DNA from: Alloiococcus otitis ATCC 51267
GTDB taxonomy: Bacteria > Bacillota > Bacilli > Lactobacillales > Carnobacteriaceae_A
NCBI RefSeq assembly: GCF_000315445.1
Contig: NZ_JH992959.1
Span: 122,035-186,034, forward strand
Direction: 5' to 3'
Length of the DNA: 64,000 nt
The translations under genes and the position numbers were made by a program. A model generated the notes under the pieces. It was not told where the DNA came from, searched no databases, and saw nothing but the letters and a program-made list of their open reading frames with translations. Positions 1 through 64,000 of the stretch are shown piece after piece. Positions within the stretch are counted from its first letter, which is position 1. Every line of letters begins with the position of its first letter.

Positions 1-200
1 TATTGTCCAGTTTCAGCTTCAAAACTTCCTTATTCTGATTTATTGTCCAGTTTCAACTTCAAAACTTCCTTATTTTGATTTATTGTCCAGTTTCAACTTC
101 GAAACTTCCTTATCTTGATTTATTGTCCAGTTTCAACTTCAAAACTTCCTTATTTTGATTTATTGTCCAGTTTCAAGTCCGAAACCACTCTATTTCTAGT
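1..200. repeat. 40-bp tandem repeat array (window edge)
   Basis: Four near-identical 40-bp units start at 1, 41, 81 and 121 and a degenerate fifth starts at 161. Each opens with tattgtccagtttca. Units differ by only one to three bases, and the decay of unit 5 marks the right end of the array. The period is not a multiple of three and all frames contain stops, so it is non-coding. The array probably continues left of the window. No gene is visible in 1-300. Confidence 0.9.
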
Positions 201-300
201 CAATCGCTAGCTTGCTTCCAAAGTGGACAAGTCATTCCTAAAGGCTTTCAAATTTAGTTAGGACTAGATTTTTCATAATTCACTTCAAAATCTCTGCATC

Positions 301-328
301 AAAAAAGGGCAACTTTAACAAGTTACCC
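301..328 (-). terminator. Intrinsic terminator of the ABC exporter operon
   Basis: On the minus strand gggtaactt and aagttgccc form a 9-bp stem (one G-U pair) with a 4-nt loop, followed by a run of six T. It lies about 30 bp after the stop of the exporter gene. Confidence 0.8.
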
Positions 329-360
329 TCAAAAAACAATTTCCCTACTGCTTCAATTTT

Positions 361-2220
361 TTAGCTATCCCAAGCAAGGTCGTCTGCTTGGTCATCTGAA
401 GAGGCAAATTGGGCGTAATAAAGATCAGCGTAAAAGCCTCCCTGGTCTAGGAGTTCTTGGTGGGTGCCTGTTTCGATAACATCGCCGTGGTTCATGACAA
501 TGATCTTGTCAGCATCCTGGATGGTAGACAAGCGGTGGGCAATGACAAAGGAAGTTCGCTCTTGGATAATATTTTCCATGGCTTCTTGGATTTGTTTTTC
601 AGTCCGGGTATCAACACTGGAGGTGGCTTCATCTAAGATTAAGATCTCAGGATCTGCCAAGAAGGCCCGGGCAATGGTGATCAATTGGCGCTGGCCTTGG
701 GAAACGTTGGAACTTTCCTCGTTAATCACAGTGGAGTAGCCCTTGGGTAGGCGACGGACAAAGTCGTCTACATTGGCCGTTTTAGCAGCTTGGAGGATTT
801 TTTCATCGTCGTCGGCATACTTGTCGTTGCCGTAAGCAATATTTTCCCAGATCGTACCATTAAACAGCCAGGTATCCTGAAGGACCATGGACATGTGTTT
901 GCGCAGGTCTGACCGGTTAAAGTGGCGGGTATCTACCCCGTCTAGGTAAATACTACCGCCCCTGACATCATAAAAGCGTTCCAAAAGGTTGATCAAGGTC
1001 GACTTCCCGGCCCCAGTTGGTCCAACGATAGCCACCATTTCACCTGGTTTCACCTGCAAGTTAAAGTCATTCATTAAGAGGTCGGCCTCTGGGTCATCCG
1101 CATAACCAAACTGAACGTGTTCGAATTCCACCTTGTAGGGAGTATCTTGCTTGTCCGGGACATCGACTTCCACTTTTTGCATAGGCTCTTCATCAATGAT
1201 TTCAAAAATCCGCTCAGTAGAAGCAATGGTAACCTGGATGGTATTGGAGAGCTGGGCAATGAAGCGGACAGGCTGGGAGAATTGGTTGACATACTGCATA
1301 AAAGCTTGGACGTGGCCGATGGAAATGATCCCGTTAATAACGCCCCAGCCACCAAAGACACCGATCCCAAAGTAACCCAGATCCCTTGCAAAACTAACCA
1401 AAGGCATCATGATAATGGACAAGAACTGAGCCTTGGTGGAGGCATCATTTAACTTGGCACTTTGGTCAACAAAGCGGGCATTTTCATCGTCTTCTCGGTT
1501 GTAGGTCTTGACAATCGTGTGGCCGGCATAGACTTCTTCCACCTGGTCTGTCAAAATCCCTAACTCTTTTTGCTGGCGGGCAAACTGCTTCTGGGCCCTT
1601 GGTGCAATAAAATAAATACAGCCTGCACTGATTGGGAAGGTTAGTAAAACAACCAAGGCTAGCATCCAGTTGACCATAAACATGATCACTAGGACGGTCA
1701 CAAACATGATCACCCCGTTCACCAATTGGATTAAAGATTGTTGGAGGATGTTAGCGATTTGGTCCATGTCGTTGACGGCCCGGGACATAATGTCCCCATT
1801 CCCGTGGGTATCAAAGAACTTAATGGGCAGGGTTTCGATTTTTTCTTTTAGGTGCTCACGCAAGTCGTAAACAGTCGCCTGAGATAAAGCAGCGAGTAAA
1901 AAACTTTCTAAGTAGCGCAAAAGTGCTTGGCTGAGGTAAATAATGACGATGGCTATAATGATTTGGATAATTAGGTCATAATTGATAGGCAGGTTGGTTA
2001 AGGACAGGTTGTCGCTCATTGCCTCTTGAAAGGCCCGGATGACTTCATTGGTGGCCATAGCCATGACAGAGGGGGCAATGGCATTGAGGATAATGGCTGC
2101 TAGCCCGAAGATGACAGCAAAGATGAAGATTCCCTTCCGGCGAGACATATACTGGACTAAGCGCCATACTGTCCCCCAAAAGTCATCAGCGTGGCGTTTT
2201 CTGTGGGCTTGTCTGGCCAT
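361..2220 (-). CDS. Heterodimeric ABC exporter subunit, catalytic-site protomer
   Basis: A 619-residue fused ABC exporter half: an N-terminal six-helix transmembrane domain (about residues 30-330) and a C-terminal nucleotide-binding domain with Walker A GPTGAGKST, signature VSQGQRQ and Walker B ILILDEATSSVD. The catalytic Glu after Walker B is present while the signature is degenerate (SQGQ for SGGQ). This is the pattern of the TM288/LmrD/BmrD half of heterodimeric multidrug exporters. The start ATG overlaps the stop of the upstream partner by one base (TAATG), so the two are translationally coupled. Substrate is unknown; drug or lipid export is inferred from the family. Confidence 0.92.
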   Translation of the reverse strand: MARQAHRKRHADDFWGTVWRLVQYMSRRKGIFIFAVIFGLAAIILNAIAPSVMAMATNEVIRAFQEAMSDNLSLTNLPINYDLIIQIIIAIVIIYLSQALLRYLESFLLAALSQATVYDLREHLKEKIETLPIKFFDTHGNGDIMSRAVNDMDQIANILQQSLIQLVNGVIMFVTVLVIMFMVNWMLALVVLLTFPISAGCIYFIAPRAQKQFARQQKELGILTDQVEEVYAGHTIVKTYNREDDENARFVDQSAKLNDASTKAQFLSIIMMPLVSFARDLGYFGIGVFGGWGVINGIISIGHVQAFMQYVNQFSQPVRFIAQLSNTIQVTIASTERIFEIIDEEPMQKVEVDVPDKQDTPYKVEFEHVQFGYADDPEADLLMNDFNLQVKPGEMVAIVGPTGAGKSTLINLLERFYDVRGGSIYLDGVDTRHFNRSDLRKHMSMVLQDTWLFNGTIWENIAYGNDKYADDDEKILQAAKTANVDDFVRRLPKGYSTVINEESSNVSQGQRQLITIARAFLADPEILILDEATSSVDTRTEKQIQEAMENIIQERTSFVIAHRLSTIQDADKIIVMNHGDVIETGTHQELLDQGGFYADLYYAQFASSDDQADDLAWDS

Positions 2221-3938
2221 TAAACTTCCTCCCCTCTCATTTGTGACTGGATAATTTCTTGGTAGACTGGATTCGATTCTTTGAGGTCTTCGTGCTTGCC
2301 AGCCCCCACAACTTTACCGTCTTCAAGGACAATAATCTCGTCAGCATTGACAACCGTACTGATTCTTTGGGCAATGATCACCACTGCCTTGTCCCGAGTC
2401 ACTGGTGTCAAGGCTGCCCTTAAGTTAGCATCGGTTTTAAAGTCTAGGGCGGAGAAGGAGTCATCAAAAACCAGCAAGTCGGCATCGGTTACCAAGGCCC
2501 GGGCGATACTCAAGCGTTGGCGCTGGCCACCAGAGAAGTTGCCCCCGCCTTGTTCTACCTTGGCATCTAAACCGTCTTCCAAACCTTCCACAAAGGCCTT
2601 CCCTTGGGCGATTTCCAAGGCCTCCCAGAGCTCTTGGTCACTGGCGTCTGGGTGGCCGTAAGTGAGGTTTTCTCGGATGGTACCTGAAAAAAGGATGGCC
2701 TCTTGAGGGGCAAAACCAATCCGGTCTCTCAAGTCTTCTTGACTAATGTAGCGGATGTCCTGGCCATTCAGCTTAATGGAGCCAGATTCCACATCGTAAA
2801 GGCGGATCATAAGGTTGGCGATGGTAGATTTACCAGACCCGGTCCCCCCAATGATGGCTAAGGTCTGACCAGCCTTGACTTCCATGTTAATCCCTTCTAG
2901 GGCTAAATTGTCTGTGTTAGGGTAGCGGAAGTCGACATCTTCAAAGGCAAAATCAATAGACTGGTCGCTGACCTGGTCTGGGTGGTCGTCATCCTTGATA
3001 GTAGATTGGTGGTTCAAGATAGCCAAAATCCGTTCAGCAGCAATTTGCCCCCGAGGAATAAATGACAAGACTTGGGCTAGGAGCATAATCCCCATCATGA
3101 TCAAGCCGGCATAGGTTAAGAAGGCAACTAGGTTCCCTACCTGCATCTGACCAGACCCTACTAGGTTAGCCCCAAACCAAAGGATCATGATATTGGTCAG
3201 CATGATAACGACCAAGAAGACCGGCATCATGAGGGCCATGCGGGCATATGCCCCGATGGAAATAGACTTGAAGTCCTGGTTAGAAGAAGCAAAGCGGTCT
3301 TCTTCATATTGACTCTTGTTAAAGGCTCGGACAACCCGAACACCGGTCAATCCTTCTCGGAAGATCCGGTTAATTTCATCCGTCTTTCTTTGCAAGCGGC
3401 GGAAGAGGGGCTGGGCTGACCGCATAATCAACCAGATAGCTAAGCCCATTAGAGGAGCTGTAATGATAAAGACAAAAGCCAACTGGGGTTCCCGAGTAAA
3501 GGCCATAATGGTGGCTCCCAGGATTAAAAAGGGGTCAACCCCTAGCATAATAACCACCTGGAGCATGACAAATTGTAGCTGCATCACATCATTAGTGGTT
3601 CGGGTAATCAAAGAAGCTGTCCCGAACTGGTCCAGGTCTTCTTTGGAAAAGTTGACAATTTTTTTAAAGGCCCGGTTACGGACCGTCTCCCCCAATTTTT
3701 GGGTTTCCCTAGCAGTAAAAACAGAACTTCCTACCGCAAAGGCTATAACTAAAAGGGCTACACCAATCATCAATAAACCTTGCCTAATAATATAGTCCAT
3801 ATCTTCTTGCAAGACACCGTAGTCAATAATATCCGCTGTCATGGTCGGCAAGAGAATCATGCCAAAAACCCGGCAGGCTGATAAGAATATGGATAGAAGG
3901 ACATACTTTGTCTCCATCTCTTTAAACAAACGGAACAT
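2220..3938 (-). CDS. Heterodimeric ABC exporter subunit, degenerate-site protomer
   Basis: About 572 residues with a six-helix ABC exporter domain and a nucleotide-binding domain carrying Walker A GGTGSGKST, a canonical FSGGQRQ signature and Walker B LLVFDDSFSALD. Asp replaces the catalytic Glu, as in TM287/LmrC/BmrC halves, so this subunit supplies the non-hydrolysing site and pairs with the next gene. I chose the ATG at 3938 rather than the TTG at 3944: aaggag lies 10 nt before the ATG but only 4 nt before the TTG, and the ATG forms a TAATG overlap with the TetR stop. Operon: tetR, this gene, then the partner. Confidence 0.92.
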   Translation of the reverse strand: MFRLFKEMETKYVLLSIFLSACRVFGMILLPTMTADIIDYGVLQEDMDYIIRQGLLMIGVALLVIAFAVGSSVFTARETQKLGETVRNRAFKKIVNFSKEDLDQFGTASLITRTTNDVMQLQFVMLQVVIMLGVDPFLILGATIMAFTREPQLAFVFIITAPLMGLAIWLIMRSAQPLFRRLQRKTDEINRIFREGLTGVRVVRAFNKSQYEEDRFASSNQDFKSISIGAYARMALMMPVFLVVIMLTNIMILWFGANLVGSGQMQVGNLVAFLTYAGLIMMGIMLLAQVLSFIPRGQIAAERILAILNHQSTIKDDDHPDQVSDQSIDFAFEDVDFRYPNTDNLALEGINMEVKAGQTLAIIGGTGSGKSTIANLMIRLYDVESGSIKLNGQDIRYISQEDLRDRIGFAPQEAILFSGTIRENLTYGHPDASDQELWEALEIAQGKAFVEGLEDGLDAKVEQGGGNFSGGQRQRLSIARALVTDADLLVFDDSFSALDFKTDANLRAALTPVTRDKAVVIIAQRISTVVNADEIIVLEDGKVVGAGKHEDLKESNPVYQEIIQSQMRGEEV

Positions 3939-4561
3939 TAACAATTCTCTCCTTTATCTACTCGGCTAATCCCGTAAAAGACCCAGTCTAGCCGTTTAAT
4001 AAAATGGTCTTGGGTCACTTCAACCGGTGCATTCTTCCAAAAACCCTCCATAATACTATTGTTCAAAAGTTCGTGGAGAAACTGCAGGACTTCTAGTAAC
4101 TCAGCCTTAGTCGAAATCTTCAAATTATCTAAGCGAACAACTTCATATAAGGCACTTTTGTGGCTATCCGTAAACATTATGTTGATACTTTCACGGTTTA
4201 GAGAATAGTTCATGTTAAGGTATAGTTTTTCAAAAAAGCCAAACTTCTTAGACTTGGTGATATTGTCAATATAATAACGACTATAACTTTTATAAGAGGC
4301 ATAAAAGTCTCCTTGGTTCTTTTTAAAGCAAGTCATCAGCAAGTTATGGTAGTTCCGCTTAAAAAGACCAATCAAGTGGAGGTACAAGTCTAATTTATCT
4401 TCAAAGTATTGGTAAAAACTCCCCCGGGAAATACCAGCCTGGTCCACAATTTCGGCAACAGAGGCCTCATTGAGGGCCTTGGTCGAAAAAACAGCCATAG
4501 CCCCTTGGATAATCCGGTCTTTCTTTTCCTCGGGAAGGTTAAAAAAAGTTTGTCTTGGCAT
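3938..4561 (-). CDS. TetR/AcrR family transcriptional regulator
   Basis: A 207-residue protein with an N-terminal TetR helix-turn-helix (about residues 8-55; AEIVDQAGISRGSFYQYF is the classical recognition-helix region) and a variable ligand-binding domain. It is the first gene of the ABC exporter operon. Its promoter carries two copies of the palindrome ATGACA/TGTCAT, so it very likely represses its own operon and is released by an exporter substrate. The gggagg ribosome site lies 5 nt before the ATG. Confidence 0.92.
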   Translation of the reverse strand: MPRQTFFNLPEEKKDRIIQGAMAVFSTKALNEASVAEIVDQAGISRGSFYQYFEDKLDLYLHLIGLFKRNYHNLLMTCFKKNQGDFYASYKSYSRYYIDNITKSKKFGFFEKLYLNMNYSLNRESINIMFTDSHKSALYEVVRLDNLKISTKAELLEVLQFLHELLNNSIMEGFWKNAPVEVTQDHFIKRLDWVFYGISRVDKGENC

Positions 4562-4575
4562 GTTTGCCTCCCATC

Positions 4576-4637
4576 ATGACAAGCTGTCATTTTTTATAAG
4601 TAATTCCTATTATAGATGACAGTCTGTCACCTAGCAA
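4576..4637 (-). promoter_or_regulatory. Promoter of the tetR-ABC operon with two palindromic operators
   Basis: Minus strand: -35 TTGCTA (4632-4637), 17-bp spacer, -10 TATAAT (4609-4614). A perfect palindrome TGACAG-T-CTGTCA (4617-4629) fills the spacer. A second, ATGACA-agc-TGTCAT (4576-4590), lies in the leader just before the ribosome site. Placement over the core promoter fits autorepression by the TetR protein; the regulator assignment is inference. Confidence 0.8.
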
Positions 4638-4673
4638 GGCCAAAAACTCATTATAAAAGAAGCATATAAAAGA

Positions 4674-4702
4674 GCCTTGCAGTTTAGATTAGACTGCAAG
4701 GC
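4674..4702 (-). terminator. Intrinsic terminator after the AI-2E family gene
   Basis: A perfect 10-bp stem (gccttgcagt and its complement) with a 9-nt loop, followed on the minus strand by tcttttat. Confidence 0.75.
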
Positions 4703-4732
4703 GGTTAGGATTGATATTTTGAACGTTCCAGC

Positions 4733-5887
4733 CTAGTCCTGGTCTTTCAAAACGGCTGCTTGACTGGCATGTCCTTGGTCCTCATGGTACAAGTCCGTTT
4801 CTTCTTTGACGTATTCAAAGGCCATGCTGACCACAATCTTGATGATGGCATAGGCTGGCACCCCTAAGAGGAGACCCAAGACACCAAAGAGACTACCGGC
4901 GATTAAGAGGATAAAGAGAATGGTAATGGGGTGAATATTCAACTGGCTACCCAGAATATAAGGTTGGATAACCCGATTTTCCAAAATTTGTTCAATGATA
5001 AAGAGAATAGCTAAGTAAACGAGGAGGATGGGGTCTTGGAATAAGGCCACTGCTGCAGCTAGTAGGCCTGAAATAAAAGAACCCAAGTAAGGGACTAGGT
5101 TAAAGAAACCAGCGATAATAGCCAAGACCAAGAAATAGTTGAGGCCGATAATGGCATAGCCGATTAAAAAGATAATGGCAACGCAGATGGCAACAAAAAT
5201 CTGGCCACGGACATAAGTACCCAACTGGAGGTTAACATTGGACAAAAATTTACGGACAGTACTCTTCATCTGGGTGGGGGTAACTTTGACCAGTCCTCGG
5301 GCAATTTTTGACCCATCAACTAACATAAAGTATAGGATAAAAGGAACGGTAAAGATAGTGATGACCACCTGGGCGGTGACGCTGATCACACTCCCGATCC
5401 CACCCAAGGTTGCTGATAGGACGGTTTGAAACTGGTTAGCAGCATTTTCTAAAATATTGGTTTGGGAAACTGTTTCTAAGATTTGGGCCACAAAGTCAGC
5501 CCCAATTTCCTCTTCAAAGAAATTAACAGCCTGCTGCCAGTAGGATGGGAACTCTTGGATGATGGCTTCGACCTGGTTGTTGATAATCGGGACAATAAAG
5601 ACAATGGCCCCGCCAATCAAGGCCAAGATTGCCAGGAAGACAATGATAACGGAAGCCGCCCGGGGTACACCCTTTTTATTCATAAAATCGACAAAGGGTT
5701 TAAAGACATAGTAGGCAATGACCGAGGCAATCAAGGGTGCAGACACAATCTGCAAGGCTTGTAAAATCGGACTCAAAAAAGGCCTCATTTGTAAGAGTAG
5801 GAAGAGGTTTAAAAGAACCAAAAAAGAGACCAACAGGAAAAAGATAAACTTGTGGTTTTTTCTAAACTGACTTAGACTAAATTTCAT
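4733..5887 (-). CDS. AI-2E family transporter (DUF20 permease)
   Basis: A 384-residue integral membrane protein with about seven hydrophobic segments and the AI-2E/TqsA/YhhT fold. Typical features are the N-terminal hairpin near residues 15-85, a long amphipathic region at 100-150 and a C-terminal block rich in GSLFGVLGLLLGVP. Family members export autoinducer-2 in Escherichia coli or act as Na+/H+ antiporters elsewhere, so the substrate is open. A gaggtgag ribosome site precedes the ATG. It is a single-gene unit with its own terminator; a charged tail ends the protein. Confidence 0.88.
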   Translation of the reverse strand: MKFSLSQFRKNHKFIFFLLVSFLVLLNLFLLLQMRPFLSPILQALQIVSAPLIASVIAYYVFKPFVDFMNKKGVPRAASVIIVFLAILALIGGAIVFIVPIINNQVEAIIQEFPSYWQQAVNFFEEEIGADFVAQILETVSQTNILENAANQFQTVLSATLGGIGSVISVTAQVVITIFTVPFILYFMLVDGSKIARGLVKVTPTQMKSTVRKFLSNVNLQLGTYVRGQIFVAICVAIIFLIGYAIIGLNYFLVLAIIAGFFNLVPYLGSFISGLLAAAVALFQDPILLVYLAILFIIEQILENRVIQPYILGSQLNIHPITILFILLIAGSLFGVLGLLLGVPAYAIIKIVVSMAFEYVKEETDLYHEDQGHASQAAVLKDQD

Positions 5888-5970
5888 TGTCTCACCTCAT
5901 TAAAAATATTTTAACATATTTTTCCCATTCTGGCGGAACTTTTCGTTCAATACATAAACTAGCCTGGTTT

Positions 5971-5979
5971 TGTTATAAT
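5971..5979 (+). promoter_or_regulatory. Extended -10 promoter element for the lactonase gene
   Basis: TGTTATAAT (TG-n-TATAAT) lies about 35 bp before the preferred start codon. No good -35 is visible, which is usual for extended -10 promoters. Confidence 0.55.
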
Positions 5980-6014
5980 GACAAGTAGTTAAATGGATGA
6001 GAGGAGTAGGAAAG

Positions 6015-7049
6015 ATGATTAAAAAAATTTTACTGGGAACTTACACGAGAGGGGAAAGTCAAGGCATCTACCAAATTGAGCTTGATCCATCCCAAAAAAT
6101 ATTAAACAATTTGCAGCTAGTCCAAGAAATAGACAACCCAACCTACTTAAGCTTAAACCAGGATAAAACCCTCCTATTTTCAGTGGTAAAGGAAGGAGAC
6201 CAAGGCGGAGTCGCCTCTTTCAAGAAGGAGAGAGATGGTTCCTACCAATTACAAGATAAGGCCCTGCAAAAAGGCCCTGCCCCCTGCTATTTGGCCTATG
6301 ACCAAGACCGGCACTTGCTTTATTCAGCCAACTACCACCTGGGCAGTCTCCAAGTCTACCGTGTGGACCCCCAGGGGCATATTGGCTTGACCGATAGCCT
6401 AAGCCACCAAGGATCCGGACCCCATCCCAACCAGGAGGCACCCCACGCCCATTATTTCGACCAAAGTCCAGACGGCAACTACCTAATCTCTTGTGACCTG
6501 GGAACAGACCAGGTCCAGACCTACCAAGTCAACCAGGAAGGAAAGATTAGCCAAATTGCCTGCCTAGACCTTGAGCCCGGTTCTGGCCCCCGCCACTTAG
6601 CTTTTCACCCCGATGGTAGCCATGCCTACTTGTTTACCGAACTAACCAGTCAAATTTACCTCCTGAATTACCAATCCGACCAGGGCAGTTTTAAGATTTT
6701 AGACCAAGTCTCCAGCCTGCCTGAAGACTTTGAGGGAGAAAATAGCGGGGCTGCCATCAAGCTGACCCAAGACGGTAAATATTTATATGCCTCCAACCGG
6801 GGCCACAATTCCCTAGTCGCCTACCAGGTCCAAGACAACTACACCTTGACGGACCCCGCTTGGACCCCAACTTATGGACAAACCCCCAGAGACTTTACCC
6901 TATCTCTTGAAGAAGACCTAGTTCTCGTGGGCCACCAAGACCAGAATGTCCTGACCCTCTTTGAAAGAAAGGCCAAGGATGGTCGCTTGAGCCTTCTTGA
7001 AAAAGACGTCTACGCCCCAGAAGTTGTCTGCCTCAAATTTTTAAATTAA
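6015..7049 (+). CDS. Lactonase family protein (6-phosphogluconolactonase type, YbhE/YkgB-like)
   Basis: About 344 residues of the seven-bladed beta-propeller lactonase family (COG2706). Signs are the opening LLGTYTRGESQGIYQ, the PHPNQEAPHAH segment, GPRHLAFHPDG and SGAAIKLTQDGKYLYASNRGHNS. Family members hydrolyse 6-phosphogluconolactone in the oxidative pentose phosphate pathway, although some act on other lactones. I chose the ATG at 6015 because aggag sits 8 nt upstream; the in-frame ATG at 5997 lacks a ribosome site. Monocistronic, with an extended -10 promoter upstream and a bidirectional terminator downstream. Confidence 0.9.
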   Translation: MIKKILLGTYTRGESQGIYQIELDPSQKILNNLQLVQEIDNPTYLSLNQDKTLLFSVVKEGDQGGVASFKKERDGSYQLQDKALQKGPAPCYLAYDQDRHLLYSANYHLGSLQVYRVDPQGHIGLTDSLSHQGSGPHPNQEAPHAHYFDQSPDGNYLISCDLGTDQVQTYQVNQEGKISQIACLDLEPGSGPRHLAFHPDGSHAYLFTELTSQIYLLNYQSDQGSFKILDQVSSLPEDFEGENSGAAIKLTQDGKYLYASNRGHNSLVAYQVQDNYTLTDPAWTPTYGQTPRDFTLSLEEDLVLVGHQDQNVLTLFERKAKDGRLSLLEKDVYAPEVVCLKFLN

Positions 7050-7068
7050 ATCAAATGAAGTTAAAAAA

Positions 7069-7105
7069 GCTAGCTAGGTTTCTCACTACAAGAAGCCTAG
7101 CTAGC
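7069..7105. terminator. Bidirectional intrinsic terminator
   Basis: A 10-bp stem GCTAGCTAGG/CCTAGCTAGC, extended by TTCT/AGAA, has T-rich sequence on both exits. It serves the plus-strand lactonase gene and the minus-strand EIIA gene. Confidence 0.85.
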
Positions 7106-7122
7106 CTTTTAACTACCGATCT

Positions 7123-7653
7123 TTATTCACCCTTGCTGGTCACTTGGCCAAGTTCAGCTCCCTGGCTAGTCTTGCCGGTCACTTGGAGGTCAAAGCCTTC
7201 TACCTTATCCATATTGGTAAAGACCACAATAATGGTGTCGTCCTTGCCAGACTTTTCCAAGCCTTGTAAATCGACTGTGGAAATTAGGGTGTCTGGGGTT
7301 ACCTCGTCGCCTTCTTTGACCACTGTATCAAAAGGGCCCCCATCTAATTCGACCGTATCGATGCCAATGTGGACCAAGACTTCAATGCCATTTTCAAACT
7401 CTAAACCAACGGCGTGCTGGGTAGGAAAAACGGATACAACCTTTCCTGTTCCTGGGGCATAAATTTCCCCACTTTCAGGACGGACCCCATAGCCATCCCC
7501 CATCATTTTTTGTGAAAAAACTGGGTCATCTACTTCTTCAATGGTTACAACTTCGCCTTCTACTGGGTTGGTAAAGGTTACGGTTTTGGTCTTTTGAGGG
7601 TTTTGGTCCTGGTCTTTGCCTTTGTCACCTTTTAGAAAATCAAATAATCCCAT
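7123..7653 (-). CDS. crr: PTS glucose-type enzyme IIA component
   Basis: A 176-residue stand-alone EIIA(Glc) domain. The two active-site histidines are visible: His80 in PTQHAVGL and the phosphorylated His95 in EVLVHIGIDTV, followed by the conserved VELDGGPF and KVKEGD-like segments. It accepts phosphate from HPr and passes it to an EIIBC partner that is not in this window, and in Firmicutes can serve several permeases. The N-terminal 25 residues are a charged linker (KGDKGKDQDQ). A ribosome site aaggatg precedes the ATG. Confidence 0.93.
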   Translation of the reverse strand: MGLFDFLKGDKGKDQDQNPQKTKTVTFTNPVEGEVVTIEEVDDPVFSQKMMGDGYGVRPESGEIYAPGTGKVVSVFPTQHAVGLEFENGIEVLVHIGIDTVELDGGPFDTVVKEGDEVTPDTLISTVDLQGLEKSGKDDTIIVVFTNMDKVEGFDLQVTGKTSQGAELGQVTSKGE

Positions 7654-7845
7654 TCTTGGTCATCCTTTCCTAAGTTTAAGGAATATCGTGCATAATATAG
7701 TTCAATTCTAGCACATCCGGCCATCACATGGATAGCCATCCTACCATTTTCTCTTATTCTTTAATAAACTTTAATCCCCAAGCCTTGTCGATTTGGGGAA
7801 ATTTTTGTAGAATGCTAGGGTAAATAAATTGGATAGGAGTTACAT

Positions 7846-8670
7846 ATGTTTATTGAAATTATTAAAACCATTATCTTAGGTATCGTCCAAGGTATCACAG
7901 AATGGCTCCCCATCTCTAGTACCGGCCACATGATCCTAGTAGATGAATTGATCACCTTAAACGTCACCCCCGAATTCCGGGAAATGTTTCTGGTGGTCAT
8001 CCAGCTGGCCTCCGTCTTGGCCGTCATCCTCCTCTACTTCCATGAGCTTAACCCTATCGCCTTCAGCAAGTCCAAGGACCAAAAGGAAGAGACTTGGAAT
8101 ATTTGGTTCAAGGTTATTGTAGGAGTTATCCCTGCTGGGGTCATGGGCCTGCTATTCGACGATTTGATTGACCGCTACTTCTTCAACTGGTTGACGGTTG
8201 CCATCATGTTAATTGTCTACGGCATTGCCTTTATCATTATCGAACACTACAACAAGGGCCGGACCTTCCCTATCCAAACTTGGGAAAGTTTATCCTATAA
8301 AACCGCCTTCTTGATCGGGTGCTTCCAAGTCCTCGCCTTGATTCCAGGGACATCCCGGTCTGGGGCTACCATTGTGGGGGCCCTCTTGATCGGAACCGCC
8401 CGACCCATTGCCGCTAAATTCTCCTTCTTCCTCTCTATCCCGGTCATGCTAGGGGCCAGCCTACTGAAACTCTTGGGCTTCGGCCTGTCTTTCACCACTG
8501 GAGAATTAACCATCCTCCTAGTGGGTTGCCTGGTCTCCTTTGCCGTTTCCGTTATTGCCATTAAGTTCTTGATGGCCTACATTCGCCGCAATGACTTTAC
8601 CGCCTTTGGTTGGTACCGGATTGTGGTAGGGATTATCGTCATTGCCTACTTTGGCTTTATAGCCGCTTAA
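7846..8670 (+). CDS. uppP: Undecaprenyl-diphosphatase (BacA/UppP)
   Basis: A 274-residue polytopic membrane protein that dephosphorylates undecaprenyl pyrophosphate, recycling the lipid carrier for peptidoglycan and giving intrinsic bacitracin resistance. Both catalytic signatures are present: the (E/Q)-rich [11 protein letters not shown] near residues 19-29 and PGTSRSGAT near 166-174. Length and about eight hydrophobic helices match the family. A ribosome site taggag is 7 nt before the ATG; a strong terminator follows. Confidence 0.96.
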
Positions 8671-8687
8671 ATATAGAGATAAAACAC

Positions 8688-8730
8688 AACCACCCCTCCC
8701 TGGCCTACAGGCAAGGAGGGGTGGTTTTTT
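8688..8730 (+). terminator. Intrinsic terminator of uppP
   Basis: A perfect stem aaccacccctcc/ggaggggtggtt followed by six T on the plus strand. It lies between convergent genes and may also stop transcription of the purine permease gene. Confidence 0.88.
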
Positions 8731-8743
8731 GTGCTTCCTTAGC

Positions 8744-9988
8744 TTAGAGGAAAATTTCAACGACTAAGAGGAGTAAAAACAAGAAGGAAATGGTCAGGTT
8801 GGTGGGGTTCAAACGACCTTTTTGGCCGAAAACAGAGGCAATGATGGGGTAGAGGACAAAGCCATAAGCCATACCGGACACGATACTACCAGTCAAGGGG
8901 ATGCTTAAGATGATCACAATGGCCGGCAGCCACAAGGACCAGTGGGGCACTTCGATGCTGGTGATAAGTTTGCCCATGGATAAACCGGTAAAGACAATGA
9001 CCGGGCCTGCTGCAACTGCTGGAATGTAGGAGAAGAGCGGAGTGACAAACAAGGCGACTAGAAAGAGTAAACCAGCCACACTGGTGGACAGGCCAGTCCG
9101 TCCCCCTTCTTGGATCCCAGCCCCATTTTCGGACAAGGTAATGGCAGGACTGGTACCGAAGACACCAGAGAGGACACTCATGACTGAAACGACCTGGTAG
9201 CTTTTTTTCGCCTCTTCACGGTCTTCCACAAAGGCCTCTACAATGCCCAGTGCTTGGAAGATTAAAAGCATGACAAAGGAAAAAATAGCAATCAGACCAT
9301 TGATGGAGATCATGTTGGAGAACTGAATGTCTAAGAGGTCAAAGTAGTTGCCAAGTTCCAACAAGGCATTGGTGGAAGAAACTTCCAAGCCATCCGTGAA
9401 AATCCAAAAGATAGCCGTAATCAAGGCAATGGCAATCAAGAAGGCCCCTTTAACCTTGAAGAGGGTCAAGACTAAGACGATTAGGAGGCCAATAAAACCA
9501 AGCCAAGACCAATTAAAGCCGTCTTCAAGGAGGAAGCCGGCATTCTCAAGCCCTATCCGGACTAGGAAGAGGCCAATCCCAATAGTAATGGCCTTTTTGA
9601 GTTCTAAGGGGATGGACAGGCGGAATCTTTCAATAACCCCGGTAAAGGTTAACAAGACAAAGATTAAACTGGAGACAATGGTAATCCCCAAGCTTTCCTG
9701 CCAGGTAAAGCCCAACCCCCCAACTAGGGTATAGGCAAAATAAGCCGTCATCCCAAGACCTGGGGCCATGACCAAGGGGGTATTGGCATAAAGTCCCATG
9801 GTTAAACTGGCCACGATAGCAATAAAGATAGTGGCCAAGAGACTTAAGACCTGGGGCACGCCAGCTTCGCTTAGCATAACGGGGTGGACAAATAGTATGT
9901 AGGAAGAAGAGAAGAAGGTAATCAAACCAGCCAAGATTTCGGTTTGAATACTAGTTCCTTTCTCACTTAATTTGAAATATTGATCCAT
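8744..9988 (-). CDS. NCS2/AzgA family purine permease (PbuG/PbuO-like)
   Basis: A 414-residue, 12-14 helix transporter of the AzgA branch of NCS2: it opens with FKLSEKGTSIQTEILAGLITF and has the conserved GLGMTAYFAYT, FGTSPAITLSENGAGIQEGGRTG and GPVIVFTGLSM regions. Members import adenine, guanine or hypoxanthine with protons. Two inverted PurBox-like sequences upstream support a purine substrate. Ribosome site aaggagg, start ATG at 9988. Slightly shorter than typical members (about 430-440 residues). Confidence 0.92.
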   Translation of the reverse strand: MDQYFKLSEKGTSIQTEILAGLITFFSSSYILFVHPVMLSEAGVPQVLSLLATIFIAIVASLTMGLYANTPLVMAPGLGMTAYFAYTLVGGLGFTWQESLGITIVSSLIFVLLTFTGVIERFRLSIPLELKKAITIGIGLFLVRIGLENAGFLLEDGFNWSWLGFIGLLIVLVLTLFKVKGAFLIAIALITAIFWIFTDGLEVSSTNALLELGNYFDLLDIQFSNMISINGLIAIFSFVMLLIFQALGIVEAFVEDREEAKKSYQVVSVMSVLSGVFGTSPAITLSENGAGIQEGGRTGLSTSVAGLLFLVALFVTPLFSYIPAVAAGPVIVFTGLSMGKLITSIEVPHWSLWLPAIVIILSIPLTGSIVSGMAYGFVLYPIIASVFGQKGRLNPTNLTISFLFLLLLVVEIFL

Positions 9989-10052
9989 AAGATCCTCCTT
10001 AATAGAAAATGTTAACCCTATCCTACCACATTTAACTGGGGAAATATAGGTT

Positions 10053-10096
10053 GTTTCCGAACAATCATAGAATTAATTATTCTATCGTTCAGTTTT
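10053..10096 (-). promoter_or_regulatory. Putative PurR operator: paired inverted PurBoxes
   Basis: gtttccgaacaat (10053-10065, plus) matches the PurBox consensus AWWWCCGAACWWT at 12 of 13 positions. aaaactgaacgat (10084-10096, read on minus) matches at 11 of 13. They face each other across 18 bp, the arrangement used by Bacillus-type PurR. They lie 65-110 bp before the purine permease start. PurR itself is not in the window. Confidence 0.7.
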
Positions 10097-10130
10097 TACA
10101 GACCTAGACTAGGATATTGCGGATTTTCTT

Positions 10131-10172
10131 GGCCAAGTCCCCCTTCCCTAGCTACAAAGGGCTGACTTGGCC
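10131..10172. other. Unexplained 9-bp inverted repeat with inner stem
   Basis: GGCCAAGTC (10131-10139) and GACTTGGCC (10164-10172) are perfect complements, with a further cccctt/aaaggg pairing inside. No T-run follows on either strand, so it is not an obvious terminator. It sits in the divergent region between the purine permease and nfeD. Confidence 0.5.
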
Positions 10173-10281
10173 CTATGCAAGGATGGTCGGCTAGAAATCA
10201 GTCTCTAGAAGGAGGGCAAGTGGACTAGCAATATGGTAAAATAAGGATAGCTATCGTAAGGGAAAAAGGAAGGAGGATAAT

Positions 10282-10899
10282 ATGGAAGGGATTACACTCA
10301 CCTTTATCTTTATGGGCCTGGCCATAGCGGTCATGACTTCCCACACCAAGGCAGGCATTTTACTATCGGGGTTAGCGACTTTTTTTTACTTCTATCTTGT
10401 TGATTTTAACAGCTGGATTCCCCTTGTTCTATTCATCCTAGGCCTACTTCTCATTGTGACGGAGATCTTGATACCAGATTTCGGCTTGATTGGACTCTTA
10501 GGGATCGCCTCTGTTATCGGTGGTCTCTACCTTACCTTGGGCGACTTGGGTCAGACCATCCAAGATATGAGTATCGCCATTGTCATTACTGCAGGCTTAG
10601 TCCTCTACCTGGCTAAGCAAGGATACTCCCTGGCCAACTTTAGCCGCTTTGTTTTAACCTCATCGGAAGAAAACCAGCAAAGCAAGAAAAAAATCAACCG
10701 CAAGTTGCAGGAAGGAAATGAAGGCATTTCAGAAACGACCTTAAGACCATCTGGCAAGGCTATCTTTAATGAAGATGATGGACTCATCTATGATGTCCTT
10801 AGCGCAGAAGGCCACATTTCCAAAGGCACCCCTATTGTGATCGAAAAAATAAGCGGAACGAAAATACTCGTCCGTAAATTAAAGCAAAAAGGAGACTAG
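10282..10899 (+). CDS. NfeD family membrane protein (YqeZ-like)
   Basis: A 205-residue protein with four or five transmembrane helices in the first 120 residues (LLLIVTEILIPDFGLIGLLG is the NfeD hallmark region) and a soluble C-terminal OB-fold-like domain after residue 145. NfeD proteins pair with flotillin or stomatin partners in membrane microdomains. The floA gene begins 3 nt after this stop, matching the usual nfeD-floA organisation. This is the short form lacking the ClpP-like protease domain. Ribosome site aaggagg. Confidence 0.88.
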   Translation: MEGITLTFIFMGLAIAVMTSHTKAGILLSGLATFFYFYLVDFNSWIPLVLFILGLLLIVTEILIPDFGLIGLLGIASVIGGLYLTLGDLGQTIQDMSIAIVITAGLVLYLAKQGYSLANFSRFVLTSSEENQQSKKKINRKLQEGNEGISETTLRPSGKAIFNEDDGLIYDVLSAEGHISKGTPIVIEKISGTKILVRKLKQKGD

Positions 10900-10902
10900 C
10901 TC

Positions 10903-11892
10903 ATGGATTCTACACTTATTGGCGTCATTATTGTTGCACTTCTGGTCATTGTCGCTTTGGCCCTCTTCCTCCGTTTTGTCCCCATCGGCCTGTGGATTTC
11001 GGCCTACTTCTCCGGGGTTAAAATTTCAATTGGAACCCTTGTGGGGATGCGGTTCCGTCGAGTCAAGCCCAATTCCATTATCAACCCCTTAATTAAGGCA
11101 ACCAAGGCCGGCCTAGTCTTAAACACTGACCAGCTGGAGGCCCACTATTTGGCAGGTGGTAGCGTGGATGATGTCATTGACGCCCTCATTGCTTCCCAAA
11201 GAGCCAACATCGACCTAGAATTTGAAGAAGCTGCCGCTATTGACCTGGCAGGCCGTAACGTCTTTGAAGCGGTCCAAGTGTCTGTTACCCCGAAAGTTAT
11301 TGTCACACCAAACATTTCAGCCGTTGCCAAAGACGGGATCGAAATTATTGCCAAGGCCAAAGTCACTGTCCGGGCCAATATTGAACGCTTGGTTGGTGGG
11401 GCTGGTGAAGATACCATTATTGCCCGGGTCGGCGAAGGGATTGTCACCACTGTCGGTTCAGCTAATGAACACAAGTCCGTTTTGGAAAACCCCGACTCCA
11501 TCACCAAGACCGTTTTGGCTAAGGGGCTGGACTCTGGTACCGCCTTTGAAATTCTATCCATTGATATTGCTGACTTAGACGTTGGCCGTAACATCGGGGC
11601 CAAACTCCAAAGAGACCAGTCTGATGCAGACAAGAACATCGCCCAAGCCAAGGCTGAAGAACGTCGGTCCATGGCTGTTGCCGAAGAACAAGAGATGCGG
11701 GCTGAAGTCCAAAAACAACGGGCTAAGGTTGTGGAAGCCCAAGCCCTAGTCCCACAAGCCATTGCCCAAGCCTTGAAGGATGGCAACTTAGGCGTTTTAG
11801 ACTACCTCAAAATGCAAAACTTGAATGCCGATACCGACATGCGCCAGGCTATCTCAGGCAAAGACGACAACAATCCACAAGACGGAGAGTAG
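10903..11892 (+). CDS. floA: Flotillin-like protein FloA
   Basis: A 329-residue protein with one N-terminal membrane helix (about 5-28), the segment [29 protein letters not shown] split by typical FloA landmarks, an SPFH-like core and an Ala/Glu/Gln-rich helical tail ([30 protein letters not shown]). FloA scaffolds functional membrane microdomains and affects membrane fluidity and secretion in Bacillus. Second gene of a three-gene unit behind nfeD. Ribosome site aaggag 8 nt before the ATG. Confidence 0.95.
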
Positions 11893-11900
11893 GGGTTTAA

Positions 11901-12538
11901 ATGCCATTTTTTTACCTCTTTAGCCTCATATTTACCCTCCTGCCCTTTTTGGTCATCGGCTTCATCGTCTTGATTATCGTCCAAGCCACTAGCAAGTCTC
12001 CAAAAAAAGTAATGGGTAGGGGCAAGCCCAAGCCTTCCTCCCTACTAGAAAAATACCAGGCTGATTGGGCCAAAAATGCCCAAAACCAAGAAAGACCTAA
12101 AGTAAATCCAAGAAGGTCTCCTCATGCAAGACTCGATCAAGACCAAAAAGAAAGCAGGAAGAAAAGAAGTCAAAAAGAAAAGCAAGCTAAAAGAAAGGCA
12201 AAACAATCCGGCAAGAGACAGACAAGTCAGCAGGCTGCAGAAAAAAACGGGCCAGACAAGGGTCTAAGACTCAGAACCAAACCAATGGCAACAGCTCGCA
12301 AGCAAAATCTGATCTAGACTGGTCTGGTGAAAGTAATTCCAAATCAGGCAACCGGATCTATCAAAGAGAGATTCAGTCAATCTTTGATAAAGAACAAGAT
12401 GATCATCGGCAAAACTTAAACCAAGGTCAAATTTTAGGCCAGCAACTGGCTAAAAACTTGAAGCGAGACCAGCTGAAACAGGCGGTGATCTACAAAGAAA
12501 TTCTTGACAAACCCAAGTCCTTATCCGATGATTTGTAA
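11901..12538 (+). CDS. Hypothetical protein following floA; reading frame shifts at an A7 run
   Basis: The first frame (11901-12317, 138 residues) starts with a transmembrane helix (about 5-27) followed by a Lys/Gln/Arg-rich region, and stops at 12315. From the A7 run at 12241-12247 the -1 frame is open to a stop at 12536. It encodes a well-formed charged tail (RIYQREIQSIFDKEQDD, then AVIYKEILDKPKSL) that looks like real protein. So the intact gene probably runs to 12538 and one A is missing here, or the slippery A-AAA-AAC is used for -1 frameshifting. It occupies the yqfB position after floA; function unknown. Confidence 0.65.
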
Positions 12539-12571
12539 AAGAGTCCGGTACAAAATATGATAAAAATCCAT

Positions 12572-12610
12572 AACAACCCCACCCAGCTTGGTCTGGGATG
12601 GGGTTGTTTG
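12572..12610 (+). terminator. Intrinsic terminator of the nfeD-floA unit
   Basis: aacaacccca/tggggttgtt outer stem plus cccag/ctggg inner stem, ending in a short T run. It follows the 12538 stop by about 35 bp, which supports transcription and coding up to that stop. 12611-12780 is AT-rich with no gene seen. Confidence 0.8.
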
Positions 12611-12791
12611 ACTTCATTGAGTCAGTGCACTAGGGGCGAATAGCTTACAAAGAATAAGTAAAATAGAAACAAAATTGTTTATTATTATCACTAGAAAACC
12701 CGTAAATCACTTCATATGTTTTTAATAAATGTAAAAAATTAACTAAAAACCCCTCTTGTGTGAAAATAATGTTAATTTTACCTTATAGACC

Positions 12792-12820
12792 TTGTGGAAT
12801 GTGAACTTTACTACTACAAT
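12792..12820 (+). promoter_or_regulatory. Putative spx promoter
   Basis: TTGTGG (12792-12797), 17-bp spacer, TACAAT (12815-12820), about 95 bp before the spx start, leaving a long AU-rich 5' leader. Confidence 0.45.
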
Positions 12821-12920
12821 TGATATATAAACTATATAAATAGACTTCTAAGGATACCGACTAATGTCTGAGAAATTTGCAATAGAGATTATCTTTTACA
12901 CATCAGAAGGGAAGTATAAA

Positions 12921-13331
12921 ATGATTAATCTATTCACATCACCAAGTTGTACGTCTTGCCGTAAAGCCAAGGCTTGGTTAGAGGAGCAAGGTCTAGACTA
13001 TAAAGAGAAAAACATCTACCATGAACCTTTAACCAGAGATGAAATTAAAGAGATCTTGATGTTGACCGAAGAGGGAACAGACGAAATTATTTCATACCGG
13101 TCTCAGGCTTATAAAAACTTAGAAGTTGAAATCGAAGACTTGTCTATGAACGAGTTGCTCGATTTATTCATTAAAGAACCCAGTCTTATCCGCCGGCCTA
13201 TTATTATGGACGACCGAAGACTGCAAATTGGTTATAACGAAGAAGAAATCCGCACTTTCCTTCCTCGTGAAGCAAGAGAAGTCGAGTTGAGCGAGATCCG
13301 CATGAAACTTGTTGAAGACGAAATTGCATAA
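12921..13331 (+). CDS. spx: Spx-family redox regulator
   Basis: A 136-residue ArsC/Spx-fold protein. The N-terminus MINLFTSPSCTSCRKAK carries the CxxC redox switch (Cys10, Cys13), and the C-terminal RRPIIMDDRRLQIGYNEEEIRTF-type region (split here) is typical of Spx. It binds the RNA polymerase alpha C-terminal domain to reprogramme transcription during thiol stress and is degraded by ClpXP. I chose the ATG at 12921 (aaggga 8 nt upstream); an upstream in-frame ATG at 12864 would add a non-homologous tail. Monocistronic with a strong terminator. Confidence 0.94.
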   Translation: MINLFTSPSCTSCRKAKAWLEEQGLDYKEKNIYHEPLTRDEIKEILMLTEEGTDEIISYRSQAYKNLEVEIEDLSMNELLDLFIKEPSLIRRPIIMDDRRLQIGYNEEEIRTFLPREAREVELSEIRMKLVEDEIA

Positions 13332-13355
13332 ATCTCTGTCGGTGTTATAACTGGT

Positions 13356-13386
13356 AAAAGCAAGGGCCTTTCCCCTTGCTTTTATT
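13356..13386 (+). terminator. Intrinsic terminator of spx
   Basis: aaaagcaaggg/cccttgctttt perfect 11-bp stem ending in a T-rich tail. Confidence 0.85.
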
Positions 13387-13393
13387 TTGGATT

Positions 13394-13623
13394 AAAAAAG
13401 GTCCATTCCAAGCTTGATAGCTGGGGATGGACCTGTTTGCATCCAAGCCGTAAAAAGGCCTTGGAGAAGTTGGGTGTTCACATCACCCAGCTTCCGACAC
13501 ACGCTTCCCGCGCTGTGCACTCAAGCACGGTGTCTTGCTTAGATTTGCCTACATCAGTCATGTAGGCGCCTCGACTCATCGCATGTCCTCAAGTCTAGCT
13601 TATCCTCGTGTAAAATGCAAGTT
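13394..13623 (-). ncRNA. Candidate structured non-coding RNA, about 230 nt
   Basis: No open frame with a ribosome site is present, but the minus strand is packed with perfect or near-perfect stems. These are gcctacat/atgtaggc near 13554-13574, a GAAGCTGGGTG-type hairpin near 13465-13500, ccaaggcc/ggcttgg near 13443-13465, and a final aggtccat/atggacct hairpin (13399-13434) followed by six T, an intrinsic terminator. A -10-like TATAAG (13630-13635, minus) with TTGTAG 15 bp further up would start the RNA near 13623. UUGCAU near the 5' end can pair with AUGCAA before the terminator, closing the molecule. I do not recognise the family; 6S, RNase P, tmRNA and SRP hallmarks are absent. Confidence 0.5.
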
Positions 13624-13807
13624 TCTTTCCTTATATCTTCCAGATGACCTCTACAATCCTTAGTTAGTAGTTTCCGATGCCACTACTAAAATTACCATTC
13701 TTGCCATTATCATTATTGACCTAGTAGCCCTCGCAAAAAAGCCTACTCCCTTTTTGACCGCTTAACCCAACCCTGTCCGAGGACTTGGGTAAAAAATTTT
13801 ACGAAAA

Positions 13808-13847
13808 TGAAAACGCTTGTTGACAACGCTTTCTGTTTTGCTATAAT
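13808..13847 (+). promoter_or_regulatory. Near-consensus sigma-A promoter overlapped by two cre sites
   Basis: TTGACA (13820-13825), 16-bp spacer, TATAAT (13842-13847). TGAAAACGCTTGTT (13808-13821) and TGACAACGCTTTCT (13821-13834) each match the CcpA cre consensus TGWAARCGYTWNCW at 13 of 14 positions. They overlap the -35 and the spacer, a position for catabolite repression. Confidence 0.8.
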
Positions 13848-13853
13848 AAAGTT

Positions 13854-13957
13854 AAAGAAGCGATAGTGAATGCTTTTACCTTCGTTTTCTTTATATTTTA
13901 ATCATCTCCTTTCTACTAGGAAAGACCCTTGACCTCCCGTCAAGGGTCTTTCTTATG
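13854..13957 (+). ncRNA. Candidate CcpA-regulated small RNA with anti-Shine-Dalgarno segment
   Basis: The promoter at 13820-13847 predicts a start near 13854. A perfect 13-bp stem aaagacccttgac/gtcaagggtcttt (13921-13951) followed by a T-rich tail ends the transcript about 100 nt later. The single-stranded part contains aucuccuuucu (13904-13914), complementary to a strong ribosome-binding site plus the AU of a start codon. There is no convincing coding frame: an ATG at 13870 opens a 20-codon frame without a ribosome site. By analogy with CcpA-controlled RsaI or SR1 and CU-rich csRNAs it may repress translation in trans; that is inference. Confidence 0.6.
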
Positions 13958-13995
13958 GGCTTTTTCCTATTTAATGGCTGGTAGTCTTGGTCTCC

Positions 13996-15177
13996 CTATG
14001 TTTTTTTATCAAAGCAAGACTTGATCCGGTTAAGACCTTCTTGGACATTTTCCCGGCTAGTAGCAAAGTTAAGTCGCATCCAAGTTGGGGAAGTTTCGCC
14101 GTAGTTTAGTCCATTCACCAAGGCCACTTGCCCTTCTTGGGTGAAGAAGTCTTCTAATTCTTTCCCTTCTAGACCAATATCTTTGGCGTCAAACCAAAAC
14201 AAGTAAGTAGCTTCCGGTTTGATAAAGTCCACTTGGGGTAAGTTTTCTTGGAAAAAGTCAACAATCAACTGGCGGTTTTGGTCCAAGTAAGCCAAGAGGT
14301 TCTGCTGCCAGTCTCGGCTTTGGGCAAATGCGGCCTGGGTCGCCACCAAACCAAAGCTGGAGATGGCCGAATGAGCCAGGAGGGCTTGGGTAGATTGGAT
14401 CTTGTCTTTCAATTCTTCGTTTTTGACAAAAATAGCTGAACACTTGACCCCGGCAATATTGAAAGTCTTGGTAGCTGAGTGGAGGACAAGTAGCTGGTCA
14501 AAGTATTTTTCATCCAGGGTATAGGCTGAAGTGGCCTTGTTTTCCGGATAAGTTAAGTCGATGTGAATTTCATCTGATATGAGGTAAACACCATATTCTT
14601 GACAGAGGTCAGCCAATTTCACCAGTTCTTCTCTAGTCCAGACCCGGCCCCCTGGGTTGTGGGGATTACTGAGGACAAAGAGTTTGACCTCACCCTTTTT
14701 AAACTCAGCTTCAATTTGGTCATAATCCATGACAAATTTGCCAGCTTCAATAATCAGAGGGGATTTAACTATTTTACGCTTGTTGGCCTTTAGAATTTTG
14801 ATAAAACCATTGTAGGCAGGGTCATGAATCATCACCCCATCATCCTTGCCAGTCACTGCTTGAATAACAGCTCCAATAGACCCCACTACTCCAGGAGATA
14901 GGAGGATGTCTGATTTTTGCAAGTCCACCTGGTGGCGGTCTTTGTACCAATCGATCTGACTTTGGTAAAAGTCATCGGATGGAATGGTATAACCTAAGAC
15001 ATGGTTGATAGCTAAGTCTTGTAAGCTTTCTTTGATGGCCGGTGCAGGGTCAAAGTCCATGTCTGCCACCCACATAGCTAGCAAGTTAGGGTCATTACTT
15101 CCAAAGCGGTCGGCTAGCCCATCCCACTTCGCTGAATTGGTCTGGTGCCGGTCTCTTACATTATCGAAATTTGTCAT
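13996..15177 (-). CDS. PatB/MalY-type PLP aminotransferase (putative cystathionine beta-lyase)
   Basis: A 393-residue fold-type I PLP enzyme of the MalY/PatB subgroup. Landmarks are the N-terminal MWVADMDFDPAPAI, the SNPHNPGGRVW segment, ISDEIHIDLTYP and the PLP lysine in SATKTFNIAGVKCS. Members cleave cystathionine or other C-S substrates, releasing homocysteine or thiols, ammonia and pyruvate. Ribosome site gaggtgg, ATG at 15177. It is alone, with no sulphur genes adjacent, so the physiological substrate is uncertain. Confidence 0.9.
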   Translation of the reverse strand: MTNFDNVRDRHQTNSAKWDGLADRFGSNDPNLLAMWVADMDFDPAPAIKESLQDLAINHVLGYTIPSDDFYQSQIDWYKDRHQVDLQKSDILLSPGVVGSIGAVIQAVTGKDDGVMIHDPAYNGFIKILKANKRKIVKSPLIIEAGKFVMDYDQIEAEFKKGEVKLFVLSNPHNPGGRVWTREELVKLADLCQEYGVYLISDEIHIDLTYPENKATSAYTLDEKYFDQLLVLHSATKTFNIAGVKCSAIFVKNEELKDKIQSTQALLAHSAISSFGLVATQAAFAQSRDWQQNLLAYLDQNRQLIVDFFQENLPQVDFIKPEATYLFWFDAKDIGLEGKELEDFFTQEGQVALVNGLNYGETSPTWMRLNFATSRENVQEGLNRIKSCFDKKT

Positions 15178-15367
15178 TTGCTTCCACCTCTCTATTTTTC
15201 ACTCTCTTCCATCATACCACAAGCCAAAATCATAAAGGATACTTTTCCCTAGACCAGGCTCTTTTCTTAATAAAAAATAATGGATGCCTAGCCTAGATTT
15301 TCCTCTTTTTAAAGTTAGTGTTGACAGAGTTCCCCATTATCTGTTATTATTAACTTTGTGTTAACAG

Positions 15368-15452
15368 GCGCACATGGTGGAACGGTAGACACGCTACCTT
15401 GAGGGGGTAGTGGGCTTAAACGCCCGTGGAGGTTCAAATCCTCTTGTGCGCA
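15368..15452 (+). tRNA. tRNA-Leu (anticodon GAG)
   Basis: 85 nt with acceptor stem gcgcaca/tgtgcgc, anticodon stem ctacc/ggtag and loop ttgaggg giving anticodon GAG (15401-15403). It has the long class II variable arm (tgggcttaaacgccc) and T arm ggaggttcaaatcctc. The discriminator is A; CCA is not encoded. Confidence 0.97.
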
Positions 15453-15515
15453 TAGATCGATGCCAAGAAATCTTAACTTAGCAAGATTTTCAATATAAGC
15501 ATGCAAAATAAGTGC

Positions 15516-15551
15516 AAAAAGAGCAATAGTCCGAAAGGCTTTTGCTCTTTT
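15516..15551 (+). terminator. Intrinsic terminator downstream of tRNA-Leu
   Basis: aaaagagcaa/ttgctctttt stem with a 15-nt loop; the T run forms the end of the stem. Confidence 0.65.
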
Positions 15552-15562
15552 AGCATACAAAT

Positions 15563-15605
15563 AAACCAATCTAATCTTTACTGTTTGTAAAGACTAGATT
15601 GGTTT
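15563..15605 (-). terminator. Intrinsic terminator of tex
   Basis: A long imperfect stem aaaccaatcta.tctttac / gtaaaga.tagattggttt just after the tex stop; T-rich on the minus-strand exit. Confidence 0.75.
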
Positions 15606-15614
15606 TATTAAAGT

Positions 15615-17781
15615 CTAACCCTTGTCTACCATGGTTAAGGAAATCCGGCCCTTGTCTAAATCGACACCATCAATCCATACCGTGACAATGTCCCCAACCG
15701 ATACCCGGTCTCTGGGGTGGTTGGTGTAGTCTTTACTCATTTTAGAAATATGAACGAGGCCATCTTCTTTGACCCCAATATCGACAAAGGCACCAAAATC
15801 AACCACATTACGGACGGTCCCTTCTAATTGCATCCCTTCCTTGAGGTCTTCCATCTTAAGGACGTCTTGGCGAAGCAAGGGGGCTGGCCGGTCGTCACGC
15901 ATGTCACGGCCAGGCTTAACCAAGCCCTGGATGATATCCTGGTAGCTTTCCCGTCCTAGTCCAGTTGCCTCAAGCAAGGCCTGGTCGTCAGCCTTCTTGA
16001 CTTGGTCAGCCAAATCTTGTGACCCAACCTGGTCCTTACTAAAACCTAATTCTGTCAAAATGATTTCTGCTTCCTGGTAGGATTCAGGGTGAATGCCGGT
16101 CTGGTCAAAAGGTTCAGCCCCATTCGGAATCCGTAAAAATCCGACTGCTTGCTGGTAGGTTTTGGGGCCTAGCCGTTTGACCGACTTAATTTGTTGACGC
16201 TCGGTATACTGGCCTTTGTCTTCCCGGTAGGCTACAATATTTTGGGCTGTGGCCTGGGTCAAGCCGGAAACGTGTTCCAAAAGACTAGCCGAGGCTGTAT
16301 TGAGGTTTACGCCAACTTGGTTGACAGCAGTCTCCACCACAAAATCCAATTGGTCAGTCAACTTGGCCTGAGATAGGTCGTGTTGGTACTGGCCTACCCC
16401 AATGGACTTCGGATCAATTTTAACCAGTTCAGCCAAGGGGTCTTGCAGGCGGCGGGCGATGGAAACGGCGCTTCTTTCCTCAACTTGGAGGTCGGGGAAT
16501 TCCCGTCTGGCCTCATCGCTGGCTGAGTAAACCGAAGCCCCCGCTTCACTAACAATGACGTAGGCTACAAATCGGTCAAGGTCTTGGACCACTTCACTGA
16601 CAAATTGTTCCGACTCCCGACTAGCTGTCCCATTCCCGATGGCAATCGTGTCAACTTGGTAGGTTTGAACCAAGTCGGTCAATTGGAACTTAGCTTCCTG
16701 GTATTTTTTTCTTGCTATTGTGGGGATAAATGACCTTAATGGCTAAGACCTTGCCTGTTTTATCCACCACGGCTAGCTTGCAACCAGTTCGAAAGGCAGG
16801 GTCTAAGCCCAAGACAACCTGGTCTTTAAGAGGTGGTTGCAAGAGCAAGTTCCTCAAATTGTCGCCAAAAACCTGGATGGCCTGGTCTTCTGCGGCTTGC
16901 GTCATATCGGACCGGAGTTCTCGTTCAATCGCTGGTTGAATGAAGCGTTTAAAGGCTGCATCAATAGCCTTCTTGACTAATTGGCTAGCCGGGTTATTAA
17001 CTTGGGCCGGAATTTCTTGCTTATAAACATAGTTTTGCACCCGGCTAGGGTCGCAGTCTAAACTTACTGATAGGACCCCAGCTTCCTCTCCCCGATTCAA
17101 GGCCAAAACCCGGTGGTGGGCAATGGTTCGGTAACTTTCTGAATAGTCGTAGTAATTCTGGTAAATACCCTTGGGGTCGTCATTTTCATCCTTGACCTTG
17201 GAGGTATAAAGGGCATTATAGCGCATAAAGTCCCGCAGACGCTTGCGGTATTCCGGCTTGTCGCCTACTGCTTCTGCAATAATCTCAAAAGCCCCGTCTA
17301 GTCCAGCTTGGCTGGAATCGACTCCCTTATCTGGGTCAATAAAATCCTGGGCCTTGGTCTCTATATCCTGGTCGGAGAAGGTCAAAAGCCAGTCTGCCAA
17401 GGCTTGTAAGCCGGCTTCTTTAGCCTGGCTAGCCTTGGTCCGACGTTTTTTCTTATAAGGGCGGTAGAGGTCTTCCACTTCCTGAAGCTGGTTTGCCTGC
17501 AGGATTGCCGCTTTTAAATCCTGGCTCAACTTGCCTTGGCTGGCAATAGACTCCATCACAGTTCCTTTCCGGTCTTGTAAGTTTTTTAAGTAATGGTAGC
17601 GGTCTTGAATGGTCCGGATTTGGACTTCATCTAAGGCCCCCGTTTGGTCTTTCCGGTAGCGGGCAATAAAAGGGACCGTATTCCCTTCTTCCAAGAGGTC
17701 CAATACACTGGTGACTTGCTTGGTCGTAAAATCACTCAGGTCTTTTAACAAGTTTGCTTTAATTGATTCTTCAATATTCAT
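15615..17781 (-). pseudogene. tex: Tex (YqgF-like/S1 domain RNA-binding protein), frame broken at an A7 run
   Basis: Two frames together encode a full Tex protein of about 720 residues. The upstream frame (17781-16690) holds the N-terminal helical part (TVPFIARYRKDQTGALDE, DLYRPYKKKRRTKA) and the start of the YqgF-like domain (GLDPAFRTGCKLAVVDKTGK). The downstream frame (from about 16710 to 15615) resumes with DTIAIGNGTASRESEQF, the helix-hairpin-helix (NTASASLLEHVSGL) and the C-terminal S1 domain (LEGTVRNVVDFGAFVDIGVKEDGLVHIS). The shift is at seven A on the minus strand (16704-16710); six A would restore one frame. This may be a real mutation, a homopolymer assembly error or a slippage site. 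Tex supports transcription and stress tolerance and is normally intact. Confidence 0.85.
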
Positions 17782-17927
17782 ATACTGCTTCTCTATTCCT
17801 TTCCATCAGAGGTCAACGTTTGTATTTTACCAAATTATTGATGAGGGGGGCAATGAAGTTGCTAGGACTTTTTGAAAGGGGTTTTTCTAAAAAATAAAAG
17901 CTGACCAAGCGACTAAACCCTTAAATT

Positions 17928-17936
17928 TGTTATAAT
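17928..17936 (+). promoter_or_regulatory. Extended -10 element for the MacAB-like operon
   Basis: TGTTATAAT, 34 bp before the first start codon, the same extended -10 as at 5971. Confidence 0.55.
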
Positions 17937-17969
17937 AGTAGTAAGAAAATCGGTAAAGGAGATAGGACA

Positions 17970-18884
17970 ATGAATTGGAAAAAATGGTTGGGCTTAATTG
18001 TCGTCCTAGCCCTAATTGTTTTTGTTGGCTATTCTTTAGTAACCAGTGGCCAAGAGGATGGGGAGGGTTTTGAGGTTCGGACTGACCAAGTCCAGCGGTC
18101 CTCTATCAGTGAAGAAGTGACGAGTCAGGGTCTAATTCAAGCCGTTGACCAGCAAGAAGTTGTGGGAACCGGTTTGGTCGAAGACCTTCATGTCGCTGAA
18201 GGAGACCAGGTTGTTGAAGGAGATCCCCTAGTGGATTACCTTGAAATGGGCGAGGTCACAGCTGACTTTGACGGAACTGTCACCCAGGTTAATATTGAAG
18301 CTGAAACAGCAGACAGCAATGCCCAACAAGGCCAACCCTCTATATTAGTTGAGAGTTTGGATAATCTAGAGGTCAAGTTAGACTTGTCCCAAAACGATGC
18401 CCAAGACATCAGCCTGGAAGATTCGGTCAGCTTAGACTACCATGGCCAAGAATTCCAAGGCCAAGTCAGCTACCTAGCCCCATCTGCTAGCAACCCTGGA
18501 CAGGAAAGCCAAGCTGCCTTGTCTGGCCAACAATCCAGCAACACCCTAGAAGCAAGGGTTGCCTTTGACGACGACCAGGACTTAGACCCCTTGGTGGCTG
18601 GCTTTGAAATTGACCTGGCCATCACCGTGGACGAAAAAAACGATGCCCTATTGGTTCCCATTGAAGCTGTCATATTTGACGACCAGGGCCAAGCCATCCT
18701 CTTTAAAGTAGAAGACGGCCAAGCCAGACAAGTCCTTATCGAAACCGGGCTCCAATCAGACTTATACATTGAAGTTGCAGACCTGGTTGAAGGCGACCTC
18801 CAGGAAGATGACCAGGTGATTTTATCACCTGAAGAAGGCTTAGCTGACGGCGACCAAGTCCAAGTCCAAGAAGATGCAAACTAA
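17970..18884 (+). CDS. Efflux periplasmic-adaptor-type subunit (MacA/YknX-like, HlyD family)
   Basis: A 304-residue protein with one N-terminal membrane anchor (WLGLIVVLALIVFVGYSL), then a barrel-sandwich/lipoyl half (DLHVAEGDQVVEGDPLVDY, then DFDGTVTQVNIEAE) and a beta-barrel domain (LVPIEAVIFDDQGQAILFK). It is shorter than Gram-negative MacA because there is no long coiled-coil hairpin, as expected for the Gram-positive YknX type. It links to the ABC ATPase and permease encoded next. Very acidic, Asp/Gln-rich composition. Ribosome site aaaggag. Confidence 0.87.
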   Translation: MNWKKWLGLIVVLALIVFVGYSLVTSGQEDGEGFEVRTDQVQRSSISEEVTSQGLIQAVDQQEVVGTGLVEDLHVAEGDQVVEGDPLVDYLEMGEVTADFDGTVTQVNIEAETADSNAQQGQPSILVESLDNLEVKLDLSQNDAQDISLEDSVSLDYHGQEFQGQVSYLAPSASNPGQESQAALSGQQSSNTLEARVAFDDDQDLDPLVAGFEIDLAITVDEKNDALLVPIEAVIFDDQGQAILFKVEDGQARQVLIETGLQSDLYIEVADLVEGDLQEDDQVILSPEEGLADGDQVQVQEDAN

Positions 18885-18935
18885 GATGTTAAGCTGAGTC
18901 AAGCTACTAGCCAAGGAAGACAAGGAGTCTTTAGC

Positions 18936-19649
18936 ATGATAAAGATTGAAGATATCGTGAAAAGCTACCAAACCGGTCAAGAAATCGTCAAGGCGGTGGA
19001 CCATGTCTCCTTGTCGATCGAAGCGGGTGAGTTTACGGCTATTATGGGCCCCAGTGGGTCGGGCAAGTCCACCATCATGAATATTTTAGGGCTTTTGGAC
19101 AAGTTCGACTCCGGGTCTTACTCTTTAAATGGGATCGATGTGACTGACCACGACAAGGATGAGTTGGCCCGGATCCGGAATGAAGAAATCGGTTTTGTCT
19201 TCCAATCCTTCAACCTCCTACCCCGAATGAACCTCTTGGATAATGTCATGCTCCCCTTAGTTTATGCCAAAGTCCCTCTCAAGGAACGCCAGGACCGGGC
19301 CAAGCAAGCCTTGGACCGGGTAGGTTTAAGTGACCGCCTCTACCATGCCACCAATGAAATCTCAGGAGGGCAAAGTCAACGAGTCGCTATTGCCCGAGCT
19401 ATCGTCAACAATCCTTCTGTCATCATGGCCGACGAGCCTACCGGTAACTTAGACTCCAAGACGACCAAGCGGATTATGAAGCTTTTCCAAGACTTGAATG
19501 AGGAAGGAGCAACCATCATCATGGTCACCCATGAGCCTGAAATGGCTGTTTATACCAAGCGGATTGTCCACGTCCGGGATGGCCAGGTGGAAAAAGATGA
19601 AAAAATTAACCAAGAAATCCTGACCAGCAAGGAGGTGGGCGACCTATGA
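18936..19649 (+). CDS. ABC transporter ATP-binding protein (MacB/YknY type)
   Basis: A 237-residue ATPase of the LolD/MacB family with Walker A GPSGSGKST, a Q-loop FQSFNLLPRMN, signature ISGGQSQRVAIARA (Gln after SGGQ is usual here), Walker B VIMADEPTGNLD and the H-loop VTHEPEMA. It powers the permease whose start ATGA overlaps this stop. Together with the adaptor it forms a mechanotransmission-type exporter for peptides, toxins or cell-envelope stress agents; the substrate is unknown. Confidence 0.94.
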   Translation: MIKIEDIVKSYQTGQEIVKAVDHVSLSIEAGEFTAIMGPSGSGKSTIMNILGLLDKFDSGSYSLNGIDVTDHDKDELARIRNEEIGFVFQSFNLLPRMNLLDNVMLPLVYAKVPLKERQDRAKQALDRVGLSDRLYHATNEISGGQSQRVAIARAIVNNPSVIMADEPTGNLDSKTTKRIMKLFQDLNEEGATIIMVTHEPEMAVYTKRIVHVRDGQVEKDEKINQEILTSKEVGDL

Positions 19650-20866
19650 TTGTGGAAAATTTTAAAATGGCCATGGATTCCATTGTTGCCAACAAGATGC
19701 GGTCCTTTTTAACCATGCTGGGGATTATTATTGGGACTGCCTCTGTTATCTCAATTTTATCAGTGGGGAATGGGGCTACTGAAGAGATGACCCAGACCTT
19801 TGCGGATATTGGGGCTACAACAATCAGCCTGGCTGCCGATCCTGACCAGGAAGAGCGGGACTTGATCACCCTAGAAGATTTAGACTTCCTCAAAGAAAAC
19901 ATTGATGAAATCGAGCACCTGTCTCCCCCCAACCAAATAAACGGTCGTATTTCATCCAACCAATCCGGCAACCAATTCGGTTTTTTGACTTTTGGGACAC
20001 CCGACCTCCAGTACTTAAATGCCCAAATGGAAGACACTATCGTGCATGGCCGCTACTTCAACCAGAATGACCTGCAGGTTGGCAATGATGTGGCAATCGT
20101 CGATTCGGACACGGCCCAGCGACTCTTTAACCAGACAGATGTTGTTGGGGAAAGTATCCAATTCACTGCTCGCGATACCACTTTAAACTTCACAATTATC
20201 GGGATAATGGAAGGCCGGTTCTCAGAACTACAGGGGGAGTTTGCTGAAGAAGGCATGCCTGTTTTTGTCGCCGCCCCCCTGTCTACCATTGAAAATTATT
20301 TCCCTATCGAAAGCCGGATTAATAATGTCTTAGTTCAAGTGACCAATACCAGTGACATTGGGCCTGTCTCCAACCAAATGGTCCGACTCTTGGAGCTCCG
20401 CCATGACCAGGCTGGCCAAGATGCTTATACAGCTACTAACTTTTTAAATGCCCTCAACCAGCTGGAAGGCTTACTAGGCCTCTTTATCAACTTTATCGCA
20501 GCAGTTGCTGGGATCGCCCTCCTGGTTGGTGGAATCGGGGTCATGAATATTATGCTGGTCTCTGTAACCGAACGCACCCGGGAAATCGGAGTCCGTAAGG
20601 CTTTAGGAGCCACTACCGGCAATATCTTGGGGCAATTCTTGATGGAATCCTTGATTATCAGCCTCTTGGGCGGTTTAATCGGTTTGGTAATTGGCATTGT
20701 CGCCTCCAACCTGATCGCTTCTGCCTTAAACATTACGACCAGCTTAACCCTAGGAGCTGTCCTCTTAGCCCTTGGATTCTCCAGTGGGGTCGGTATCTTC
20801 TTTGGCTACTACCCGGCTAGAAAGGCCGCCAACCTCAACCCGATAGATGCCTTAAGACATGAATAA
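19646..20866 (+). CDS. ABC transporter permease (MacB/FtsX family)
   Basis: A 406-residue protein with an N-terminal helix (MRSFLTMLGIIIGTASVISILSVG region), a large extracytoplasmic MacB_PCD domain (about 45-270) and three C-terminal helices. It has the FtsX signature GGIGVMNIMLVSVTERTREIGVRKALGA (split here) and ends YYPARKAANLNPIDALRHE. Four-base overlap with the ATPase gene. Typical length for YknZ-like permeases. Confidence 0.93.
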   Translation: MIVENFKMAMDSIVANKMRSFLTMLGIIIGTASVISILSVGNGATEEMTQTFADIGATTISLAADPDQEERDLITLEDLDFLKENIDEIEHLSPPNQINGRISSNQSGNQFGFLTFGTPDLQYLNAQMEDTIVHGRYFNQNDLQVGNDVAIVDSDTAQRLFNQTDVVGESIQFTARDTTLNFTIIGIMEGRFSELQGEFAEEGMPVFVAAPLSTIENYFPIESRINNVLVQVTNTSDIGPVSNQMVRLLELRHDQAGQDAYTATNFLNALNQLEGLLGLFINFIAAVAGIALLVGGIGVMNIMLVSVTERTREIGVRKALGATTGNILGQFLMESLIISLLGGLIGLVIGIVASNLIASALNITTSLTLGAVLLALGFSSGVGIFFGYYPARKAANLNPIDALRHE

Positions 20867-20878
20867 AGGTAAATAGAC

Positions 20879-20917
20879 AAAAAATCGGAAGATCCTGTAT
20901 GGGATCTTCCGATTTTT
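20879..20917. terminator. Bidirectional intrinsic terminator
   Basis: aaaaatcggaagatcc and its perfect complement form a 16-bp stem with T/A runs on both sides, between the convergent MacB-like and gor genes. Confidence 0.92.
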
Positions 20918-20939
20918 CTTTATCCTAGCCCTTTTAAAC

Positions 20940-22298
20940 TTAGCGCATGGTTACAAATTCTTCAGCTGAAGTTGGGTGGATGGCAACAGTATCATCAAGG
21001 TCTGCTTTGCTTGCCCCCATCCGGATAGCTACCGCAAAGCCCTGGAGAAGTTCATCCATCCCTTCGCCAACCCCGTGGAGGCCGACTACTTTCTCTTCTG
21101 GACCTGCAACTACTAACTTCATCCAAGCCTTTTGCCGGTGGTCGGCCAGTTGGGAGTGCATGGCATTAAAGCCATTGGTGTAGCACTTAACCTGGTCCTT
21201 GCCATAATGGTCGATGGCCTGGGCTTCGGTCAATCCAACTGTCCCAATCGGTGGGTGGGTAAAGACAACCGTTGGAATATTGACATAGTCCAAGTGACGG
21301 TCAGGCATATGATTATAGAGCCGGTCGGACAACCGTCTTCCTGCGGCAATAGCAACAGGAGTTAATTGGATAGCCCCGGTCACATCCCCGATGGAATAGA
21401 TGTGGTCATCAGTAGTTTCCTGGTACTTGTCCACCTTGACATGACCTTTTTTGTCAAGTTCTACCTGGGTGTTTTCGAGGCCAAGATTTTCCGTATTGGG
21501 TTGGCGACCGGTGGCCCAGATGAGGGTGTCAGTTTCGTGGCTGGACCCATCATTAAAGTGGAGAAGCAAGGACCCATCGTCTTGTTTTTCTACTTCCTTG
21601 ATCTCCTTATTGCCGTGAACTTGCAGGCCGTCAGCCTTGATGATTTCCGTATATTTTTCCCGGATAAAGTCATCGAACTTGGTTAAGGGAAGGTCTCTGC
21701 GGAAGAAAAGGTGGGAATCTGACCCCAGGGAATGCAAGAGGCCGTGAAGTTCCACCCCAACATAGCCAGCTCCATAGATAGCCACCCGGTCTGGCAGGTC
21801 GGTCAGGTTAAAAAAGCCGTCTGAGTCAATACCGTATTCACTACCCGGTATGTCTAATTTTTCAGGCCGGCCACCAGTCGCAATTAAGATCCGGTCCCCG
21901 GTGTAGGTTTGACCATCCACATCCAGGGTCTGGCTGTCAATAAAACGAGCAGTCCCGGTGATGTGGTCAACCGAGTTACTGTCTAGTCCATTTTGGTAGG
22001 ACTGGTGGAGACGGTCAATATATTCTTCACGATTTTTGACCAATTCAGCAAAGTTCAAGGACTTGTCTTGGATCGAAATCCCATAGCCTGGACCATAAGC
22101 ATCCAAACCGTGGTAAGTCTTAGCTGCATACCACATAACTTTTTTAGGGACACAGCCACGGTTGACGCAGGTTCCCCCTAACTGGTTGCGTTCAATTAAG
22201 GCAACCTTGGCCCCCCGTTCAGCTGCCCGGTTTGCAGAAGCAATCCCGCCACTGCCACCGCCAATTACAAGGTAATCATAATGGTTTGTATCAGTCAT
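20940..22298 (-). CDS. gor: Glutathione-disulfide reductase
   Basis: A 452-residue class I flavin disulfide reductase. It has the FAD dinucleotide motif [10 protein letters not shown] near residue 13, the redox disulfide [13 protein letters not shown] (Cys44/Cys49), the NADPH-binding region [13 protein letters not shown], the second FAD motif YSIGDVTG and the C-terminal [12 protein letters not shown] carrying the catalytic His-Glu pair. It keeps glutathione or a related thiol reduced with NADPH. Ribosome site aaggagcg; monocistronic. Lactobacillales often import glutathione rather than make it. Confidence 0.94.
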
Positions 22299-22467
22299 AA
22301 TGTCGCTCCTTTTACTATTTTCTTATTCAATTTATCATGTATGGGGTAAATGTCAATCCATTTAACCTAGACACCATGCCTCACAAGGTTAGGTCCTAGC
22401 TGAGGTTTTGCTTTATCATAAAAGTTCCGCTATACTACAAGCAAATAACTTAGAAAAGAGAGAAGCC

Positions 22468-23031
22468 ATGCTTGATGCAAAAGAATATTGGATTTTGTTC
22501 AAATCAACCTTTACCCTCAGTGCTTTTAGCTTCGGGGGAGGCTATAGTATTGTTCCCTTGATGCAAGAACAGTTTGTTGACAAACTTCACTGGATTGATG
22601 AAGATGAAATGCTGGACCTGGTTGCCCTGGGTCAATCCGCTCCTGGTCCCATTGCTGTCAATACTGCTATTTTGATCGGCTACCAAAAGGATGGGGTCTT
22701 AGGAGCCTTGCTTTCAACTTTGGGAACAGTCCTCCCACCTCTAATTATCATGACTTTGGTCTCCTATATCTATTTTTTTATCCGAGACAATGCCTTAATC
22801 AATAATATCCTGATGGGCATGGCCGGTGGGATTGCAGCCATTATCGTCAATGCTGTTTACAATATGGCCAAACAAATAGTCGTCCGGCGCAATCTTGTTC
22901 AAATTATTGTGATGGTCCTGGCCTTGGTGGCTGCCGTTATTTTCCAGATTAATATCATTTATATATTAATTCTAGCCGCAAGTGTAGGCCTAATCACCAG
23001 CCTGGTCAAGGGCAAAGGAGGTCAGGCATGA
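22468..23031 (+). CDS. Chromate transporter, first short-chain half (ChrA N-type)
   Basis: A 187-residue, about six-helix CHR-domain protein with the hallmark FSFGGGYSIVPLMQEQFV near residues 20-37 and APGPIAVNTAILIGYQ. I placed the start at 22468, where agagag precedes the ATG; an upstream in-frame ATG at 22408 lacks a ribosome site. Short-chain CHR proteins work as pairs, and the second half follows with a 4-base overlap. Members export chromate in some bacteria, but most have unknown physiological substrates. Confidence 0.88.
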   Translation: MLDAKEYWILFKSTFTLSAFSFGGGYSIVPLMQEQFVDKLHWIDEDEMLDLVALGQSAPGPIAVNTAILIGYQKDGVLGALLSTLGTVLPPLIIMTLVSYIYFFIRDNALINNILMGMAGGIAAIIVNAVYNMAKQIVVRRNLVQIIVMVLALVAAVIFQINIIYILILAASVGLITSLVKGKGGQA

Positions 23032-23591
23032 TCTACTGGCAACTTTTCATCACCTTTATGAAAATTGGGGCCTTGAGCTTCGGTGGCGGTTTAGCCGTCT
23101 TGCCTTTAATCGAAGAAGAACTGGTCCAAAACTTGTCCTGGCTCAGCCTGGAGGAATTTGTCGATGTCCTGACCTTGTCTGAAATGACCCCGGGACCCAT
23201 TGCCATTAATGCTGCAACTGCAGCTGGCAATAATGTGGCTGGGGTGACAGGGGGCATTGTAGCCACTATTGGGGTCGTCCTCCCCTCCCTCTTGATTGTT
23301 ATGGTGCTGGCTTATATCTACTTTAAATACCGCAATCTTTCCCTCTTCCAGGGAGCGATTGCAGGACTCCGGCCAGCGGTAGTAGCCTTGATTGCCTCTG
23401 CTGGTGTCACCATTTTCATGACCGCCCTCTTCAATACTTCTTCATTTGACGTGAACTTAGCCGACCTCAACCTCATTAACTTGGCTATCTTCTTTTTAGC
23501 CCTCTATGGCTTGCGAAAAATCAAACTGACCACCATCCAAACCATTATTTTGTCTGGCCTGGTCGGTGGTATCCTCTTCTCCATTTTGTAG
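23028..23591 (+). CDS. Chromate transporter, second short-chain half
   Basis: 187 residues, a second CHR domain: GALSFGGGLAVLPLIEEELV near the N-terminus and the conserved TPGPIAINAATAAG. It overlaps the first half by ATGA, so the two are translationally coupled and probably form an antiparallel heterodimer equivalent to one long ChrA. Ribosome site ggaggtc lies inside the upstream gene. Confidence 0.88.
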   Translation: MIYWQLFITFMKIGALSFGGGLAVLPLIEEELVQNLSWLSLEEFVDVLTLSEMTPGPIAINAATAAGNNVAGVTGGIVATIGVVLPSLLIVMVLAYIYFKYRNLSLFQGAIAGLRPAVVALIASAGVTIFMTALFNTSSFDVNLADLNLINLAIFFLALYGLRKIKLTTIQTIILSGLVGGILFSIL

Positions 23592-23748
23592 ACGACTACA
23601 ATTTATAAATGAGTCGGTCGACTTTCTTGACGGTTCCATTATCAAAATAATCGAACTTGACCCAGAACCGAATCAAAATTTTATCAATAGTGTTAGCTTG
23701 TCCTTCAAAAGCCCAGCATCTCACCCTTTAAATCCAGCAGCCAAAGCA

Positions 23749-23789
23749 AAAAAGCCCTGAACCCAGCCTAACAGCCAGGTTCAGGGCTT
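23749..23789 (-). terminator. Intrinsic terminator of the first rnfCD unit
   Basis: Minus strand: aagccctgaacc/ggttcagggctt stem followed by six T. 23592-23748 holds no convincing gene. Confidence 0.85.
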
Positions 23790-23802
23790 CTACTATTTAG
23801 TT

Positions 23803-24870
23803 TTATTTATCTAAAGAATCTTTTTGACGGTCAAAGACCACATTCGGTCGTTGGTTGTGACCATAGATTTTTGGCATAAATGCTCGGTCAATAAAGGGTG
23901 CACAGATGTTCATAATAATAACAGAAATACCGACTGCACCTGGGAAACCGACTGCTATCCGGAGTATGACTGTCAAGGCACCGGCACAGAAGGCAAAGAT
24001 CGACTTCCCTTCTGGTGTTAAACAGCCTGAACTGTAGTCCGTTACCATGTATGTAGCAACAAAGAGGAAGGTACCAGACAAGACGTGGGTCAAGCTGAAG
24101 AATGGGTCAAAGTTACCCCAGAAGGTTGCCACTAAGAAGCCACCTAGGATAAAGAGGAGGGGGACTTTAGGGTTGATAACCCGTCTGACGATCAGGTAGA
24201 TCATCCCAATTAAGATAGCCAGCTTGGAAGTCTCACCAATGTTCCCACCAACGTCAATCCCTAAGAAGAGGTCCCACAAGTCGGGTATTTGGCTGGAAAT
24301 TTCAGTTGCCCCCCGGTTCAAGTATTCCAATGGGGTAGCAGTTGCCACCGCATCTACACCAAAGCCACCATATGGACCAGAGAAAAATCCATTGGGTAAA
24401 ATCCAGTTGGCAAAGGCTGGTTGGAATAAAATCTTGGCAACAACCCGGGCAGTCAGGGCTGGGTTTAAGTAGTTACGGCCCAAGCCACCAGGTCCAAAGC
24501 CAAAGTTCCAATGCTTGACAATTAAAACGGCTATCAAGGCCGCTACAGCAACGACCCACAAGGGGGAAGAAACTGGGAAGGACAAGCCCACCAAAAGACC
24601 GGTAACGAAAACACTGCGGTCATAAAGGGTGACCTTCTTGTCAGAAAATTTCTGGTAGCCGTACTCTGCCAAGGCAGCCACGGCAACCGCTACAGCGATT
24701 TGAACAAAGACCCACCAGCCAAAGAAGTAGGCTGCTGCGATAATGGGTGGGACAAGGGCAATCATTACGTCAGTCATAATGTCCCGGGACCGACGCTTAC
24801 GCCGGATGTGGGGGGAGGGAGAGGATTGGAGTTGCTTTTGAACTTCTTCAATACTAATTGACTGCGACAT
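23803..24870 (-). CDS. RnfD/NqrB-like electron-transport subunit, copy 1
   Basis: A 355-residue polytopic protein with about nine or ten helices. The segment GGLGRNYLNPALTARV and the motif DAVATATPLEYL match RnfD/NqrB, whose Thr (here about Thr179 in TATP) carries a covalent FMN. The start is ATG 24870, one base after the RnfC stop, with ggagga upstream. In the full Rnf complex this subunit works with RnfA, B, C, E and G to couple ferredoxin or NADH oxidation to ion transport. None of the others except RnfC is nearby. Confidence 0.88.
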   Translation of the reverse strand: MSQSISIEEVQKQLQSSPSPHIRRKRRSRDIMTDVMIALVPPIIAAAYFFGWWVFVQIAVAVAVAALAEYGYQKFSDKKVTLYDRSVFVTGLLVGLSFPVSSPLWVVAVAALIAVLIVKHWNFGFGPGGLGRNYLNPALTARVVAKILFQPAFANWILPNGFFSGPYGGFGVDAVATATPLEYLNRGATEISSQIPDLWDLFLGIDVGGNIGETSKLAILIGMIYLIVRRVINPKVPLLFILGGFLVATFWGNFDPFFSLTHVLSGTFLFVATYMVTDYSSGCLTPEGKSIFAFCAGALTVILRIAVGFPGAVGISVIIMNICAPFIDRAFMPKIYGHNQRPNVVFDRQKDSLDK

Positions 24871-24871
24871 G

Positions 24872-26206
24872 TTATTCCTCCTCTTCTTTTTTGGCATTAA
24901 TGGCAGCTTTTGCGCCACGGATATTGTCAAGGAGTGGGATGTTGGATGGGCAGATGAAGGAACAGTTACCACATTCGATACAGTCCATAGCTCCAAGTTT
25001 CTCAGCTTTATCAATCTCACCGCGTTCGAAGGCTTCCGAGATCAAAATTGGTTGCAGGCTGACTGGGCAAACGTTGAGACACTCAGCACACATAATACAG
25101 TCTTCCCGTTCTTCGACTTCAGCTTCTTCCTTGGTTAAGATGGTTAAAGCAGTCATCCCTTTGGGAACTGGAACGCCTAAGTCGGTGATAACTTTCCCCA
25201 TCATAGGACCACCAGATAAAATTTTACCCGGGTAGTCAATGAAGCCGCCACAGTCATCAATGATGGAGTCCATTGGGGTTCCAATTTTGACTTTTAAGTT
25301 TTTGGGTTCTTTAAGAGGGGCCCCAGCTACAGAAATAACCCGTTCAGTGAGGGGTTCACCTAACTCACAAGCCCGGTAAATCGCCCGACAAGTAGACACG
25401 TTGAGCAAGATAATATGTTTGTCTGCTGGCAATTCATCTGGTTTCACTTCCCGACCAGTGAGGTTTTGGATCAAGTTTTTCTCAGAACCTTGTGGGTACA
25501 TGTGGGGTAGGGTGCGGACAGTAACCTCATTCATGTGGCTGGTTTCATTTTTCAAGACTTCAATAGCGTCTTTTTTATTGTCTTCAATCCCAATATAAGT
25601 TTTGGTCAGTCCTGGATATAATCTAGAGATAATTTCTAGTCCCTTAACCACTTCCTGGGCATAGTCTAACATAACACGGTGGTCTGAAGTTGAGAAGGGT
25701 TCACATTCAGCCCCGTTGAGGATAATGGTATCAATGGTGGTTCCTTCTGGTGGGTCGAGCTTGACAGCTGTTGGGAAAGTTGCCCCACCCATCCCAACGA
25801 TACCAGCCTTCCGTACGGTATCTAAGATCTCATCATTGGACAATTGATGGGAACGACCGGGTTCGATAATGGGATCCGCCTGGGTATACTTGTAGTCATT
25901 TTTGATAATGATACTTTTAACAGTCCCACCACCATCAGAAGGTCGGTCTTCAATGCCAACGACCTCACCGGAGACACTAGAGTAAACGTGGGCTGAGACA
26001 AAGCCGCCTTCTTCTGCGATCATTTGCCCTGCTTTGACTTCATCGCCAACTTCTACAACTGGTTCTGCTGGAGCCCCAATGTGCATTGCGATGGGGTAAA
26101 CCATTAATTTAGGAACACTAGCATCAACAATTTCCTTGTGCTCCGTGTACTGTTTATTACCATCAGGGTGTGATCCCTTTTCTTTATGCATAAAAGAAAA
26201 CGCCAT
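24872..26206 (-). CDS. RnfC-like electron-transport subunit, copy 1
   Basis: A 444-residue peripheral subunit with an N-terminal barrel-sandwich domain (about 30-90), an NADH/FMN-binding core (GMGGATFPTAVKLDPP, LNGAECEPFSTSDHR), a SLBB domain and two ferredoxin-type clusters near the C-terminus, CIMCAECLNVCP (about 370-381) and CIECGNCSFICP (about 409-420). It is the likely entry site for NADH electrons. First gene of the copy-1 pair, separated from copy 2 by a terminator and its own promoter region. Only about 75 residues follow the first cluster, without the long Ala/Lys-rich tail of proteobacterial RnfC. Confidence 0.92.
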   Translation of the reverse strand: MAFSFMHKEKGSHPDGNKQYTEHKEIVDASVPKLMVYPIAMHIGAPAEPVVEVGDEVKAGQMIAEEGGFVSAHVYSSVSGEVVGIEDRPSDGGGTVKSIIIKNDYKYTQADPIIEPGRSHQLSNDEILDTVRKAGIVGMGGATFPTAVKLDPPEGTTIDTIILNGAECEPFSTSDHRVMLDYAQEVVKGLEIISRLYPGLTKTYIGIEDNKKDAIEVLKNETSHMNEVTVRTLPHMYPQGSEKNLIQNLTGREVKPDELPADKHIILLNVSTCRAIYRACELGEPLTERVISVAGAPLKEPKNLKVKIGTPMDSIIDDCGGFIDYPGKILSGGPMMGKVITDLGVPVPKGMTALTILTKEEAEVEEREDCIMCAECLNVCPVSLQPILISEAFERGEIDKAEKLGAMDCIECGNCSFICPSNIPLLDNIRGAKAAINAKKEEEE

Positions 26207-26302
26207 GATAATTCCTTCCTTCCGCTTGTTCTTCGCTTAACAATCGCACCTGTAGCTCGCTACAAGGCCAATATTATTTATGTAAATAATACCTTTAGCT
26301 AG

Positions 26303-26331
26303 AGTATACATTATTCTCATTCTTAATTAAA
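26303..26331 (-). promoter_or_regulatory. Putative promoter of the copy-1 rnfCD unit with a Fur-like box
   Basis: Minus strand: TTTAAT (26326-26331), 17 bp, TATACT (26303-26308). The spacer contains GAATGAGAATAAT, resembling Fur-box hexamers. The rest of 26207-26510 is AT-rich, with a short palindrome tgtagc-tc-gctaca (26251-26264) in the leader and no gene. Confidence 0.4.
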
Positions 26332-26510
26332 GGCTAAAGTTTAGCATTTTCACTTTTATTTTCAGCAAAAATGACTGGATTTTTTATCTGTTTATAATCA
26401 TTATAAATTAGCTTTTCTTATAAGTCCAAACCTAACAAGTAAACGTGCCATATTTTAGGAAAAACTAAATATGTAAGATCTTAAACAAGATAAAAACCTA
26501 CCAGAATATC

Positions 26511-26553
26511 AAAAAAAGGCAACTTGACCAGGATGTGGTCTTGTCAAGTTGCC
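26511..26553 (-). terminator. Intrinsic terminator of the second rnfCD unit
   Basis: Minus strand: ggcaacttgac/gtcaagttgcc perfect 11-bp stem followed by seven T. Confidence 0.88.
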
Positions 26554-26587
26554 TAATGCAGTGAGATTGTTCTCACTTAATAAAATT

Positions 26588-27694
26588 TTATCTTTCTGCT
26601 AATGGATCTACTTTTTTAAAGGGTTCTCGGTCATTGTAGCCCATACCCAAAAAGGGACGGTCGGTATGACCGTATACCTTGTTGAAGGCTAACCGGTCCA
26701 CATATGGAATGACGGCATTCATGGTTACTATGGCCAAGCCCACACCTTCTGGGGCAAAGCCCTGGGTCCTAAACAAGCCCACCAGAAGTCCAGCCCCAAT
26801 GGGAAAGACAATTTGACCAATTCGGGTCAGGCCAGCTGTTGGGTAATCGGTCACCATAAAGACCCCTGCAAAGACTAGGGACCCACTCAGTAAGTGGTAG
26901 GTCATAAATTCCAAGTCCATGACTCCATAAAAATACATAAAGAGTCCCACAGTCGCGATGAATAAAACAGGCTTATACCAAACAATGACCCGTCTTAGGA
27001 TCAGATAAACCATAGCAATCAAGATCACCAGGGTGGACGTTTCCCCCATGGCGCCGCCCCAACCACCAGTATTGCCAATAAAAAGGTCCCACAAAGGAGG
27101 TGCGCCGGAAAAGTCGCCCCCGCCACGGAAATTAAAGATCAGGGGAGTTACCGTGGTATAGGCATCTGGCCCTAAGTTAGGGACATAGGCTTGGAGGGAA
27201 GCCGTCGAAACCTGGTCCAAGGATAGGCCAAAGAAATCATTTAGCCAGCCGACAAATTGGAAGTTAAAAAACCAAGGGAATAGTAAGTGGATGACCCTGG
27301 CTGTCACTGCTGGATTAAAGCGGTTGGACCCCATCCCACCAGGGATCAGCTTGATTAAGATAGCCAAGAGGGCTACAAGGCCAGTAGTGGCGTAGAGGGT
27401 CCCATTGGGCATGGACAAGGCTACTAAGATCCCAGTGATAACTGCCGACAGGTCACGAATGGTCGACCGCTTGCGAACGGCCCGCTCATAGACCCACTCC
27501 ACTAAAACGGTCACTGCCACAGCAATAGCCACATGGATTAAAACAGTCGGTCCAAATAGGATAGCCCCTGCTAAAGTCGGTAGCATTAGGGCCAGGATAA
27601 CTTGCAGCATTTGCCACTGGCTATCCCAGCCTTCAAAGATATGAGGCGATTGATCCGTTACTAAGTCATAATCTGCTAGTCTAGTCTTAGCCAT
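26588..27694 (-). CDS. RnfD/NqrB-like electron-transport subunit, copy 2
   Basis: A 368-residue polytopic membrane protein homologous to the copy-1 RnfD: both share GRNYLNPALTARV-like (here GSNRFNPAVTARV) and a FMN-attachment-like motif, here DAYTTVTPLIF (Thr183). An insertion of about 20 residues precedes that motif (VGWLNDFFGLSLDQVSTASL). It starts 2 nt after the RnfC stop (TAA-aa-ATG). The two copies have diverged strongly, so the duplication is old or the cassettes were acquired separately. Confidence 0.88.
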   Translation of the reverse strand: MAKTRLADYDLVTDQSPHIFEGWDSQWQMLQVILALMLPTLAGAILFGPTVLIHVAIAVAVTVLVEWVYERAVRKRSTIRDLSAVITGILVALSMPNGTLYATTGLVALLAILIKLIPGGMGSNRFNPAVTARVIHLLFPWFFNFQFVGWLNDFFGLSLDQVSTASLQAYVPNLGPDAYTTVTPLIFNFRGGGDFSGAPPLWDLFIGNTGGWGGAMGETSTLVILIAMVYLILRRVIVWYKPVLFIATVGLFMYFYGVMDLEFMTYHLLSGSLVFAGVFMVTDYPTAGLTRIGQIVFPIGAGLLVGLFRTQGFAPEGVGLAIVTMNAVIPYVDRLAFNKVYGHTDRPFLGMGYNDREPFKKVDPLAER

Positions 27695-27696
27695 TT

Positions 27697-29025
27697 TTAT
27701 CCCTCTCTTTCCCGGATGGTCACTTTGGCCTTACGGATATTTTCTAAGAGAGGGATGTGGGATGGGCAGATATAAGAGCAGTTACCACATTCAATACAGT
27801 CCAAGGCCCCTAATTCCTGGGCTGCCTGGATATCCCCTCTTTCATATGCATTGCTGATTAAAATAGGTTGTAAACCGACTGGGCAAACATTCAGGCACTC
27901 AGCACACCGGATACAATCCATCCGGTTCCGCTGGTCGACTTCATCAGCCGCCAGGAAGGTTACATGGGTTGTCCCTTTGGAAATCGGAATGCCCCCGTCA
28001 TTAATAGCTTGACCCATCATCGGGCCACCTAAGATAACCTTGCGTGGGGCTTGGTCAAAACCGCCACACTGGTCGATCAAGTCATCCACCGGTGTCCCAA
28101 TCCGGACTAGTAGGTTTTTTGGTTCTTTAATGGGACTTCCGGTTACGGTAACCACCCTTTCAGTTAAGGGCTTGCCCAGCCGGACAGCCTGGTAGATGGC
28201 CACCAGGGTCCCAACATTTGAGACCAGGCAACCCACATCTTTAGGTAGGCCACCTGATGGGACTTGAAGTCCCTTGCAGACTTCAATCAATTTCCGTTCA
28301 GCCCCTTGGGGATACTGGGTTGGCAGTAGTTTCACCTGACATTTACTATAGCCAGTCTGGGCTATTTGCTTTTCTAAGACTTGGCTAGCTTGAGCCATAT
28401 CCTTCTCCAAGGCAATAGTGATGGTTTTGACTTCAAAAACCTGGTCAAGCAAGCGGATCCCTTCCAGGATTTGCTCGCTCTTTTCGAGGATAGTCCGGTA
28501 GTCAGATGTAGCATAGGGCTCACACTCGGCCCCATTGACAATCAAGTGGTTGATTTTTTCGCCCTCGTCTTGGATCAATTTAACTGCCGTCGGAAACTCG
28601 GCACCCCCCATTCCGGCGATACCAGCCTGGCGGATTAAGTCTATAATTGTTTCTGGGTCAAGGTCCTCCCCAAAACCAGTTAGGGCTGGGGCCTGGTCAT
28701 CTTGATAATCATTTTTGACAATGACACATTCTAACTGGCGGCCGTTGAGCATACGGTTTTCGACCGAAACAACTTGACCGGAGACCGATGAAAGAATGTT
28801 GGCTGACACATGACCCTGGGCTTGGCCCAAAAGACTGCCAATCTTAACCGAATCACCGACCTTAACAACTGGCTTAGCTGCTTGGCCAATATGCATGGTC
28901 ATTGGAAAGACTAAAATCCCTGGTGCCTGGGCCTTTGTGATAGCCTGGTCTATGCTTCTATCCCTGTTGCCTTCTAAAAAGGTCCCCCCATGATAACCCT
29001 TTAAAACAAATCGACTCTCAGCCAT
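27697..29025 (-). CDS. RnfC-like electron-transport subunit, copy 2
   Basis: About 442 residues with the same order as copy 1: barrel-sandwich domain, GMGGAEFPTAVKL, VNGAECEPYATSDYR, SLBB region, and paired clusters CIRCAECLNVCP and CIECGNCSYICP. I chose the ATG at 29025 because aaaggagg lies 8 nt upstream; an upstream in-frame start at 29058 overlaps promoter elements. It heads the copy-2 pair. Its promoter carries a cre-like and a Fur-like sequence. Confidence 0.92.
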   Translation of the reverse strand: MAESRFVLKGYHGGTFLEGNRDRSIDQAITKAQAPGILVFPMTMHIGQAAKPVVKVGDSVKIGSLLGQAQGHVSANILSSVSGQVVSVENRMLNGRQLECVIVKNDYQDDQAPALTGFGEDLDPETIIDLIRQAGIAGMGGAEFPTAVKLIQDEGEKINHLIVNGAECEPYATSDYRTILEKSEQILEGIRLLDQVFEVKTITIALEKDMAQASQVLEKQIAQTGYSKCQVKLLPTQYPQGAERKLIEVCKGLQVPSGGLPKDVGCLVSNVGTLVAIYQAVRLGKPLTERVVTVTGSPIKEPKNLLVRIGTPVDDLIDQCGGFDQAPRKVILGGPMMGQAINDGGIPISKGTTHVTFLAADEVDQRNRMDCIRCAECLNVCPVGLQPILISNAYERGDIQAAQELGALDCIECGNCSYICPSHIPLLENIRKAKVTIREREG

Positions 29026-29042
29026 ACCCAAATCCTCCTTTA

Positions 29043-29091
29043 TTATAGTCATTCTCAATAGTCTTATAATTTTAAGGAAAACGCTTATAAA
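29043..29091 (-). promoter_or_regulatory. Promoter of the copy-2 rnfCD unit with cre-like and Fur-like boxes
   Basis: Minus strand: TTTATA (29086-29091), 17 bp, TATAAG (29063-29068). ggaaaacgcttata (29076-29089) matches cre at 12 of 14 positions and overlaps the -35/spacer. tgagaatgactataa (minus, 29043-29057) matches the Fur 7-1-7 box at 12 of 15 and sits just downstream. Confidence 0.5.
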
Positions 29092-29203
29092 TTCTACTTA
29101 TAATATACCGAAAAAAATCTTAGCTTGTAAAGGTTTATTCCCAAATTCCTCTGCTTTTTAGGCGAAAAGTTGAAACCAGGGCTTAAACTGGTGAAAACCA
29201 AGC

Positions 29204-29233
29204 AAAAAGAGTTGGCCAAGTTGCCAACTCTTT
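29204..29233 (-). terminator. Intrinsic terminator of pepF
   Basis: Minus strand: aaagagttggc/gccaactcttt 11-bp stem, 6-nt loop, T-run exit. Confidence 0.88.
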
Positions 29234-29245
29234 CCTGACTTTAAA

Positions 29246-31048
29246 CTATTCGATTTCCTGGCTTAAAGCAATCATCCGGTCCACTGCTTGGTCTAAGTAA
29301 TGGATGGTGTCCGCCAGTGGTTTTTCAGTGTCGAGGTCAACGCCAGCTACCTTACCCGCTTCGATCGGTTTTTTAGTCCCACCGAGCTTCAAGAAGTCTA
29401 GCCAGGCCGAAACATCAATGTCGCCTTCTTTGATTTTCAAGAAGGCCTGGGTAGCTAAGGTGAGTCCTGCTGAATAGGTGTAAGGGTATAGACCCATGTA
29501 ATAGTGGACTTGCCGCATCCAGGTTAATTCTGCTCCTGGTTCAATTTCCACAGCATCGCCCCAGAAGTCTTCTAAGACCTGTCTTTTAATTTGACTTAAC
29601 TTGTCAGCATCAAAGCCCTTGCCTTGGTCAATTAACCGGTAGACTTCCCTTTGGTAGGCCGCTTCCAAGAGATGGGTGACAAAGTTGTGGTAGTAGGTCT
29701 TGGAGATCATTTTGGAGATAATGGACCGCTCTGCTCTTGGACTAGTTGCCTCCTTGCGCAAGTAGTCTGACAGGAGCAATTCATTAAAGGTGGACGGTGC
29801 CTCAATTAAGTAAGTGGAAGGTCTAAAGGCGGTCTGGACTTGGTTTTGGGCTGCCAAGTAACCCTGTCCAGCATGGCCCAATTCGTGGATAAGGGTGTAA
29901 GCATCACTTAAGATACCTGACCAGGACAACATAATGTAGGGGTGGGAGGCATAGGCTTGAGAGCAAAAGGCCCCGGACCGCTTACCAATATTGGAGGCAA
30001 AGTCAATCCACCGGTCTTCATAAGCCTGGTCCATAATAGCTACATAGTCTTGTCCTAAGACTTGGGTTGCTTGCTTAATCAAGTCCCTGGACTCGCCCAA
30101 GGTTAAGCGTTCGGTGTAATCCGGATCCAAGTCCATCTTCAAGTCGGCATAGGTTATCTTGTCCAGGCCGTTGACTTCCTTAACATGGCTAATGTATTTG
30201 CGCATGACAGGGGCAAAGTCCTCCATCAACATGTCGATTTGCCGGTGGTAGAGGTCTAAACCCACATCTTGGTCCTCTAAGAGGTAGTCAAAGACTGAGT
30301 CAAAGCCACGGAGGTTTGCCATAATCTTGTCTCTTAAGACATGGTTGTAGTAGTTAGTGGCAACCGTATTTTTATACTGGCCTAAGACCTTATTAAACTG
30401 GTCATAGGACTTCCGTCTAACTTCTTGGGATTCATCGTAGGCATAAACTTCCTCATAGGAGACAAAGTTTAGGGGGTATTCCCGACCTTGGGCTAGGAAG
30501 GAGCCATAATCTGCATCAGCAGACCGGGCCTGTTCATAGATTTCCTCAAAAGAATTTAAAACAGGACTTAAGCTGGCCAGGGTCTCTTCTACTTTCGGGT
30601 GGAGTTGGTGTCGTTTTAGTTTAATGATATTCTCCACAAAGGTTTGGTAGTTGGGGTCCAAGTCTGCCACTTTTCTTAAAACTTGGTCATCCAAGAGGGT
30701 CAACTCTGAATTGTAAAAACTCAGTTTGGTCGACACTTGGGCAACAATGGAAGAGGTTTTTTGAGACCGGTCCTTGGCTAGGCTGTCGGTGATGTCAACA
30801 GATACAGGTAAGTAAGAGTATTGGTGGATGTCTTGCAAGCGGGCTAGGATGGCCTCTAAGTCTTTAACTGAAGTTAGCACATCTTCTGGGTCTTTTAGCT
30901 TGCCTTGGTATTTTTGGACAAATTGGTCAACGTCCTTGACGAGGTCTTCCAAGGCCAAGTCAAAATCTGCTTCCGTTTGAAATAATGAAGTAAGATCCCA
31001 CTTCAGACCAGGGTCTACTTCAGATCTTTTGAATAATTTATCTGACAT
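29246..31048 (-). CDS. pepF: Oligoendopeptidase F
   Basis: About 600 residues, M3B zinc metallopeptidase with the HExxH motif in LIHELGHAGQG and the downstream Glu in APSTFNELLLSDYL. It degrades cytoplasmic oligopeptides of roughly 7-17 residues. I chose ATG 31048 (aaggagat 4 nt upstream); the upstream in-frame ATG at 31081 lies inside the intergenic stretch. It is co-transcribed behind the 2-hydroxyacid dehydrogenase gene, 10 nt away. Confidence 0.94.
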   Translation of the reverse strand: MSDKLFKRSEVDPGLKWDLTSLFQTEADFDLALEDLVKDVDQFVQKYQGKLKDPEDVLTSVKDLEAILARLQDIHQYSYLPVSVDITDSLAKDRSQKTSSIVAQVSTKLSFYNSELTLLDDQVLRKVADLDPNYQTFVENIIKLKRHQLHPKVEETLASLSPVLNSFEEIYEQARSADADYGSFLAQGREYPLNFVSYEEVYAYDESQEVRRKSYDQFNKVLGQYKNTVATNYYNHVLRDKIMANLRGFDSVFDYLLEDQDVGLDLYHRQIDMLMEDFAPVMRKYISHVKEVNGLDKITYADLKMDLDPDYTERLTLGESRDLIKQATQVLGQDYVAIMDQAYEDRWIDFASNIGKRSGAFCSQAYASHPYIMLSWSGILSDAYTLIHELGHAGQGYLAAQNQVQTAFRPSTYLIEAPSTFNELLLSDYLRKEATSPRAERSIISKMISKTYYHNFVTHLLEAAYQREVYRLIDQGKGFDADKLSQIKRQVLEDFWGDAVEIEPGAELTWMRQVHYYMGLYPYTYSAGLTLATQAFLKIKEGDIDVSAWLDFLKLGGTKKPIEAGKVAGVDLDTEKPLADTIHYLDQAVDRMIALSQEIE

Positions 31049-31058
31049 AACGATCTCC

Positions 31059-32006
31059 TTAATATTCTTTTTGGTAGTCAATTTTGTTGAGGGCTACATC
31101 CTGCTGGTTGATATAAGAGGACAAGTTTGCTTCAATAATAGGGAACAAATGAGCATTGTAGTCAGCCATTTCGCCAGCAATATGGGGGGTGATGAGGACA
31201 TTATCCATCTCCCATAGGGGACTGGTTTCCGGTAAAGGCTCTTCTTCAAAAACATCCAAGCCGCAAAAGGCGATTTTCCCCTCATTTAAAGCTGCCACCA
31301 AGTCTTCTGTGACCACACTGGGCCCCCGCCCCACATTGATAAAGACTGACTGGTCCTTAAAGGCCTGGAAGCACTCAGCATTGTAAAGGCCCCTTGTTTG
31401 GTCGGTTAAGGGCAGGATATTGACCACTATATCTGCCTGGCCTAAGACCGAATCCATTTGATCTGACGGATAAATGGCGTCAACCGGTGCATCCGTTGTC
31501 CCCGACTGGTTCACACCGACCACTTTTAAGCCAAATGCCTGGGCAATGTCAGCCACTTTTTGGCCAATATTGCCTAGGCCGATCACAGCCAAAGTCTTCC
31601 CCTTCAGTTCAAAGAGGTCGACATCCTCTTGGCCCCAATACTTGTGTGCTTGATAGTGGCGAGATTGGAAAACTTGGCGTGCGTAGCCCAAAATCATGGC
31701 AAACACGGTCTCCGTAATAGCTTGAGCATGCATGCCGGAAGCAGACGTTAAGATAATTCCCTGGTCTGCTAATAAGTCCAAGGGCAGGTAGTCGACCCCA
31801 GCGGACTTGGCTTGGATCCACTTGATTGAATGGTCACCCCGGGCAATAATATCTTCCAGGTCCGAATCCCAGCCCAAGACAATCTCAACCTGAGAAAAGT
31901 CGGCCTCTTCCAAGGACTGGATTAGGTCATAGTCCTGGGCTAGGTCCTGGATCCTGTCTAGGTAGGCCTTATCATAATCAACCAATACTAAAATTTGCTT
32001 AGTCAG
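31059..32006 (-). CDS. D-2-hydroxyacid dehydrogenase family protein
   Basis: About 315 residues, NAD(P)-dependent D-isomer 2-hydroxyacid dehydrogenase. It has the Rossmann motif VIGLGNIGQKVADIA, catalytic Arg in FINVGRGPSVV, Glu in LDVFEEEPLP and His in LITPHIAGEM. Substrate cannot be told. The start is odd: a perfect aaaggaggt precedes CTG at 32006 by 8 nt, while the only ATG in frame (32045) lies inside a palindrome upstream of the likely -10 and has no ribosome site. The remaining doubt is over the start, not the identity. Confidence 0.85.
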   Translation of the reverse strand: MTKQILVLVDYDKAYLDRIQDLAQDYDLIQSLEEADFSQVEIVLGWDSDLEDIIARGDHSIKWIQAKSAGVDYLPLDLLADQGIILTSASGMHAQAITETVFAMILGYARQVFQSRHYQAHKYWGQEDVDLFELKGKTLAVIGLGNIGQKVADIAQAFGLKVVGVNQSGTTDAPVDAIYPSDQMDSVLGQADIVVNILPLTDQTRGLYNAECFQAFKDQSVFINVGRGPSVVTEDLVAALNEGKIAFCGLDVFEEEPLPETSPLWEMDNVLITPHIAGEMADYNAHLFPIIEANLSSYINQQDVALNKIDYQKEY

Positions 32007-32030
32007 CTTTAAAACCTCCTTTTTTATATT

Positions 32031-32045
32031 ATGACATATTGTCAT
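32031..32045. promoter_or_regulatory. Palindromic operator upstream of the hydroxyacid dehydrogenase
   Basis: ATGACA-tat-TGTCAT, the same arms and 3-bp spacing as the downstream operator of the tetR-ABC promoter (4576-4590). It is immediately before a -10-like TAATAT. Confidence 0.6.
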
Positions 32046-32215
32046 ATTTTTTGCTATTGCTTAAGATCCTCGAAATCATTTTCCACCTAAAGTTAAAGGG
32101 GACAGATCCTGTATCCTCCCTATTGGCTCAACTGGCCCAAAGCCTGGCTTATCGCTTGCTGAGAATTATTTTTTTGGTAGAATAAAAGTTACAAAGAATA
32201 ATGGAGGTTATGCGT

Positions 32216-32689
32216 ATGTCAGAAGACAAAGACCAGTTAGAACCAAGAGGCAGCCAGCCCAAACACCAGACCCAAGCCCATGAAAAAGGCCAGCATAAGT
32301 GGCAAGTTTACGATATCCTATACTTAATCTCTGGCATTGTGGGCATTATTGCCCCCTTTCTACCCTTTGCCCAAGTCTCTGCTTTTGGTTTTTCCGAGTC
32401 CACAAACCTAATGGTCGCTAACGGCAATATTGGAGACGGCATTTTTTACATCATCTTATTTATTATCGGACTTGTCCTCTTCTTTTTTAAGAAAAAACTG
32501 GGCATGCTGATCGTTGCAGTCTTAACAACCCTTTTAGGAGTAATCACTTTCGGTCTGTATCTCTACAACATGAGCCAAGTTGGACAGATAAGTAATTTAG
32601 TTAGCCTACAAATTGGCGCCTACCTCCTACTCCTATCCATCATCGTTTTCTTGGTTTCTGCCTTCTTGTCCTATAAAAACCGAGTTTAA
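32216..32689 (+). CDS. Hypothetical four-helix membrane protein
   Basis: About 157 residues: a hydrophilic N-terminus of about 30 residues rich in Gln, Lys and His, then four hydrophobic segments (YLISGIVGIIAPFLPF; IFYIILFIIGLVLFFF; LGMLIVAVLTTLLGVITFGL; ISN...AYLLLLSIIVFLVSAFL). I do not recognise a family. I chose ATG 32216 since ggagg is 8 nt upstream; ATGs at 32201 and 32210 are too close to it or overlap it. Monocistronic, followed by a strong terminator. Confidence 0.75.
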   Translation: MSEDKDQLEPRGSQPKHQTQAHEKGQHKWQVYDILYLISGIVGIIAPFLPFAQVSAFGFSESTNLMVANGNIGDGIFYIILFIIGLVLFFFKKKLGMLIVAVLTTLLGVITFGLYLYNMSQVGQISNLVSLQIGAYLLLLSIIVFLVSAFLSYKNRV

Positions 32690-32708
32690 CCTACTTAAAC
32701 CAAGCTTG

Positions 32709-32741
32709 AGCCGGCCCCCCGTTATGGTGGCCGGCTTTTTT
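32709..32741 (+). terminator. Intrinsic terminator of the membrane protein gene
   Basis: agccggcc/ggccggct stem followed by a run of T. Confidence 0.85.
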
Positions 32742-32776
32742 GCGTAAAGACCCCTCTAAAACCCAAGCCTGCTAAA

Positions 32777-32818
32777 CAAAAACCACCCTGCCAGATGGCC
32801 TGGCTAGGGTGGTTTTTT
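32777..32818. terminator. Bidirectional intrinsic terminator
   Basis: aaaccaccct/agggtggttt with an inner gccag/ctggc stem. A-run before and T-run after serve both directions; for the minus strand it ends the lipoprotein gene. Confidence 0.85.
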
Positions 32819-32824
32819 GATTTT

Positions 32825-33523
32825 TTATTCGACGGCTTGGTAGACTCCTGTAATGAAGTCAAAGGCCTCGATTTCCCCGCTTTCAAGGTTGCGACGGAAA
32901 AGAGCCACCAAGTTGGTATGGTCTTGGCCCGGCATGTTTTCTCGAACTTCTACCTGCAACCACTGGCCATCTTCTTCTAAGTGGGTTAAGTAGAGGTAGT
33001 TGTCGGTATTACCGTCCAGGTAGGGCTGGACGGCTTCAATGGACTGGTCAGCCTGGTCTTGGCTGACGTCTTCTTGTCCGTCTGGGTTAGGGTCTGCTTC
33101 AGCTTGGTTGTTTTGGCTTGCTGGCTTGCTTTGACCAGCCTGGCTGGATGAAGCCGACTGACCTGAATTTTTGCCTTGACCAGGTTGGTTAGAAGTAGAG
33201 GCAACTTGGTCACCACTTCCTGACTGGGATTCTTGATCCTGGTCGTCTCCAGCTTGGGCTTGGTCATCTCCTCCGCCATCCTGACTGTCTTGGCCGTCAC
33301 TTGAGTCTGGGTCAGACTCTTTTTGGTCAGAGTCCTCTTGACCAGTGTCTTCTTGGTCTCCAGACTGGTCCTCATTAGACTGGTCGTCCGCGGAGTTTTG
33401 ACTTGCTTCTTGGCTCTCCTCTTCTACAACCGGGTCTTCAGCTTCCGGTGCTTTGGCTTGGTCATCGTTAAAGCAAGCAGTTAATAAAAAGGGCACAGTC
33501 AATAGGTATAAGTACTTTTTCAT
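32825..33523 (-). CDS. Putative lipoprotein with a long acidic low-complexity linker
   Basis: About 232 residues. The signal peptide MKKYLYLLTVPFLLTAC ends in a lipobox (LTAC, lipidated Cys17). Residues 20-160 are a low-complexity Asp/Gln/Ser/Glu-rich linker. A folded C-terminal domain of about 70 residues follows (PYLDGNTDNYLYLTHLEEDG, then FRRNLESGEIEAFDF). The linker probably spans the cell wall to present the domain outside. ATG at 33523 has aaggagg 7 nt upstream; a TTG immediately before is less likely. It follows rsmI closely. No known function. Confidence 0.8.
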   Translation of the reverse strand: MKKYLYLLTVPFLLTACFNDDQAKAPEAEDPVVEEESQEASQNSADDQSNEDQSGDQEDTGQEDSDQKESDPDSSDGQDSQDGGGDDQAQAGDDQDQESQSGSGDQVASTSNQPGQGKNSGQSASSSQAGQSKPASQNNQAEADPNPDGQEDVSQDQADQSIEAVQPYLDGNTDNYLYLTHLEEDGQWLQVEVRENMPGQDHTNLVALFRRNLESGEIEAFDFITGVYQAVE

Positions 33524-33541
33524 CAAATGGCCTCCTTAGGG

Positions 33542-34453
33542 TCAGTCTAGGTCGTGGTAGGCAGCGTAAACCTGCCGCTTGGAAATCTGGCGGATCTTGG
33601 CTACCTCTTTAATAGCAGCCTTGCTGGATAAGTCTTGGTCTGCCATGATCTTGGCCACATGGTCTTCAAGGGAATAAGCCTGCCAGTCTTGTTGATCCTG
33701 GCTTTGTGGATTGTCATTACCTGCTACTATTATAACAAATTCTCCCCGCAATGGGACGGTTTCCAGGTAATTTAATATTTCTTTTAGCTCTCCCCGAATA
33801 AATTCTTCGTACTCCTTGGTCAACTCCCGGCCTATAACCAGGTAACGGTCGGGACCAAAGACCTGGTTCATGGCCTTGAGACATTTTTTGAGCCGGTGGG
33901 GAGACTCATAAAAGACCAGGGTCTCCCTTTTGTTCACCAGGTCTTGTAAACAATCTTTCATCTGCGACTTACCCCTGGGCAAAAAGCCATGGAAGTAAAA
34001 GGGTTGGGGCGGGATACCGGAAGCAATTAAGGCAGTCAGCCCGGCATTGGCCCCCGGCAAGGGGATCACCGATATGCCTTGGTCAAGGGCGGCTTGAACC
34101 AATTCCATGCCTGGGTCGCTGATGGAAGGCATACCGGCATCTGAGACTTGGGCAATGGACTGGCCAGATTGGAGGATGTCCACCAATTCAGCCAGCCTGG
34201 ATTGGGTATTGTGTTCGTGGAAGCTGATCTTTTTGGTGTCAATGCCAAAATGGTTGAGCAACTTTTGGGTATGCCGGGTATCTTCAGCTGCAATGAAGTC
34301 CACCGACTTCAGGGTTGCTACCGCCCGGAAGGTCATGTCGTCTAAGTTACCAATAGGGGTGGGAACGAGGTAGAGCTGGCCGGCATGGTCATCTGGTCCC
34401 TTAAAACTTCTTTGGATTTTAACTTCTGCTTGGTCTTGACTGGGCTTGGCCAC
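33542..34453 (-). CDS. rsmI: 16S rRNA (cytidine(1402)-2'-O)-methyltransferase
   Basis: A 303-residue tetrapyrrole-methylase-fold enzyme with LYLVPTPIGNLDDMTFRA at the start, the SAM-binding PLPGANAGLTALIASG and FYESPHRLKKCL. It 2'-O-methylates C1402 in the ribosomal P site. It occupies the usual Firmicutes position after the GIY-YIG gene (yabC after yazA). A C-terminal region (residues 245-303) carries the extra HTH-like end typical of the family. Confidence 0.95.
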   Translation of the reverse strand: MAKPSQDQAEVKIQRSFKGPDDHAGQLYLVPTPIGNLDDMTFRAVATLKSVDFIAAEDTRHTQKLLNHFGIDTKKISFHEHNTQSRLAELVDILQSGQSIAQVSDAGMPSISDPGMELVQAALDQGISVIPLPGANAGLTALIASGIPPQPFYFHGFLPRGKSQMKDCLQDLVNKRETLVFYESPHRLKKCLKAMNQVFGPDRYLVIGRELTKEYEEFIRGELKEILNYLETVPLRGEFVIIVAGNDNPQSQDQQDWQAYSLEDHVAKIMADQDLSSKAAIKEVAKIRQISKRQVYAAYHDLD

Positions 34454-34456
34454 GCC

Positions 34457-34768
34457 TTATTCCTCCTCATCTCTGATAACGCTCTTCCGCCTTCTGTCAA
34501 AGGGAATCCTTACCCCTTTTTGACCTAAAAATGCTTCCTTTTTAGGCCGGGTTAATTGCTTAAAGGCATACTCTGCCTGCATAGCTAAACTCTTAGAAGG
34601 ATAGGTCTGGGCAAAAAGGAGCTTGACCGGTCGCCTAGACTGGGGTCTGGTATACTTGGCCCCCACACCAGCACTATGCTGACTCAGGCGGCGGCTTAAG
34701 TTTGTAGTATAGCCCCCATACAAGCTGTCATCCTTGCATAAGAGGACATAAAAATAGCTTTTAACCAT
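34457..34768 (-). CDS. GIY-YIG domain protein (YazA/UPF0213)
   Basis: 103 residues. The GIY-YIG motifs appear as FYVLLCKDDSLYGGYTTNL, with Arg in SRRLSQHSAG and the later Glu in AEYAFKQL. Small stand-alone members are presumed structure-specific nucleases of unknown role. It overlaps the trmN6 stop by 8 bases and leads into rsmI, the same order as yabB-yazA-yabC in Bacillus. Confidence 0.9.
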   Translation of the reverse strand: MVKSYFYVLLCKDDSLYGGYTTNLSRRLSQHSAGVGAKYTRPQSRRPVKLLFAQTYPSKSLAMQAEYAFKQLTRPKKEAFLGQKGVRIPFDRRRKSVIRDEEE

Positions 34769-35516
34769 TTCCCTTTAACACCTGGATCATTTGGTCGGTA
34801 TACTTGCTTTTGTCGTCCATAATATAAAAAGGTGGATCCAGCTGAAAGCCGGCTTTGGAACCTTGCTTAATCAGTTTCACTAAAAAGAACTTAGAAGGTC
34901 TATTGAACTTCGGATAAACCAGTTGGACTTGCTTGGGGACTAGGCTATAAGTCAAAGACTGGTCGATCAATTCGACGAGTCGGTCCGTCCTATAAACCAG
35001 GTAGGCAAGACCCTTGTTCTTCAAGAGCCGGGACACCGCCTCAAGCAAGCTGGCCAGGTCTAAGGTTACCTCATGCCGGGCCTGGGCATAGGCTGCCAGC
35101 TTATTTTGCCTGGTCTTGCTTGACTGAAAGTAAGGCGGATTACAGGTCAGGCAGTCCACGCTTCCGGCCGGGACTTGCTGGCTGTAATCCACCAGGTCAG
35201 CTTGAAGGAAGTCAACCTGGTCACTTAAGCCATTTAAACTGGCTGACCGCCTGGCCATGTCAACCAGTTTTTCCTGGATCTCAACCCCTACCAGCTTGGC
35301 GGAAGTTTGGTCAGCTAATAGGAGGGTAACGGCACCGTTACCCGCACAAAGGTCTAAGAGCTTGGCATGTCTAGACTTGGGCAGCTTTGCAAAGTGGGCT
35401 AGGAGGATGGCGTCAACGGAATAGGAGAAAGTCTTTTTGCTTTGGATAATCTGACGCCGGCTGGGATACAAGAGGTCCACCCGCTCGCCAGCTTTTAATG
35501 AATTGTCACTTGCCAC
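34761..35516 (-). CDS. tRNA1(Val) (adenine(37)-N6)-methyltransferase-like (TrmN6/YabB)
   Basis: 251 residues, class I SAM methyltransferase with LLDLCAGNGAVTLLLA (motif I) and the N6-adenine methylase motif NPPY in CLTCNPPYFQSS. It opens with the family-typical QSKKTFSYSVDAILLAHF. Likely modifies A37 of tRNA. Next to yazA and rsmI orthologues as expected. 35517-35635 shows no gene. Confidence 0.9.
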   Translation of the reverse strand: MASDNSLKAGERVDLLYPSRRQIIQSKKTFSYSVDAILLAHFAKLPKSRHAKLLDLCAGNGAVTLLLADQTSAKLVGVEIQEKLVDMARRSASLNGLSDQVDFLQADLVDYSQQVPAGSVDCLTCNPPYFQSSKTRQNKLAAYAQARHEVTLDLASLLEAVSRLLKNKGLAYLVYRTDRLVELIDQSLTYSLVPKQVQLVYPKFNRPSKFFLVKLIKQGSKAGFQLDPPFYIMDDKSKYTDQMIQVLKGNG

Positions 35517-35635
35517 CTAAGCTCCTCCTAGCCCTGCACTGCTTACCCCCTGACTATTTGCTTTGTCTAGCGGGGACTAGCTTGTTGGTGAGACCAGGCA
35601 AGCTAAGAGCCGGTTAGGGTAGGGTCCACCTTGCC

Positions 35636-36022
35636 TTAGTCTTGTTTTTGGTCTCGGTCACCGTAGATAACTTCCAGGCAAAAGGCACAAGGGGAGTCTC
35701 CTTCCCGGCGCTTGCCAAAGAAGAGGTTGCAGACATGGAAGCCATCTTCATAAATATTTTCCAAGTTTAGCCGGGACTTGGTTAAACCAGATGGGTTGTT
35801 GGGGTCTGCCGGTGGAACTTGGTCTGGCACCTGGCTGTCAGGGCTTTTTTGGCTCAATTCCGAATCCAGTCGGTCCCTCAGGTATTGGTTTTCCATCCGG
35901 AGGGTGTGGTTTTCTTGGGTCATTTCGGATACTTCTTCTTTAATACCAGCTAATTGGTCAGCCAAGTCCTTGGCCTGGTTCTCTAAATTGAGGATGGTAT
36001 CATATAGGCCTTTTTTATCCAT
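35636..36022 (-). CDS. yabA: Replication initiation control protein YabA
   Basis: 128 residues. An N-terminal coiled coil (about 1-55, NLENQAKDLADQLAGIKEE) forms the tetramer, a Pro/Ser-rich linker follows, and a C-terminal zinc domain carries HVCNLFFG and CAFCLEVIY. YabA binds DnaA and the sliding clamp DnaN to restrain re-initiation. It is in the canonical neighbourhood after holB. The yaaT/ricT gene usually lying between holB and yabA is absent here. Confidence 0.93.
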   Translation of the reverse strand: MDKKGLYDTILNLENQAKDLADQLAGIKEEVSEMTQENHTLRMENQYLRDRLDSELSQKSPDSQVPDQVPPADPNNPSGLTKSRLNLENIYEDGFHVCNLFFGKRREGDSPCAFCLEVIYGDRDQKQD

Positions 36023-36129
36023 AAGTCACCACTCTCTTAACTCCTTGTTCAATCTTGGTGCAAGCCTGAAGCCAATCCAGTTTCCTTGCCTTAGCCCTTG
36101 CTTGACAGCCTCCAGCAAGCTTAAAACGC

Positions 36130-37119
36130 TTAACCGATACTTTCCTGCAAGTCCAAGGTCAAGCCTTCTAAAACAGCCTGACTCGCCACATTGTGGTCCA
36201 CTTCTCTTTTAGCTTGCAGGGTAGCTTGCATGGCATAAGACACTTGCTTGATCGAAAGCCGGTCCATAAAGTAGCGGAGGTCACTTTCATGACCTACAAA
36301 GCAGGCCGGACTATCTAGGTGGTAGTGCAGGTGGATCAGGTCTTGGAAGAGGTATAGGATTAGGTCACAAACCATTTGGCAGTCATCCCGGTCTTGGATA
36401 TAGACCATTAAGTCTCTTTGGACTAGGATAAAGGCTAAATCGTTTCGGTTCACCAGATAGCTAAACCACTGCCAAATTTTTTGGCTGACTGACAGCAAGT
36501 CGTCTTCCTCAATGAGGGACTTAGCCAAGTCCAAGTCTTGGGTAAGGTGGCTAGCCAAGTGAGCCTCTTCTTGGGACAAACCGGCCTCCACTAAGTCCAT
36601 AATCCGAGTCTTTAAATCCTGCTTGGCAAACTGGATAACCTGGCAGCGGGAAACAATAGTCGGCAAAAGATTTTGCCGGCTAGCAACCAACAAGAAAATC
36701 GTTACATCCCCAGCTGGGTCTTCCAGGAATTTAAGCAGGCTGTTGGCGGCACTAGGGGTCATTTTATCAGCCTGGTTAAGGATAATCATTTTCTTTTGAC
36801 TCTCCACTCCAGACTTGCTTAGGGCATCCTTGACCTGTCGTACCCGGTCTACCCTGATCGACCGCCCCTTGCCCTCAGGGGCTATCTCTATCACATCAGG
36901 GTGTTGACCCTGGTCAATGCGCAAGCAGGTGGGGCAAACTTGGCAAGGCTGGCCCTGGTCTTGGTTAGGGCAGAACCGTCTCTTGGCAATATACCGGCTC
37001 ATCTCCAACTTGCCGACTCCGGACAAGCCTTCAAAAAGATAGGCATGCTTGAGGGCATGGTTGGCCAGGATTCGGTCGAAAAGTTGGTAGACTCCTGCTT
37101 GTTTTTCTGCTAAGTCCAT
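36130..37119 (-). CDS. holB: DNA polymerase III subunit delta'
   Basis: 329 residues, AAA+ clamp-loader fold with a degenerate P-loop region (HAYLFEGLSGVGKLEMS), zinc-binding Cys in CPNQDQGQPCQVCPTC, sensor/SRC region (MTPSAANSLLKFLEDPAGDV, then PTIVSRCQVIQF). It assists DnaX in loading the beta clamp. Gene order tmk-darA-holB is as in Bacillus and lactic acid bacteria. Confidence 0.93.
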   Translation of the reverse strand: MDLAEKQAGVYQLFDRILANHALKHAYLFEGLSGVGKLEMSRYIAKRRFCPNQDQGQPCQVCPTCLRIDQGQHPDVIEIAPEGKGRSIRVDRVRQVKDALSKSGVESQKKMIILNQADKMTPSAANSLLKFLEDPAGDVTIFLLVASRQNLLPTIVSRCQVIQFAKQDLKTRIMDLVEAGLSQEEAHLASHLTQDLDLAKSLIEEDDLLSVSQKIWQWFSYLVNRNDLAFILVQRDLMVYIQDRDDCQMVCDLILYLFQDLIHLHYHLDSPACFVGHESDLRYFMDRLSIKQVSYAMQATLQAKREVDHNVASQAVLEGLTLDLQESIG

Positions 37120-37145
37120 CTTATCCCACCTTGTGGTTGACTCGG

Positions 37146-37475
37146 TTAAAACTGTTCAAACTGGTCAATTGGGAGGACGAAGACTGTCGCCCCGCCCACT
37201 TCAACATCGATTGGGAAAGACAGGTCCGATTCTAGGGTAAAGTCATAAGAAGGCGGGTTGACCATTTTTTGTTCCCTTGTTGAACAATTTTCTTGGATGA
37301 TATTTAAGACAAAATCAATGCGGTCGTTATCTGCACCCACAATAAATGTTGTGTTCCCTGCCCGTAAAAAACCACCAGTCGATGATAATTTGGTAGCCCG
37401 GACACCATTTTCTACAAATTGGTCTGATAAACGTTTACTGTCCTGGTTTTGGACAATGGCTACGACAAGTTTCAT
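37146..37475 (-). CDS. darA: Cyclic-di-AMP receptor DarA/PstA (PII-like)
   Basis: 109 residues, PII-like fold with MKLVVAIVQNQDSKRLSDQF, the ATKLSSTGGFLRAGNTTFIVG ligand region (split here) and the C-terminal GGATVFVLPIDQFEQF. It binds cyclic di-AMP; the downstream target is unknown. Sits between tmk and holB, its standard place. Ribosome site gaggagg. Confidence 0.95.
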   Translation of the reverse strand: MKLVVAIVQNQDSKRLSDQFVENGVRATKLSSTGGFLRAGNTTFIVGADNDRIDFVLNIIQENCSTREQKMVNPPSYDFTLESDLSFPIDVEVGGATVFVLPIDQFEQF

Positions 37476-37522
37476 TTTGCTTCCTCCTCATGATGGGACT
37501 ATACTGCTAGTTTAAGTTTAAC

Positions 37523-38167
37523 TTAATTTCTTAATTCTGCAAGTCGTTCCCTTACTGCCTGCCAAGCTAAGTCGGCCACCTGGTTAAGCTCTTGGCTAGC
37601 ATCAATAACAATAAAGCGGTTGGGGTCACGGGCAATTAGACTATGATAGCCCTGGCGGACCCGGTTATGGAAGTGAATATCTTCCAACTCCAAGCGGTCC
37701 CTGACCCCTCGGCCATTTTTTGAGGCAATCCGGTTGAGTCCCGCCTGGGCATCTATGTCCAAATAGAGGGTAAGGTCAGGCATAAACGACTGGATGGCAA
37801 AATGGTTAATGGACCAAACCACCTCCAGCCCCAACTGGCGTCCTGCTCCCTGATAGGCCAAGGAAGAGTCCACATAGCGGTCCGATACAACCACCGCTCC
37901 GGCCTCCAACTTGGGCAGGATAGTTTCGACCAGGTGCTGACGGCGGGAAGCGGCCATGAGGAGCGCCTCTGTCTTGGGGTCCATTTCCTGGTGGCTGGTG
38001 TCTAAGATCAGTTGGCGTATGTCTTCCGCCAATGGACTGCCACCCGGTTCCCGGGTCTGGATAACCTCTCTATTGAGGTAGGCCCTGATCTTGGGCACAA
38101 GCACTTGAGTCAAGCTGGACTTGCCCGACCCATCTGGCCCCTCTAGGCTAATAAAAATCCCTGGCAT
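37523..38167 (-). CDS. tmk: Thymidylate kinase
   Basis: 214 residues with P-loop SLEGPDGSGKSS, the DRY/SLAYQG motif in VVSDRYVDSSLAYQGAGR and the lid region. It phosphorylates dTMP to dTDP. Follows recR by a short gap. Confidence 0.96.
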   Translation of the reverse strand: MPGIFISLEGPDGSGKSSLTQVLVPKIRAYLNREVIQTREPGGSPLAEDIRQLILDTSHQEMDPKTEALLMAASRRQHLVETILPKLEAGAVVVSDRYVDSSLAYQGAGRQLGLEVVWSINHFAIQSFMPDLTLYLDIDAQAGLNRIASKNGRGVRDRLELEDIHFHNRVRQGYHSLIARDPNRFIVIDASQELNQVADLAWQAVRERLAELRN

Positions 38168-38183
38168 CTTATCCTCCTAACTT

Positions 38184-38780
38184 CTACATCTCTCGTCTGC
38201 CTTCAACCGCCTTGAGCAAGGTGATTTCATCAGCGTATTCAATATCACTACCGACCGACAGTCCATGGGCTAGCCGGGTCACCTTGATGCCAGAAGGTTT
38301 GATCAAGCGAGACAGGTACATGGCGGTTGCCTCCCCTTCAGCTGTGGCATTAGTGGCGATAATGACTTCTTCAACTTCATTTTCCTGGAGACGTTTAATC
38401 AAATCAGCAATATTAATGTCTTCCGGACCCGTCCCTTCCACCGGGGACAAGATGCCGTGGAGGACATGGTAAAGCCCTTTGTATTCAGACATTTTTTCCA
38501 TGGAAAGGACATCCCGGGCCTGCTCGACCACTAAAATAGTGGACTGGTCCCGGCTGTCATCACTACAAATACTGCAGGGATCCTCTTCGGTCATATTGCC
38601 ACAAATGGAGCAGTAGGTCAGGTCACGCTGGACGCTAATCAAGGCCTTGGCAAAGTCAGTCACGTCCTCTTCCCGCATCTTGACGGTGTAAAAGGCCAAG
38701 CGCGCTGCGGTTTTCTCACCGATTCCGGGTAGTTTCATATAACTGTCCATCAAGCGGGCAATGGGTTGGGGGTACTGCAT
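38184..38780 (-). CDS. recR: Recombination protein RecR
   Basis: 198 residues: helix-hairpin-helix near the N-terminus ([15 protein letters not shown]), zinc finger [16 protein letters not shown], and Toprim domain ([16 protein letters not shown], then [15 protein letters not shown]). It loads RecA with RecF/RecO at gaps. I placed the start at ATG 38780 (aaggtg upstream); the frame stays open to 38837 but without a ribosome site. Confidence 0.95.
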
Positions 38781-38895
38781 CAAGTCACCTTCTCTATCAA
38801 CTTTCCTTAAACGTTGAAAATCAGAGTGGTTCACCACTCTGATACTTCCTAACTTGCCTTCATAATAACTTCTCTATAGCCAGTCAAAAGTCTAA

Positions 38896-39216
38896 CTAAA
38901 AGCCTGGTAAACCGCCTAGTCCTTTGGTGTACTTGCCCATGACACGTTCAGTTTCTTGGTCTACCTTGTCCAAGGCATCGTTCATGGCTAGCTGGACTAA
39001 GTCCTCAATGATTTCCTTGTCCTCTGGGTCCACAATCTCTTCTTTAATGGTCACAGCTTGGACCTTCTTTTCTCCATTTAAGGTAACTTGGACCAAGTCA
39101 TTGTTAGCTGAACCAGTAAATTGGCTTTCGTTCAACTTAGTCTGAGCCTCTTCCATCTCCTTTTGCATCTTCTTCATCTTCTTCATCATACCTTGCATAT
39201 TTCCCATTCCACGCAT
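38896..39216 (-). CDS. YbaB/EbfC family nucleoid-associated protein
   Basis: 106 residues with a Met/Lys-rich N-terminus (MQGMMKKMKKMQKEMEEAQ) and the conserved core VQVTLNGEKKVQAVTI. A DNA-binding dimer of uncertain role, always found between dnaX and recR. Ribosome site aaggag. Confidence 0.94.
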   Translation of the reverse strand: MRGMGNMQGMMKKMKKMQKEMEEAQTKLNESQFTGSANNDLVQVTLNGEKKVQAVTIKEEIVDPEDKEIIEDLVQLAMNDALDKVDQETERVMGKYTKGLGGLPGF

Positions 39217-39230
39217 ATAGTATAAACTCC

Positions 39231-41003
39231 TTAATCTTTGATTGTAATATTGTCTTTACCGAAAAGTTCCACAGCCTTGTTAAGGGCCTGGTTGTCTTCT
39301 TGACCAGGGTCATCATCTTGGTCATCGCCGTTGGCTTGGCCATCTTTGGAACTGCCATCTTCTTTTTTCATCTGTTTGATAAAATCTCGGCGGATAGTCG
39401 GCCACTTATCTTCAGGCACACAGACCAGTCTTGGACGGCGGCCGATAATTTTTTCGATGTAATTGCCGATAGCCGTTTGCAAGGTCTCATCAGACTCTGC
39501 TCTCTCACATAGAATATCATATTCAAAGGTCACCACCAAACCCTCTGGACTAGCAGCAACTGGTTTGGAATTGTTCAAGATAGCCTTTTGACTAATGGTC
39601 AGTACATTGATCAAGTCTGGCCAGAGGTCTTGGAGGTCGTCCAAATCCTTACGAGTCGCCTGGTCCAGGATAGAGTAAACGGCTTTCCGGTTAACCTTGA
39701 AGCCTTGCTGGTGGCGGTGGGGTCTAGACTTACCAGGGCCAGATTGCTTGGAGCCAGCTTTTGACTTGGCTCTTTGCTTAGGACCTTGTTTGGCTCCTGC
39801 TTGTAAGTTTTGAATACTTTGCTGGAGGGACTTAACCTGGTCTTTAAGTTGGACAATCTCTTCTTTATTGTCCTGGTCCACCATATTGACTTGACTGGCC
39901 TGGATGGTCTGGACGGCGGATGAAGGCTGGCTGAGCTTGACAGTAGCTATTTCCAAATAAACTTCACCGTGGTTACTTAAACGGAGGTCATCCTGGGTTT
40001 GGTTAAGGACATCAATAATATGGTAGGCCATCTCCTTGTCCAAGTCTCTTGCCAGGTCTTTAAACTGGTCGTCTAACCGAGCCAATTTAGGAACAAAATT
40101 ATCGCCTTGGCTGGTTTGGTAAAGCAAGAGGTCCCGGGTTATCATAATAGCGTCTTCCACAAACCGGCTAGGGTCCTTGCCTTCCCCTAAAACTTCTTGC
40201 AAGAGCTTGAGTCCTTCTTCCGTCTGGCCTTGGCTAATAACCTGCAAGTATTCAAGCAAGAGGGACTGGGTAATGCTCCCCGTAATCTGGAGGGCGACTT
40301 CTTCCGTTAACTCATCTGTCATAAAGCTTAAGGCCTGGTCCAGCATGCTTAAGGCATCCCTCATCCCACCTTCAGCTGCATTAGCTAGGTTTAGGACGGC
40401 TTCTTTGCTGTAGGCCACCTGGTCTGCTTCTAAGATATAAATTAAGCGGTCAATAATGTCCTGGTTGTCAATCCGCTTAAAATCAAAACGTTGGGTCCGG
40501 GAGATAATGGTAGCGGGAATTTTGTGGGGTTCGGTCGTTGCTAAGATAAAGACTACATTGGCTGGTGGCTCTTCCAGAGTTTTCAAGAGGGCATTAAAGG
40601 CCCCAGAGGATAACATGTGGACCTCATCGATAATATAGACCTTGTAAACGGCCGAAGTTGGGGCATAATTGGCCTTTTCTCTAATATCGCGAATCTCTTC
40701 CACCCCATTATTGCTGGCCGCATCGATTTCGATGACATCGCCTAGACTACCCTGGGTGATCTCCTGGCAAATCTGGCATTCATTGCAAGGCTCCCCGTCA
40801 TCCGAGTAGGGGCAGTTAATTGCCTTGGCAAATATTTTTGCCACACTGGTCTTGCCCGTCCCCCGGGGTCCAGTAAATAGGTAGGCATGACTGGTATTAT
40901 CATTTTTTATGGCATTCTTTAGGGTCTTGGTGACCACATGTTGGCCGGATACATCTGCAAAGCTTTGTGGCCGCCATACCCGGTATAAGGCCTGGTGGGT
41001 CAT
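39231..41003 (-). CDS. dnaX: DNA polymerase III subunits gamma and tau
   Basis: 590 residues. AAA+ clamp-loader ATPase with Walker A GPRGTGKTS, zinc site CPYSDDGEPCNECQIC, Walker B VYIIDEVHML, and sensor SRTQRFDFKRI. A Lys/Gln-rich linker near 380-430 precedes the C-terminal polymerase-binding region. Head of the dnaX-ebfC-recR cluster, directly after the SRP RNA gene. Ribosome site taggagg. Confidence 0.96.
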   Translation of the reverse strand: MTHQALYRVWRPQSFADVSGQHVVTKTLKNAIKNDNTSHAYLFTGPRGTGKTSVAKIFAKAINCPYSDDGEPCNECQICQEITQGSLGDVIEIDAASNNGVEEIRDIREKANYAPTSAVYKVYIIDEVHMLSSGAFNALLKTLEEPPANVVFILATTEPHKIPATIISRTQRFDFKRIDNQDIIDRLIYILEADQVAYSKEAVLNLANAAEGGMRDALSMLDQALSFMTDELTEEVALQITGSITQSLLLEYLQVISQGQTEEGLKLLQEVLGEGKDPSRFVEDAIMITRDLLLYQTSQGDNFVPKLARLDDQFKDLARDLDKEMAYHIIDVLNQTQDDLRLSNHGEVYLEIATVKLSQPSSAVQTIQASQVNMVDQDNKEEIVQLKDQVKSLQQSIQNLQAGAKQGPKQRAKSKAGSKQSGPGKSRPHRHQQGFKVNRKAVYSILDQATRKDLDDLQDLWPDLINVLTISQKAILNNSKPVAASPEGLVVTFEYDILCERAESDETLQTAIGNYIEKIIGRRPRLVCVPEDKWPTIRRDFIKQMKKEDGSSKDGQANGDDQDDDPGQEDNQALNKAVELFGKDNITIKD

Positions 41004-41179
41004 AGCTCTCCCCTCCTAAAACATCGTCACTTTATTATATAAGAAATTCTTTCTTAATTATAGCCTGAGCCACAAGAAAATCTGTGCCCAAGATTGACCA
41101 AATATTGGATAAAGTAAAGAGCCAGCAGGTCCACTTCCCACTGACTCTCTACACTATGAATATAAATAATTGCTTTAAA

Positions 41180-41302
41180 AGCACTATGTAATATGTACGC
41201 ATGACACATAACGGAGCAATACTTAGTGCTGCTTCTTTCCAGACCTGACACGGTTCATATGTCCGCTATTGTCCTGCGCTAACTACATAGTAACATAGCC
41301 CC
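41180..41302 (-). ncRNA. ffs: Bacterial signal recognition particle RNA (4.5S-type)
   Basis: The minus strand contains the universal domain IV core GTCAGGTCTGGAAAGAAGCA. Flanking strands pair along the hairpin: ctatgttactatgta near the 5' end matches tacatattacatag near the 3' end. Length of about 120 nt indicates the short form without an Alu domain. It binds Ffh and guides membrane-protein targeting. Location directly before dnaX is the Firmicutes arrangement. End points are approximate. Confidence 0.92.
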
Positions 41303-41424
41303 GAAAAAAAGACTAGGAAAATTCGCAAATAATTCCAAATAAATTCTGGTATTTTCTTTTTACTTGGTCGGCTAACTTGGCTTGTCCTGGCTGGTGCCAG
41401 TTACGACAAGGCCTATCCTTGTGA

Positions 41425-41442
41425 TTGTGAAATATTTCATAT
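41425..41442. promoter_or_regulatory. Rex-like palindrome upstream of the unknown membrane protein
   Basis: TTGTGAAATATTTCATAT matches the Rex operator TTGTGAANNNNTTCACAA at 16 of 18 positions; the core TGAAAT/ATTTCA is perfect. It lies about 155 bp before the gene at 41599. Confidence 0.5.
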
Positions 41443-41531
41443 TTAAATAAGGGACGGCTTGAAAATGGCTTAATGTAAGCTTTATAGCAAGGCGATTAGC
41501 TGAAAACACTTACTTGAAAATTTACGTGAAT

Positions 41532-41564
41532 TTGTGTTGACTTCACAAAATAAGGGCGTATAAT
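41532..41564 (+). promoter_or_regulatory. Promoter of the unknown membrane protein with an overlapping palindrome
   Basis: TTGACT (41537-41542), 16 bp, TATAAT (41559-41564). TTGTG-ttgactt-CACAA (41532-41548) straddles the -35; it is Rex- or Crp/Fnr-like but one base shorter than either standard spacing. Confidence 0.65.
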
Positions 41565-41598
41565 CGGTCTCGTCAGTGATAAGAAAGAAGGTATCGGA

Positions 41599-42357
41599 AT
41601 GCACTATACTAACGCTATTGTAGTTGTTGGTTTTACATTTATTCACTATTTTTCGAAATTTTTCCATTTAAATAAACATTCTTTGATTGCTAAATTTTCC
41701 TCTCTTGTCGGTGGGGTTTCCATTGCCTATGTCTTCTTCCACCTTTTGCCAAGCTTAATCCACTACCAAGCCGATATTTCGACTGCCTACAACCTATCGG
41801 CTACTGGTGCCTTCCAACTTTTATTTGCCACCATCTTACTTGGCTTAATTGTTTTTTACTTCTTGGAAGTGGCCATGGAGTCTAGTCGTTTAACCATGAC
41901 TATCAGACGTATTAACAACCAGGACATGTCTGATGCTAGTTTTGAAGAAGCCCACCAACGTGTCTTTTGGGCCCACATGACACCCTATGCTATCTACAAT
42001 ATTATCATCGGTATCCTCCTAGCAGACCAAAGTTTTGAATCCACCGCCACTGCCTTGATCTACCTCCTAATTATTGGCTTGCACTTGTTTACTAACGATT
42101 GGGTTTTACGCCACCACTTCACCCAGCTCTATGACAAGTTCGGCCGTGGGATTATCACCTTCACTGTTTTACTTGGTTGGACCATTGGCTTTGCCTTCCA
42201 CATCAATCACATCTTTATCGCCCTATTAGAAGCCTTTGTAGCAGGCGGAATTATCCTCAACGCTATCAAAGATGAACTACCTGAATGCAAGGGAAGCAAC
42301 TTCCCACTTTTCTTAATGGGAACTGCAGCTTATTCCCTCTTCTTAATTTTTATTTAA
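41599..42357 (+). CDS. Hypothetical polytopic membrane protein
   Basis: 252 residues with about seven or eight hydrophobic helices and a short charged loop near residues 105-130. His residues recur in helices (FIHYF, FFHLLPSLIHY, WAHMTPY, GLHLFTNDWVLRHHF, AFHINHIF). The last part, AFVAGGIILNAIKDELPE, faintly resembles the metal-site helix of ZIP transporters, but I would not assign it. Monocistronic, with a strong promoter carrying redox-type palindromes. Ribosome site gaagg. Confidence 0.8.
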   Translation: MHYTNAIVVVGFTFIHYFSKFFHLNKHSLIAKFSSLVGGVSIAYVFFHLLPSLIHYQADISTAYNLSATGAFQLLFATILLGLIVFYFLEVAMESSRLTMTIRRINNQDMSDASFEEAHQRVFWAHMTPYAIYNIIIGILLADQSFESTATALIYLLIIGLHLFTNDWVLRHHFTQLYDKFGRGIITFTVLLGWTIGFAFHINHIFIALLEAFVAGGIILNAIKDELPECKGSNFPLFLMGTAAYSLFLIFI

Positions 42358-42370
42358 GGCAACAACCATT

Positions 42371-42406
42371 TCCTTCCTTGGTTAAATCAATCAAGGAAGG
42401 TTTTTT
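42371..42406 (+). terminator. Intrinsic terminator of the membrane protein gene
   Basis: ccttccttg/caaggaagg stem followed by six T. Confidence 0.88.
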
Positions 42407-42428
42407 ACTGGCCTAGGGAAGTTTCCCT

Positions 42429-42475
42429 AAAAAACCAGGCCCCACCTATCTCTTTAGGAGGAGCCTGGTTTTTAT
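42429..42475. terminator. Bidirectional terminator, mainly for the NatAB-like operon
   Basis: aaaaaccaggc/gcctggttttt 11-bp outer stem with further inner pairing; A and T runs on the two sides. Confidence 0.8.
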
Positions 42476-42532
42476 TTAACAAATCATCTTGGAGGGGGCA
42501 AATCCAACAGACAAAATAGCTTCTAGTGTTTT

Positions 42533-43834
42533 TTAACTATTTTTAGCCTTGCGGTTGCTCCGCATCAAGGACCAGGACCGCTTGATTTGTTGGATAAAGT
42601 TTTCAGAAGAGTAAACCAAGACATTGCTACGGTAAAAGACTAAAGATAGCCAGGTAAGGAGGATGAGGAAGACCATATTGCCCCCGATTGACAAGGCTAG
42701 CTCCAAGCCCCCTACCGTCCCCATGGCCATGCGGAAGGGCATAATGTGAGGCATGAGGAAGGGCAGGTGGGAGAGGACATTGACCAAAAGCCCATCTTCC
42801 AAGACCCCACTTTGGATGAAGAAGCCCAAGTAAAAACCAAAGAGGGCTAGGAAGACAAGGGGAACCATAACCTTGTTGGCATCCTCTGTCTTGGTAACCA
42901 AGGACCCAAGGAAGGCCGAAATAACAGTATAAGACAAGACCCCTAAAACGACGAAGAGGACTGACAAGGCTAGCACACCTTGAACACTTGCCAGGGACTG
43001 GCCAATAAATTGCAAGATGATGTCTAACACTTCGTTCTGGCGGAGGAAAAAGAAGCCTACTAGGGCTAAAAGGAAGTAGATGGCCAGGTGGACAAGGAGG
43101 GTAAAGGCTACGCCCAAAAGCTTGCCAAAAAAGTGTTGGCTTGCGGTGATACTGGAGAGGATAACTTCCATGACCCGGGACCCTTTTTCATTGGCGATCT
43201 CTTCACAGATCATACCACTATAAAAGAGAATGAAAAAGAAGGTCACTAGGTTGACCAAGACGGCCAAGACCATTTGCAGCTCTGAAGCGCTGAATAGCGC
43301 AGGAGCAGTGTCATCTTCAGCTAGGAAATACTGGTTATCTCCTATGTCAACCCCTTGTGTCAAGGCAGTCAAATCTTCTTGAGAAATGGCCAGCTCGGCT
43401 GCCCTTGCCTGGGCCTGACTTTGACTCAATTGACCTTCAAGGTAGGGGAGGGCATAAGACAAGTTGCCCTCATGGTAGAGGGTGGCTTCAACCTGGTCCC
43501 TTTGCCCGCTGATTTCTAAGATGCCGTCTATCTCGCCATCTTGATAGGCTTGCTTGGCCTGGTCTAGGTCGGGATAATCTTGGGTAAGCTTTAGGGAGGC
43601 CTCTTCTTGGCCTTCCCAGGTCTCATCCCCTAAGAGGTCACCTGGGCTAGTGACCAGGGCTATGGTGTCCACATTTTCTGCCCCCGTACCCGAATCAGTC
43701 GAACTCGATATAAAGTAAGAAATCAGACCAATAATCAGGGGAAAGACAATCGGCATGAAAACCATAATATAAAAAGACCAAGATTTTAAATTCTTTAACA
43801 GCGACTGCCAAGCAACGATTAGTATTTTGTTCAT
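42533..43834 (-). CDS. ABC transporter permease (NatB/YhaP type)
   Basis: 433 residues of the ABC-2 permease family: an N-terminal helix (about 20-42), a large extracytoplasmic domain (about 50-170) and five further helices. The conserved SGMICEEIANEKGSRVMEVILSS (split here) matches NatB/YhaP. Overlaps the ATPase gene by 4 bases. Bacillus NatAB exports sodium ions; the substrate here is undetermined. Confidence 0.88.
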   Translation of the reverse strand: MNKILIVAWQSLLKNLKSWSFYIMVFMPIVFPLIIGLISYFISSSTDSGTGAENVDTIALVTSPGDLLGDETWEGQEEASLKLTQDYPDLDQAKQAYQDGEIDGILEISGQRDQVEATLYHEGNLSYALPYLEGQLSQSQAQARAAELAISQEDLTALTQGVDIGDNQYFLAEDDTAPALFSASELQMVLAVLVNLVTFFFILFYSGMICEEIANEKGSRVMEVILSSITASQHFFGKLLGVAFTLLVHLAIYFLLALVGFFFLRQNEVLDIILQFIGQSLASVQGVLALSVLFVVLGVLSYTVISAFLGSLVTKTEDANKVMVPLVFLALFGFYLGFFIQSGVLEDGLLVNVLSHLPFLMPHIMPFRMAMGTVGGLELALSIGGNMVFLILLTWLSLVFYRSNVLVYSSENFIQQIKRSWSLMRSNRKAKNS

Positions 43835-44727
43835 GACTTGCCACCTACCATTCCCTTAAAGATCTCTTCCAAACTTGGGGGCTGCTGGCTAAACTGGTAA
43901 ATGTAGCCACCAGCCGTAGCCAGGTCAAAGACGGCCTTGCCTGCTTCTGGGTCAGTCAGGTAGACCAACTTCTTGTCCCCTTTTAAGTCTAGGACCCGGC
44001 TAACCCCTGCTAGGTCACTGAGGGCCTGGCTGGTAACCGGTGCTTCCAGGTAAACCTTGGTCCGACCAAATTTTTGCCGGATGGAATCCAAGCTCCCACC
44101 CAAAACACGTCTACCATCTTTAAGCATGACCGCAGAGTCGCAAAGTTGCTCCACATTGTTCATATTGTGGCTGGAGAAGATAATACAGGCCCCACGGTCA
44201 GCTGCCTCCTTAATGCTGTCTTCTAATAGACCAGCATTCACAGGGTCTAGGCCAGAAAAGGGCTCATCTAAGATAATCAGGTCGGGCTCATGGATCAGGG
44301 TGGTCATCAATTGAACTTTTTGCTGGTTACCCTTAGACAACTCCTTCACCTTGTCTGTCCGCTTGCCCTTGACTTCAAACCGGTCCATCCAGCGGTCAAT
44401 CAGGGGTTCAATTTCTTTTTTCTTCTTCCCTTTTAACCTGGCAAAGTAGTAAACCTGGTCTTCAATGGTCCGCTTGGGGTAGAGTCCCCTCTCTTCAGGT
44501 AGGTAGCCAATATGGTTGTGGATCGACTTGTCAATGGCCTTCCCCTTCCACTTCACCGACCCCTTGTCGGGTATGAACAAGTCCAAAATCAAGCGAAAAC
44601 TGGTGGTCTTCCCTGACCCGTTTTGGCCAATTAAGCCCATGATCTCGCCTTCTTTGATGGTAAAAGACAGCTGGTCTACTGCCACCACTTCCCCGAAAGT
44701 TTTCCTTAAATCCTTCACTTCTAACAT
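43831..44727 (-). CDS. ABC transporter ATP-binding protein (NatA/YhaQ type)
   Basis: 298 residues: Walker A GLIGQNGSGKTTS, signature LSKGNQQKVQLM, Walker B LIILDEPFSGLDPV, H-loop IIFSSHNMNNV. The C-terminal DUF4162-like extension (about 215-298) is typical of NatA/YhaQ. Coupled to the permease by ATGA overlap. Confidence 0.92.
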   Translation of the reverse strand: MLEVKDLRKTFGEVVAVDQLSFTIKEGEIMGLIGQNGSGKTTSFRLILDLFIPDKGSVKWKGKAIDKSIHNHIGYLPEERGLYPKRTIEDQVYYFARLKGKKKKEIEPLIDRWMDRFEVKGKRTDKVKELSKGNQQKVQLMTTLIHEPDLIILDEPFSGLDPVNAGLLEDSIKEAADRGACIIFSSHNMNNVEQLCDSAVMLKDGRRVLGGSLDSIRQKFGRTKVYLEAPVTSQALSDLAGVSRVLDLKGDKKLVYLTDPEAGKAVFDLATAGGYIYQFSQQPPSLEEIFKGMVGGKS

Positions 44728-44791
44728 GCTGTGTCCTCCGTTACTTGTTGAAATTTTTAGTCGCTTAATGCAAAACCTCCTTCCAGGACAG

Positions 44792-45283
44792 CTATTCTTG
44801 CTGACGGTCTTGCTTTTCTTTTTTCTTACGGGCCCTTAAGTCTTTAAAGAAACTTTGCAGGAGGTCTTGGCAGTCTTCTTGGAGGAGGCCTGGAATCACC
44901 TCTGTTTGGTGGTTGAGTCGGTCATCTTGCAATAAATTCATCAAGCTCCCCGCCGCCCCACTCTTGAGGTCATGAGGGCCATAATAAACCCGGCGGATCC
45001 GGGACTGGACAATGGCCCCAGAGCACATGGGGCAGGGCTCTAAGGTGACATAGAGGTCACAGTCTTCCAGCCGCCAATTGCCTAAAGTTTGGTTGGCCTG
45101 GCGGATAGCTAGCAACTCAGCATGGAGGGTGGCATCTTGAAACCCTTCCTTTTGATTGTGGCCCCGGCCGAGAACTGTGCCATCTTTGACTACCACAGCA
45201 CCGATGGGAACTTCCCCCTTGTCTTTTGCAAGACTAGCTTCCTTGAGGGCTTCTTGCATCCATTTGGTCGAATCTTCCATCAT
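44792..45283 (-). CDS. tadA: tRNA-specific adenosine deaminase
   Basis: 163 residues with the zinc/catalytic motif HAELLAI (His54, Glu56) and PCPMCSGAI (Cys84, Cys87), plus RRVYYGPHDLKSGAAGS. It converts A34 to inosine in tRNA-Arg(ACG). In Firmicutes it often lies upstream of dnaX and the SRP RNA; here the NatAB-like operon and a membrane protein gene separate them. Confidence 0.94.
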   Translation of the reverse strand: MMEDSTKWMQEALKEASLAKDKGEVPIGAVVVKDGTVLGRGHNQKEGFQDATLHAELLAIRQANQTLGNWRLEDCDLYVTLEPCPMCSGAIVQSRIRRVYYGPHDLKSGAAGSLMNLLQDDRLNHQTEVIPGLLQEDCQDLLQSFFKDLRARKKKEKQDRQQE

Positions 45284-45322
45284 TTCAATCCATCCTATTT
45301 CTACTGGCTATTCTTACATGAC

Positions 45323-46165
45323 TTAGACATATTCTTCGTAAATATCTGGGTGCTGGTTTTCCACCCGGCCGGCCTCGCCTTGGTCTAAATTATTGAGGGC
45401 CTTGATATCATCAGGGTCCAATTTGAAGTCAAAAGAAGCCAAGTTGGCCCGAAGGTGGTCCTCTCGGTCAGCCCGGGGGTTGGACAAGATGCCAGCCTGG
45501 TAGTTCCAGTTTAAAATCACCTGGGCGGCTTGCTTGTCATACTTACGGGCCAGGTCTTTGACCCTTTGATTGTTTAAGACATCATTTAAGACCCCCCGGC
45601 CAAAAGGAGACCAGGCCTCCGTCACAATGCCTCGGTCCTGGTTGGCTTGGACAACTTCTAAGTTATTAAAGTAGGGATGGCGTTCAATTTGATTGCTAGC
45701 CGGGGTCACCCCAGTCTCTTTGATAAGTTTGTCCAGGTGGTCAGGCTGGAAGTTAGAGACTCCAATGGACTTGATTAAACCATCTTTTTGGGCATCAATT
45801 AAGGCCTGCCAGGCTTCCACATACAAATCTTGCATGGGGAGGGGCCAGTGGATTAAATACTTGTCAAAGTAGTCCAAGCCCATGCGGAAGAGGGATTCTT
45901 CAAGGTATTTAATGGCCTTGTCATACTGGTGGGCAGCCCCGGGTAGCTTGGCTGAGATAAAAATCTCTTCCCGAGCCAAGGGTGATTGGCGGATGGCCTG
46001 GCCCAGCATGCCTTCGTTGTAATAATTCGTAGAAGTGTCAAAGGCCCGGTAGCCAAGGTCCAAGGCCTTTTGGATAGTCCCTAGACCCTCTTTCCCTTGG
46101 ATCCAAACCGTTCCCAAGGCCAAAGCTGGATAGCGGTTGCCATCATTAAAGCTAAAGTATTCCAT
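45323..46165 (-). CDS. Aldo/keto reductase
   Basis: 280 residues, TIM-barrel oxidoreductase. The catalytic tetrad is visible: Asp in FDTSTNYY, Tyr in the same segment, Lys in ISAKLPG, His in YLIHWPLP. The NADPH loop is near NPRADREDHLRANL. Similar proteins reduce dicarbonyls such as methylglyoxal or diketogluconate; substrate unknown. Confidence 0.92.
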   Translation of the reverse strand: MEYFSFNDGNRYPALALGTVWIQGKEGLGTIQKALDLGYRAFDTSTNYYNEGMLGQAIRQSPLAREEIFISAKLPGAAHQYDKAIKYLEESLFRMGLDYFDKYLIHWPLPMQDLYVEAWQALIDAQKDGLIKSIGVSNFQPDHLDKLIKETGVTPASNQIERHPYFNNLEVVQANQDRGIVTEAWSPFGRGVLNDVLNNQRVKDLARKYDKQAAQVILNWNYQAGILSNPRADREDHLRANLASFDFKLDPDDIKALNNLDQGEAGRVENQHPDIYEEYV

Positions 46166-46266
46166 TATCGATCATGATACCCCTTTCTTCAACTTGTCCT
46201 TATATTAGCATAAAAAAGACCTTAAAGGTAAATTCCCCCCTAAAAAAGCAAAACTTTACATAAATA

Positions 46267-46301
46267 AAACAGGCAAAGGCACGGCTACCTCTGCCTGTTT
46301 G
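46267..46301 (-). terminator. Intrinsic terminator after the small membrane-anchored protein gene
   Basis: aaacaggca/tgcctgttt stem with an extended inner pairing, T-rich on the minus-strand exit. Confidence 0.75.
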
Positions 46302-46319
46302 ACGATGTTCTTCTTGGCT

Positions 46320-46640
46320 TTACTTAACTGCCTTTTTTAGGAAGTTAACAGCATCACTGACTTTGTCCTCTAATTGGTCTTCTAGGTCATTCACACTGTC
46401 AAAGGTTGACAGGAGGTTATTGACACTAGAGTCATCCAACTTGTCAACAGCCTTCAAGACTTTATCGTTCCCGTCTAATTTAGTCCGGACAAGGTATTTG
46501 GCCCGTTGCCGGTTGACAAGGGCTTTTGATTTTTCTTGAACTTCTTCAGAAGACAAGAAGATAGCAAATACGCCTAGGCCGACTGCTGCAGCTGCTCCTA
46601 AACCAATTAAGATTCCTTTGTTATCCTCTAATTTTGACAT
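46320..46640 (-). CDS. Small membrane-anchored protein of unknown function
   Basis: About 106 residues. An N-terminal Gly/Ala-rich helix (GILIGLGAAAAVGLGVFAIFL) is followed by a charged helical region ending DAVNFLKKAVK. It resembles YtxH-type small stress-associated membrane proteins in layout, but I cannot assign a family. ATG at 46640 has aaagga upstream; the frame is open further up but overlaps the promoter region. Confidence 0.7.
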   Translation of the reverse strand: MSKLEDNKGILIGLGAAAAVGLGVFAIFLSSEEVQEKSKALVNRQRAKYLVRTKLDGNDKVLKAVDKLDDSSVNNLLSTFDSVNDLEDQLEDKVSDAVNFLKKAVK

Positions 46641-46710
46641 ATGAATCAGTCCTTTTTTATCTATTAAGGTTATTTTAACATAAATGGGGAGTCGGCGCAT
46701 CCCATTCCCT

Positions 46711-49221
46711 TTAAGCCTTACTGGTTTCGGCTTCTTGACTGCGTTCTCTTACCTTCAAGGTAATAGTCCCCTTGCTAGCTCCAATGGTTACCTTGTCTCC
46801 GGCAATTATTTCACCGCTGAGCAAGGCATCACTGAGCCGGTCTTCAATTTGGGTTTGGAGGGCCCGCTTAAGAGGTCTCGCACCATATTCCGGGTCGTAA
46901 CCCTTATCCGCAATAACATCAATGGCGGCTGGGGTAATCTTGAGGTCAATGGCTAAGTCAGCCAAACGCTTGATTAAGTCTTGGGCTAGCAAGCGGACAA
47001 TGTCATGCAAGTGGTCTTTGTCTAAGGTGTGGAAGACAATGGTTTCGTCCAGGCGGTTGATAAATTCAGGTCGGAAGTAATCTTTGAGCTCATCCAACAT
47101 CCGTTTGCGCATGGTGTCATAGTCAAATTTCAAGTCCTGTTTACCAAAACCGACTTCCTTGTCGTCCCGTAAGCTGGTAGCCCCAATATTGGTGGTCATA
47201 ATTAAGACGGTGTTTTTGAAATCAACCTGGCGCCCTTTACCATCTGTTAGCTGACCATCATCTAAGACTTGGAGCAACATATTGAAGACATCTGGGTGGG
47301 CCTTTTCAACCTCATCAAAGAGGACTACCGAATAAGGGTTGTTACGGATTTTTTCTGTCAATTGGCCCCCTTCATCATAGCCAACATAGCCTGGAGGGGA
47401 ACCTGCTAGACGGCTGGTGGAGTGTTTTTCCATAAATTCAGACATGTCAATCCGGATCAAGTCATCTTCTGACCCAAACAGGGTAGCCGCCACGGTTTTA
47501 GCTAATTCGGTCTTGCCAACCCCGGTAGGCCCTAGGAAGATAAAGGATCCAATAGGACGGTTAGGGTCTTTTAAACCAGACCGGGCACGGCGGATGGCTT
47601 TGGAAACAGCCTTGACTGCCTCTTCTTGACCTACCACCCGTTCATGGAGGTTGTCTTCAAGTTGGAGTAGGCGCTGGCTTTCTTCTTTCTTCATTTCTTT
47701 GACCGGAATGCCAGTCCATTGGGCGACAACATCAGCTATATCCTCGCCTTTAACCTTAGGCCGGTCAGCTTGGCCTTGGTCTTGTTTTTCCTTGTAAAGC
47801 TTTTGGACCTTGTTTTGTTGCGTCATTTCCTGTTTGCGGATTTTAGCCGCCTCTTCAAACTCTTGGTTCTGGATTAGACGGTCTTTTTCCTTGTAGAGGT
47901 CATTGAGCTTCTCAGTTGCTTCATTCAAGTTAGACTGGCCGTCTGTTTGGTCTAATCTAACCTTGGCTGAAGCCTCGTCGATCAAGTCAATGGCCTTGTC
48001 TGGCAACTGCCGGTCTGTAATATAGCGGATGGACAACTTAACAGCTTGTTCAACCGCTTCTTGGCTAATCTCCACGCCATGGTGGTCTTCATACCGGTCT
48101 TTCAAGCCATTTAAAATTTCCACTGTTTCAGCCTCGCTCGGTTGCTTGACCAAGACTGAAGCAAAACGCCGCTCGAGGGCTGGATCTTTTTCGATGTGTT
48201 TTTGGTATTCATCCAAAGTAGTTGCCCCAATGGTTTGGAGTTCCCCACGGGCCAAGGCTGGTTTGATTAAGTTGGAAGCATCAATGGCCCCTTCAGCACT
48301 TCCAGCCCCGATCAAGGTGTGGAGTTCGTCAATAAATAAGATGACATTGCCGTCATTATAAATTTCATTAATGATTTTCTTCATCCGGTCTTCAAATTCA
48401 CCCCGGTATTTGGTACCGGCAACCAAAGACCCCATATCTAAGGTCATCAGTCTTTTATTTTGCAAGACAGGCGGGACTTCCTTGTTGACAATTTTTTGAG
48501 CTAGACCTTCTGCAATAGCTGTTTTCCCAACCCCAGCTTCGCCAACCAGGACCGGGTTGTTTTTGGTACGCCGGCTTAAGACCTGGGTAATCCGTCTAAT
48601 TTCCAAGTCCCGGCCCACAATAGGGTCTAGGTCCTTCTTAGCAGCCATGGCTGTCAAGTCTCGGGCTAGGGCATCCAGGGTTGGCGTTCCTCCTGCTTCC
48701 TGACTGTTGGCCGGGTGTCCTCCCATACCTTGCTTACGGCTCCGGGTCCGTCTTTGTCCCTGACGGCTAGCCTGGTCGCTGATGCCAAATTTTTCTAAGA
48801 CCAATTGCCGGACAGAAGACAAGTCTACAGCTAGGTTCTCTAGTAATTTTGCAGACAGTAATTTATCATCTCTGAGCAAGCCAAGTAGGAGGTGTTCTGT
48901 CCCTACTTTTTTGCGCTGCATTTTCCGGGCTTCATCCGCTGCATACTGGACAACCTTTCTAGCCTTGTAGGAATAAGGTAGGATGGCATTGGAGGGCAGT
49001 TTAGAGTCTTGGGCAAAGGTGACAAAGCGTTCCAATTCATCTCTTACATCTTGGGTGGTTAAATCTAATTCCCGTAAAACCTTGCCTGCTATTCCTTCTT
49101 CTTCCTCAATCAAGCCGAGCAACAAGTGCTCTGACCCAATGGAATAGTGGTTATAGGATTTGGCTTCTTTTTGGGCTATGAGTAAGACCTCTTTGGCCTT
49201 GTCCGTGAATAGTTCTTCCAT
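46711..49221 (-). CDS. clpC: ATP-dependent Clp protease ATP-binding subunit ClpC
   Basis: 836 residues. Two Clp N repeats (about 1-145), first AAA+ module with [15 protein letters not shown], a UVR/middle domain ([15 protein letters not shown]), and second AAA+ module with [12 protein letters not shown] and a C-terminal D2-small domain. It unfolds substrates for ClpP and is part of heat and oxidative stress control. It follows ctsR directly; mcsA and mcsB are not present, as in other Lactobacillales. Confidence 0.96.
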
Positions 49222-49242
49222 CTAATCATTCTCCTCCGTTCG

Positions 49243-49716
49243 TCAATGATTAGTTTTTTCATATCGTAATTCTTTTAGCATGGATTTTAAAATATTGGCC
49301 CTGAGTAGTTCATCAACGGCCAAGTCACCAGTGTAAAGCGTTTTCTCCATAGCGACCAACATCAACTTGGCTTCCCGGCGACTCACAATCTGCTCTTCTA
49401 ATAGTTTTTTGACAATCGAAACAGCATCACGTTCACTGATTGTCTTTCCGATGATGGCTATCATCTTATCAATAACATCCGCTTCTTCCAAGATTTTAAC
49501 CTTAGAAATCCGGATAAAACCTCCCCCGCCCCGTTTGCTTTCCACCAGGTAGCCCTGCTGGACGGTAAAGCGGGTGTTGATCACATAGTTGATCTGTGAG
49601 GGAACACAATCAAACCGGTTAGCAATTTCACTACGCTTAATTTCGACTTCTTCTTTGTTACTGAGTACTTGTTTCAAATAGGCTTCGATAATATCTGACA
49701 TATTTTGGTATCCCAT
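49243..49716 (-). CDS. ctsR: Transcriptional repressor CtsR
   Basis: 157 residues: SDIIEAYLKQVL, winged HTH (FDCVPSQINYVINTRF), the Gly-rich wing SKRGGGGFIRI that senses temperature, and the C-terminal domain (ISERDAVSIVKKLLEEQIVSRREAKLM). It represses clp genes until heat shock. A CtsR box lies in its own promoter, so ctsR-clpC is autoregulated. Translation may begin at the first ATG or at the internal ATG five codons later. Confidence 0.95.
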   Translation of the reverse strand: MGYQNMSDIIEAYLKQVLSNKEEVEIKRSEIANRFDCVPSQINYVINTRFTVQQGYLVESKRGGGGFIRISKVKILEEADVIDKMIAIIGKTISERDAVSIVKKLLEEQIVSRREAKLMLVAMEKTLYTGDLAVDELLRANILKSMLKELRYEKTNH

Positions 49717-49809
49717 TTTCTTCTTTCATTTAAGGTAATTGTTGGAATCATACAAAAAATGACCCGACAATTCAAGTTAAACGAAGGTTCCCTCCTTTAT
49801 TTCTGAAAT

Positions 49810-49839
49810 TTTGACTATATTTGACCTTAATTCATTATA
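49810..49839 (-). promoter_or_regulatory. ctsR-clpC promoter with CtsR operator
   Basis: Minus strand GGTCAAATATAGTCAAA (49810-49826) is an exact match to the CtsR direct-repeat operator. The -10 TATAAT (49834-49839) lies 7 bp upstream of it, so bound CtsR covers the transcription start. Confidence 0.92.
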
Positions 49840-49889
49840 GCAAGTATTTGCCTTTTTGGAAAGTTTTTAATATAACTTGCAAACTAAAA

Positions 49890-49921
49890 AAGCACCTAAA
49901 GGCAGCTGCCTTTAGGTGCTT
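49890..49921 (-). terminator. Intrinsic terminator of katA
   Basis: A perfect 16-bp inverted repeat aagcacctaaaggcag and its complement, followed on the minus strand by a T run. Confidence 0.92.
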
Positions 49922-49944
49922 GCTTAACTGAGTCGAGTTGACGA

Positions 49945-51654
49945 TTAGAGGAAGTATGGGTCATCGTCAGCATCGATAACTGAAGTGATTTCGTCATAGT
50001 TGGTGTCCCGGCCTTCTTCCGGCAAATCTTTAGCCGATTCAGGGTCAGCCGGTTCAGTCGGCACGTTTTTATCTTCAAAGTCCCGGTCGTTGGATTTGGC
50101 TAGGTTCTCTTCTGTATCCTCTGGCCAACGTTCCAAGTCCACATCATCAATGTCAATTCCCAGGGCTTCAGCGACACCTTCACCATATTTAGGGTCAGCA
50201 AAGTAGCAGTGACGGATGTGACGGTGTTTAATTTGGAGGGTTGAGTCACCCATGTTACGGGCAGTGTTTTCAAACAAGACCTGTTGTTGGTCTTCAGTCA
50301 TGCGGTTGAAGAGGATACCAGGTTGGGTGTAGTAGTCGTCATCATCTTCACGGAATTCGTGGTAGTCTACCTCGCCACCTGGGAATGGGGGTTCAGCGTT
50401 TTCGGGGTGGTCGACCCAGTTACCATAGGAGTTCACTCCATTGTGGATTTCAGAACCACCATTGCCGTCTACCCGGCCTTGACCGTCCCGGTGTTGGGTG
50501 TGGAAGTCTTTAACACCTTTCGGCTGGTTGACAGGGATTTGGTTGTGGTTGACACCCAGACGGTAGCGAGCCGCATCGCCATAAGCAAAGACCCGGGTCA
50601 TCAACATACGGTCAGGCGAAATACCAATTCCTGGTACTTGGTTGGCTGGGGAGAAGGCGGATTGCTCAACTTCCGCAAAGTAGTTTTCTGGGTTACGGTT
50701 TAATTCGTATTCCCCAACTTCAATCAATGGGAAGTCTTTCTTGTACCAAGACTTGGTTAAGTCAAATGGGTTGTAAGGTAGGTTTTTGGCTTCTTCTTCA
50801 GTCATGACCTGGATGTACATTTTCCATTTTGGATACTTGCCTTGTTCAATGGCATTGTACAAGTCGACCTGGTGGGATTCCCGGTCCATCCCTACAACAG
50901 TTTCAGCTTCTTGGTCTGTTAAGTTTTGGATCCCTTGTTGGGAACGGAAGTGGAATTTAACCCAAACCCGCTCATTATCTTCATTAATTAAGCTGTAAGT
51001 ATGGGAAGAAAAGCCATGCATATGGCGGTAAGAGGAAGGGATTCCCCGGTCACTCATGGTAATAGTGACTTGGTGAAGGGATTCAGGCAAGCGGGTCCAG
51101 AAGTCCCAGTTGTTGTTAGGCGACCGCAAGTTAGTCCGAGGGTCCCGCTTAACAGCCCGGTTTAATTCGATAAAGTGTTTAGGGTCGCGGATGAAAAAAA
51201 CAGGAGTGTTGTTCCCCACTAAGTCCCAGTTCCCTTCTTCAGTGTAGAATTTAAGGGCGAAACCACGAATGTCCCGTTCAGCATCTGCCGCACCACGTTC
51301 CCCGGCTACAGTGGAGAAACGTTGGAACATTTCAGTTTTTTTACCAACTTCAGAGAAGATTTTTGCTTTGGTGTACTTAGTAATATCATTTGTTACGGTG
51401 AAAGTTCCATAAGCTCCAGAACCTTTCGCGTGCATCCGGCGTTCCGGAATAACTTCACGGTTAAAGTGGGCATGTTTTTCGAGCAACCAGTGGTCATTTA
51501 AGACACCTGCACCCCGCTTACCTGCTGTCATGGAGTTGTGGTTACTGGTGACTGGAATTCCAGCCGCATTTTGCAAGCTTGGATTTTTACCGACTCGTTG
51601 ATTCCGGCTTGCTTCCGGCTTGCCTAATCCATTTTTGTCCATTGGATTTTTCAT
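49945..51654 (-). CDS. katA: Haem catalase
   Basis: 569 residues, monofunctional haem catalase. The catalytic His75 lies in [14 protein letters not shown], the distal Asn region in [16 protein letters not shown], and the haem-ligand Tyr in [17 protein letters not shown] 60-residue acidic C-terminal extension (from about 510) makes it longer than small-subunit catalases (about 480). It destroys hydrogen peroxide. Lactobacillales generally need external haem for such enzymes. Ribosome site ggagg 9 nt before the ATG. Confidence 0.95.
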
Positions 51655-51699
51655 AAATCATAACCTCCGCAATTTAATAAATTAATACTTGTTAGCTTT

Positions 51700-51728
51700 A
51701 TGTTACCCTATAATGCTTGCGGTATCAA
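51700..51728 (-). promoter_or_regulatory. Putative katA promoter
   Basis: TTGATA (51723-51728), 17 bp, TAACAT (51700-51705) on the minus strand, about 45 bp before the katA start. No clear PerR box is seen. 51730-51945 holds no obvious gene. Confidence 0.45.
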
Positions 51729-51950
51729 TTTTTTAGCGCATTTACTTATTAATTATATTTATTACTCATCTGGCTTCAGACCAGAAAGTCGTAGTTGATT
51801 TCATTTAATTCTGTGGTGTTAAAATCCTTTTTTACCGTGTGATTAGTCACGTAGATACATATGGATCACGCATCCTTTCTATTGGATAAGCTCACAAACG
51901 CTCACTACTCGGTCAACTACCATTCGCTCACCACCTTAGCTAAATAAAGC

Positions 51951-52113
51951 AAAAAAGCACAAGGCCACCCTTGTACTTGCTATCCTGGCCTTTAAAGAAG
52001 TGAGGTTATCCTATTGTTGGCGCTATGATGTAACCCAATCACTTGTAACCACCTTCCTTACCAGGTTCTTGCTTTCTTACCCACACTATAGCATGCTGTA
52101 AGCCCCCTGTCAT
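51951..52113 (-). ncRNA. Candidate small RNA or attenuated leader upstream of katA
   Basis: Promoter ATGACA (52108-52113), 17 bp, TATAGT (52085-52090) on the minus strand predicts a start near 52078. agtacaagg/ccttgtgct (51956-51977) followed by six T ends it about 128 nt later. Inside, aaggtgg lies 6 nt before GTG at 52042, opening a 16-codon frame (VIGLHHSANNRITSLL) that stops at 51992, 15 nt before the terminator stem. It may be an independent sRNA, a small-peptide mRNA, or a leader that lets some polymerases continue into katA 300 bp downstream. Confidence 0.5.
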
Positions 52114-52246
52114 TTGCTAAGAACTGGTCAGGGGCAAACTTAACACTGCTTTTACAATCCAGTTTTAAACGGGGCTTCCTGCTAGTTTGCTGGCTAGTTG
52201 GAGTGCCCAATCCACCGCCAAGGATTAATTTGGAATGGGATATTTC

Positions 52247-52275
52247 TTGTGTTTTTTACCGGAATTTAATATAAT
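52247..52275 (+). promoter_or_regulatory. Promoter of the BlaI/MecI-type regulator
   Basis: TTGTGT (52247-52252), 17 bp, TATAAT (52270-52275). Predicted start near 52282 argues for translation from ATG 52306. Confidence 0.7.
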
Positions 52276-52305
52276 GAGGTATATTTGAGGGGGGACCCAG
52301 CCATT

Positions 52306-52671
52306 ATGCTGAACAAAAAATACACTAAACGAGAAGTTGATATCTTAGAAACACTCTGGGACGAAGGCAAGCCCTTATCCGTTAATGAAATTGCCGACAC
52401 CAGTGGCATTAGCAAGAATACGGTTGCCCCGATTTTAAAAAAATTACTAGACAAGCACTATATCAAAGTCGAAGAAGTCTTTTATTCTGCCAAGTCCCTT
52501 ACCCGGAAGTTCCTTCCCCTTATGGACCGGGAAAAGTTTATCTTAGACGCCTTTCAAAAAATACATATTGATAATTTTCTAAACCACTACTTAGACCGCC
52601 ACTGCGACCAGGAAATCCTGGACAAGCTTGAAGCTATTATTCAGGAAAAAAGGGATAAACTTCAGGCTTGA
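52306..52671 (+). CDS. BlaI/MecI/CopY family transcriptional repressor
   Basis: About 121 residues: N-terminal winged helix (YTKREVDILETLWDEGKPLS, then ISKNTVAPILKKLLDKHYI) and a C-terminal dimerisation part. Family members repress beta-lactamase or copper genes and are inactivated by proteolysis or metal. No BlaR1-type sensor, copper pump or CxC metal motif is seen here, so the signal and targets are unknown. I chose ATG 52306, with gagggggg upstream. Confidence 0.8.
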   Translation: MLNKKYTKREVDILETLWDEGKPLSVNEIADTSGISKNTVAPILKKLLDKHYIKVEEVFYSAKSLTRKFLPLMDREKFILDAFQKIHIDNFLNHYLDRHCDQEILDKLEAIIQEKRDKLQA

Positions 52672-52700
52672 GGTCAAGTCTATGCTCGAGCCAACACAAA

Positions 52701-52730
52701 AAAGGACGATCACTTGTGTCACCGTCCTTT
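52701..52730 (+). terminator. Intrinsic terminator of the BlaI/MecI-type gene
   Basis: aaaggacg/cgtccttt stem with inner cac/gtg pairing. Confidence 0.65.
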
Positions 52731-52853
52731 AAGAGGGAGAGGAAGTCCTAGTTCCCCTCCCTATCCCTAGCACAAAACAGGAGGAAAAATATGTTTTAGA
52801 TGCTAGCAATCTTTATTTTGCTATAAAATCTAATCGATTGAAAAATTTAAATG

Positions 52854-52901
52854 AAAACCTGCTTGGCAAGTTCACCCTACAAAATTGCTAGGCAGGTTTT
52901 T
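52854..52901 (-). terminator. Intrinsic terminator of the MetE-like operon
   Basis: Minus strand aaaacctgc.t.gcaa / ttgc.a.gcaggtttt imperfect long stem, T-rich exit. Confidence 0.65.
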
Positions 52902-52914
52902 ACTTGCTTTGGGA

Positions 52915-54084
52915 CTAAACTAAGTTATTCCCCCAGAATTTATGGGCAATTTCTTGTCCTTGCTTGATTTTAGCCCATTGTTGGTCGATGGTTAACTCAT
53001 TCCCGATATCGGTCGAGGCAAAGCCACACTGGTGGGACAGGTAGAGCTTATCCTTGTCCACATACTTGCTAGCTTCCTCAAGGATCGACAAGGCCCGGTC
53101 TTCGTCATCCAAATGGTCGGTCTTACTAGAGAGAAGGCCTAGGACCACCTCGGTATCAGGTCGGTCACTGAAAGCTTCTAAGGCAGTCAAGCTACCAACC
53201 CGGTCTTCATCGTCCCATTCTAAGAAAAAGCGGTCATAACGGAGATTTTTTAAGAATGTATCAGAGATAGACTCATAAGTCCCATCCGAAAAACTTCTCG
53301 AAGCGTAATTGCCCCGGCAGTTATGGGTATATACTTTTAGGCCTAAATCATGGCCATAGTCAATAATTTCATTGTTGAGGTCAATAAAGTCTTCTGGTCG
53401 GACTTCAAAATTATCCTTGTTTTTAATAAATGGGTGGTCTTGTTCAGCAAAGAGCTCCCAAAGGCAGTCATCCAGTTGAATGGTCTTGCCACCAATTGCC
53501 TTGTAGTCATCTAAGAAGTCTTTATAAGCTTGGGCCAAATCCTTGCGAAATTCCTCTTCCTTCCCTTCATAATAGCTACCCTGTAGTTGGTCAAAAACGA
53601 TATTCTCGCCATAAATATGAGAAGGAGAAGGAATACTGAGCTTCAAGTCAGCCCCATCTGGTGCAAGTTCGCGTAGACGGCGGTAGTGGTCCAAGAAAGG
53701 ATGGTTTTTCCCATCAATGGCCTGGTCAAAGGTCGTCCCAATATCGCGCCGGGTTTCATAATTGGACTCCTTATTGTCTTTGTCCCGGAAGTAGTATCCA
53801 TGGTCAGTGATATAACGGCGAGCCCCATTTAAGCCCCAAACAAAGTCTGTATGCCAGAGTGATCTGGGGTATTCCCCGTCTGTCAATTCTGGTATTCCGA
53901 CTTCCGCTTGCTTGGCTACAACTTCTTTAACGGCCTGGTCTTCCACTTCCTTGTAACCATCAAAGTAGTCATAAAATGGATAGGAAATATCCTCGGCTAC
54001 TTGGATTTTATCCCTGTATTTGAGTAATTCTTCTGGTCTGAGCAATGATCCGACTGTTAAAAAACGGTTCGATGTGGTCATCAT
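52915..54084 (-). CDS. Cobalamin-independent methionine synthase family protein (YxjG/YxjH-like)
   Basis: 389 residues, homologous to the C-terminal catalytic barrel of MetE. Zinc-ligand regions appear as YTHNCRGN (His, Cys) and LSHQCGF (Cys); substrate-binding segments are LTDGEYPRSLWHTDF and KTIQLDDCLW. Such short members transfer methyl groups to homocysteine from donors still debated. Second gene of a T-box-controlled operon behind the cyclase. Ribosome site aggggg. Confidence 0.9.
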   Translation of the reverse strand: MMTTSNRFLTVGSLLRPEELLKYRDKIQVAEDISYPFYDYFDGYKEVEDQAVKEVVAKQAEVGIPELTDGEYPRSLWHTDFVWGLNGARRYITDHGYYFRDKDNKESNYETRRDIGTTFDQAIDGKNHPFLDHYRRLRELAPDGADLKLSIPSPSHIYGENIVFDQLQGSYYEGKEEEFRKDLAQAYKDFLDDYKAIGGKTIQLDDCLWELFAEQDHPFIKNKDNFEVRPEDFIDLNNEIIDYGHDLGLKVYTHNCRGNYASRSFSDGTYESISDTFLKNLRYDRFFLEWDDEDRVGSLTALEAFSDRPDTEVVLGLLSSKTDHLDDEDRALSILEEASKYVDKDKLYLSHQCGFASTDIGNELTIDQQWAKIKQGQEIAHKFWGNNLV

Positions 54085-54121
54085 TGATTCCCCCTTACAA
54101 GTTGATTGACTTGCTTATCAA

Positions 54122-54871
54122 CTAGTCAGCTTCACCTGGCAAAATAGCAAAAACTTCTGCATTAAAACCAGTCAAGCCAACAATATTTGGTACAGCAATA
54201 TGGATCAGGGCACCTGTAGCCGGTAGGTCAGCCAGTCCCTTGATCACTTCCACTTGGTACTTATCTTGCTTGAGCCAATATAATTCCCCGGGATTGGCTC
54301 CAGTTTCTGCAACGGCAAGACCAGTGTCTGTGTTTAAGGTTTCATGTCCGATGGCAGTGACATCTCTTTCCTCATGAAGGAATTGTAAAGCCTCAATGGA
54401 CCAGCCCGGTGTGTGCTCTACCCCATCGCTATCACGGTTATAGAAGCTTTCCGGCTGGTCAAAACGATCTGACCAGGCTGTGGCCAAAGCGACAAAAGAC
54501 TTGGCCGGGATCTTGCCGTGTACTTTTTCAAAATCCTTGATATCCTCAACCCCGAGTGTGTAATCGGGATTTTCTCGGACGGCTTCCTCCTTGTGAATCA
54601 CATAGAGTGGCAGGGTACGTTCTTTTAAGCTTAAAGCAGCTAATTCACGCGTCCCTTTAGCGAAATGGTTGGGTGCATCCACGTGGGTCCCGTATTGAGT
54701 CCCAATTTCGACTTGTTGGCCCCAAAAACCATCTTCATCGATGGTGGCAAGGGTTGTCACTTCTATCGGACTAAAAGCTGAAAAATGTGGGATAGTCGAA
54801 TCAACCGGATGACTCAGGTTGACCCACTTCAGGTCTTTTAGTTGCCCTAATAATTGCTGTAAACTTGTCAT
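54122..54871 (-). CDS. Cyclase family protein (kynurenine formamidase/isatin hydrolase-like)
   Basis: About 249 residues of the metal-dependent cyclase family, with the signature QYGTHVDAPNHFAKG (metal-binding His-x-Gly-Thr-His-type loop, the first His here being Tyr-Gly-Thr-His) and ATAWSDRFDQPESFY. Family members hydrolyse N-formylkynurenine, isatin or related amides. First structural gene after a T-box; pairing with a MetE-like gene suggests a role in amino-acid or sulphur-compound salvage. ATG 54871 has better ribosome-site spacing than ATG 54877. Confidence 0.85.
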   Translation of the reverse strand: MTSLQQLLGQLKDLKWVNLSHPVDSTIPHFSAFSPIEVTTLATIDEDGFWGQQVEIGTQYGTHVDAPNHFAKGTRELAALSLKERTLPLYVIHKEEAVRENPDYTLGVEDIKDFEKVHGKIPAKSFVALATAWSDRFDQPESFYNRDSDGVEHTPGWSIEALQFLHEERDVTAIGHETLNTDTGLAVAETGANPGELYWLKQDKYQVEVIKGLADLPATGALIHIAVPNIVGLTGFNAEVFAILPGEAD

Positions 54872-54904
54872 AATCATTCATCCCCCCTATTATCATTCTG
54901 GGTA

Positions 54905-55202
54905 TAAAAAAATACCCATCCCTTTGCTGACTACTAGTAGTCAACAAAGGGACGAGTATCTTTCGTGGTACCACCCTACTTCACGGTTACGATTAAGCCA
55001 ACCGCCTCTTCAGCACATAACCCCCTAAGGAATTATAAGCCTAGCCAGATAACGGTCGCAGCCGTCTAGCCAGCGTGAACCGACTAGATTACCAGAGCTC
55101 ATCTTCATTTGTTTTACTGCTTTCCCTTCTCACCAAACGGGAATCTCTGCTAACAATGCCACAAACTACTCTTCTCTTAAAGTTCTTTGATTTAGCTTTG
55201 AT
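54905..55202 (-). promoter_or_regulatory. T-box riboswitch leader
   Basis: The minus strand carries the T-box AGGGTGGTACCACG (54965-54985 region) followed by an antiterminator partner and a terminator stem ccctttgttgactac/gtagtcagcaaaggg (54918-54953) ending in seven T. Stem I begins with agagaagagtag near 55170. Its specifier loop reads tgaagatga, giving ATG (Met) or GAT (Asp) as the codon; the MetE-like gene favours Met. Uncharged tRNA binding would let transcription continue into the cyclase-metE pair. Confidence 0.93.
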
Positions 55203-55205
55203 AAC

Positions 55206-55234
55206 AATATATAGATAAAACCATTAAATGTCAA
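55206..55234 (-). promoter_or_regulatory. Promoter of the T-box operon
   Basis: TTGACA (55229-55234), 17 bp, TATATT (55206-55211) on the minus strand, immediately before the T-box stem I. Confidence 0.85.
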
Positions 55235-55355
55235 GGGGAAGGCTCATTTTAAAGATATATTTTTTCATTTTTTGTTTGACAAGTTAATAATTCATGCCAT
55301 CCAAGCAAGAAAAAAATTGCAAGCATGCATATAAATGAATGGTATAAAACGAATA

Positions 55356-55384
55356 TTTACATAATTAGGTTCATTTTGTATAAT
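55356..55384 (+). promoter_or_regulatory. Promoter of the small membrane protein gene
   Basis: TTTACA (55356-55361), 17 bp, TATAAT (55379-55384). Confidence 0.8.
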
Positions 55385-55449
55385 TTTTACAGAAACAACT
55401 ATTGTAGATATCTATTTTAAGTAACATTAAAACACTAGGAGGAAAGACC

Positions 55450-55689
55450 ATGACCAAAGAATACCATGATGAAGACGGGAATACACTTGTTGTAAAGGAA
55501 AAGAAGGGTGGATGTCTAAAATGGGTCCTTATCATCCTAGCCATCATCCTATTTGCCCTTCTTGCAGTATACTTTACCAACCCCGAAGCCGTTGAAAAGC
55601 TCTTTTCAGGGGAAGAAACGGCTCAAGTTGAAAATGTAGAGGACTCTAACATTGCTATAGATAGTGCAGAAGAGACCTGGGTCTCTTAA
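55450..55689 (+). CDS. Small single-pass membrane protein
   Basis: 79 residues: a polar N-terminus (TKEYHDEDGNTLVVKEKKGG), one helix (LKWVLIILAIILFALLAVYF, about residues 23-42) and an acidic C-terminal tail. No family recognised. A strong ribosome site (aggagg), a near-consensus promoter and a perfect terminator show it is a real gene. It is probably the last host gene before the prophage. Confidence 0.82.
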   Translation: MTKEYHDEDGNTLVVKEKKGGCLKWVLIILAIILFALLAVYFTNPEAVEKLFSGEETAQVENVEDSNIAIDSAEETWVS

Positions 55690-55727
55690 CACGGTCTAAC
55701 TTGCCCCATCCCAAAGCTATCCAAAAG

Positions 55728-55767
55728 AAAAACCAGGAGGACTAATGATTAGTCCTCCTGGTTTTTT
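55728..55767 (+). terminator. Intrinsic terminator of the small membrane protein gene
   Basis: aaaaccaggaggactaa and its perfect 17-bp complement, 3-nt loop, then T run. Confidence 0.93.
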
Positions 55768-55789
55768 AGCGCACCGTATAAGATTTAAA

Positions 55790-55915
55790 TTAGCTTGAAG
55801 AATGTTGTCATATCAGGCTTTACAAGGGGTACACTATAGGCAGTGCATAAAGAGTGCATAAATGTATTTTTATAACGATATTAACATAAGCATAGGTTAA
55901 AAAACCTATGCTTTA
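55790..55915. other. Probable prophage boundary (att region)
   Basis: Between the host terminator and the first phage genes lie two 10-bp direct repeats AGTGCATAAA (55842-55851 and 55853-55862), as seen in integrase arm-type sites, and a hairpin aagcataggtt/aacctatgctt (55888-55915). The exact core cannot be set without the other prophage end. Confidence 0.4.
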
Positions 55916-55928
55916 GAATTATTTTCGA

Positions 55929-55957
55929 TTGAATTTATATGCCATAAGTGATATAAT
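55929..55957 (+). promoter_or_regulatory. Promoter of the 24-residue peptide and HTH genes
   Basis: TTGAAT (55929-55934), 17 bp, TATAAT (55952-55957), just upstream of an excellent ribosome site. Confidence 0.7.
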
Positions 55958-55979
55958 ATATTATAGCAGGAGGGATGAC

Positions 55980-56054
55980 ATGAATGCATTCATATTTACA
56001 CTAATATGCTTTTTGATTACGATGCTTTTTTACCACAATATAGATAAGGACTAG
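55980..56054 (+). CDS. 24-residue hydrophobic peptide
   Basis: ATG at 55980 with aggaggg 5 nt upstream encodes a 24-residue peptide. MNAFIFTLICFLITMLFYH forms one membrane helix, and the tail is NIDKD. The next gene begins 5 nt after the stop. Size and layout recall type I toxins or small phage membrane peptides, but there is no sequence match I recognise. Confidence 0.6.
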   Translation: MNAFIFTLICFLITMLFYHNIDKD

Positions 56055-56059
56055 ATAAA

Positions 56060-56257
56060 ATGCATGCTGACTCTGAAAAGATCAAAAAACTATTAGAACA
56101 GAACAGTCAATATCACATTTCAAAAGAAACAGGCGTTAATCAATCCATCTTGTCTAGAGTTGTGAGCGGCGAACGTAAGATAGAAAATTTAACCTTTAGG
56201 GTGGCTAGCGTTCTTACGGAATACGCTGAAAAAATTGAGAAAAAAGAACAATCTTAA
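56060..56257 (+). CDS. Small helix-turn-helix protein, prophage edge
   Basis: 65 residues. A Cro/C1-like HTH is apparent: HISKETGVNQSILSRVVSGER has the expected turn and recognition helix, followed by IENLTFRVASVLTEYAEKI. It is co-directional with the 24-residue peptide and opposite to the phage late genes. It may regulate the peptide or phage maintenance; function not known. Confidence 0.7.
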   Translation: MHADSEKIKKLLEQNSQYHISKETGVNQSILSRVVSGERKIENLTFRVASVLTEYAEKIEKKEQS

Positions 56258-56355
56258 GCACGAAACTATTTTTGCTAAAGTAAAGCGGGCGGATCACACC
56301 GCCCCTTTTCTATGTAAATAGGCAAGGCTCGTAAGCCCTGCCCTTGGTCCTATTC

Positions 56356-57297
56356 TTATGGTCGTTCGTCGTGGAAGGTTCCCCACGCTTTGTTTCCTTT
56401 ACCACTTTCTCGGTAAGGCAAGTAGCGTACACCGTTCTCGGTGTGGTATCTGAGCCATTTGTATCCGTTGCCTTCATACACGGCGAAATAGTGGATGCTT
56501 TCGCCTTTAGGAAGGGTGCCGGTGTGCTTGGCGCTTGTAGAAGGTTTGTTTCTGACTTTAATCTTTTCGTTCGATTTGAAATACGCATTTTCTTCCTTCA
56601 CCAGCTTCGCGCCGGCTACTTCTTTAGGGAAGCCAGATGTTTTTTCTTGAGTGCCTTCCGTAATGAATGCATCGCCCAATTTTTCTTTGGCTTTTTTCAA
56701 TTCTTTTTCAGCATTTTTCTTATCTCTAAAAGCACCAGTTTGAACTCGGTAAACTTTTTCTTCAGTCGACTCGTCTTCTTCCACAGTGGTGGATCCACTT
56801 GACTTGCCTGCTAAACGATTTTTAAAGTCCTGCCAAGTAATTCCTTTGTTACCATTTCGCAAGAAACGTGGGCAATCTTTTCCAGACCAATGATTGTGTT
56901 GAACTACTTTGTCATTTGGAATATTATGCCGCTTTTGGAGTTCTTGGACTAATTCCACCAAATTTTGAATGGTTTTCTCAAAATTTCCATCTGCGTTCAC
57001 GCAAGTTTCCACACCAATACTGTGGAGGTTTCCTGTTCCATTGCCGCCGTCTCCAGCATGCATGCCAGAAGTTGTATCCAGCAAGGATTGAACGGCTTCT
57101 TTGTCATCTACTTGGTAATGCCAAGAGGCGCTACGGTTGTTCCCGTTCCGTTGCAATTTAGCATGCATCGCAGCGTTAGCCCCGTTGCTGGTGTTCGCTG
57201 TTTCATGAATCGTAATGTATTCGCAACGGTTATTGGTGCCTAAAATGACTTTGTTCGCAATTTTATTTGGAATAAGGTCCTGTCTAATGGTTACCAT
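56356..57297 (-). CDS. Phage endolysin: N-acetylmuramoyl-L-alanine amidase
   Basis: 313 residues. Amidase_2 domain (about 20-155) with metal ligands in TIHETANTS, SWHYQVDD and GKDCPRFL; a SPOR-like repeat (about 180-230, YRVQTGAFRDKKNAEKELKK); and a C-terminal SH3-type wall-binding domain (about 245-310, KIKVRNKPSTSAKHTGTLPK). It cleaves the bond between muramic acid and the stem peptide at lysis. Start overlaps the holin stop by 7 bases, forming the lysis cassette. Confidence 0.93.
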   Translation of the reverse strand: MVTIRQDLIPNKIANKVILGTNNRCEYITIHETANTSNGANAAMHAKLQRNGNNRSASWHYQVDDKEAVQSLLDTTSGMHAGDGGNGTGNLHSIGVETCVNADGNFEKTIQNLVELVQELQKRHNIPNDKVVQHNHWSGKDCPRFLRNGNKGITWQDFKNRLAGKSSGSTTVEEDESTEEKVYRVQTGAFRDKKNAEKELKKAKEKLGDAFITEGTQEKTSGFPKEVAGAKLVKEENAYFKSNEKIKVRNKPSTSAKHTGTLPKGESIHYFAVYEGNGYKWLRYHTENGVRYLPYRESGKGNKAWGTFHDERP

Positions 57298-57524
57298 TCA
57301 ACATCTTCCTTTCGCTCTTCTTGCTTATCTTTGTCGTATCGATACTCGCCAGTCTTGAAGATGGTGCCTAAGAAAGTTTGAAAGGCTGCAAGAATTGTTA
57401 ATATGGTTCCTCCATAGGCAATACCAACAGCTTCAAATACAACGCCTAAAAACGTAATAAAAGCTGGTAGCACGATCGCTATCAGCCACTTCAGGATTTT
57501 ATAGGTTCGGTCACTTAATCGCAC
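57291..57524 (-). CDS. Phage holin (phi LC3 / LL-H type)
   Basis: 77 residues from a GTG start with aaaggaggt 6 nt upstream; an earlier TTG in frame overlaps that ribosome site. Two hydrophobic segments (WLIAIVLPAFITFLGVVFEAV and TILTILAAFQTFLGTIF, first split here for length) and a charged tail (YRYDKDKQEERKEDVEW). Forms membrane lesions that let the endolysin reach the wall. Confidence 0.85.
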   Translation of the reverse strand: MRLSDRTYKILKWLIAIVLPAFITFLGVVFEAVGIAYGGTILTILAAFQTFLGTIFKTGEYRYDKDKQEERKEDVEW

Positions 57525-57538
57525 CGTTTCACCTCCTT

Positions 57539-57835
57539 TCAATTTTCCAATTTGTTTTTGTTTTTTTCGATTCGTTCACCATGCCGAATAATATTGTCTT
57601 CATTCCGGCCAATGCGAACTTCATGATTGTCAATGATTTTTTTCATGTTTTCCGTTTCTTTTCGACTTTCTTGCATATCTCTCGCTAAACCATCAATACT
57701 CTTCTTTAACGTCCACATGGTTTCATCATTTCGTCGCATTGTTGTACGGAAGGGTTCGACAACTAATTTTGCGAGTGACACAATCGCAATAACTGCGCCA
57801 GCAATGGTGCCGATGCTCACGATATCGATTTCCAA
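57539..57835 (-). CDS. Phage membrane-anchored coiled-coil protein (holin-associated)
   Basis: 98 residues from a TTG start with ggaggga upstream. One N-terminal helix (IGTIAGAVIAIVSLAKLVV) and a long charged coiled coil (RRNDETMWTLKKSIDGLARD onward). It lies directly before the holin. Similar small proteins are common in siphophage lysis regions and may act as auxiliary holins; not proven. Confidence 0.8.
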   Translation of the reverse strand: MEIDIVSIGTIAGAVIAIVSLAKLVVEPFRTTMRRNDETMWTLKKSIDGLARDMQESRKETENMKKIIDNHEVRIGRNEDNIIRHGERIEKNKNKLEN

Positions 57836-57856
57836 ATGTCTCCCTCCAGAAATGAA

Positions 57857-58264
57857 TTAGTCATCTTCTTCAGTCTTGTCTTGGCGGTCAGGTTCTTTTG
57901 AAGGGGTGTCATCTTTACCAAATTCCACACCGTGGAAAATTTCGCCTCTAGGTTGAGAGTAAGTTTTATAATTTGTGTTTACTTTATTATTGCTTTTTGC
58001 ATCTTTTGATTTTCCGGCTTGAATTCGATCGATCAGTTTACTTTCATTTTCGCCTTGACGTTGGACAAATTCCACATAAGCTTCGTGAATTTCTTCGTGG
58101 TATTTTTGATAATCTTCTTCGGTTACATCAGGCGTTAGCCAAGCGTTATAAGTCGGTAAGTTAGTTCCATTAACGCTAGCTGAAAAGCGGGCTATCTGAC
58201 GTCCGTCAATATATAATTGGGCTTCTTGACTGTGGTTTGGATTTGCATATTGTAAATTACTCAT
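57857..58264 (-). CDS. Phage hypothetical protein
   Basis: 135 residues, hydrophilic, no membrane segment; opens MSNLQYANPNHSQEAQLYID and has a charged C-terminus (DRQDKTEEDD). Located between the tail-fibre genes and the lysis cassette, with 8-bp overlap to the upstream gene. Probably a small tail or baseplate accessory; I do not recognise it. Confidence 0.72.
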   Translation of the reverse strand: MSNLQYANPNHSQEAQLYIDGRQIARFSASVNGTNLPTYNAWLTPDVTEEDYQKYHEEIHEAYVEFVQRQGENESKLIDRIQAGKSKDAKSNNKVNTNYKTYSQPRGEIFHGVEFGKDDTPSKEPDRQDKTEEDD

Positions 58265-58598
58265 TGAGAGTTTCCTCCTTCACTAGTGGTAAAATTCCTT
58301 CGATGACATAGCCTTCAATGTCGGGTAAGTCATCCAGGACTAATTGTTTTTTAAAGCTATAGTCTACCTTTTCGTCCAATATTTTACTTTCTTCCTGGCT
58401 GATCAATTGTTTTTGAGTTTGCTGCGGTTGGTCATCGATTTCATTAGCATATTTCTGAAGGGATTCAACCGCGCTTTGTACATACGGTTCTAAGTCTTTC
58501 TTTGCTCGAATAATTTTGAACGATACTTGTGGGTTCAGCTTTTTCTCTAGCAATTTATTCAAGCAATTATTAACATCAACTATTTTTCTTAATTCCAC
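58257..58598 (-). CDS. Phage hypothetical protein
   Basis: 113 residues, soluble and helical (LRKIVDVNNCLNKLLEKKLN; SLQKYANEIDDQPQQTQKQL). It resembles small proteins of the tail-fibre region of siphophages in size and place only. Overlaps the next gene by 8 bp. Confidence 0.7.
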   Translation of the reverse strand: MELRKIVDVNNCLNKLLEKKLNPQVSFKIIRAKKDLEPYVQSAVESLQKYANEIDDQPQQTQKQLISQEESKILDEKVDYSFKKQLVLDDLPDIEGYVIEGILPLVKEETLNE

Positions 58599-58610
58599 TT
58601 TTAACCATCC

Positions 58611-60506
58611 TTAATTGAAGCCTGGAGTCACTCTATTAAATGATCCTTGTGTATTTCGAACAAAGACATAGCCATTATCAGCAAAGAATATACCTGCTTG
58701 GTTAGCGTTATTAAGCCATAAAAATAAACCTTTATATCCGCTTACATCCCCTTCAACGAGTTCCAATCCTCTTTGTCCGTCTATAGAAGATCTAGTGCGC
58801 CATGTTTTGAATAACAAGGTGTCCCCTAAGATCTCAACTTCTCCTTGATCAGTGAGCATAAGCCCGTCATTGTTGTTAGATAAACTATTTTTAATAGTGG
58901 GTCCTCTTCTACCATCAGACAAAGTATGAGTAAATTTAAATCCCATTTCATCGCCAGAATTGGGATACAAATTATCCATTATAATACGACCTGTTTGACC
59001 ATCTACCCCTAGCGCTCGGTAGAATTGGTCGCTTCCTTGTGGACTAAAAGCTAAACTAACATAAGCTGTATGTTCAGCTGCCAAAGAAACGGAATATTTC
59101 CCTTGAAAAATACCGTTATTATCGATTGATTGTAAAGTACTCATTTGGCCGTGATCGTTACCATCACGCCAAAACTCAATACCTCTTTCAGACAAAAGGT
59201 TAGACCGTGATCCGTCGTTACGGTAAATGTGAAGACCTTGCCCATTTAAGTCAATGTTCCGGTTCAAGCCTTGAATACCGAGTTGAACGAACCGTCCCTT
59301 GTCACCGGTCAAGCTATTGACATCAAGGTTGATAATTCTAACTTGATTGGCGTTAATTTCACCAGACGTCAATTTATTAGCGCTAATATTGTTGGCCAGC
59401 ATTTCATTTGTGATGATGCCACCCTCAATAACCGTTTGAGCTGACACGTGGAGGTTTTCGCCGCTAATTCGAACGCCACTTGGGGAGAGGTTAATTTCTG
59501 ATACAATGTCTTCCCCGTTCATCTTGCTGTTTTGCGCCGCATTTTCCACGCGATCGCCGACTGCGAGCCAAATGCTATCGCCTGAACTGCGGATGATAGA
59601 GTCCATTTCACCCCGACTAACTTTCGATTGAATTTGGCCAGCGAGGTTTCGGATTTCAGTTTTAAGGGTTCCGTTCGCGTTGTGGACATCGTAACTTAAG
59701 CCGTTAACGGTTTGGGTTAAGCGGGACACATCGCCGTTGACGTTGCTAATCCGACTATCCAAAGCATCGACGGTTTGCGTGATTTGCGATTGATTGCCTT
59801 CCACGTCTGAAATGCGGGAGTGAGCCGAGTCAGCGCGCTGTTCTATACTATTAATATCGCCTTGCGCGCTAGTGATTTGAGCGCCGTGGCTATCCAATGT
59901 TTGCCAAATGAGTGAGTTAGCCCCGGTGGCACTCTCCACGGTGGAAGCAATAAGCCCCTCTAGCTGAGTTTGTTGGCTTCTCAACTGCCCTTCGACTGTT
60001 GACTGAAGACCGTTGACCAGTTGGACGGTTTGACTAAAGTTTTCTTCGTCGGTGTCTTCGATGAGGGTGATTAAGCTATCAGATGTCTGTTGCATAGCCG
60101 AACGCAAGTTCTGTTCTGTATCTTCCAATTGGTTTTGCCAAATATCGGCCGTGGCAATCAGTCGACTAGTCAAACCTTTTTGCGTGTCCTCAATCTGTTG
60201 CTCTAAGCCAGATTGATTGATTTTAATTTGTGTTTGTAAGCCATTCTCGGTATCGTCAATTTTTAAATTCAAATCTCGCAAGTCTTTAAAGATACCGGAA
60301 ATATCATTTTCAAACACTTTCGGCTCTGTGTAGGGGGTGGCTCTAAGGCCTTCTTCTAGCTGGATGTCATCCACGTGAAGGGCGCCAATGCAGTCACTGG
60401 GGATGATGACCCGATTCGTCTCTTCCGTGGCTCGAAAAGTCGCTTGGAGTCGTCCATCTGGCCCTTCTCGAACAGGAACAGATTGGTTACCAACGATAAC
60501 CTCCAC
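58611..60506 (-). CDS. Phage tail/minor structural protein (gp58-like)
   Basis: 631 residues from a GTG start (aaaggagg 8 nt upstream). The N-terminal part is an incomplete carbohydrate-binding-like end (VDDIQLEEGLRATPYTEP). Then comes a long heptad-rich stalk of repeats (SQITQTVDALDSRISNV, SRLTQTVNGL) from about 70 to 300, the INANQVRIINLDVNSLTG segment typical of gp58-like tail proteins, and a beta-rich C-terminal tip. Likely a trimeric host-contact fibre. Confidence 0.82.
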   Translation of the reverse strand: MEVIVGNQSVPVREGPDGRLQATFRATEETNRVIIPSDCIGALHVDDIQLEEGLRATPYTEPKVFENDISGIFKDLRDLNLKIDDTENGLQTQIKINQSGLEQQIEDTQKGLTSRLIATADIWQNQLEDTEQNLRSAMQQTSDSLITLIEDTDEENFSQTVQLVNGLQSTVEGQLRSQQTQLEGLIASTVESATGANSLIWQTLDSHGAQITSAQGDINSIEQRADSAHSRISDVEGNQSQITQTVDALDSRISNVNGDVSRLTQTVNGLSYDVHNANGTLKTEIRNLAGQIQSKVSRGEMDSIIRSSGDSIWLAVGDRVENAAQNSKMNGEDIVSEINLSPSGVRISGENLHVSAQTVIEGGIITNEMLANNISANKLTSGEINANQVRIINLDVNSLTGDKGRFVQLGIQGLNRNIDLNGQGLHIYRNDGSRSNLLSERGIEFWRDGNDHGQMSTLQSIDNNGIFQGKYSVSLAAEHTAYVSLAFSPQGSDQFYRALGVDGQTGRIIMDNLYPNSGDEMGFKFTHTLSDGRRGPTIKNSLSNNNDGLMLTDQGEVEILGDTLLFKTWRTRSSIDGQRGLELVEGDVSGYKGLFLWLNNANQAGIFFADNGYVFVRNTQGSFNRVTPGFN

Positions 60507-60521
60507 CTTGTGGCCTCCTTT

Positions 60522-62258
60522 CTAATCTTTGAGGTAGATGATAACTTCATCACCTATATTGGTTTGCTGTAGCCCTAGAGTTCCAATCTGTTGCTTAAAT
60601 GCGATGTCCCGTCCATCGTTTCTAATTTCTTCAATTTCACTACCGTCAATAAATACGCCATTGATTTCAATTGAGGCAATCTGATCTTTAGGCTCTTTAA
60701 CTGGGTCATTTAAATAGATTACTTTGCCTAACGGGAGCGTTTCAGATCGGATCGTTGTAGTATAGTCAGCCGTATGGGGTTCAGTTGGTGCAGGTTCTGG
60801 CGGAGGTGTTTGGCCTGAGTTACTTTCTAAAGCTTTAATTTTTTGTTCTAATTCAGCAATTTTGTTTTGTAAACCCGAAATGTCAGCAATACTGTGCGTG
60901 TGGTCTTTAAGAGCAACTAAACTCCCATCTGGATTGCCAAACCATGATCCTGCTCTGTGATAGAGAACCGCACCGCCGCTATCAACTTTGACACTGTCGA
61001 CTTTGTCCGCTATTTCAACTGTCAAACCATTCACATCGCTAATGTCATGTGTGTGGTCTTTCAAAGCAACCTTGTTTTCATGGTTCCAAAAGTTCCAATC
61101 ATCATCGGGTTCATCGCTTCTCCGGTAAATGACTCGCCCATCGTCTGCAACACGAACGACGTTCACTTTTTTGTCTAATTCATTTTCTAAGCCAACCACA
61201 TCACTTAGGCTGTGGCTGTGTCCTTTATCAGATTTGCCGGCCAAGTCAGATTTTGTGGCGTAACTGGTTAAATCAATACCTAAATCGTCAATATCGTCCA
61301 CGTTAGCCTTATTGTCTAAGCTAGTTTGTAAGCCGGTGATATCTGAAATCGGGTGCGTGTGGTCTTTGAGCGCCACTTGTTCGCTCGAATCATCGGTTTG
61401 CCAGATGTAATCTTCTGAATTATAGTACTGAATTTCGCCATCATCATTGGCTCTTGCTTTGGTTGCTTTTGTATCCACTTTCGCTTCTAATCGTGCTAGG
61501 TCACTGGCGCTAGCCCCAATGTCAATGTTGGCCAAGTCGGACTTACTAGCTTTACTATCCAACTGGTTGGGCAACCCTATCACGTCATAAAGGCTGTGAT
61601 TGTGATCTTTATCAGCCTTGTCGTCAAGCTTACTATCCAGGCTAGCGAATCCTTCCACTAAAGCTGATTGTGTGGCAAAATCGTCCAAGTCTTCTTCTTT
61701 GACATATTCGGATAGGTCTATACCAGCATTGGAAATTTCAACTTTTTGTTCTTCGGTCAGGTCGTCATATTCAAAGGGTTCGCCTTTGGGGCCTCTTGGA
61801 CCACGCTCACCTTTCGGCCCGCGATCCCCTTCAGGCCCTTGGAGTTGAGCCAGTTGGGCTGGTGTAAAATCTTCATACGTAAACGGTTCGCCTTTAACAC
61901 GACCTAAATTCTGTTCAGTCTGGCCTTCTAGCTTCACGTGGAGGTCTTCGTCGTCAAGGCGGACCCATTGAATGGAGTCCCCTTGTTCACCCTTTTCGCC
62001 TTTGTCACCTTTCGGGCCTTTTAAGGCGGCTAGCTGTGCGGGTGTAAAGTCCTCATACTCAAACGGCTTGCCTTTCGGCCCTCGCTTCCCTTGATGGCTT
62101 TTCAGGTCTTTCCATTTCTTCTGACCATCGCCAACCTTGATAACTTGCGTGTCACTGGCAACGCCAATTTCGCCTTCCAGTAAGACAATATCACTCGCCA
62201 ACCATTCTTCTTCGGTTTTGGTGACTTGCTTGACACGTCCTTTTAGCGTTTCAACCAT
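60522..62258 (-). CDS. Phage tail fibre with collagen-like and repeated KDHTH segments
   Basis: 578 residues. After an N-terminal head (about 1-50) there are three Gly-x-y collagen-like blocks ([35 protein letters not shown]), each followed by [13 protein letters not shown]-type linkers. A series of repeats with D(H/K)xH(S/T)xSDVxGL (for example [25 protein letters not shown]) follows, then a coiled coil near 480-500 and a C-terminal domain. The His-containing repeats resemble metal-coordinating fibre shafts. Probable receptor-binding fibre. Confidence 0.85.
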
Positions 62259-62546
62259 CTAAATTTCCCCCTTCCATATAAGGTCTGGATCAGTTGAGAA
62301 TTGAAAGAGTCGGTCACTATTTGGATCATCTTCTAATATTTCTCGATAAGCTAAGCTGACATCCACGCGGTTAATTTCCTCTAAGGCTTTGACGGGTAAC
62401 CTTTCCGTTTGATACCAATCGCTCCTAATTTCGGTTTGGTAATAGTCTGGATAAACTTCTAGCTTATGCGGGGTCGTTGTCGTGGTGTCCGTCACTTCGG
62501 GAAATTCGTCTTGCGTTGGTATCATTTTAATGGTGACTTCTTTCAA
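62259..62546 (-). CDS. Phage hypothetical protein
   Basis: 95 residues, acidic, Tyr/Thr-rich (VYPDYYQTEIRSDWYQTERL). Stop and the next start are directly adjacent (TAG-ATG). Between the tail endopeptidase-like gene and the fibre gene; function not recognised. Confidence 0.7.
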   Translation of the reverse strand: MKEVTIKMIPTQDEFPEVTDTTTTTPHKLEVYPDYYQTEIRSDWYQTERLPVKALEEINRVDVSLAYREILEDDPNSDRLFQFSTDPDLIWKGEI

Positions 62547-62563
62547 GCTTCATCACGGCCTCC

Positions 62564-64000
62564 CTAATCTGGTGCGTTCAAGTTAAAGACAACAGTGTTT
62601 TTATCCATTGGCTCACAATAGGCGTCAAAACTAATGGTATACAGCTGACCGGCTTTAAAACCTGGGCCATTGTGATAAACCTCGATTGGATCGCCACGGA
62701 ACTCGATTCTGCCGCTGGTGTCGCCTTCCACGCGGTTTCGGCTGTATCGAGTAATACCATCGCTTCCAATCATGTCAAGCGCCAATTCTGCGCTGTCTGA
62801 CGTTTCCGCTAGTTCTTTTTCAATAATATTAATTTGGCGTTGATTGAAGCCAGCTTGGCGAATGGCCTTGTCTATTTTGTCGGTGTCAATGCCGCTTTCA
62901 GCAAGATCATCAATATCTTCCCGAATGCCTGCCAAGTAGTCTTCAAAATTGTCTAATTCTTCTTCATTCCGCTTTTGAAGTTGCGACCACTTGTATTCAA
63001 AGGCTTGAAGTTTTTGTTCTGCTTCTTTTAGCCCTTGGTTAATCGCGGCTTCATCAATCAGCAGTTCCCAAGCTTCTCCATTCCATATCAGCAGTTGAGT
63101 TTCCCCTGGTATAGAAGGGTGATCACGGTACCATAAGTCCCCGGTTCGCTTGCGTTCAGGCTCAACGTTGCCATAAGTAATGCTATTGAAGCCATCAGCT
63201 GATAGAAGGGTATAGGATAGATTAGCTTGACTTTCTTGAATGTCGGACACGTTTCGTTCGATGTTGCGAATATTGGCTTGTCGTTTTGTACTTGGAGTAT
63301 AAACTACGTCCCCCAACTCAACTTGAGTTTTATTATCGTTTAATTTATCTCGCACAACTTTCCGAACACGTGTTTGATAGTGAATATCTAAGTCATGGCG
63401 GTGGATGGTAACGGTGTCCCCAATACCAGTCGCGCCAATGTTCGCCACGGTGGCTTTAAAGAGAACTTTCGGACGGGATTGCACTTTTAGTTGCTCGTAA
63501 GTGAGTTCTAATAAGCGCTCAGGGTCTTCCTCGTCGTCAAAACCGACGATCCCAATACGGGGCGCTTTACTTCCTTCGATATACGGGATGCCAAATCGAT
63601 CGGTTGCGGTTGGGTCTTCTAAGTAAATTTGGCCTCTTGGTTTGTCTAGCGGGTCTCCGTTTGCGGTGGACCATTCGACACCGGCAAACGTTAGTTTACG
63701 GCCATAGCCAGCTTGCCCACCGTCATTATCTTCCCCGCTTGATGTCTGTTCACCTTTGCCGCGTCCAATCAAAGCGGTATAGATTTCATCGCGTTGGGTT
63801 TCTCGGACTACTGTTAAGGCGTTGGACCCGTACGAGTAGCGTTTTTGAGTTTTCTGCCCCATTTCTTGATAAGCCTCAACCCACTTGTCCGTGATGGATT
63901 GGCCGGATATTTCAACTTTAAACACAAACTCCACGCCGGTCAGATTTTGCACATGCTTTAAGGCTTCCTTAACACTGGTGTAGTAAAACTGTGTAGTAAC
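62564..64000 (-). CDS. Phage tail endopeptidase/tail-spike-like protein, partial
   Basis: The minus frame is open through the window edge, so the N-terminus lies beyond 64000. The visible part of about 478 residues has the prophage tail domain (GYGRKLTFAGVEWSTANGDP, GIPYIEGSKAPRIGI, the VANIGATGIGDTVTIHRHDL segment) and then a coiled-coil linker (YKWSQLQKRNEEELDNFEDY) and a C-terminal carbohydrate-binding-like beginning. In siphophages this protein forms the tail tip and helps wall penetration. Confidence 0.82.
   Translation of the reverse strand, partial: VTTQFYYTSVKEALKHVQNLTGVEFVFKVEISGQSITDKWVEAYQEMGQKTQKRYSYGSNALTVVRETQRDEIYTALIGRGKGEQTSSGEDNDGGQAGYGRKLTFAGVEWSTANGDPLDKPRGQIYLEDPTATDRFGIPYIEGSKAPRIGIVGFDDEEDPERLLELTYEQLKVQSRPKVLFKATVANIGATGIGDTVTIHRHDLDIHYQTRVRKVVRDKLNDNKTQVELGDVVYTPSTKRQANIRNIERNVSDIQESQANLSYTLLSADGFNSITYGNVEPERKRTGDLWYRDHPSIPGETQLLIWNGEAWELLIDEAAINQGLKEAEQKLQAFEYKWSQLQKRNEEELDNFEDYLAGIREDIDDLAESGIDTDKIDKAIRQAGFNQRQINIIEKELAETSDSAELALDMIGSDGITRYSRNRVEGDTSGRIEFRGDPIEVYHNGPGFKAGQLYTISFDAYCEPMDKNTVVFNLNAPD

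Follow-up and report, generated by a model that had tools for sequence, protein, structure and literature searches.

Two rnfC-rnfD pairs on the minus strand

The window analyzed here, a stretch of 64,000 nucleotides from Alloiococcus otitis ATCC 51267, carries on its minus strand two rnfC-rnfD pairs in tandem, each in the order C-D. The first pair consists of rnfC1 (24872..26206, minus strand; 444 aa), assigned by family models and alignment to the subunit with NADH/FMN and two [4Fe-4S] sites, and rnfD1 (23803..24870, minus strand; 355 aa), encoding the membrane subunit; the second consists of the corresponding genes rnfC2 (27697..29022, minus strand; 441 aa counted from an ATG) and rnfD2 (26588..27694, minus strand; 368 aa). 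A TTG lying 36 bases upstream of the rnfC2 ATG is a possible alternative start. RnfC1 and RnfC2 match TIGR01945 (E 2e-148 and 1e-147, respectively) and RnfD1 matches TIGR01946 (E 3e-74); RnfD2 matches the latter model at E 5e-55 with 187 bits, under the model cut-off of 207, and scores far over the Pfam cut-off for PF03116. In a domain scan both RnfD proteins contain PF03116 alone, with no fused PF00175 NAD-binding domain.

The cofactor residues expected of Rnf can be traced in both pairs. Each RnfC has the FMN domain and keeps two CxxCxxCxxxC motifs, thus eight cluster cysteines, and N136, T179 and D278 of RnfD1 and N127, T183 and D283 of RnfD2 align (counted by hand along the alignments) with A. 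woodii RnfD N123, T156 and D249. The Asn and Asp residues are the predicted riboflavin ligands; the predicted FMN attachment sites are T179 in RnfD1 (DAVATATPL; ACC codon at 24334..24336, minus strand) and, by A. woodii T156 (PMC11889175), T183 in RnfD2 (DAYTTVTPL; ACT codon at 27146..27148, minus strand). The alignments agree with the first-pass annotation, which had read two 4Fe-4S motifs in RnfC and a Thr-containing FMN motif in RnfD of both pairs; strong family matches with intact motifs rule out chance similarity or gene decay.

An intrinsic terminator-like hairpin with a T-run follows each rnfD, in support of the earlier view that each pair is its own transcription unit. The one after rnfD1 (23750..23791, minus strand) has 19 pairs and a z of -7.27; the one after rnfD2 (26511..26554, minus strand; z -4.64) has a loop that exceeds the length limit of the first hairpin scan and was found by a separate folding test. 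About 185 bases upstream of rnfC1 lies a perfect 15-base palindrome, TTATAATNATTATAA (26392..26406), which overlaps a -10-like TATAAT and is of the PerR/Fur type by consensus. Neighboring genes were considered as partners and set aside, those scanned being mostly unrelated (LGT, WhiA, RapZ, MgtC and phosphofructokinase, and likewise aldehyde dehydrogenase, TRAP transporter, peptidase and chromate transporter). In one genome only, an LPMO gene adjoins rnfCD; a literature search on this arrangement found no paper.

Missing subunits, spread and ancestry of the pair

Searches of the A. otitis genome (97% complete, 8 contigs) returned two PF03116 matches, namely RnfD1 and RnfD2, no match to PF02508 for RnfA/E (a model that is also blind to the diverged RnfA-like family of clade II described below) and no match to the rnfB model for RnfB; the single FMN_bind match (E <= 0.001) sits in a reductase and not in an RnfG. 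At the sensitivity of the profile searches used, each pair thus stands without RnfA, RnfE, RnfG and RnfB, and no complete rnf operon was found elsewhere in the genome, so that family models and genome searches bear out the original description of two adjacent RnfC-RnfD pairs lacking A, B, E and G. The same genome gave no match to the UbiA-family prenyltransferases, in a search that was positive in 14/14 control genomes; self-made menaquinone is therefore unlikely.

RnfD is present in 61 of 395 genomes of the order, and in 53 of these 61 rnfC-rnfD occurs without an above-cut-off RnfA/E (CD-only), a count that includes two genomes with PF02508 matches below the cut-off (G084, G350) and excludes one whose RnfD frame holds stop codons (G338). 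The CD-only arrangement is no local oddity; the pair is conserved as a unit. The RnfD Thr, Asn and Asp are present in 75/75 CD-only rows and the eight RnfC cysteines in 77/77 (window copies counted twice in both; ORFs no longer than 380 aa for RnfC and 280 aa for RnfD excluded, and rows alike over 200 residues merged), so that a loss of cofactor motifs was seen in none of the CD-only orthologues examined. The set of full Rnf systems used in this survey and in the tree includes four rows (L070, L071, L072, L080) in whose stretches BLAST found no RnfA/E. An insert in the extracellular loop was dropped as a hallmark of CD-only RnfD, its spacing overlapping that of full Rnf.

In the tree, C1 and C2 fall into separate supported groups, each with copies from Alkalibacterium and from the closest relative (G092), which rules out a duplication confined to the window; the two copies, as judged from this topology, are two old paralogous lineages. 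Both belong to clade I. In clade II, 11/16 rows retain a third gene. PF02508 searches did not report this gene, and it is a relative of RnfA by profile comparison (97%, in a run without two true RnfA rows); its protein is without the two cluster-cysteine motifs that RnfA usually has, and none of the clade I loci yielded the gene.

Candidate flavin partners

The A. otitis genome holds one ApbE, predicted to be extracytoplasmic from a lipobox read by eye, with an adjoining PF07456 gene that we take to be EetB-type. Its single FMN_bind protein is a predicted lipoprotein that matches urocanate reductase at E 4e-169, versus 1e-82 for the best fumarate reductase. It aligns with UrdA across the whole FAD part, and residues matching UrdA Y373, D388, F391 and R411 were located in a hand-counted alignment; in the account of PMC7921117 the UrdA signature is Tyr instead of His at 373 with Asp388, Phe391 and Arg411. 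Urocanate reduction is accordingly a prediction for this protein, which differs from UrdA in being a predicted Gram-positive lipoprotein. The reductase and ApbE genes are on another contig and do not adjoin rnfCD. The FMN_bind protein is not PplA; the threshold of 0.001 would miss a protein like the PplA-like one of Trichococcus, which matches PF04205 at E 0.0094.

In other genomes the association can be closer. Trichococcus patagoniensis has a same-strand cluster of rnfCD with genes for a PplA-like protein, ApbE, Pyr_redox_2, PF07456 and DHNA prenyltransferase, and its rnfCD, going by gene content, sits inside a flavin-based extracellular electron transfer (EET) locus. In Anoxynatronum a reductase with FMN_bind and FAD_binding_2 lies 2.3 kb from rnfCD on the same strand. 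The Alkalibacterium loci examined are C-D pairs only; A. pelagium also carries eetA, eetB, ndh2-like and dmkA/B genes according to PMC10572741, and RnfCD is therefore not the sole candidate there. An ApbE or a reductase like that of A. otitis was recognized near rnfCD in 4/45 CD-only locus rows spanning 12-21 kb (L059, L097, L098 and L063, of which L059 and L097 are one locus), plus G222; in most CD-only loci no flavinylation gene was recognized in the vicinity.

At the level of whole genomes (kinship not corrected in any of these comparisons), ApbE is present in 61/61 RnfD genomes versus 292/334 others (P 0.001), and in 53/53 when only CD-only genomes are set against those without RnfD (P 0.003). 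FMN_bind occurs in 55/61 RnfD genomes versus 218/334 others (P 6e-5), and in 47/53 CD-only genomes against the same 218/334 (P 4e-4). The six RnfD genomes without an FMN_bind match (G010, G069, G099, G165, G222, G233) are all CD-only; since G233 does carry a PplA-like protein, five are left without a known partner.

Proposed electron route and its alternatives

The reading that we consider probable is that rnfC-rnfD is the electron-output part of Rnf, used alone and with its direction reversed. The FMN of RnfC would take electrons from NADH, the two [4Fe-4S] clusters would hand them singly to RnfD's riboflavin at the cytoplasmic face, the covalent FMN of the same protein would receive them at the outer face, and an extracytoplasmic acceptor would then take them up; the RnfA/E pump and a self-made quinone would take no part. 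The acceptor would most likely be other ApbE-flavinylated proteins, or else free flavin, ferric iron or dyes; in A. otitis the searches gave a single FMN_bind candidate, the urocanate-reductase-like lipoprotein, whose link to RnfCD is conjectural. We infer the direction of electron flow, flavinylation itself and the identity of the acceptor from these sequence comparisons. The minimal RnfCD module that had been proposed for this locus is supported by the search for a complete rnf operon elsewhere, which found none, and by the kept motifs, the hairpins and the old split. Of the acceptors proposed with it (a quinone, flavin or external acceptor), a self-made quinone is unlikely, and the other two are the better match to the data. 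The suggestion of a different partner for each copy agrees with the old split and the differing regulatory sites; such partners are conjectural.

Like RnfABCDGE, the window pairs place rnfC before rnfD, and both proteins retain their cofactor residues; the pairs differ from it in that the genome searches yielded no RnfA, E, G or B, so that the ferredoxin entry, [2Fe-2S] gate, RnfG shuttle and RnfA/E pump proposed for A. woodii would be absent. With the NQR/RNF-like half systems (Meheust et al. 2021, PMC8238504; Huang et al. 2024, PMC11334425), described mostly from Actinobacteria and CPR, they would share a one-way route from NADH to the outside via an NqrB/RnfD domain. In those accounts, however, NqrB/RnfD forms one protein with an NqrF-type NAD domain and is accompanied by an RnfG/NqrC-like subunit, and the flavinylation Thr of the membrane subunit is lost (PMC11334425); here the NADH module appears to be RnfC, no RnfG/NqrC-like subunit lies beside rnfCD, and the Thr is kept throughout the 75 CD-only rows. 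With FLEET (PplA, EetA/EetB, FmnB/ApbE, Ndh2, DmkA/B) the genome shares the lipobox ApbE, the adjoining PF07456 gene and a presumed NADH source, whereas the route described in PMC9864754 uses Ndh2/Ndh3 and demethylmenaquinone, and (demethyl)menaquinone synthesis by a DmkA of its own was not found in A. otitis by the UbiA-family search.

An unlikely alternative, though the best placed, makes RnfCD a redox-stress device, a PerR-controlled membrane NADH oxidase that disposes of oxygen, peroxide or surplus NADH via the outer flavin. It draws on the genome's only exact TTATAATNATTATAA being the one upstream of rnfC1, on the position of one of four one-mismatch sites, ~50 bases ahead of a gene for a ferritin-like protein taken for Dps, and on the presence of three FUR-family regulators. 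However, the equivalent place in G092 has only an 11/14 match to the PerR-type box, and boxes with at least 12 matches are in slight excess before CD-only orthologues (4/39 versus 11/595, P 0.01; 59 upstream regions of 200 bases or more), so that the box was not retained as a conserved feature of rnfC1; moreover, a regulator site tells when a gene is used and not what it does. A Fur-type box before rnfC2 was likewise discarded, matching at only 11/14 positions as at a few other window genes. In Alkalibacterium, predicted Fur-type sites precede the other paralogue.

That RnfCD is an NADH:quinone reductase, comparable to NqrA-NqrB with a redox-active NqrA, seems improbable. RnfD is homologous to NqrB, which reduces ubiquinone (PMC12174285), a prenyltransferase gene adjoins rnfCD in Trichococcus, and a quinone may be imported; against this stand the lack of a UbiA-family match in A. 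otitis and, in the same source, the lack in RnfD of the two N-terminal helices that form the NqrB quinone site. We give equally little credence to RnfCD working inside a pumping complex, with diverged RnfA/E/G/B or with RnfD itself moving ions. The RnfA-related third gene of clade II, missed by PF02508, and models that route Na+ through RnfD/NqrB (PMC12174285) speak for it, and the literature is divided on RnfD as a pump. A diverged RnfA/E encoded elsewhere in the A. otitis genome may likewise have escaped PF02508. But the third protein's missing cysteine motifs, the failure to find it in clade I loci and the lack of an RnfB match in A. otitis speak against it, and PMC11889175 sees no evidence for RnfD supporting sodium translocation. 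Inward flow, with RnfD supplied by an extracellular reductant and NADH formed at RnfC as in classical Rnf (PMC11889175), is the least credible reading, given that its active-site residues mark the single FMN_bind protein as a reductase and that an outside electron source is not evident.

A broader form of the outward route is put forward only tentatively: RnfCD may be a quinone-free Gram-positive EET conduit, Rnf minus the pump, in two differently regulated copies, that drives reductases such as urocanate reductase and contributes to indigo reduction by Alkalibacterium. If true, the outward route would show one way of splitting an ion pump into an electron-conducting part, and the RnfA-related third protein, in which the usual cluster cysteines are missing, would be a possible relic. 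For E. faecalis, PMC9864754 reports as unknown both how electrons get from menaquinol to ferric ion and what EetA does; a conduit of two genes that has solved homologues and can be traced by a genetic marker (rnfCD without rnfA/E) would open such a step to direct testing. For annotation, the presence of rnfC (K03615) should not be equated with a sodium-pumping Rnf; in PMC10572741, K03615 correlates with indigo dyeing (0.93, in a metagenome predicted from 16S) and is credited mostly to Alkalibacterium, whose loci examined here are the C-D pairs described above.

Tandem rnfC-rnfD pairs and their cofactor sites

The two pairs form a minus-strand tandem, transcribed in the order rnfC2 (29022-27697), rnfD2 (27694-26588), rnfC1 (26206-24872), rnfD1 (24870-23803), with 1 base (pair 1) or 2 bases (pair 2) between the rnfC stop and the rnfD ATG. 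A strong hairpin with a T-run lies 3' of each rnfD (the hairpin after rnfD2 has a long loop), in keeping with the first-pass annotation of each pair as its own transcription unit. The copies share 47% identity over 437 columns (RnfC) and 39% over 337 columns (RnfD).

Alignments of RnfC1 and RnfC2 to solved RnfC structures (Clostridium tetanomorphum, Acetobacterium woodii) cover almost the entire proteins, and both contain the two CxxCxxCxxxC motifs and the glycine-rich region; RnfD1 and RnfD2 are alignable to solved RnfD. In A. woodii RnfD, as given in the available text of PMC11889175, T156 is the site of covalent FMN and N123 and D249 are riboflavin sites; their equivalents, counted along the A. 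woodii alignment row, are T179/N136/D278 in RnfD1 and T183/N127/D283 in RnfD2. Among rows with rnfC-rnfD and no RnfA/E above cut-off (CD-only), all three RnfD residues are kept in 75/75 and the eight RnfC cysteines in 77/77, the window copies being counted twice in both sets. The two 4Fe-4S motifs of RnfC and the Thr-containing FMN motif of RnfD, noticed at first reading, are thus retained by both pairs and by CD-only orthologues.

Proposed electron path and candidate acceptors

A search of the organism's own genome (1.81 Mb in 8 contigs, completeness 97%) gave two matches to the RnfD family PF03116, which are RnfD1 and RnfD2, none to the RnfA/E profile PF02508 (which overlooks the diverged RnfA-like family of clade II, a group of the RnfC tree), none to the rnfB model, and one FMN_bind match, which is of reductase type (the FMN_bind profile PF04205 at E 0.001 overlooks the PplA-like protein of Trichococcus). 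These profile searches agree with the original description of two adjacent RnfC-RnfD pairs lacking RnfA, B, E and G.

The Rnf electron path, in the text available from PMC11889175, comprises RnfG-FMN, RnfD-FMN, RnfD-riboflavin, the RnfC clusters, RnfC-FMN and NAD+. Reversed from NADH, it would form a complete wire from the cytosol to the outer face, for which RnfC and RnfD would suffice, and with no RnfA/E found that could return it inward the electron would exit outside. The same text holds that there is no evidence for sodium movement by RnfD; models with sodium moved by RnfD are shown in the accessible part of PMC12174285. The earlier proposal of a minimal RnfCD carrying electrons from NADH to an outside acceptor is the likely reading, in that both cofactor sets are intact and no RnfA/E/B was found; a quinone of the organism's own is an unlikely acceptor, as no UbiA-family prenyltransferase was found in its genome by a search positive in 14/14 control genomes. 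Half-Rnf/Nqr systems with one-way electron flow have been proposed (PMC8238504, PMC11334425); as described in the portions available, they have NqrF-type NAD modules and lack the RnfD Thr, whereas the window has an RnfC module and keeps the Thr. No description of an RnfC-RnfD-only form occurs in the literature among the matches listed.

The one FMN_bind protein found (598 aa, FMN_bind and FAD_binding_2 domains) has a lipoprotein signal by eye. For its FAD part, the alignment with urocanate reductase has E 4e-169, and those with fumarate reductases are no better than 1e-82. It has Tyr at the fumarate-reductase His position and equivalents of Asp388, Phe391 and Arg411, named for urocanate reductase in the available part of PMC7921117. 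This UrdA-type protein is the one FMN_bind acceptor candidate found in the genome, with free flavins or metals equally possible; in five RnfD genomes neither an FMN_bind nor a PplA-like protein was recognised, which suggests further acceptors. The gene for this predicted lipoprotein, with its UrdA signature (own genome G000, C2:109781; locus stretches L003, L108 8351-10147), adjoins an ORF of 2489 aa that resembles surface proteins and contains tandem repeats. The single ApbE (flavinylating enzyme) has a lipobox by eye and adjoins a divergent PF07456 gene, of a family that we take to be EetB-like. EetB is now thought to supply FAD for outside flavinylation, according to the accessible text of PMC9864754.

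Closest to the organism in the tree is G092, which carries both rnfC-rnfD pairs and a similar urocanate-reductase-type protein (E 4e-163). It also encodes an FMN_bind protein of 175 aa whose N-terminal part includes a hydrophobic stretch, and an FMN_bind plus PAS protein. At L190 5148-7643 of G092, an FMN_bind plus PAS_10 protein is encoded near an ORF resembling Dps.

Distribution across the order and RnfC phylogeny

RnfD occurs in 61/395 genomes of the order. In seven of these RnfA/E is part of an operon (G042, G089, G231, G271, G306, G318, G354), and five of the seven carry a separate C-D pair as well; G338, whose rnfD locus is broken, is outside the CD-only count, and 53 are without RnfA/E above cut-off (below-cut-off matches in G084 and G350). 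A PF02508 match in the absence of RnfD occurs in a single genome, G322. Reading the loci placed rnfC immediately before rnfD in 53/53 CD-only genomes; two pairs occur in 11 of them, including nine from one genus (g4), and at one g4 locus RnfC2 is identical to that of Alkalibacterium pelagium. The window and Alkalibacterium have in common the C2-D2-C1-D1 order, a convergent chromate-transporter gene pair and then a disulphide-reductase-type gene, with extra genes between these elements in Alkalibacterium. The available text of PMC10572741 gives A. pelagium eetA, eetB, ndh2-like and dmkA/B genes and no pplA, and reports that 16S-predicted rnfC abundance correlates with indigo dyeing. Similar chromate-transporter pairs occur twice in the own genome, adjoining rnfCD1 (window 22408-23591) and near the urocanate reductase gene (L108 2596-3719), their second genes being alike at 169/187 residues.

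In the RnfC tree (92 rows, long branches flagged, window C2 included), a branch with support 100/99 sets apart the 17 rows labelled as full Rnf, RnfA/E not being seen within the stretch for 4 of the 17. Clade I (59 CD-only rows, 100/99) holds both window copies and two Clostridiaceae genera, whose rows are CD-only as judged from the locus. Window C2 groups with C2 of G092 and of Alkalibacterium (11 rows, 100/100) and window C1 in a different group (29 rows, 100/99), so the C1/C2 split is older than these genera.

Clade II comprises 16 CD-only rows (100/99), all of family f3, probably Enterococcaceae. In 11 of the 16 (L014 879-1442 and ten relatives) a third gene, for a membrane protein, lies 3' of rnfD; Pfam did not recognise the one member scanned, and the genome search with PF02508 did not report the gene. 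Profile comparison assigned it 97% to RnfA, 1.4% to RnfE and at most 0.4% to six other neighbour families. The cysteines of FLG[IV]CPF and TTNCA[VI]L are present in 10/12 RnfA rows and 0/11 third-gene proteins, which fits a possible relic, the pump perhaps having been lost from a fuller ancestor.

Flavinylation genes, regulatory sites and other features

ApbE is present in 61/61 RnfD genomes versus 292/334 others (Fisher P 0.001) and FMN_bind in 55/61 versus 218/334 (P 6e-5); for CD-only genomes alone the values are 53/53 (P 0.003) and 47/53 (P 4e-4), all uncorrected for kinship. A same-strand cluster in Trichococcus patagoniensis contains rnfC-rnfD, PF07456, Pyr_redox_2, polyprenyl synthase, PplA-like, ApbE and DHNA prenyltransferase genes, and by BLAST L098 has the same families; the PplA-like protein matches NF041941 below cut-off (E 8e-60, 176/302 positions) and is overlooked by PF04205 at E 0.001. 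In Anoxynatronum an FMN_bind/FAD_binding_2 reductase gene lies 2.3 kb past rnfCD; ApbE or such a reductase was recognised near rnfCD in only 4/45 locus rows, one locus appearing twice, and G222, outside this count, also has ApbE near rnfCD. In G170 (L100 6891-10796) a same-strand LPMO_10/CBM5_12 chitin-type LPMO gene starts 130 bases past rnfD, and rnfCD is possibly its electron supply.

An exact TTATAATNATTATAA, presumably the B. subtilis PerR box consensus, lies at 26392-26406 upstream of rnfC1 and is the only exact copy in a genome with three FUR-family proteins; of four one-mismatch sites, one is ~50 bases before a ferritin-like gene. The PerR-type site is poorly kept in orthologues. A Fur-type palindrome (at least 12/14 in the better of two patterns) lies 204-226 bases before rnfC2 in 9/9 Alkalibacterium loci, which are close kin, and before 0/131 other genes of these loci (9/10 of the C2 group versus 6/595); no good one precedes rnfC2 of the window or of G092.

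Elsewhere in the window, two adjoining minus-strand ORFs (15615-17781) appear to be a split gene and presumably correspond to the N-terminal and C-terminal portions of a single Tex-type RNA-binding protein. Amidase-like, long collagen-like and tail-fibre-like ORFs at ~56356-63952 are perhaps, by eye, a prophage end.
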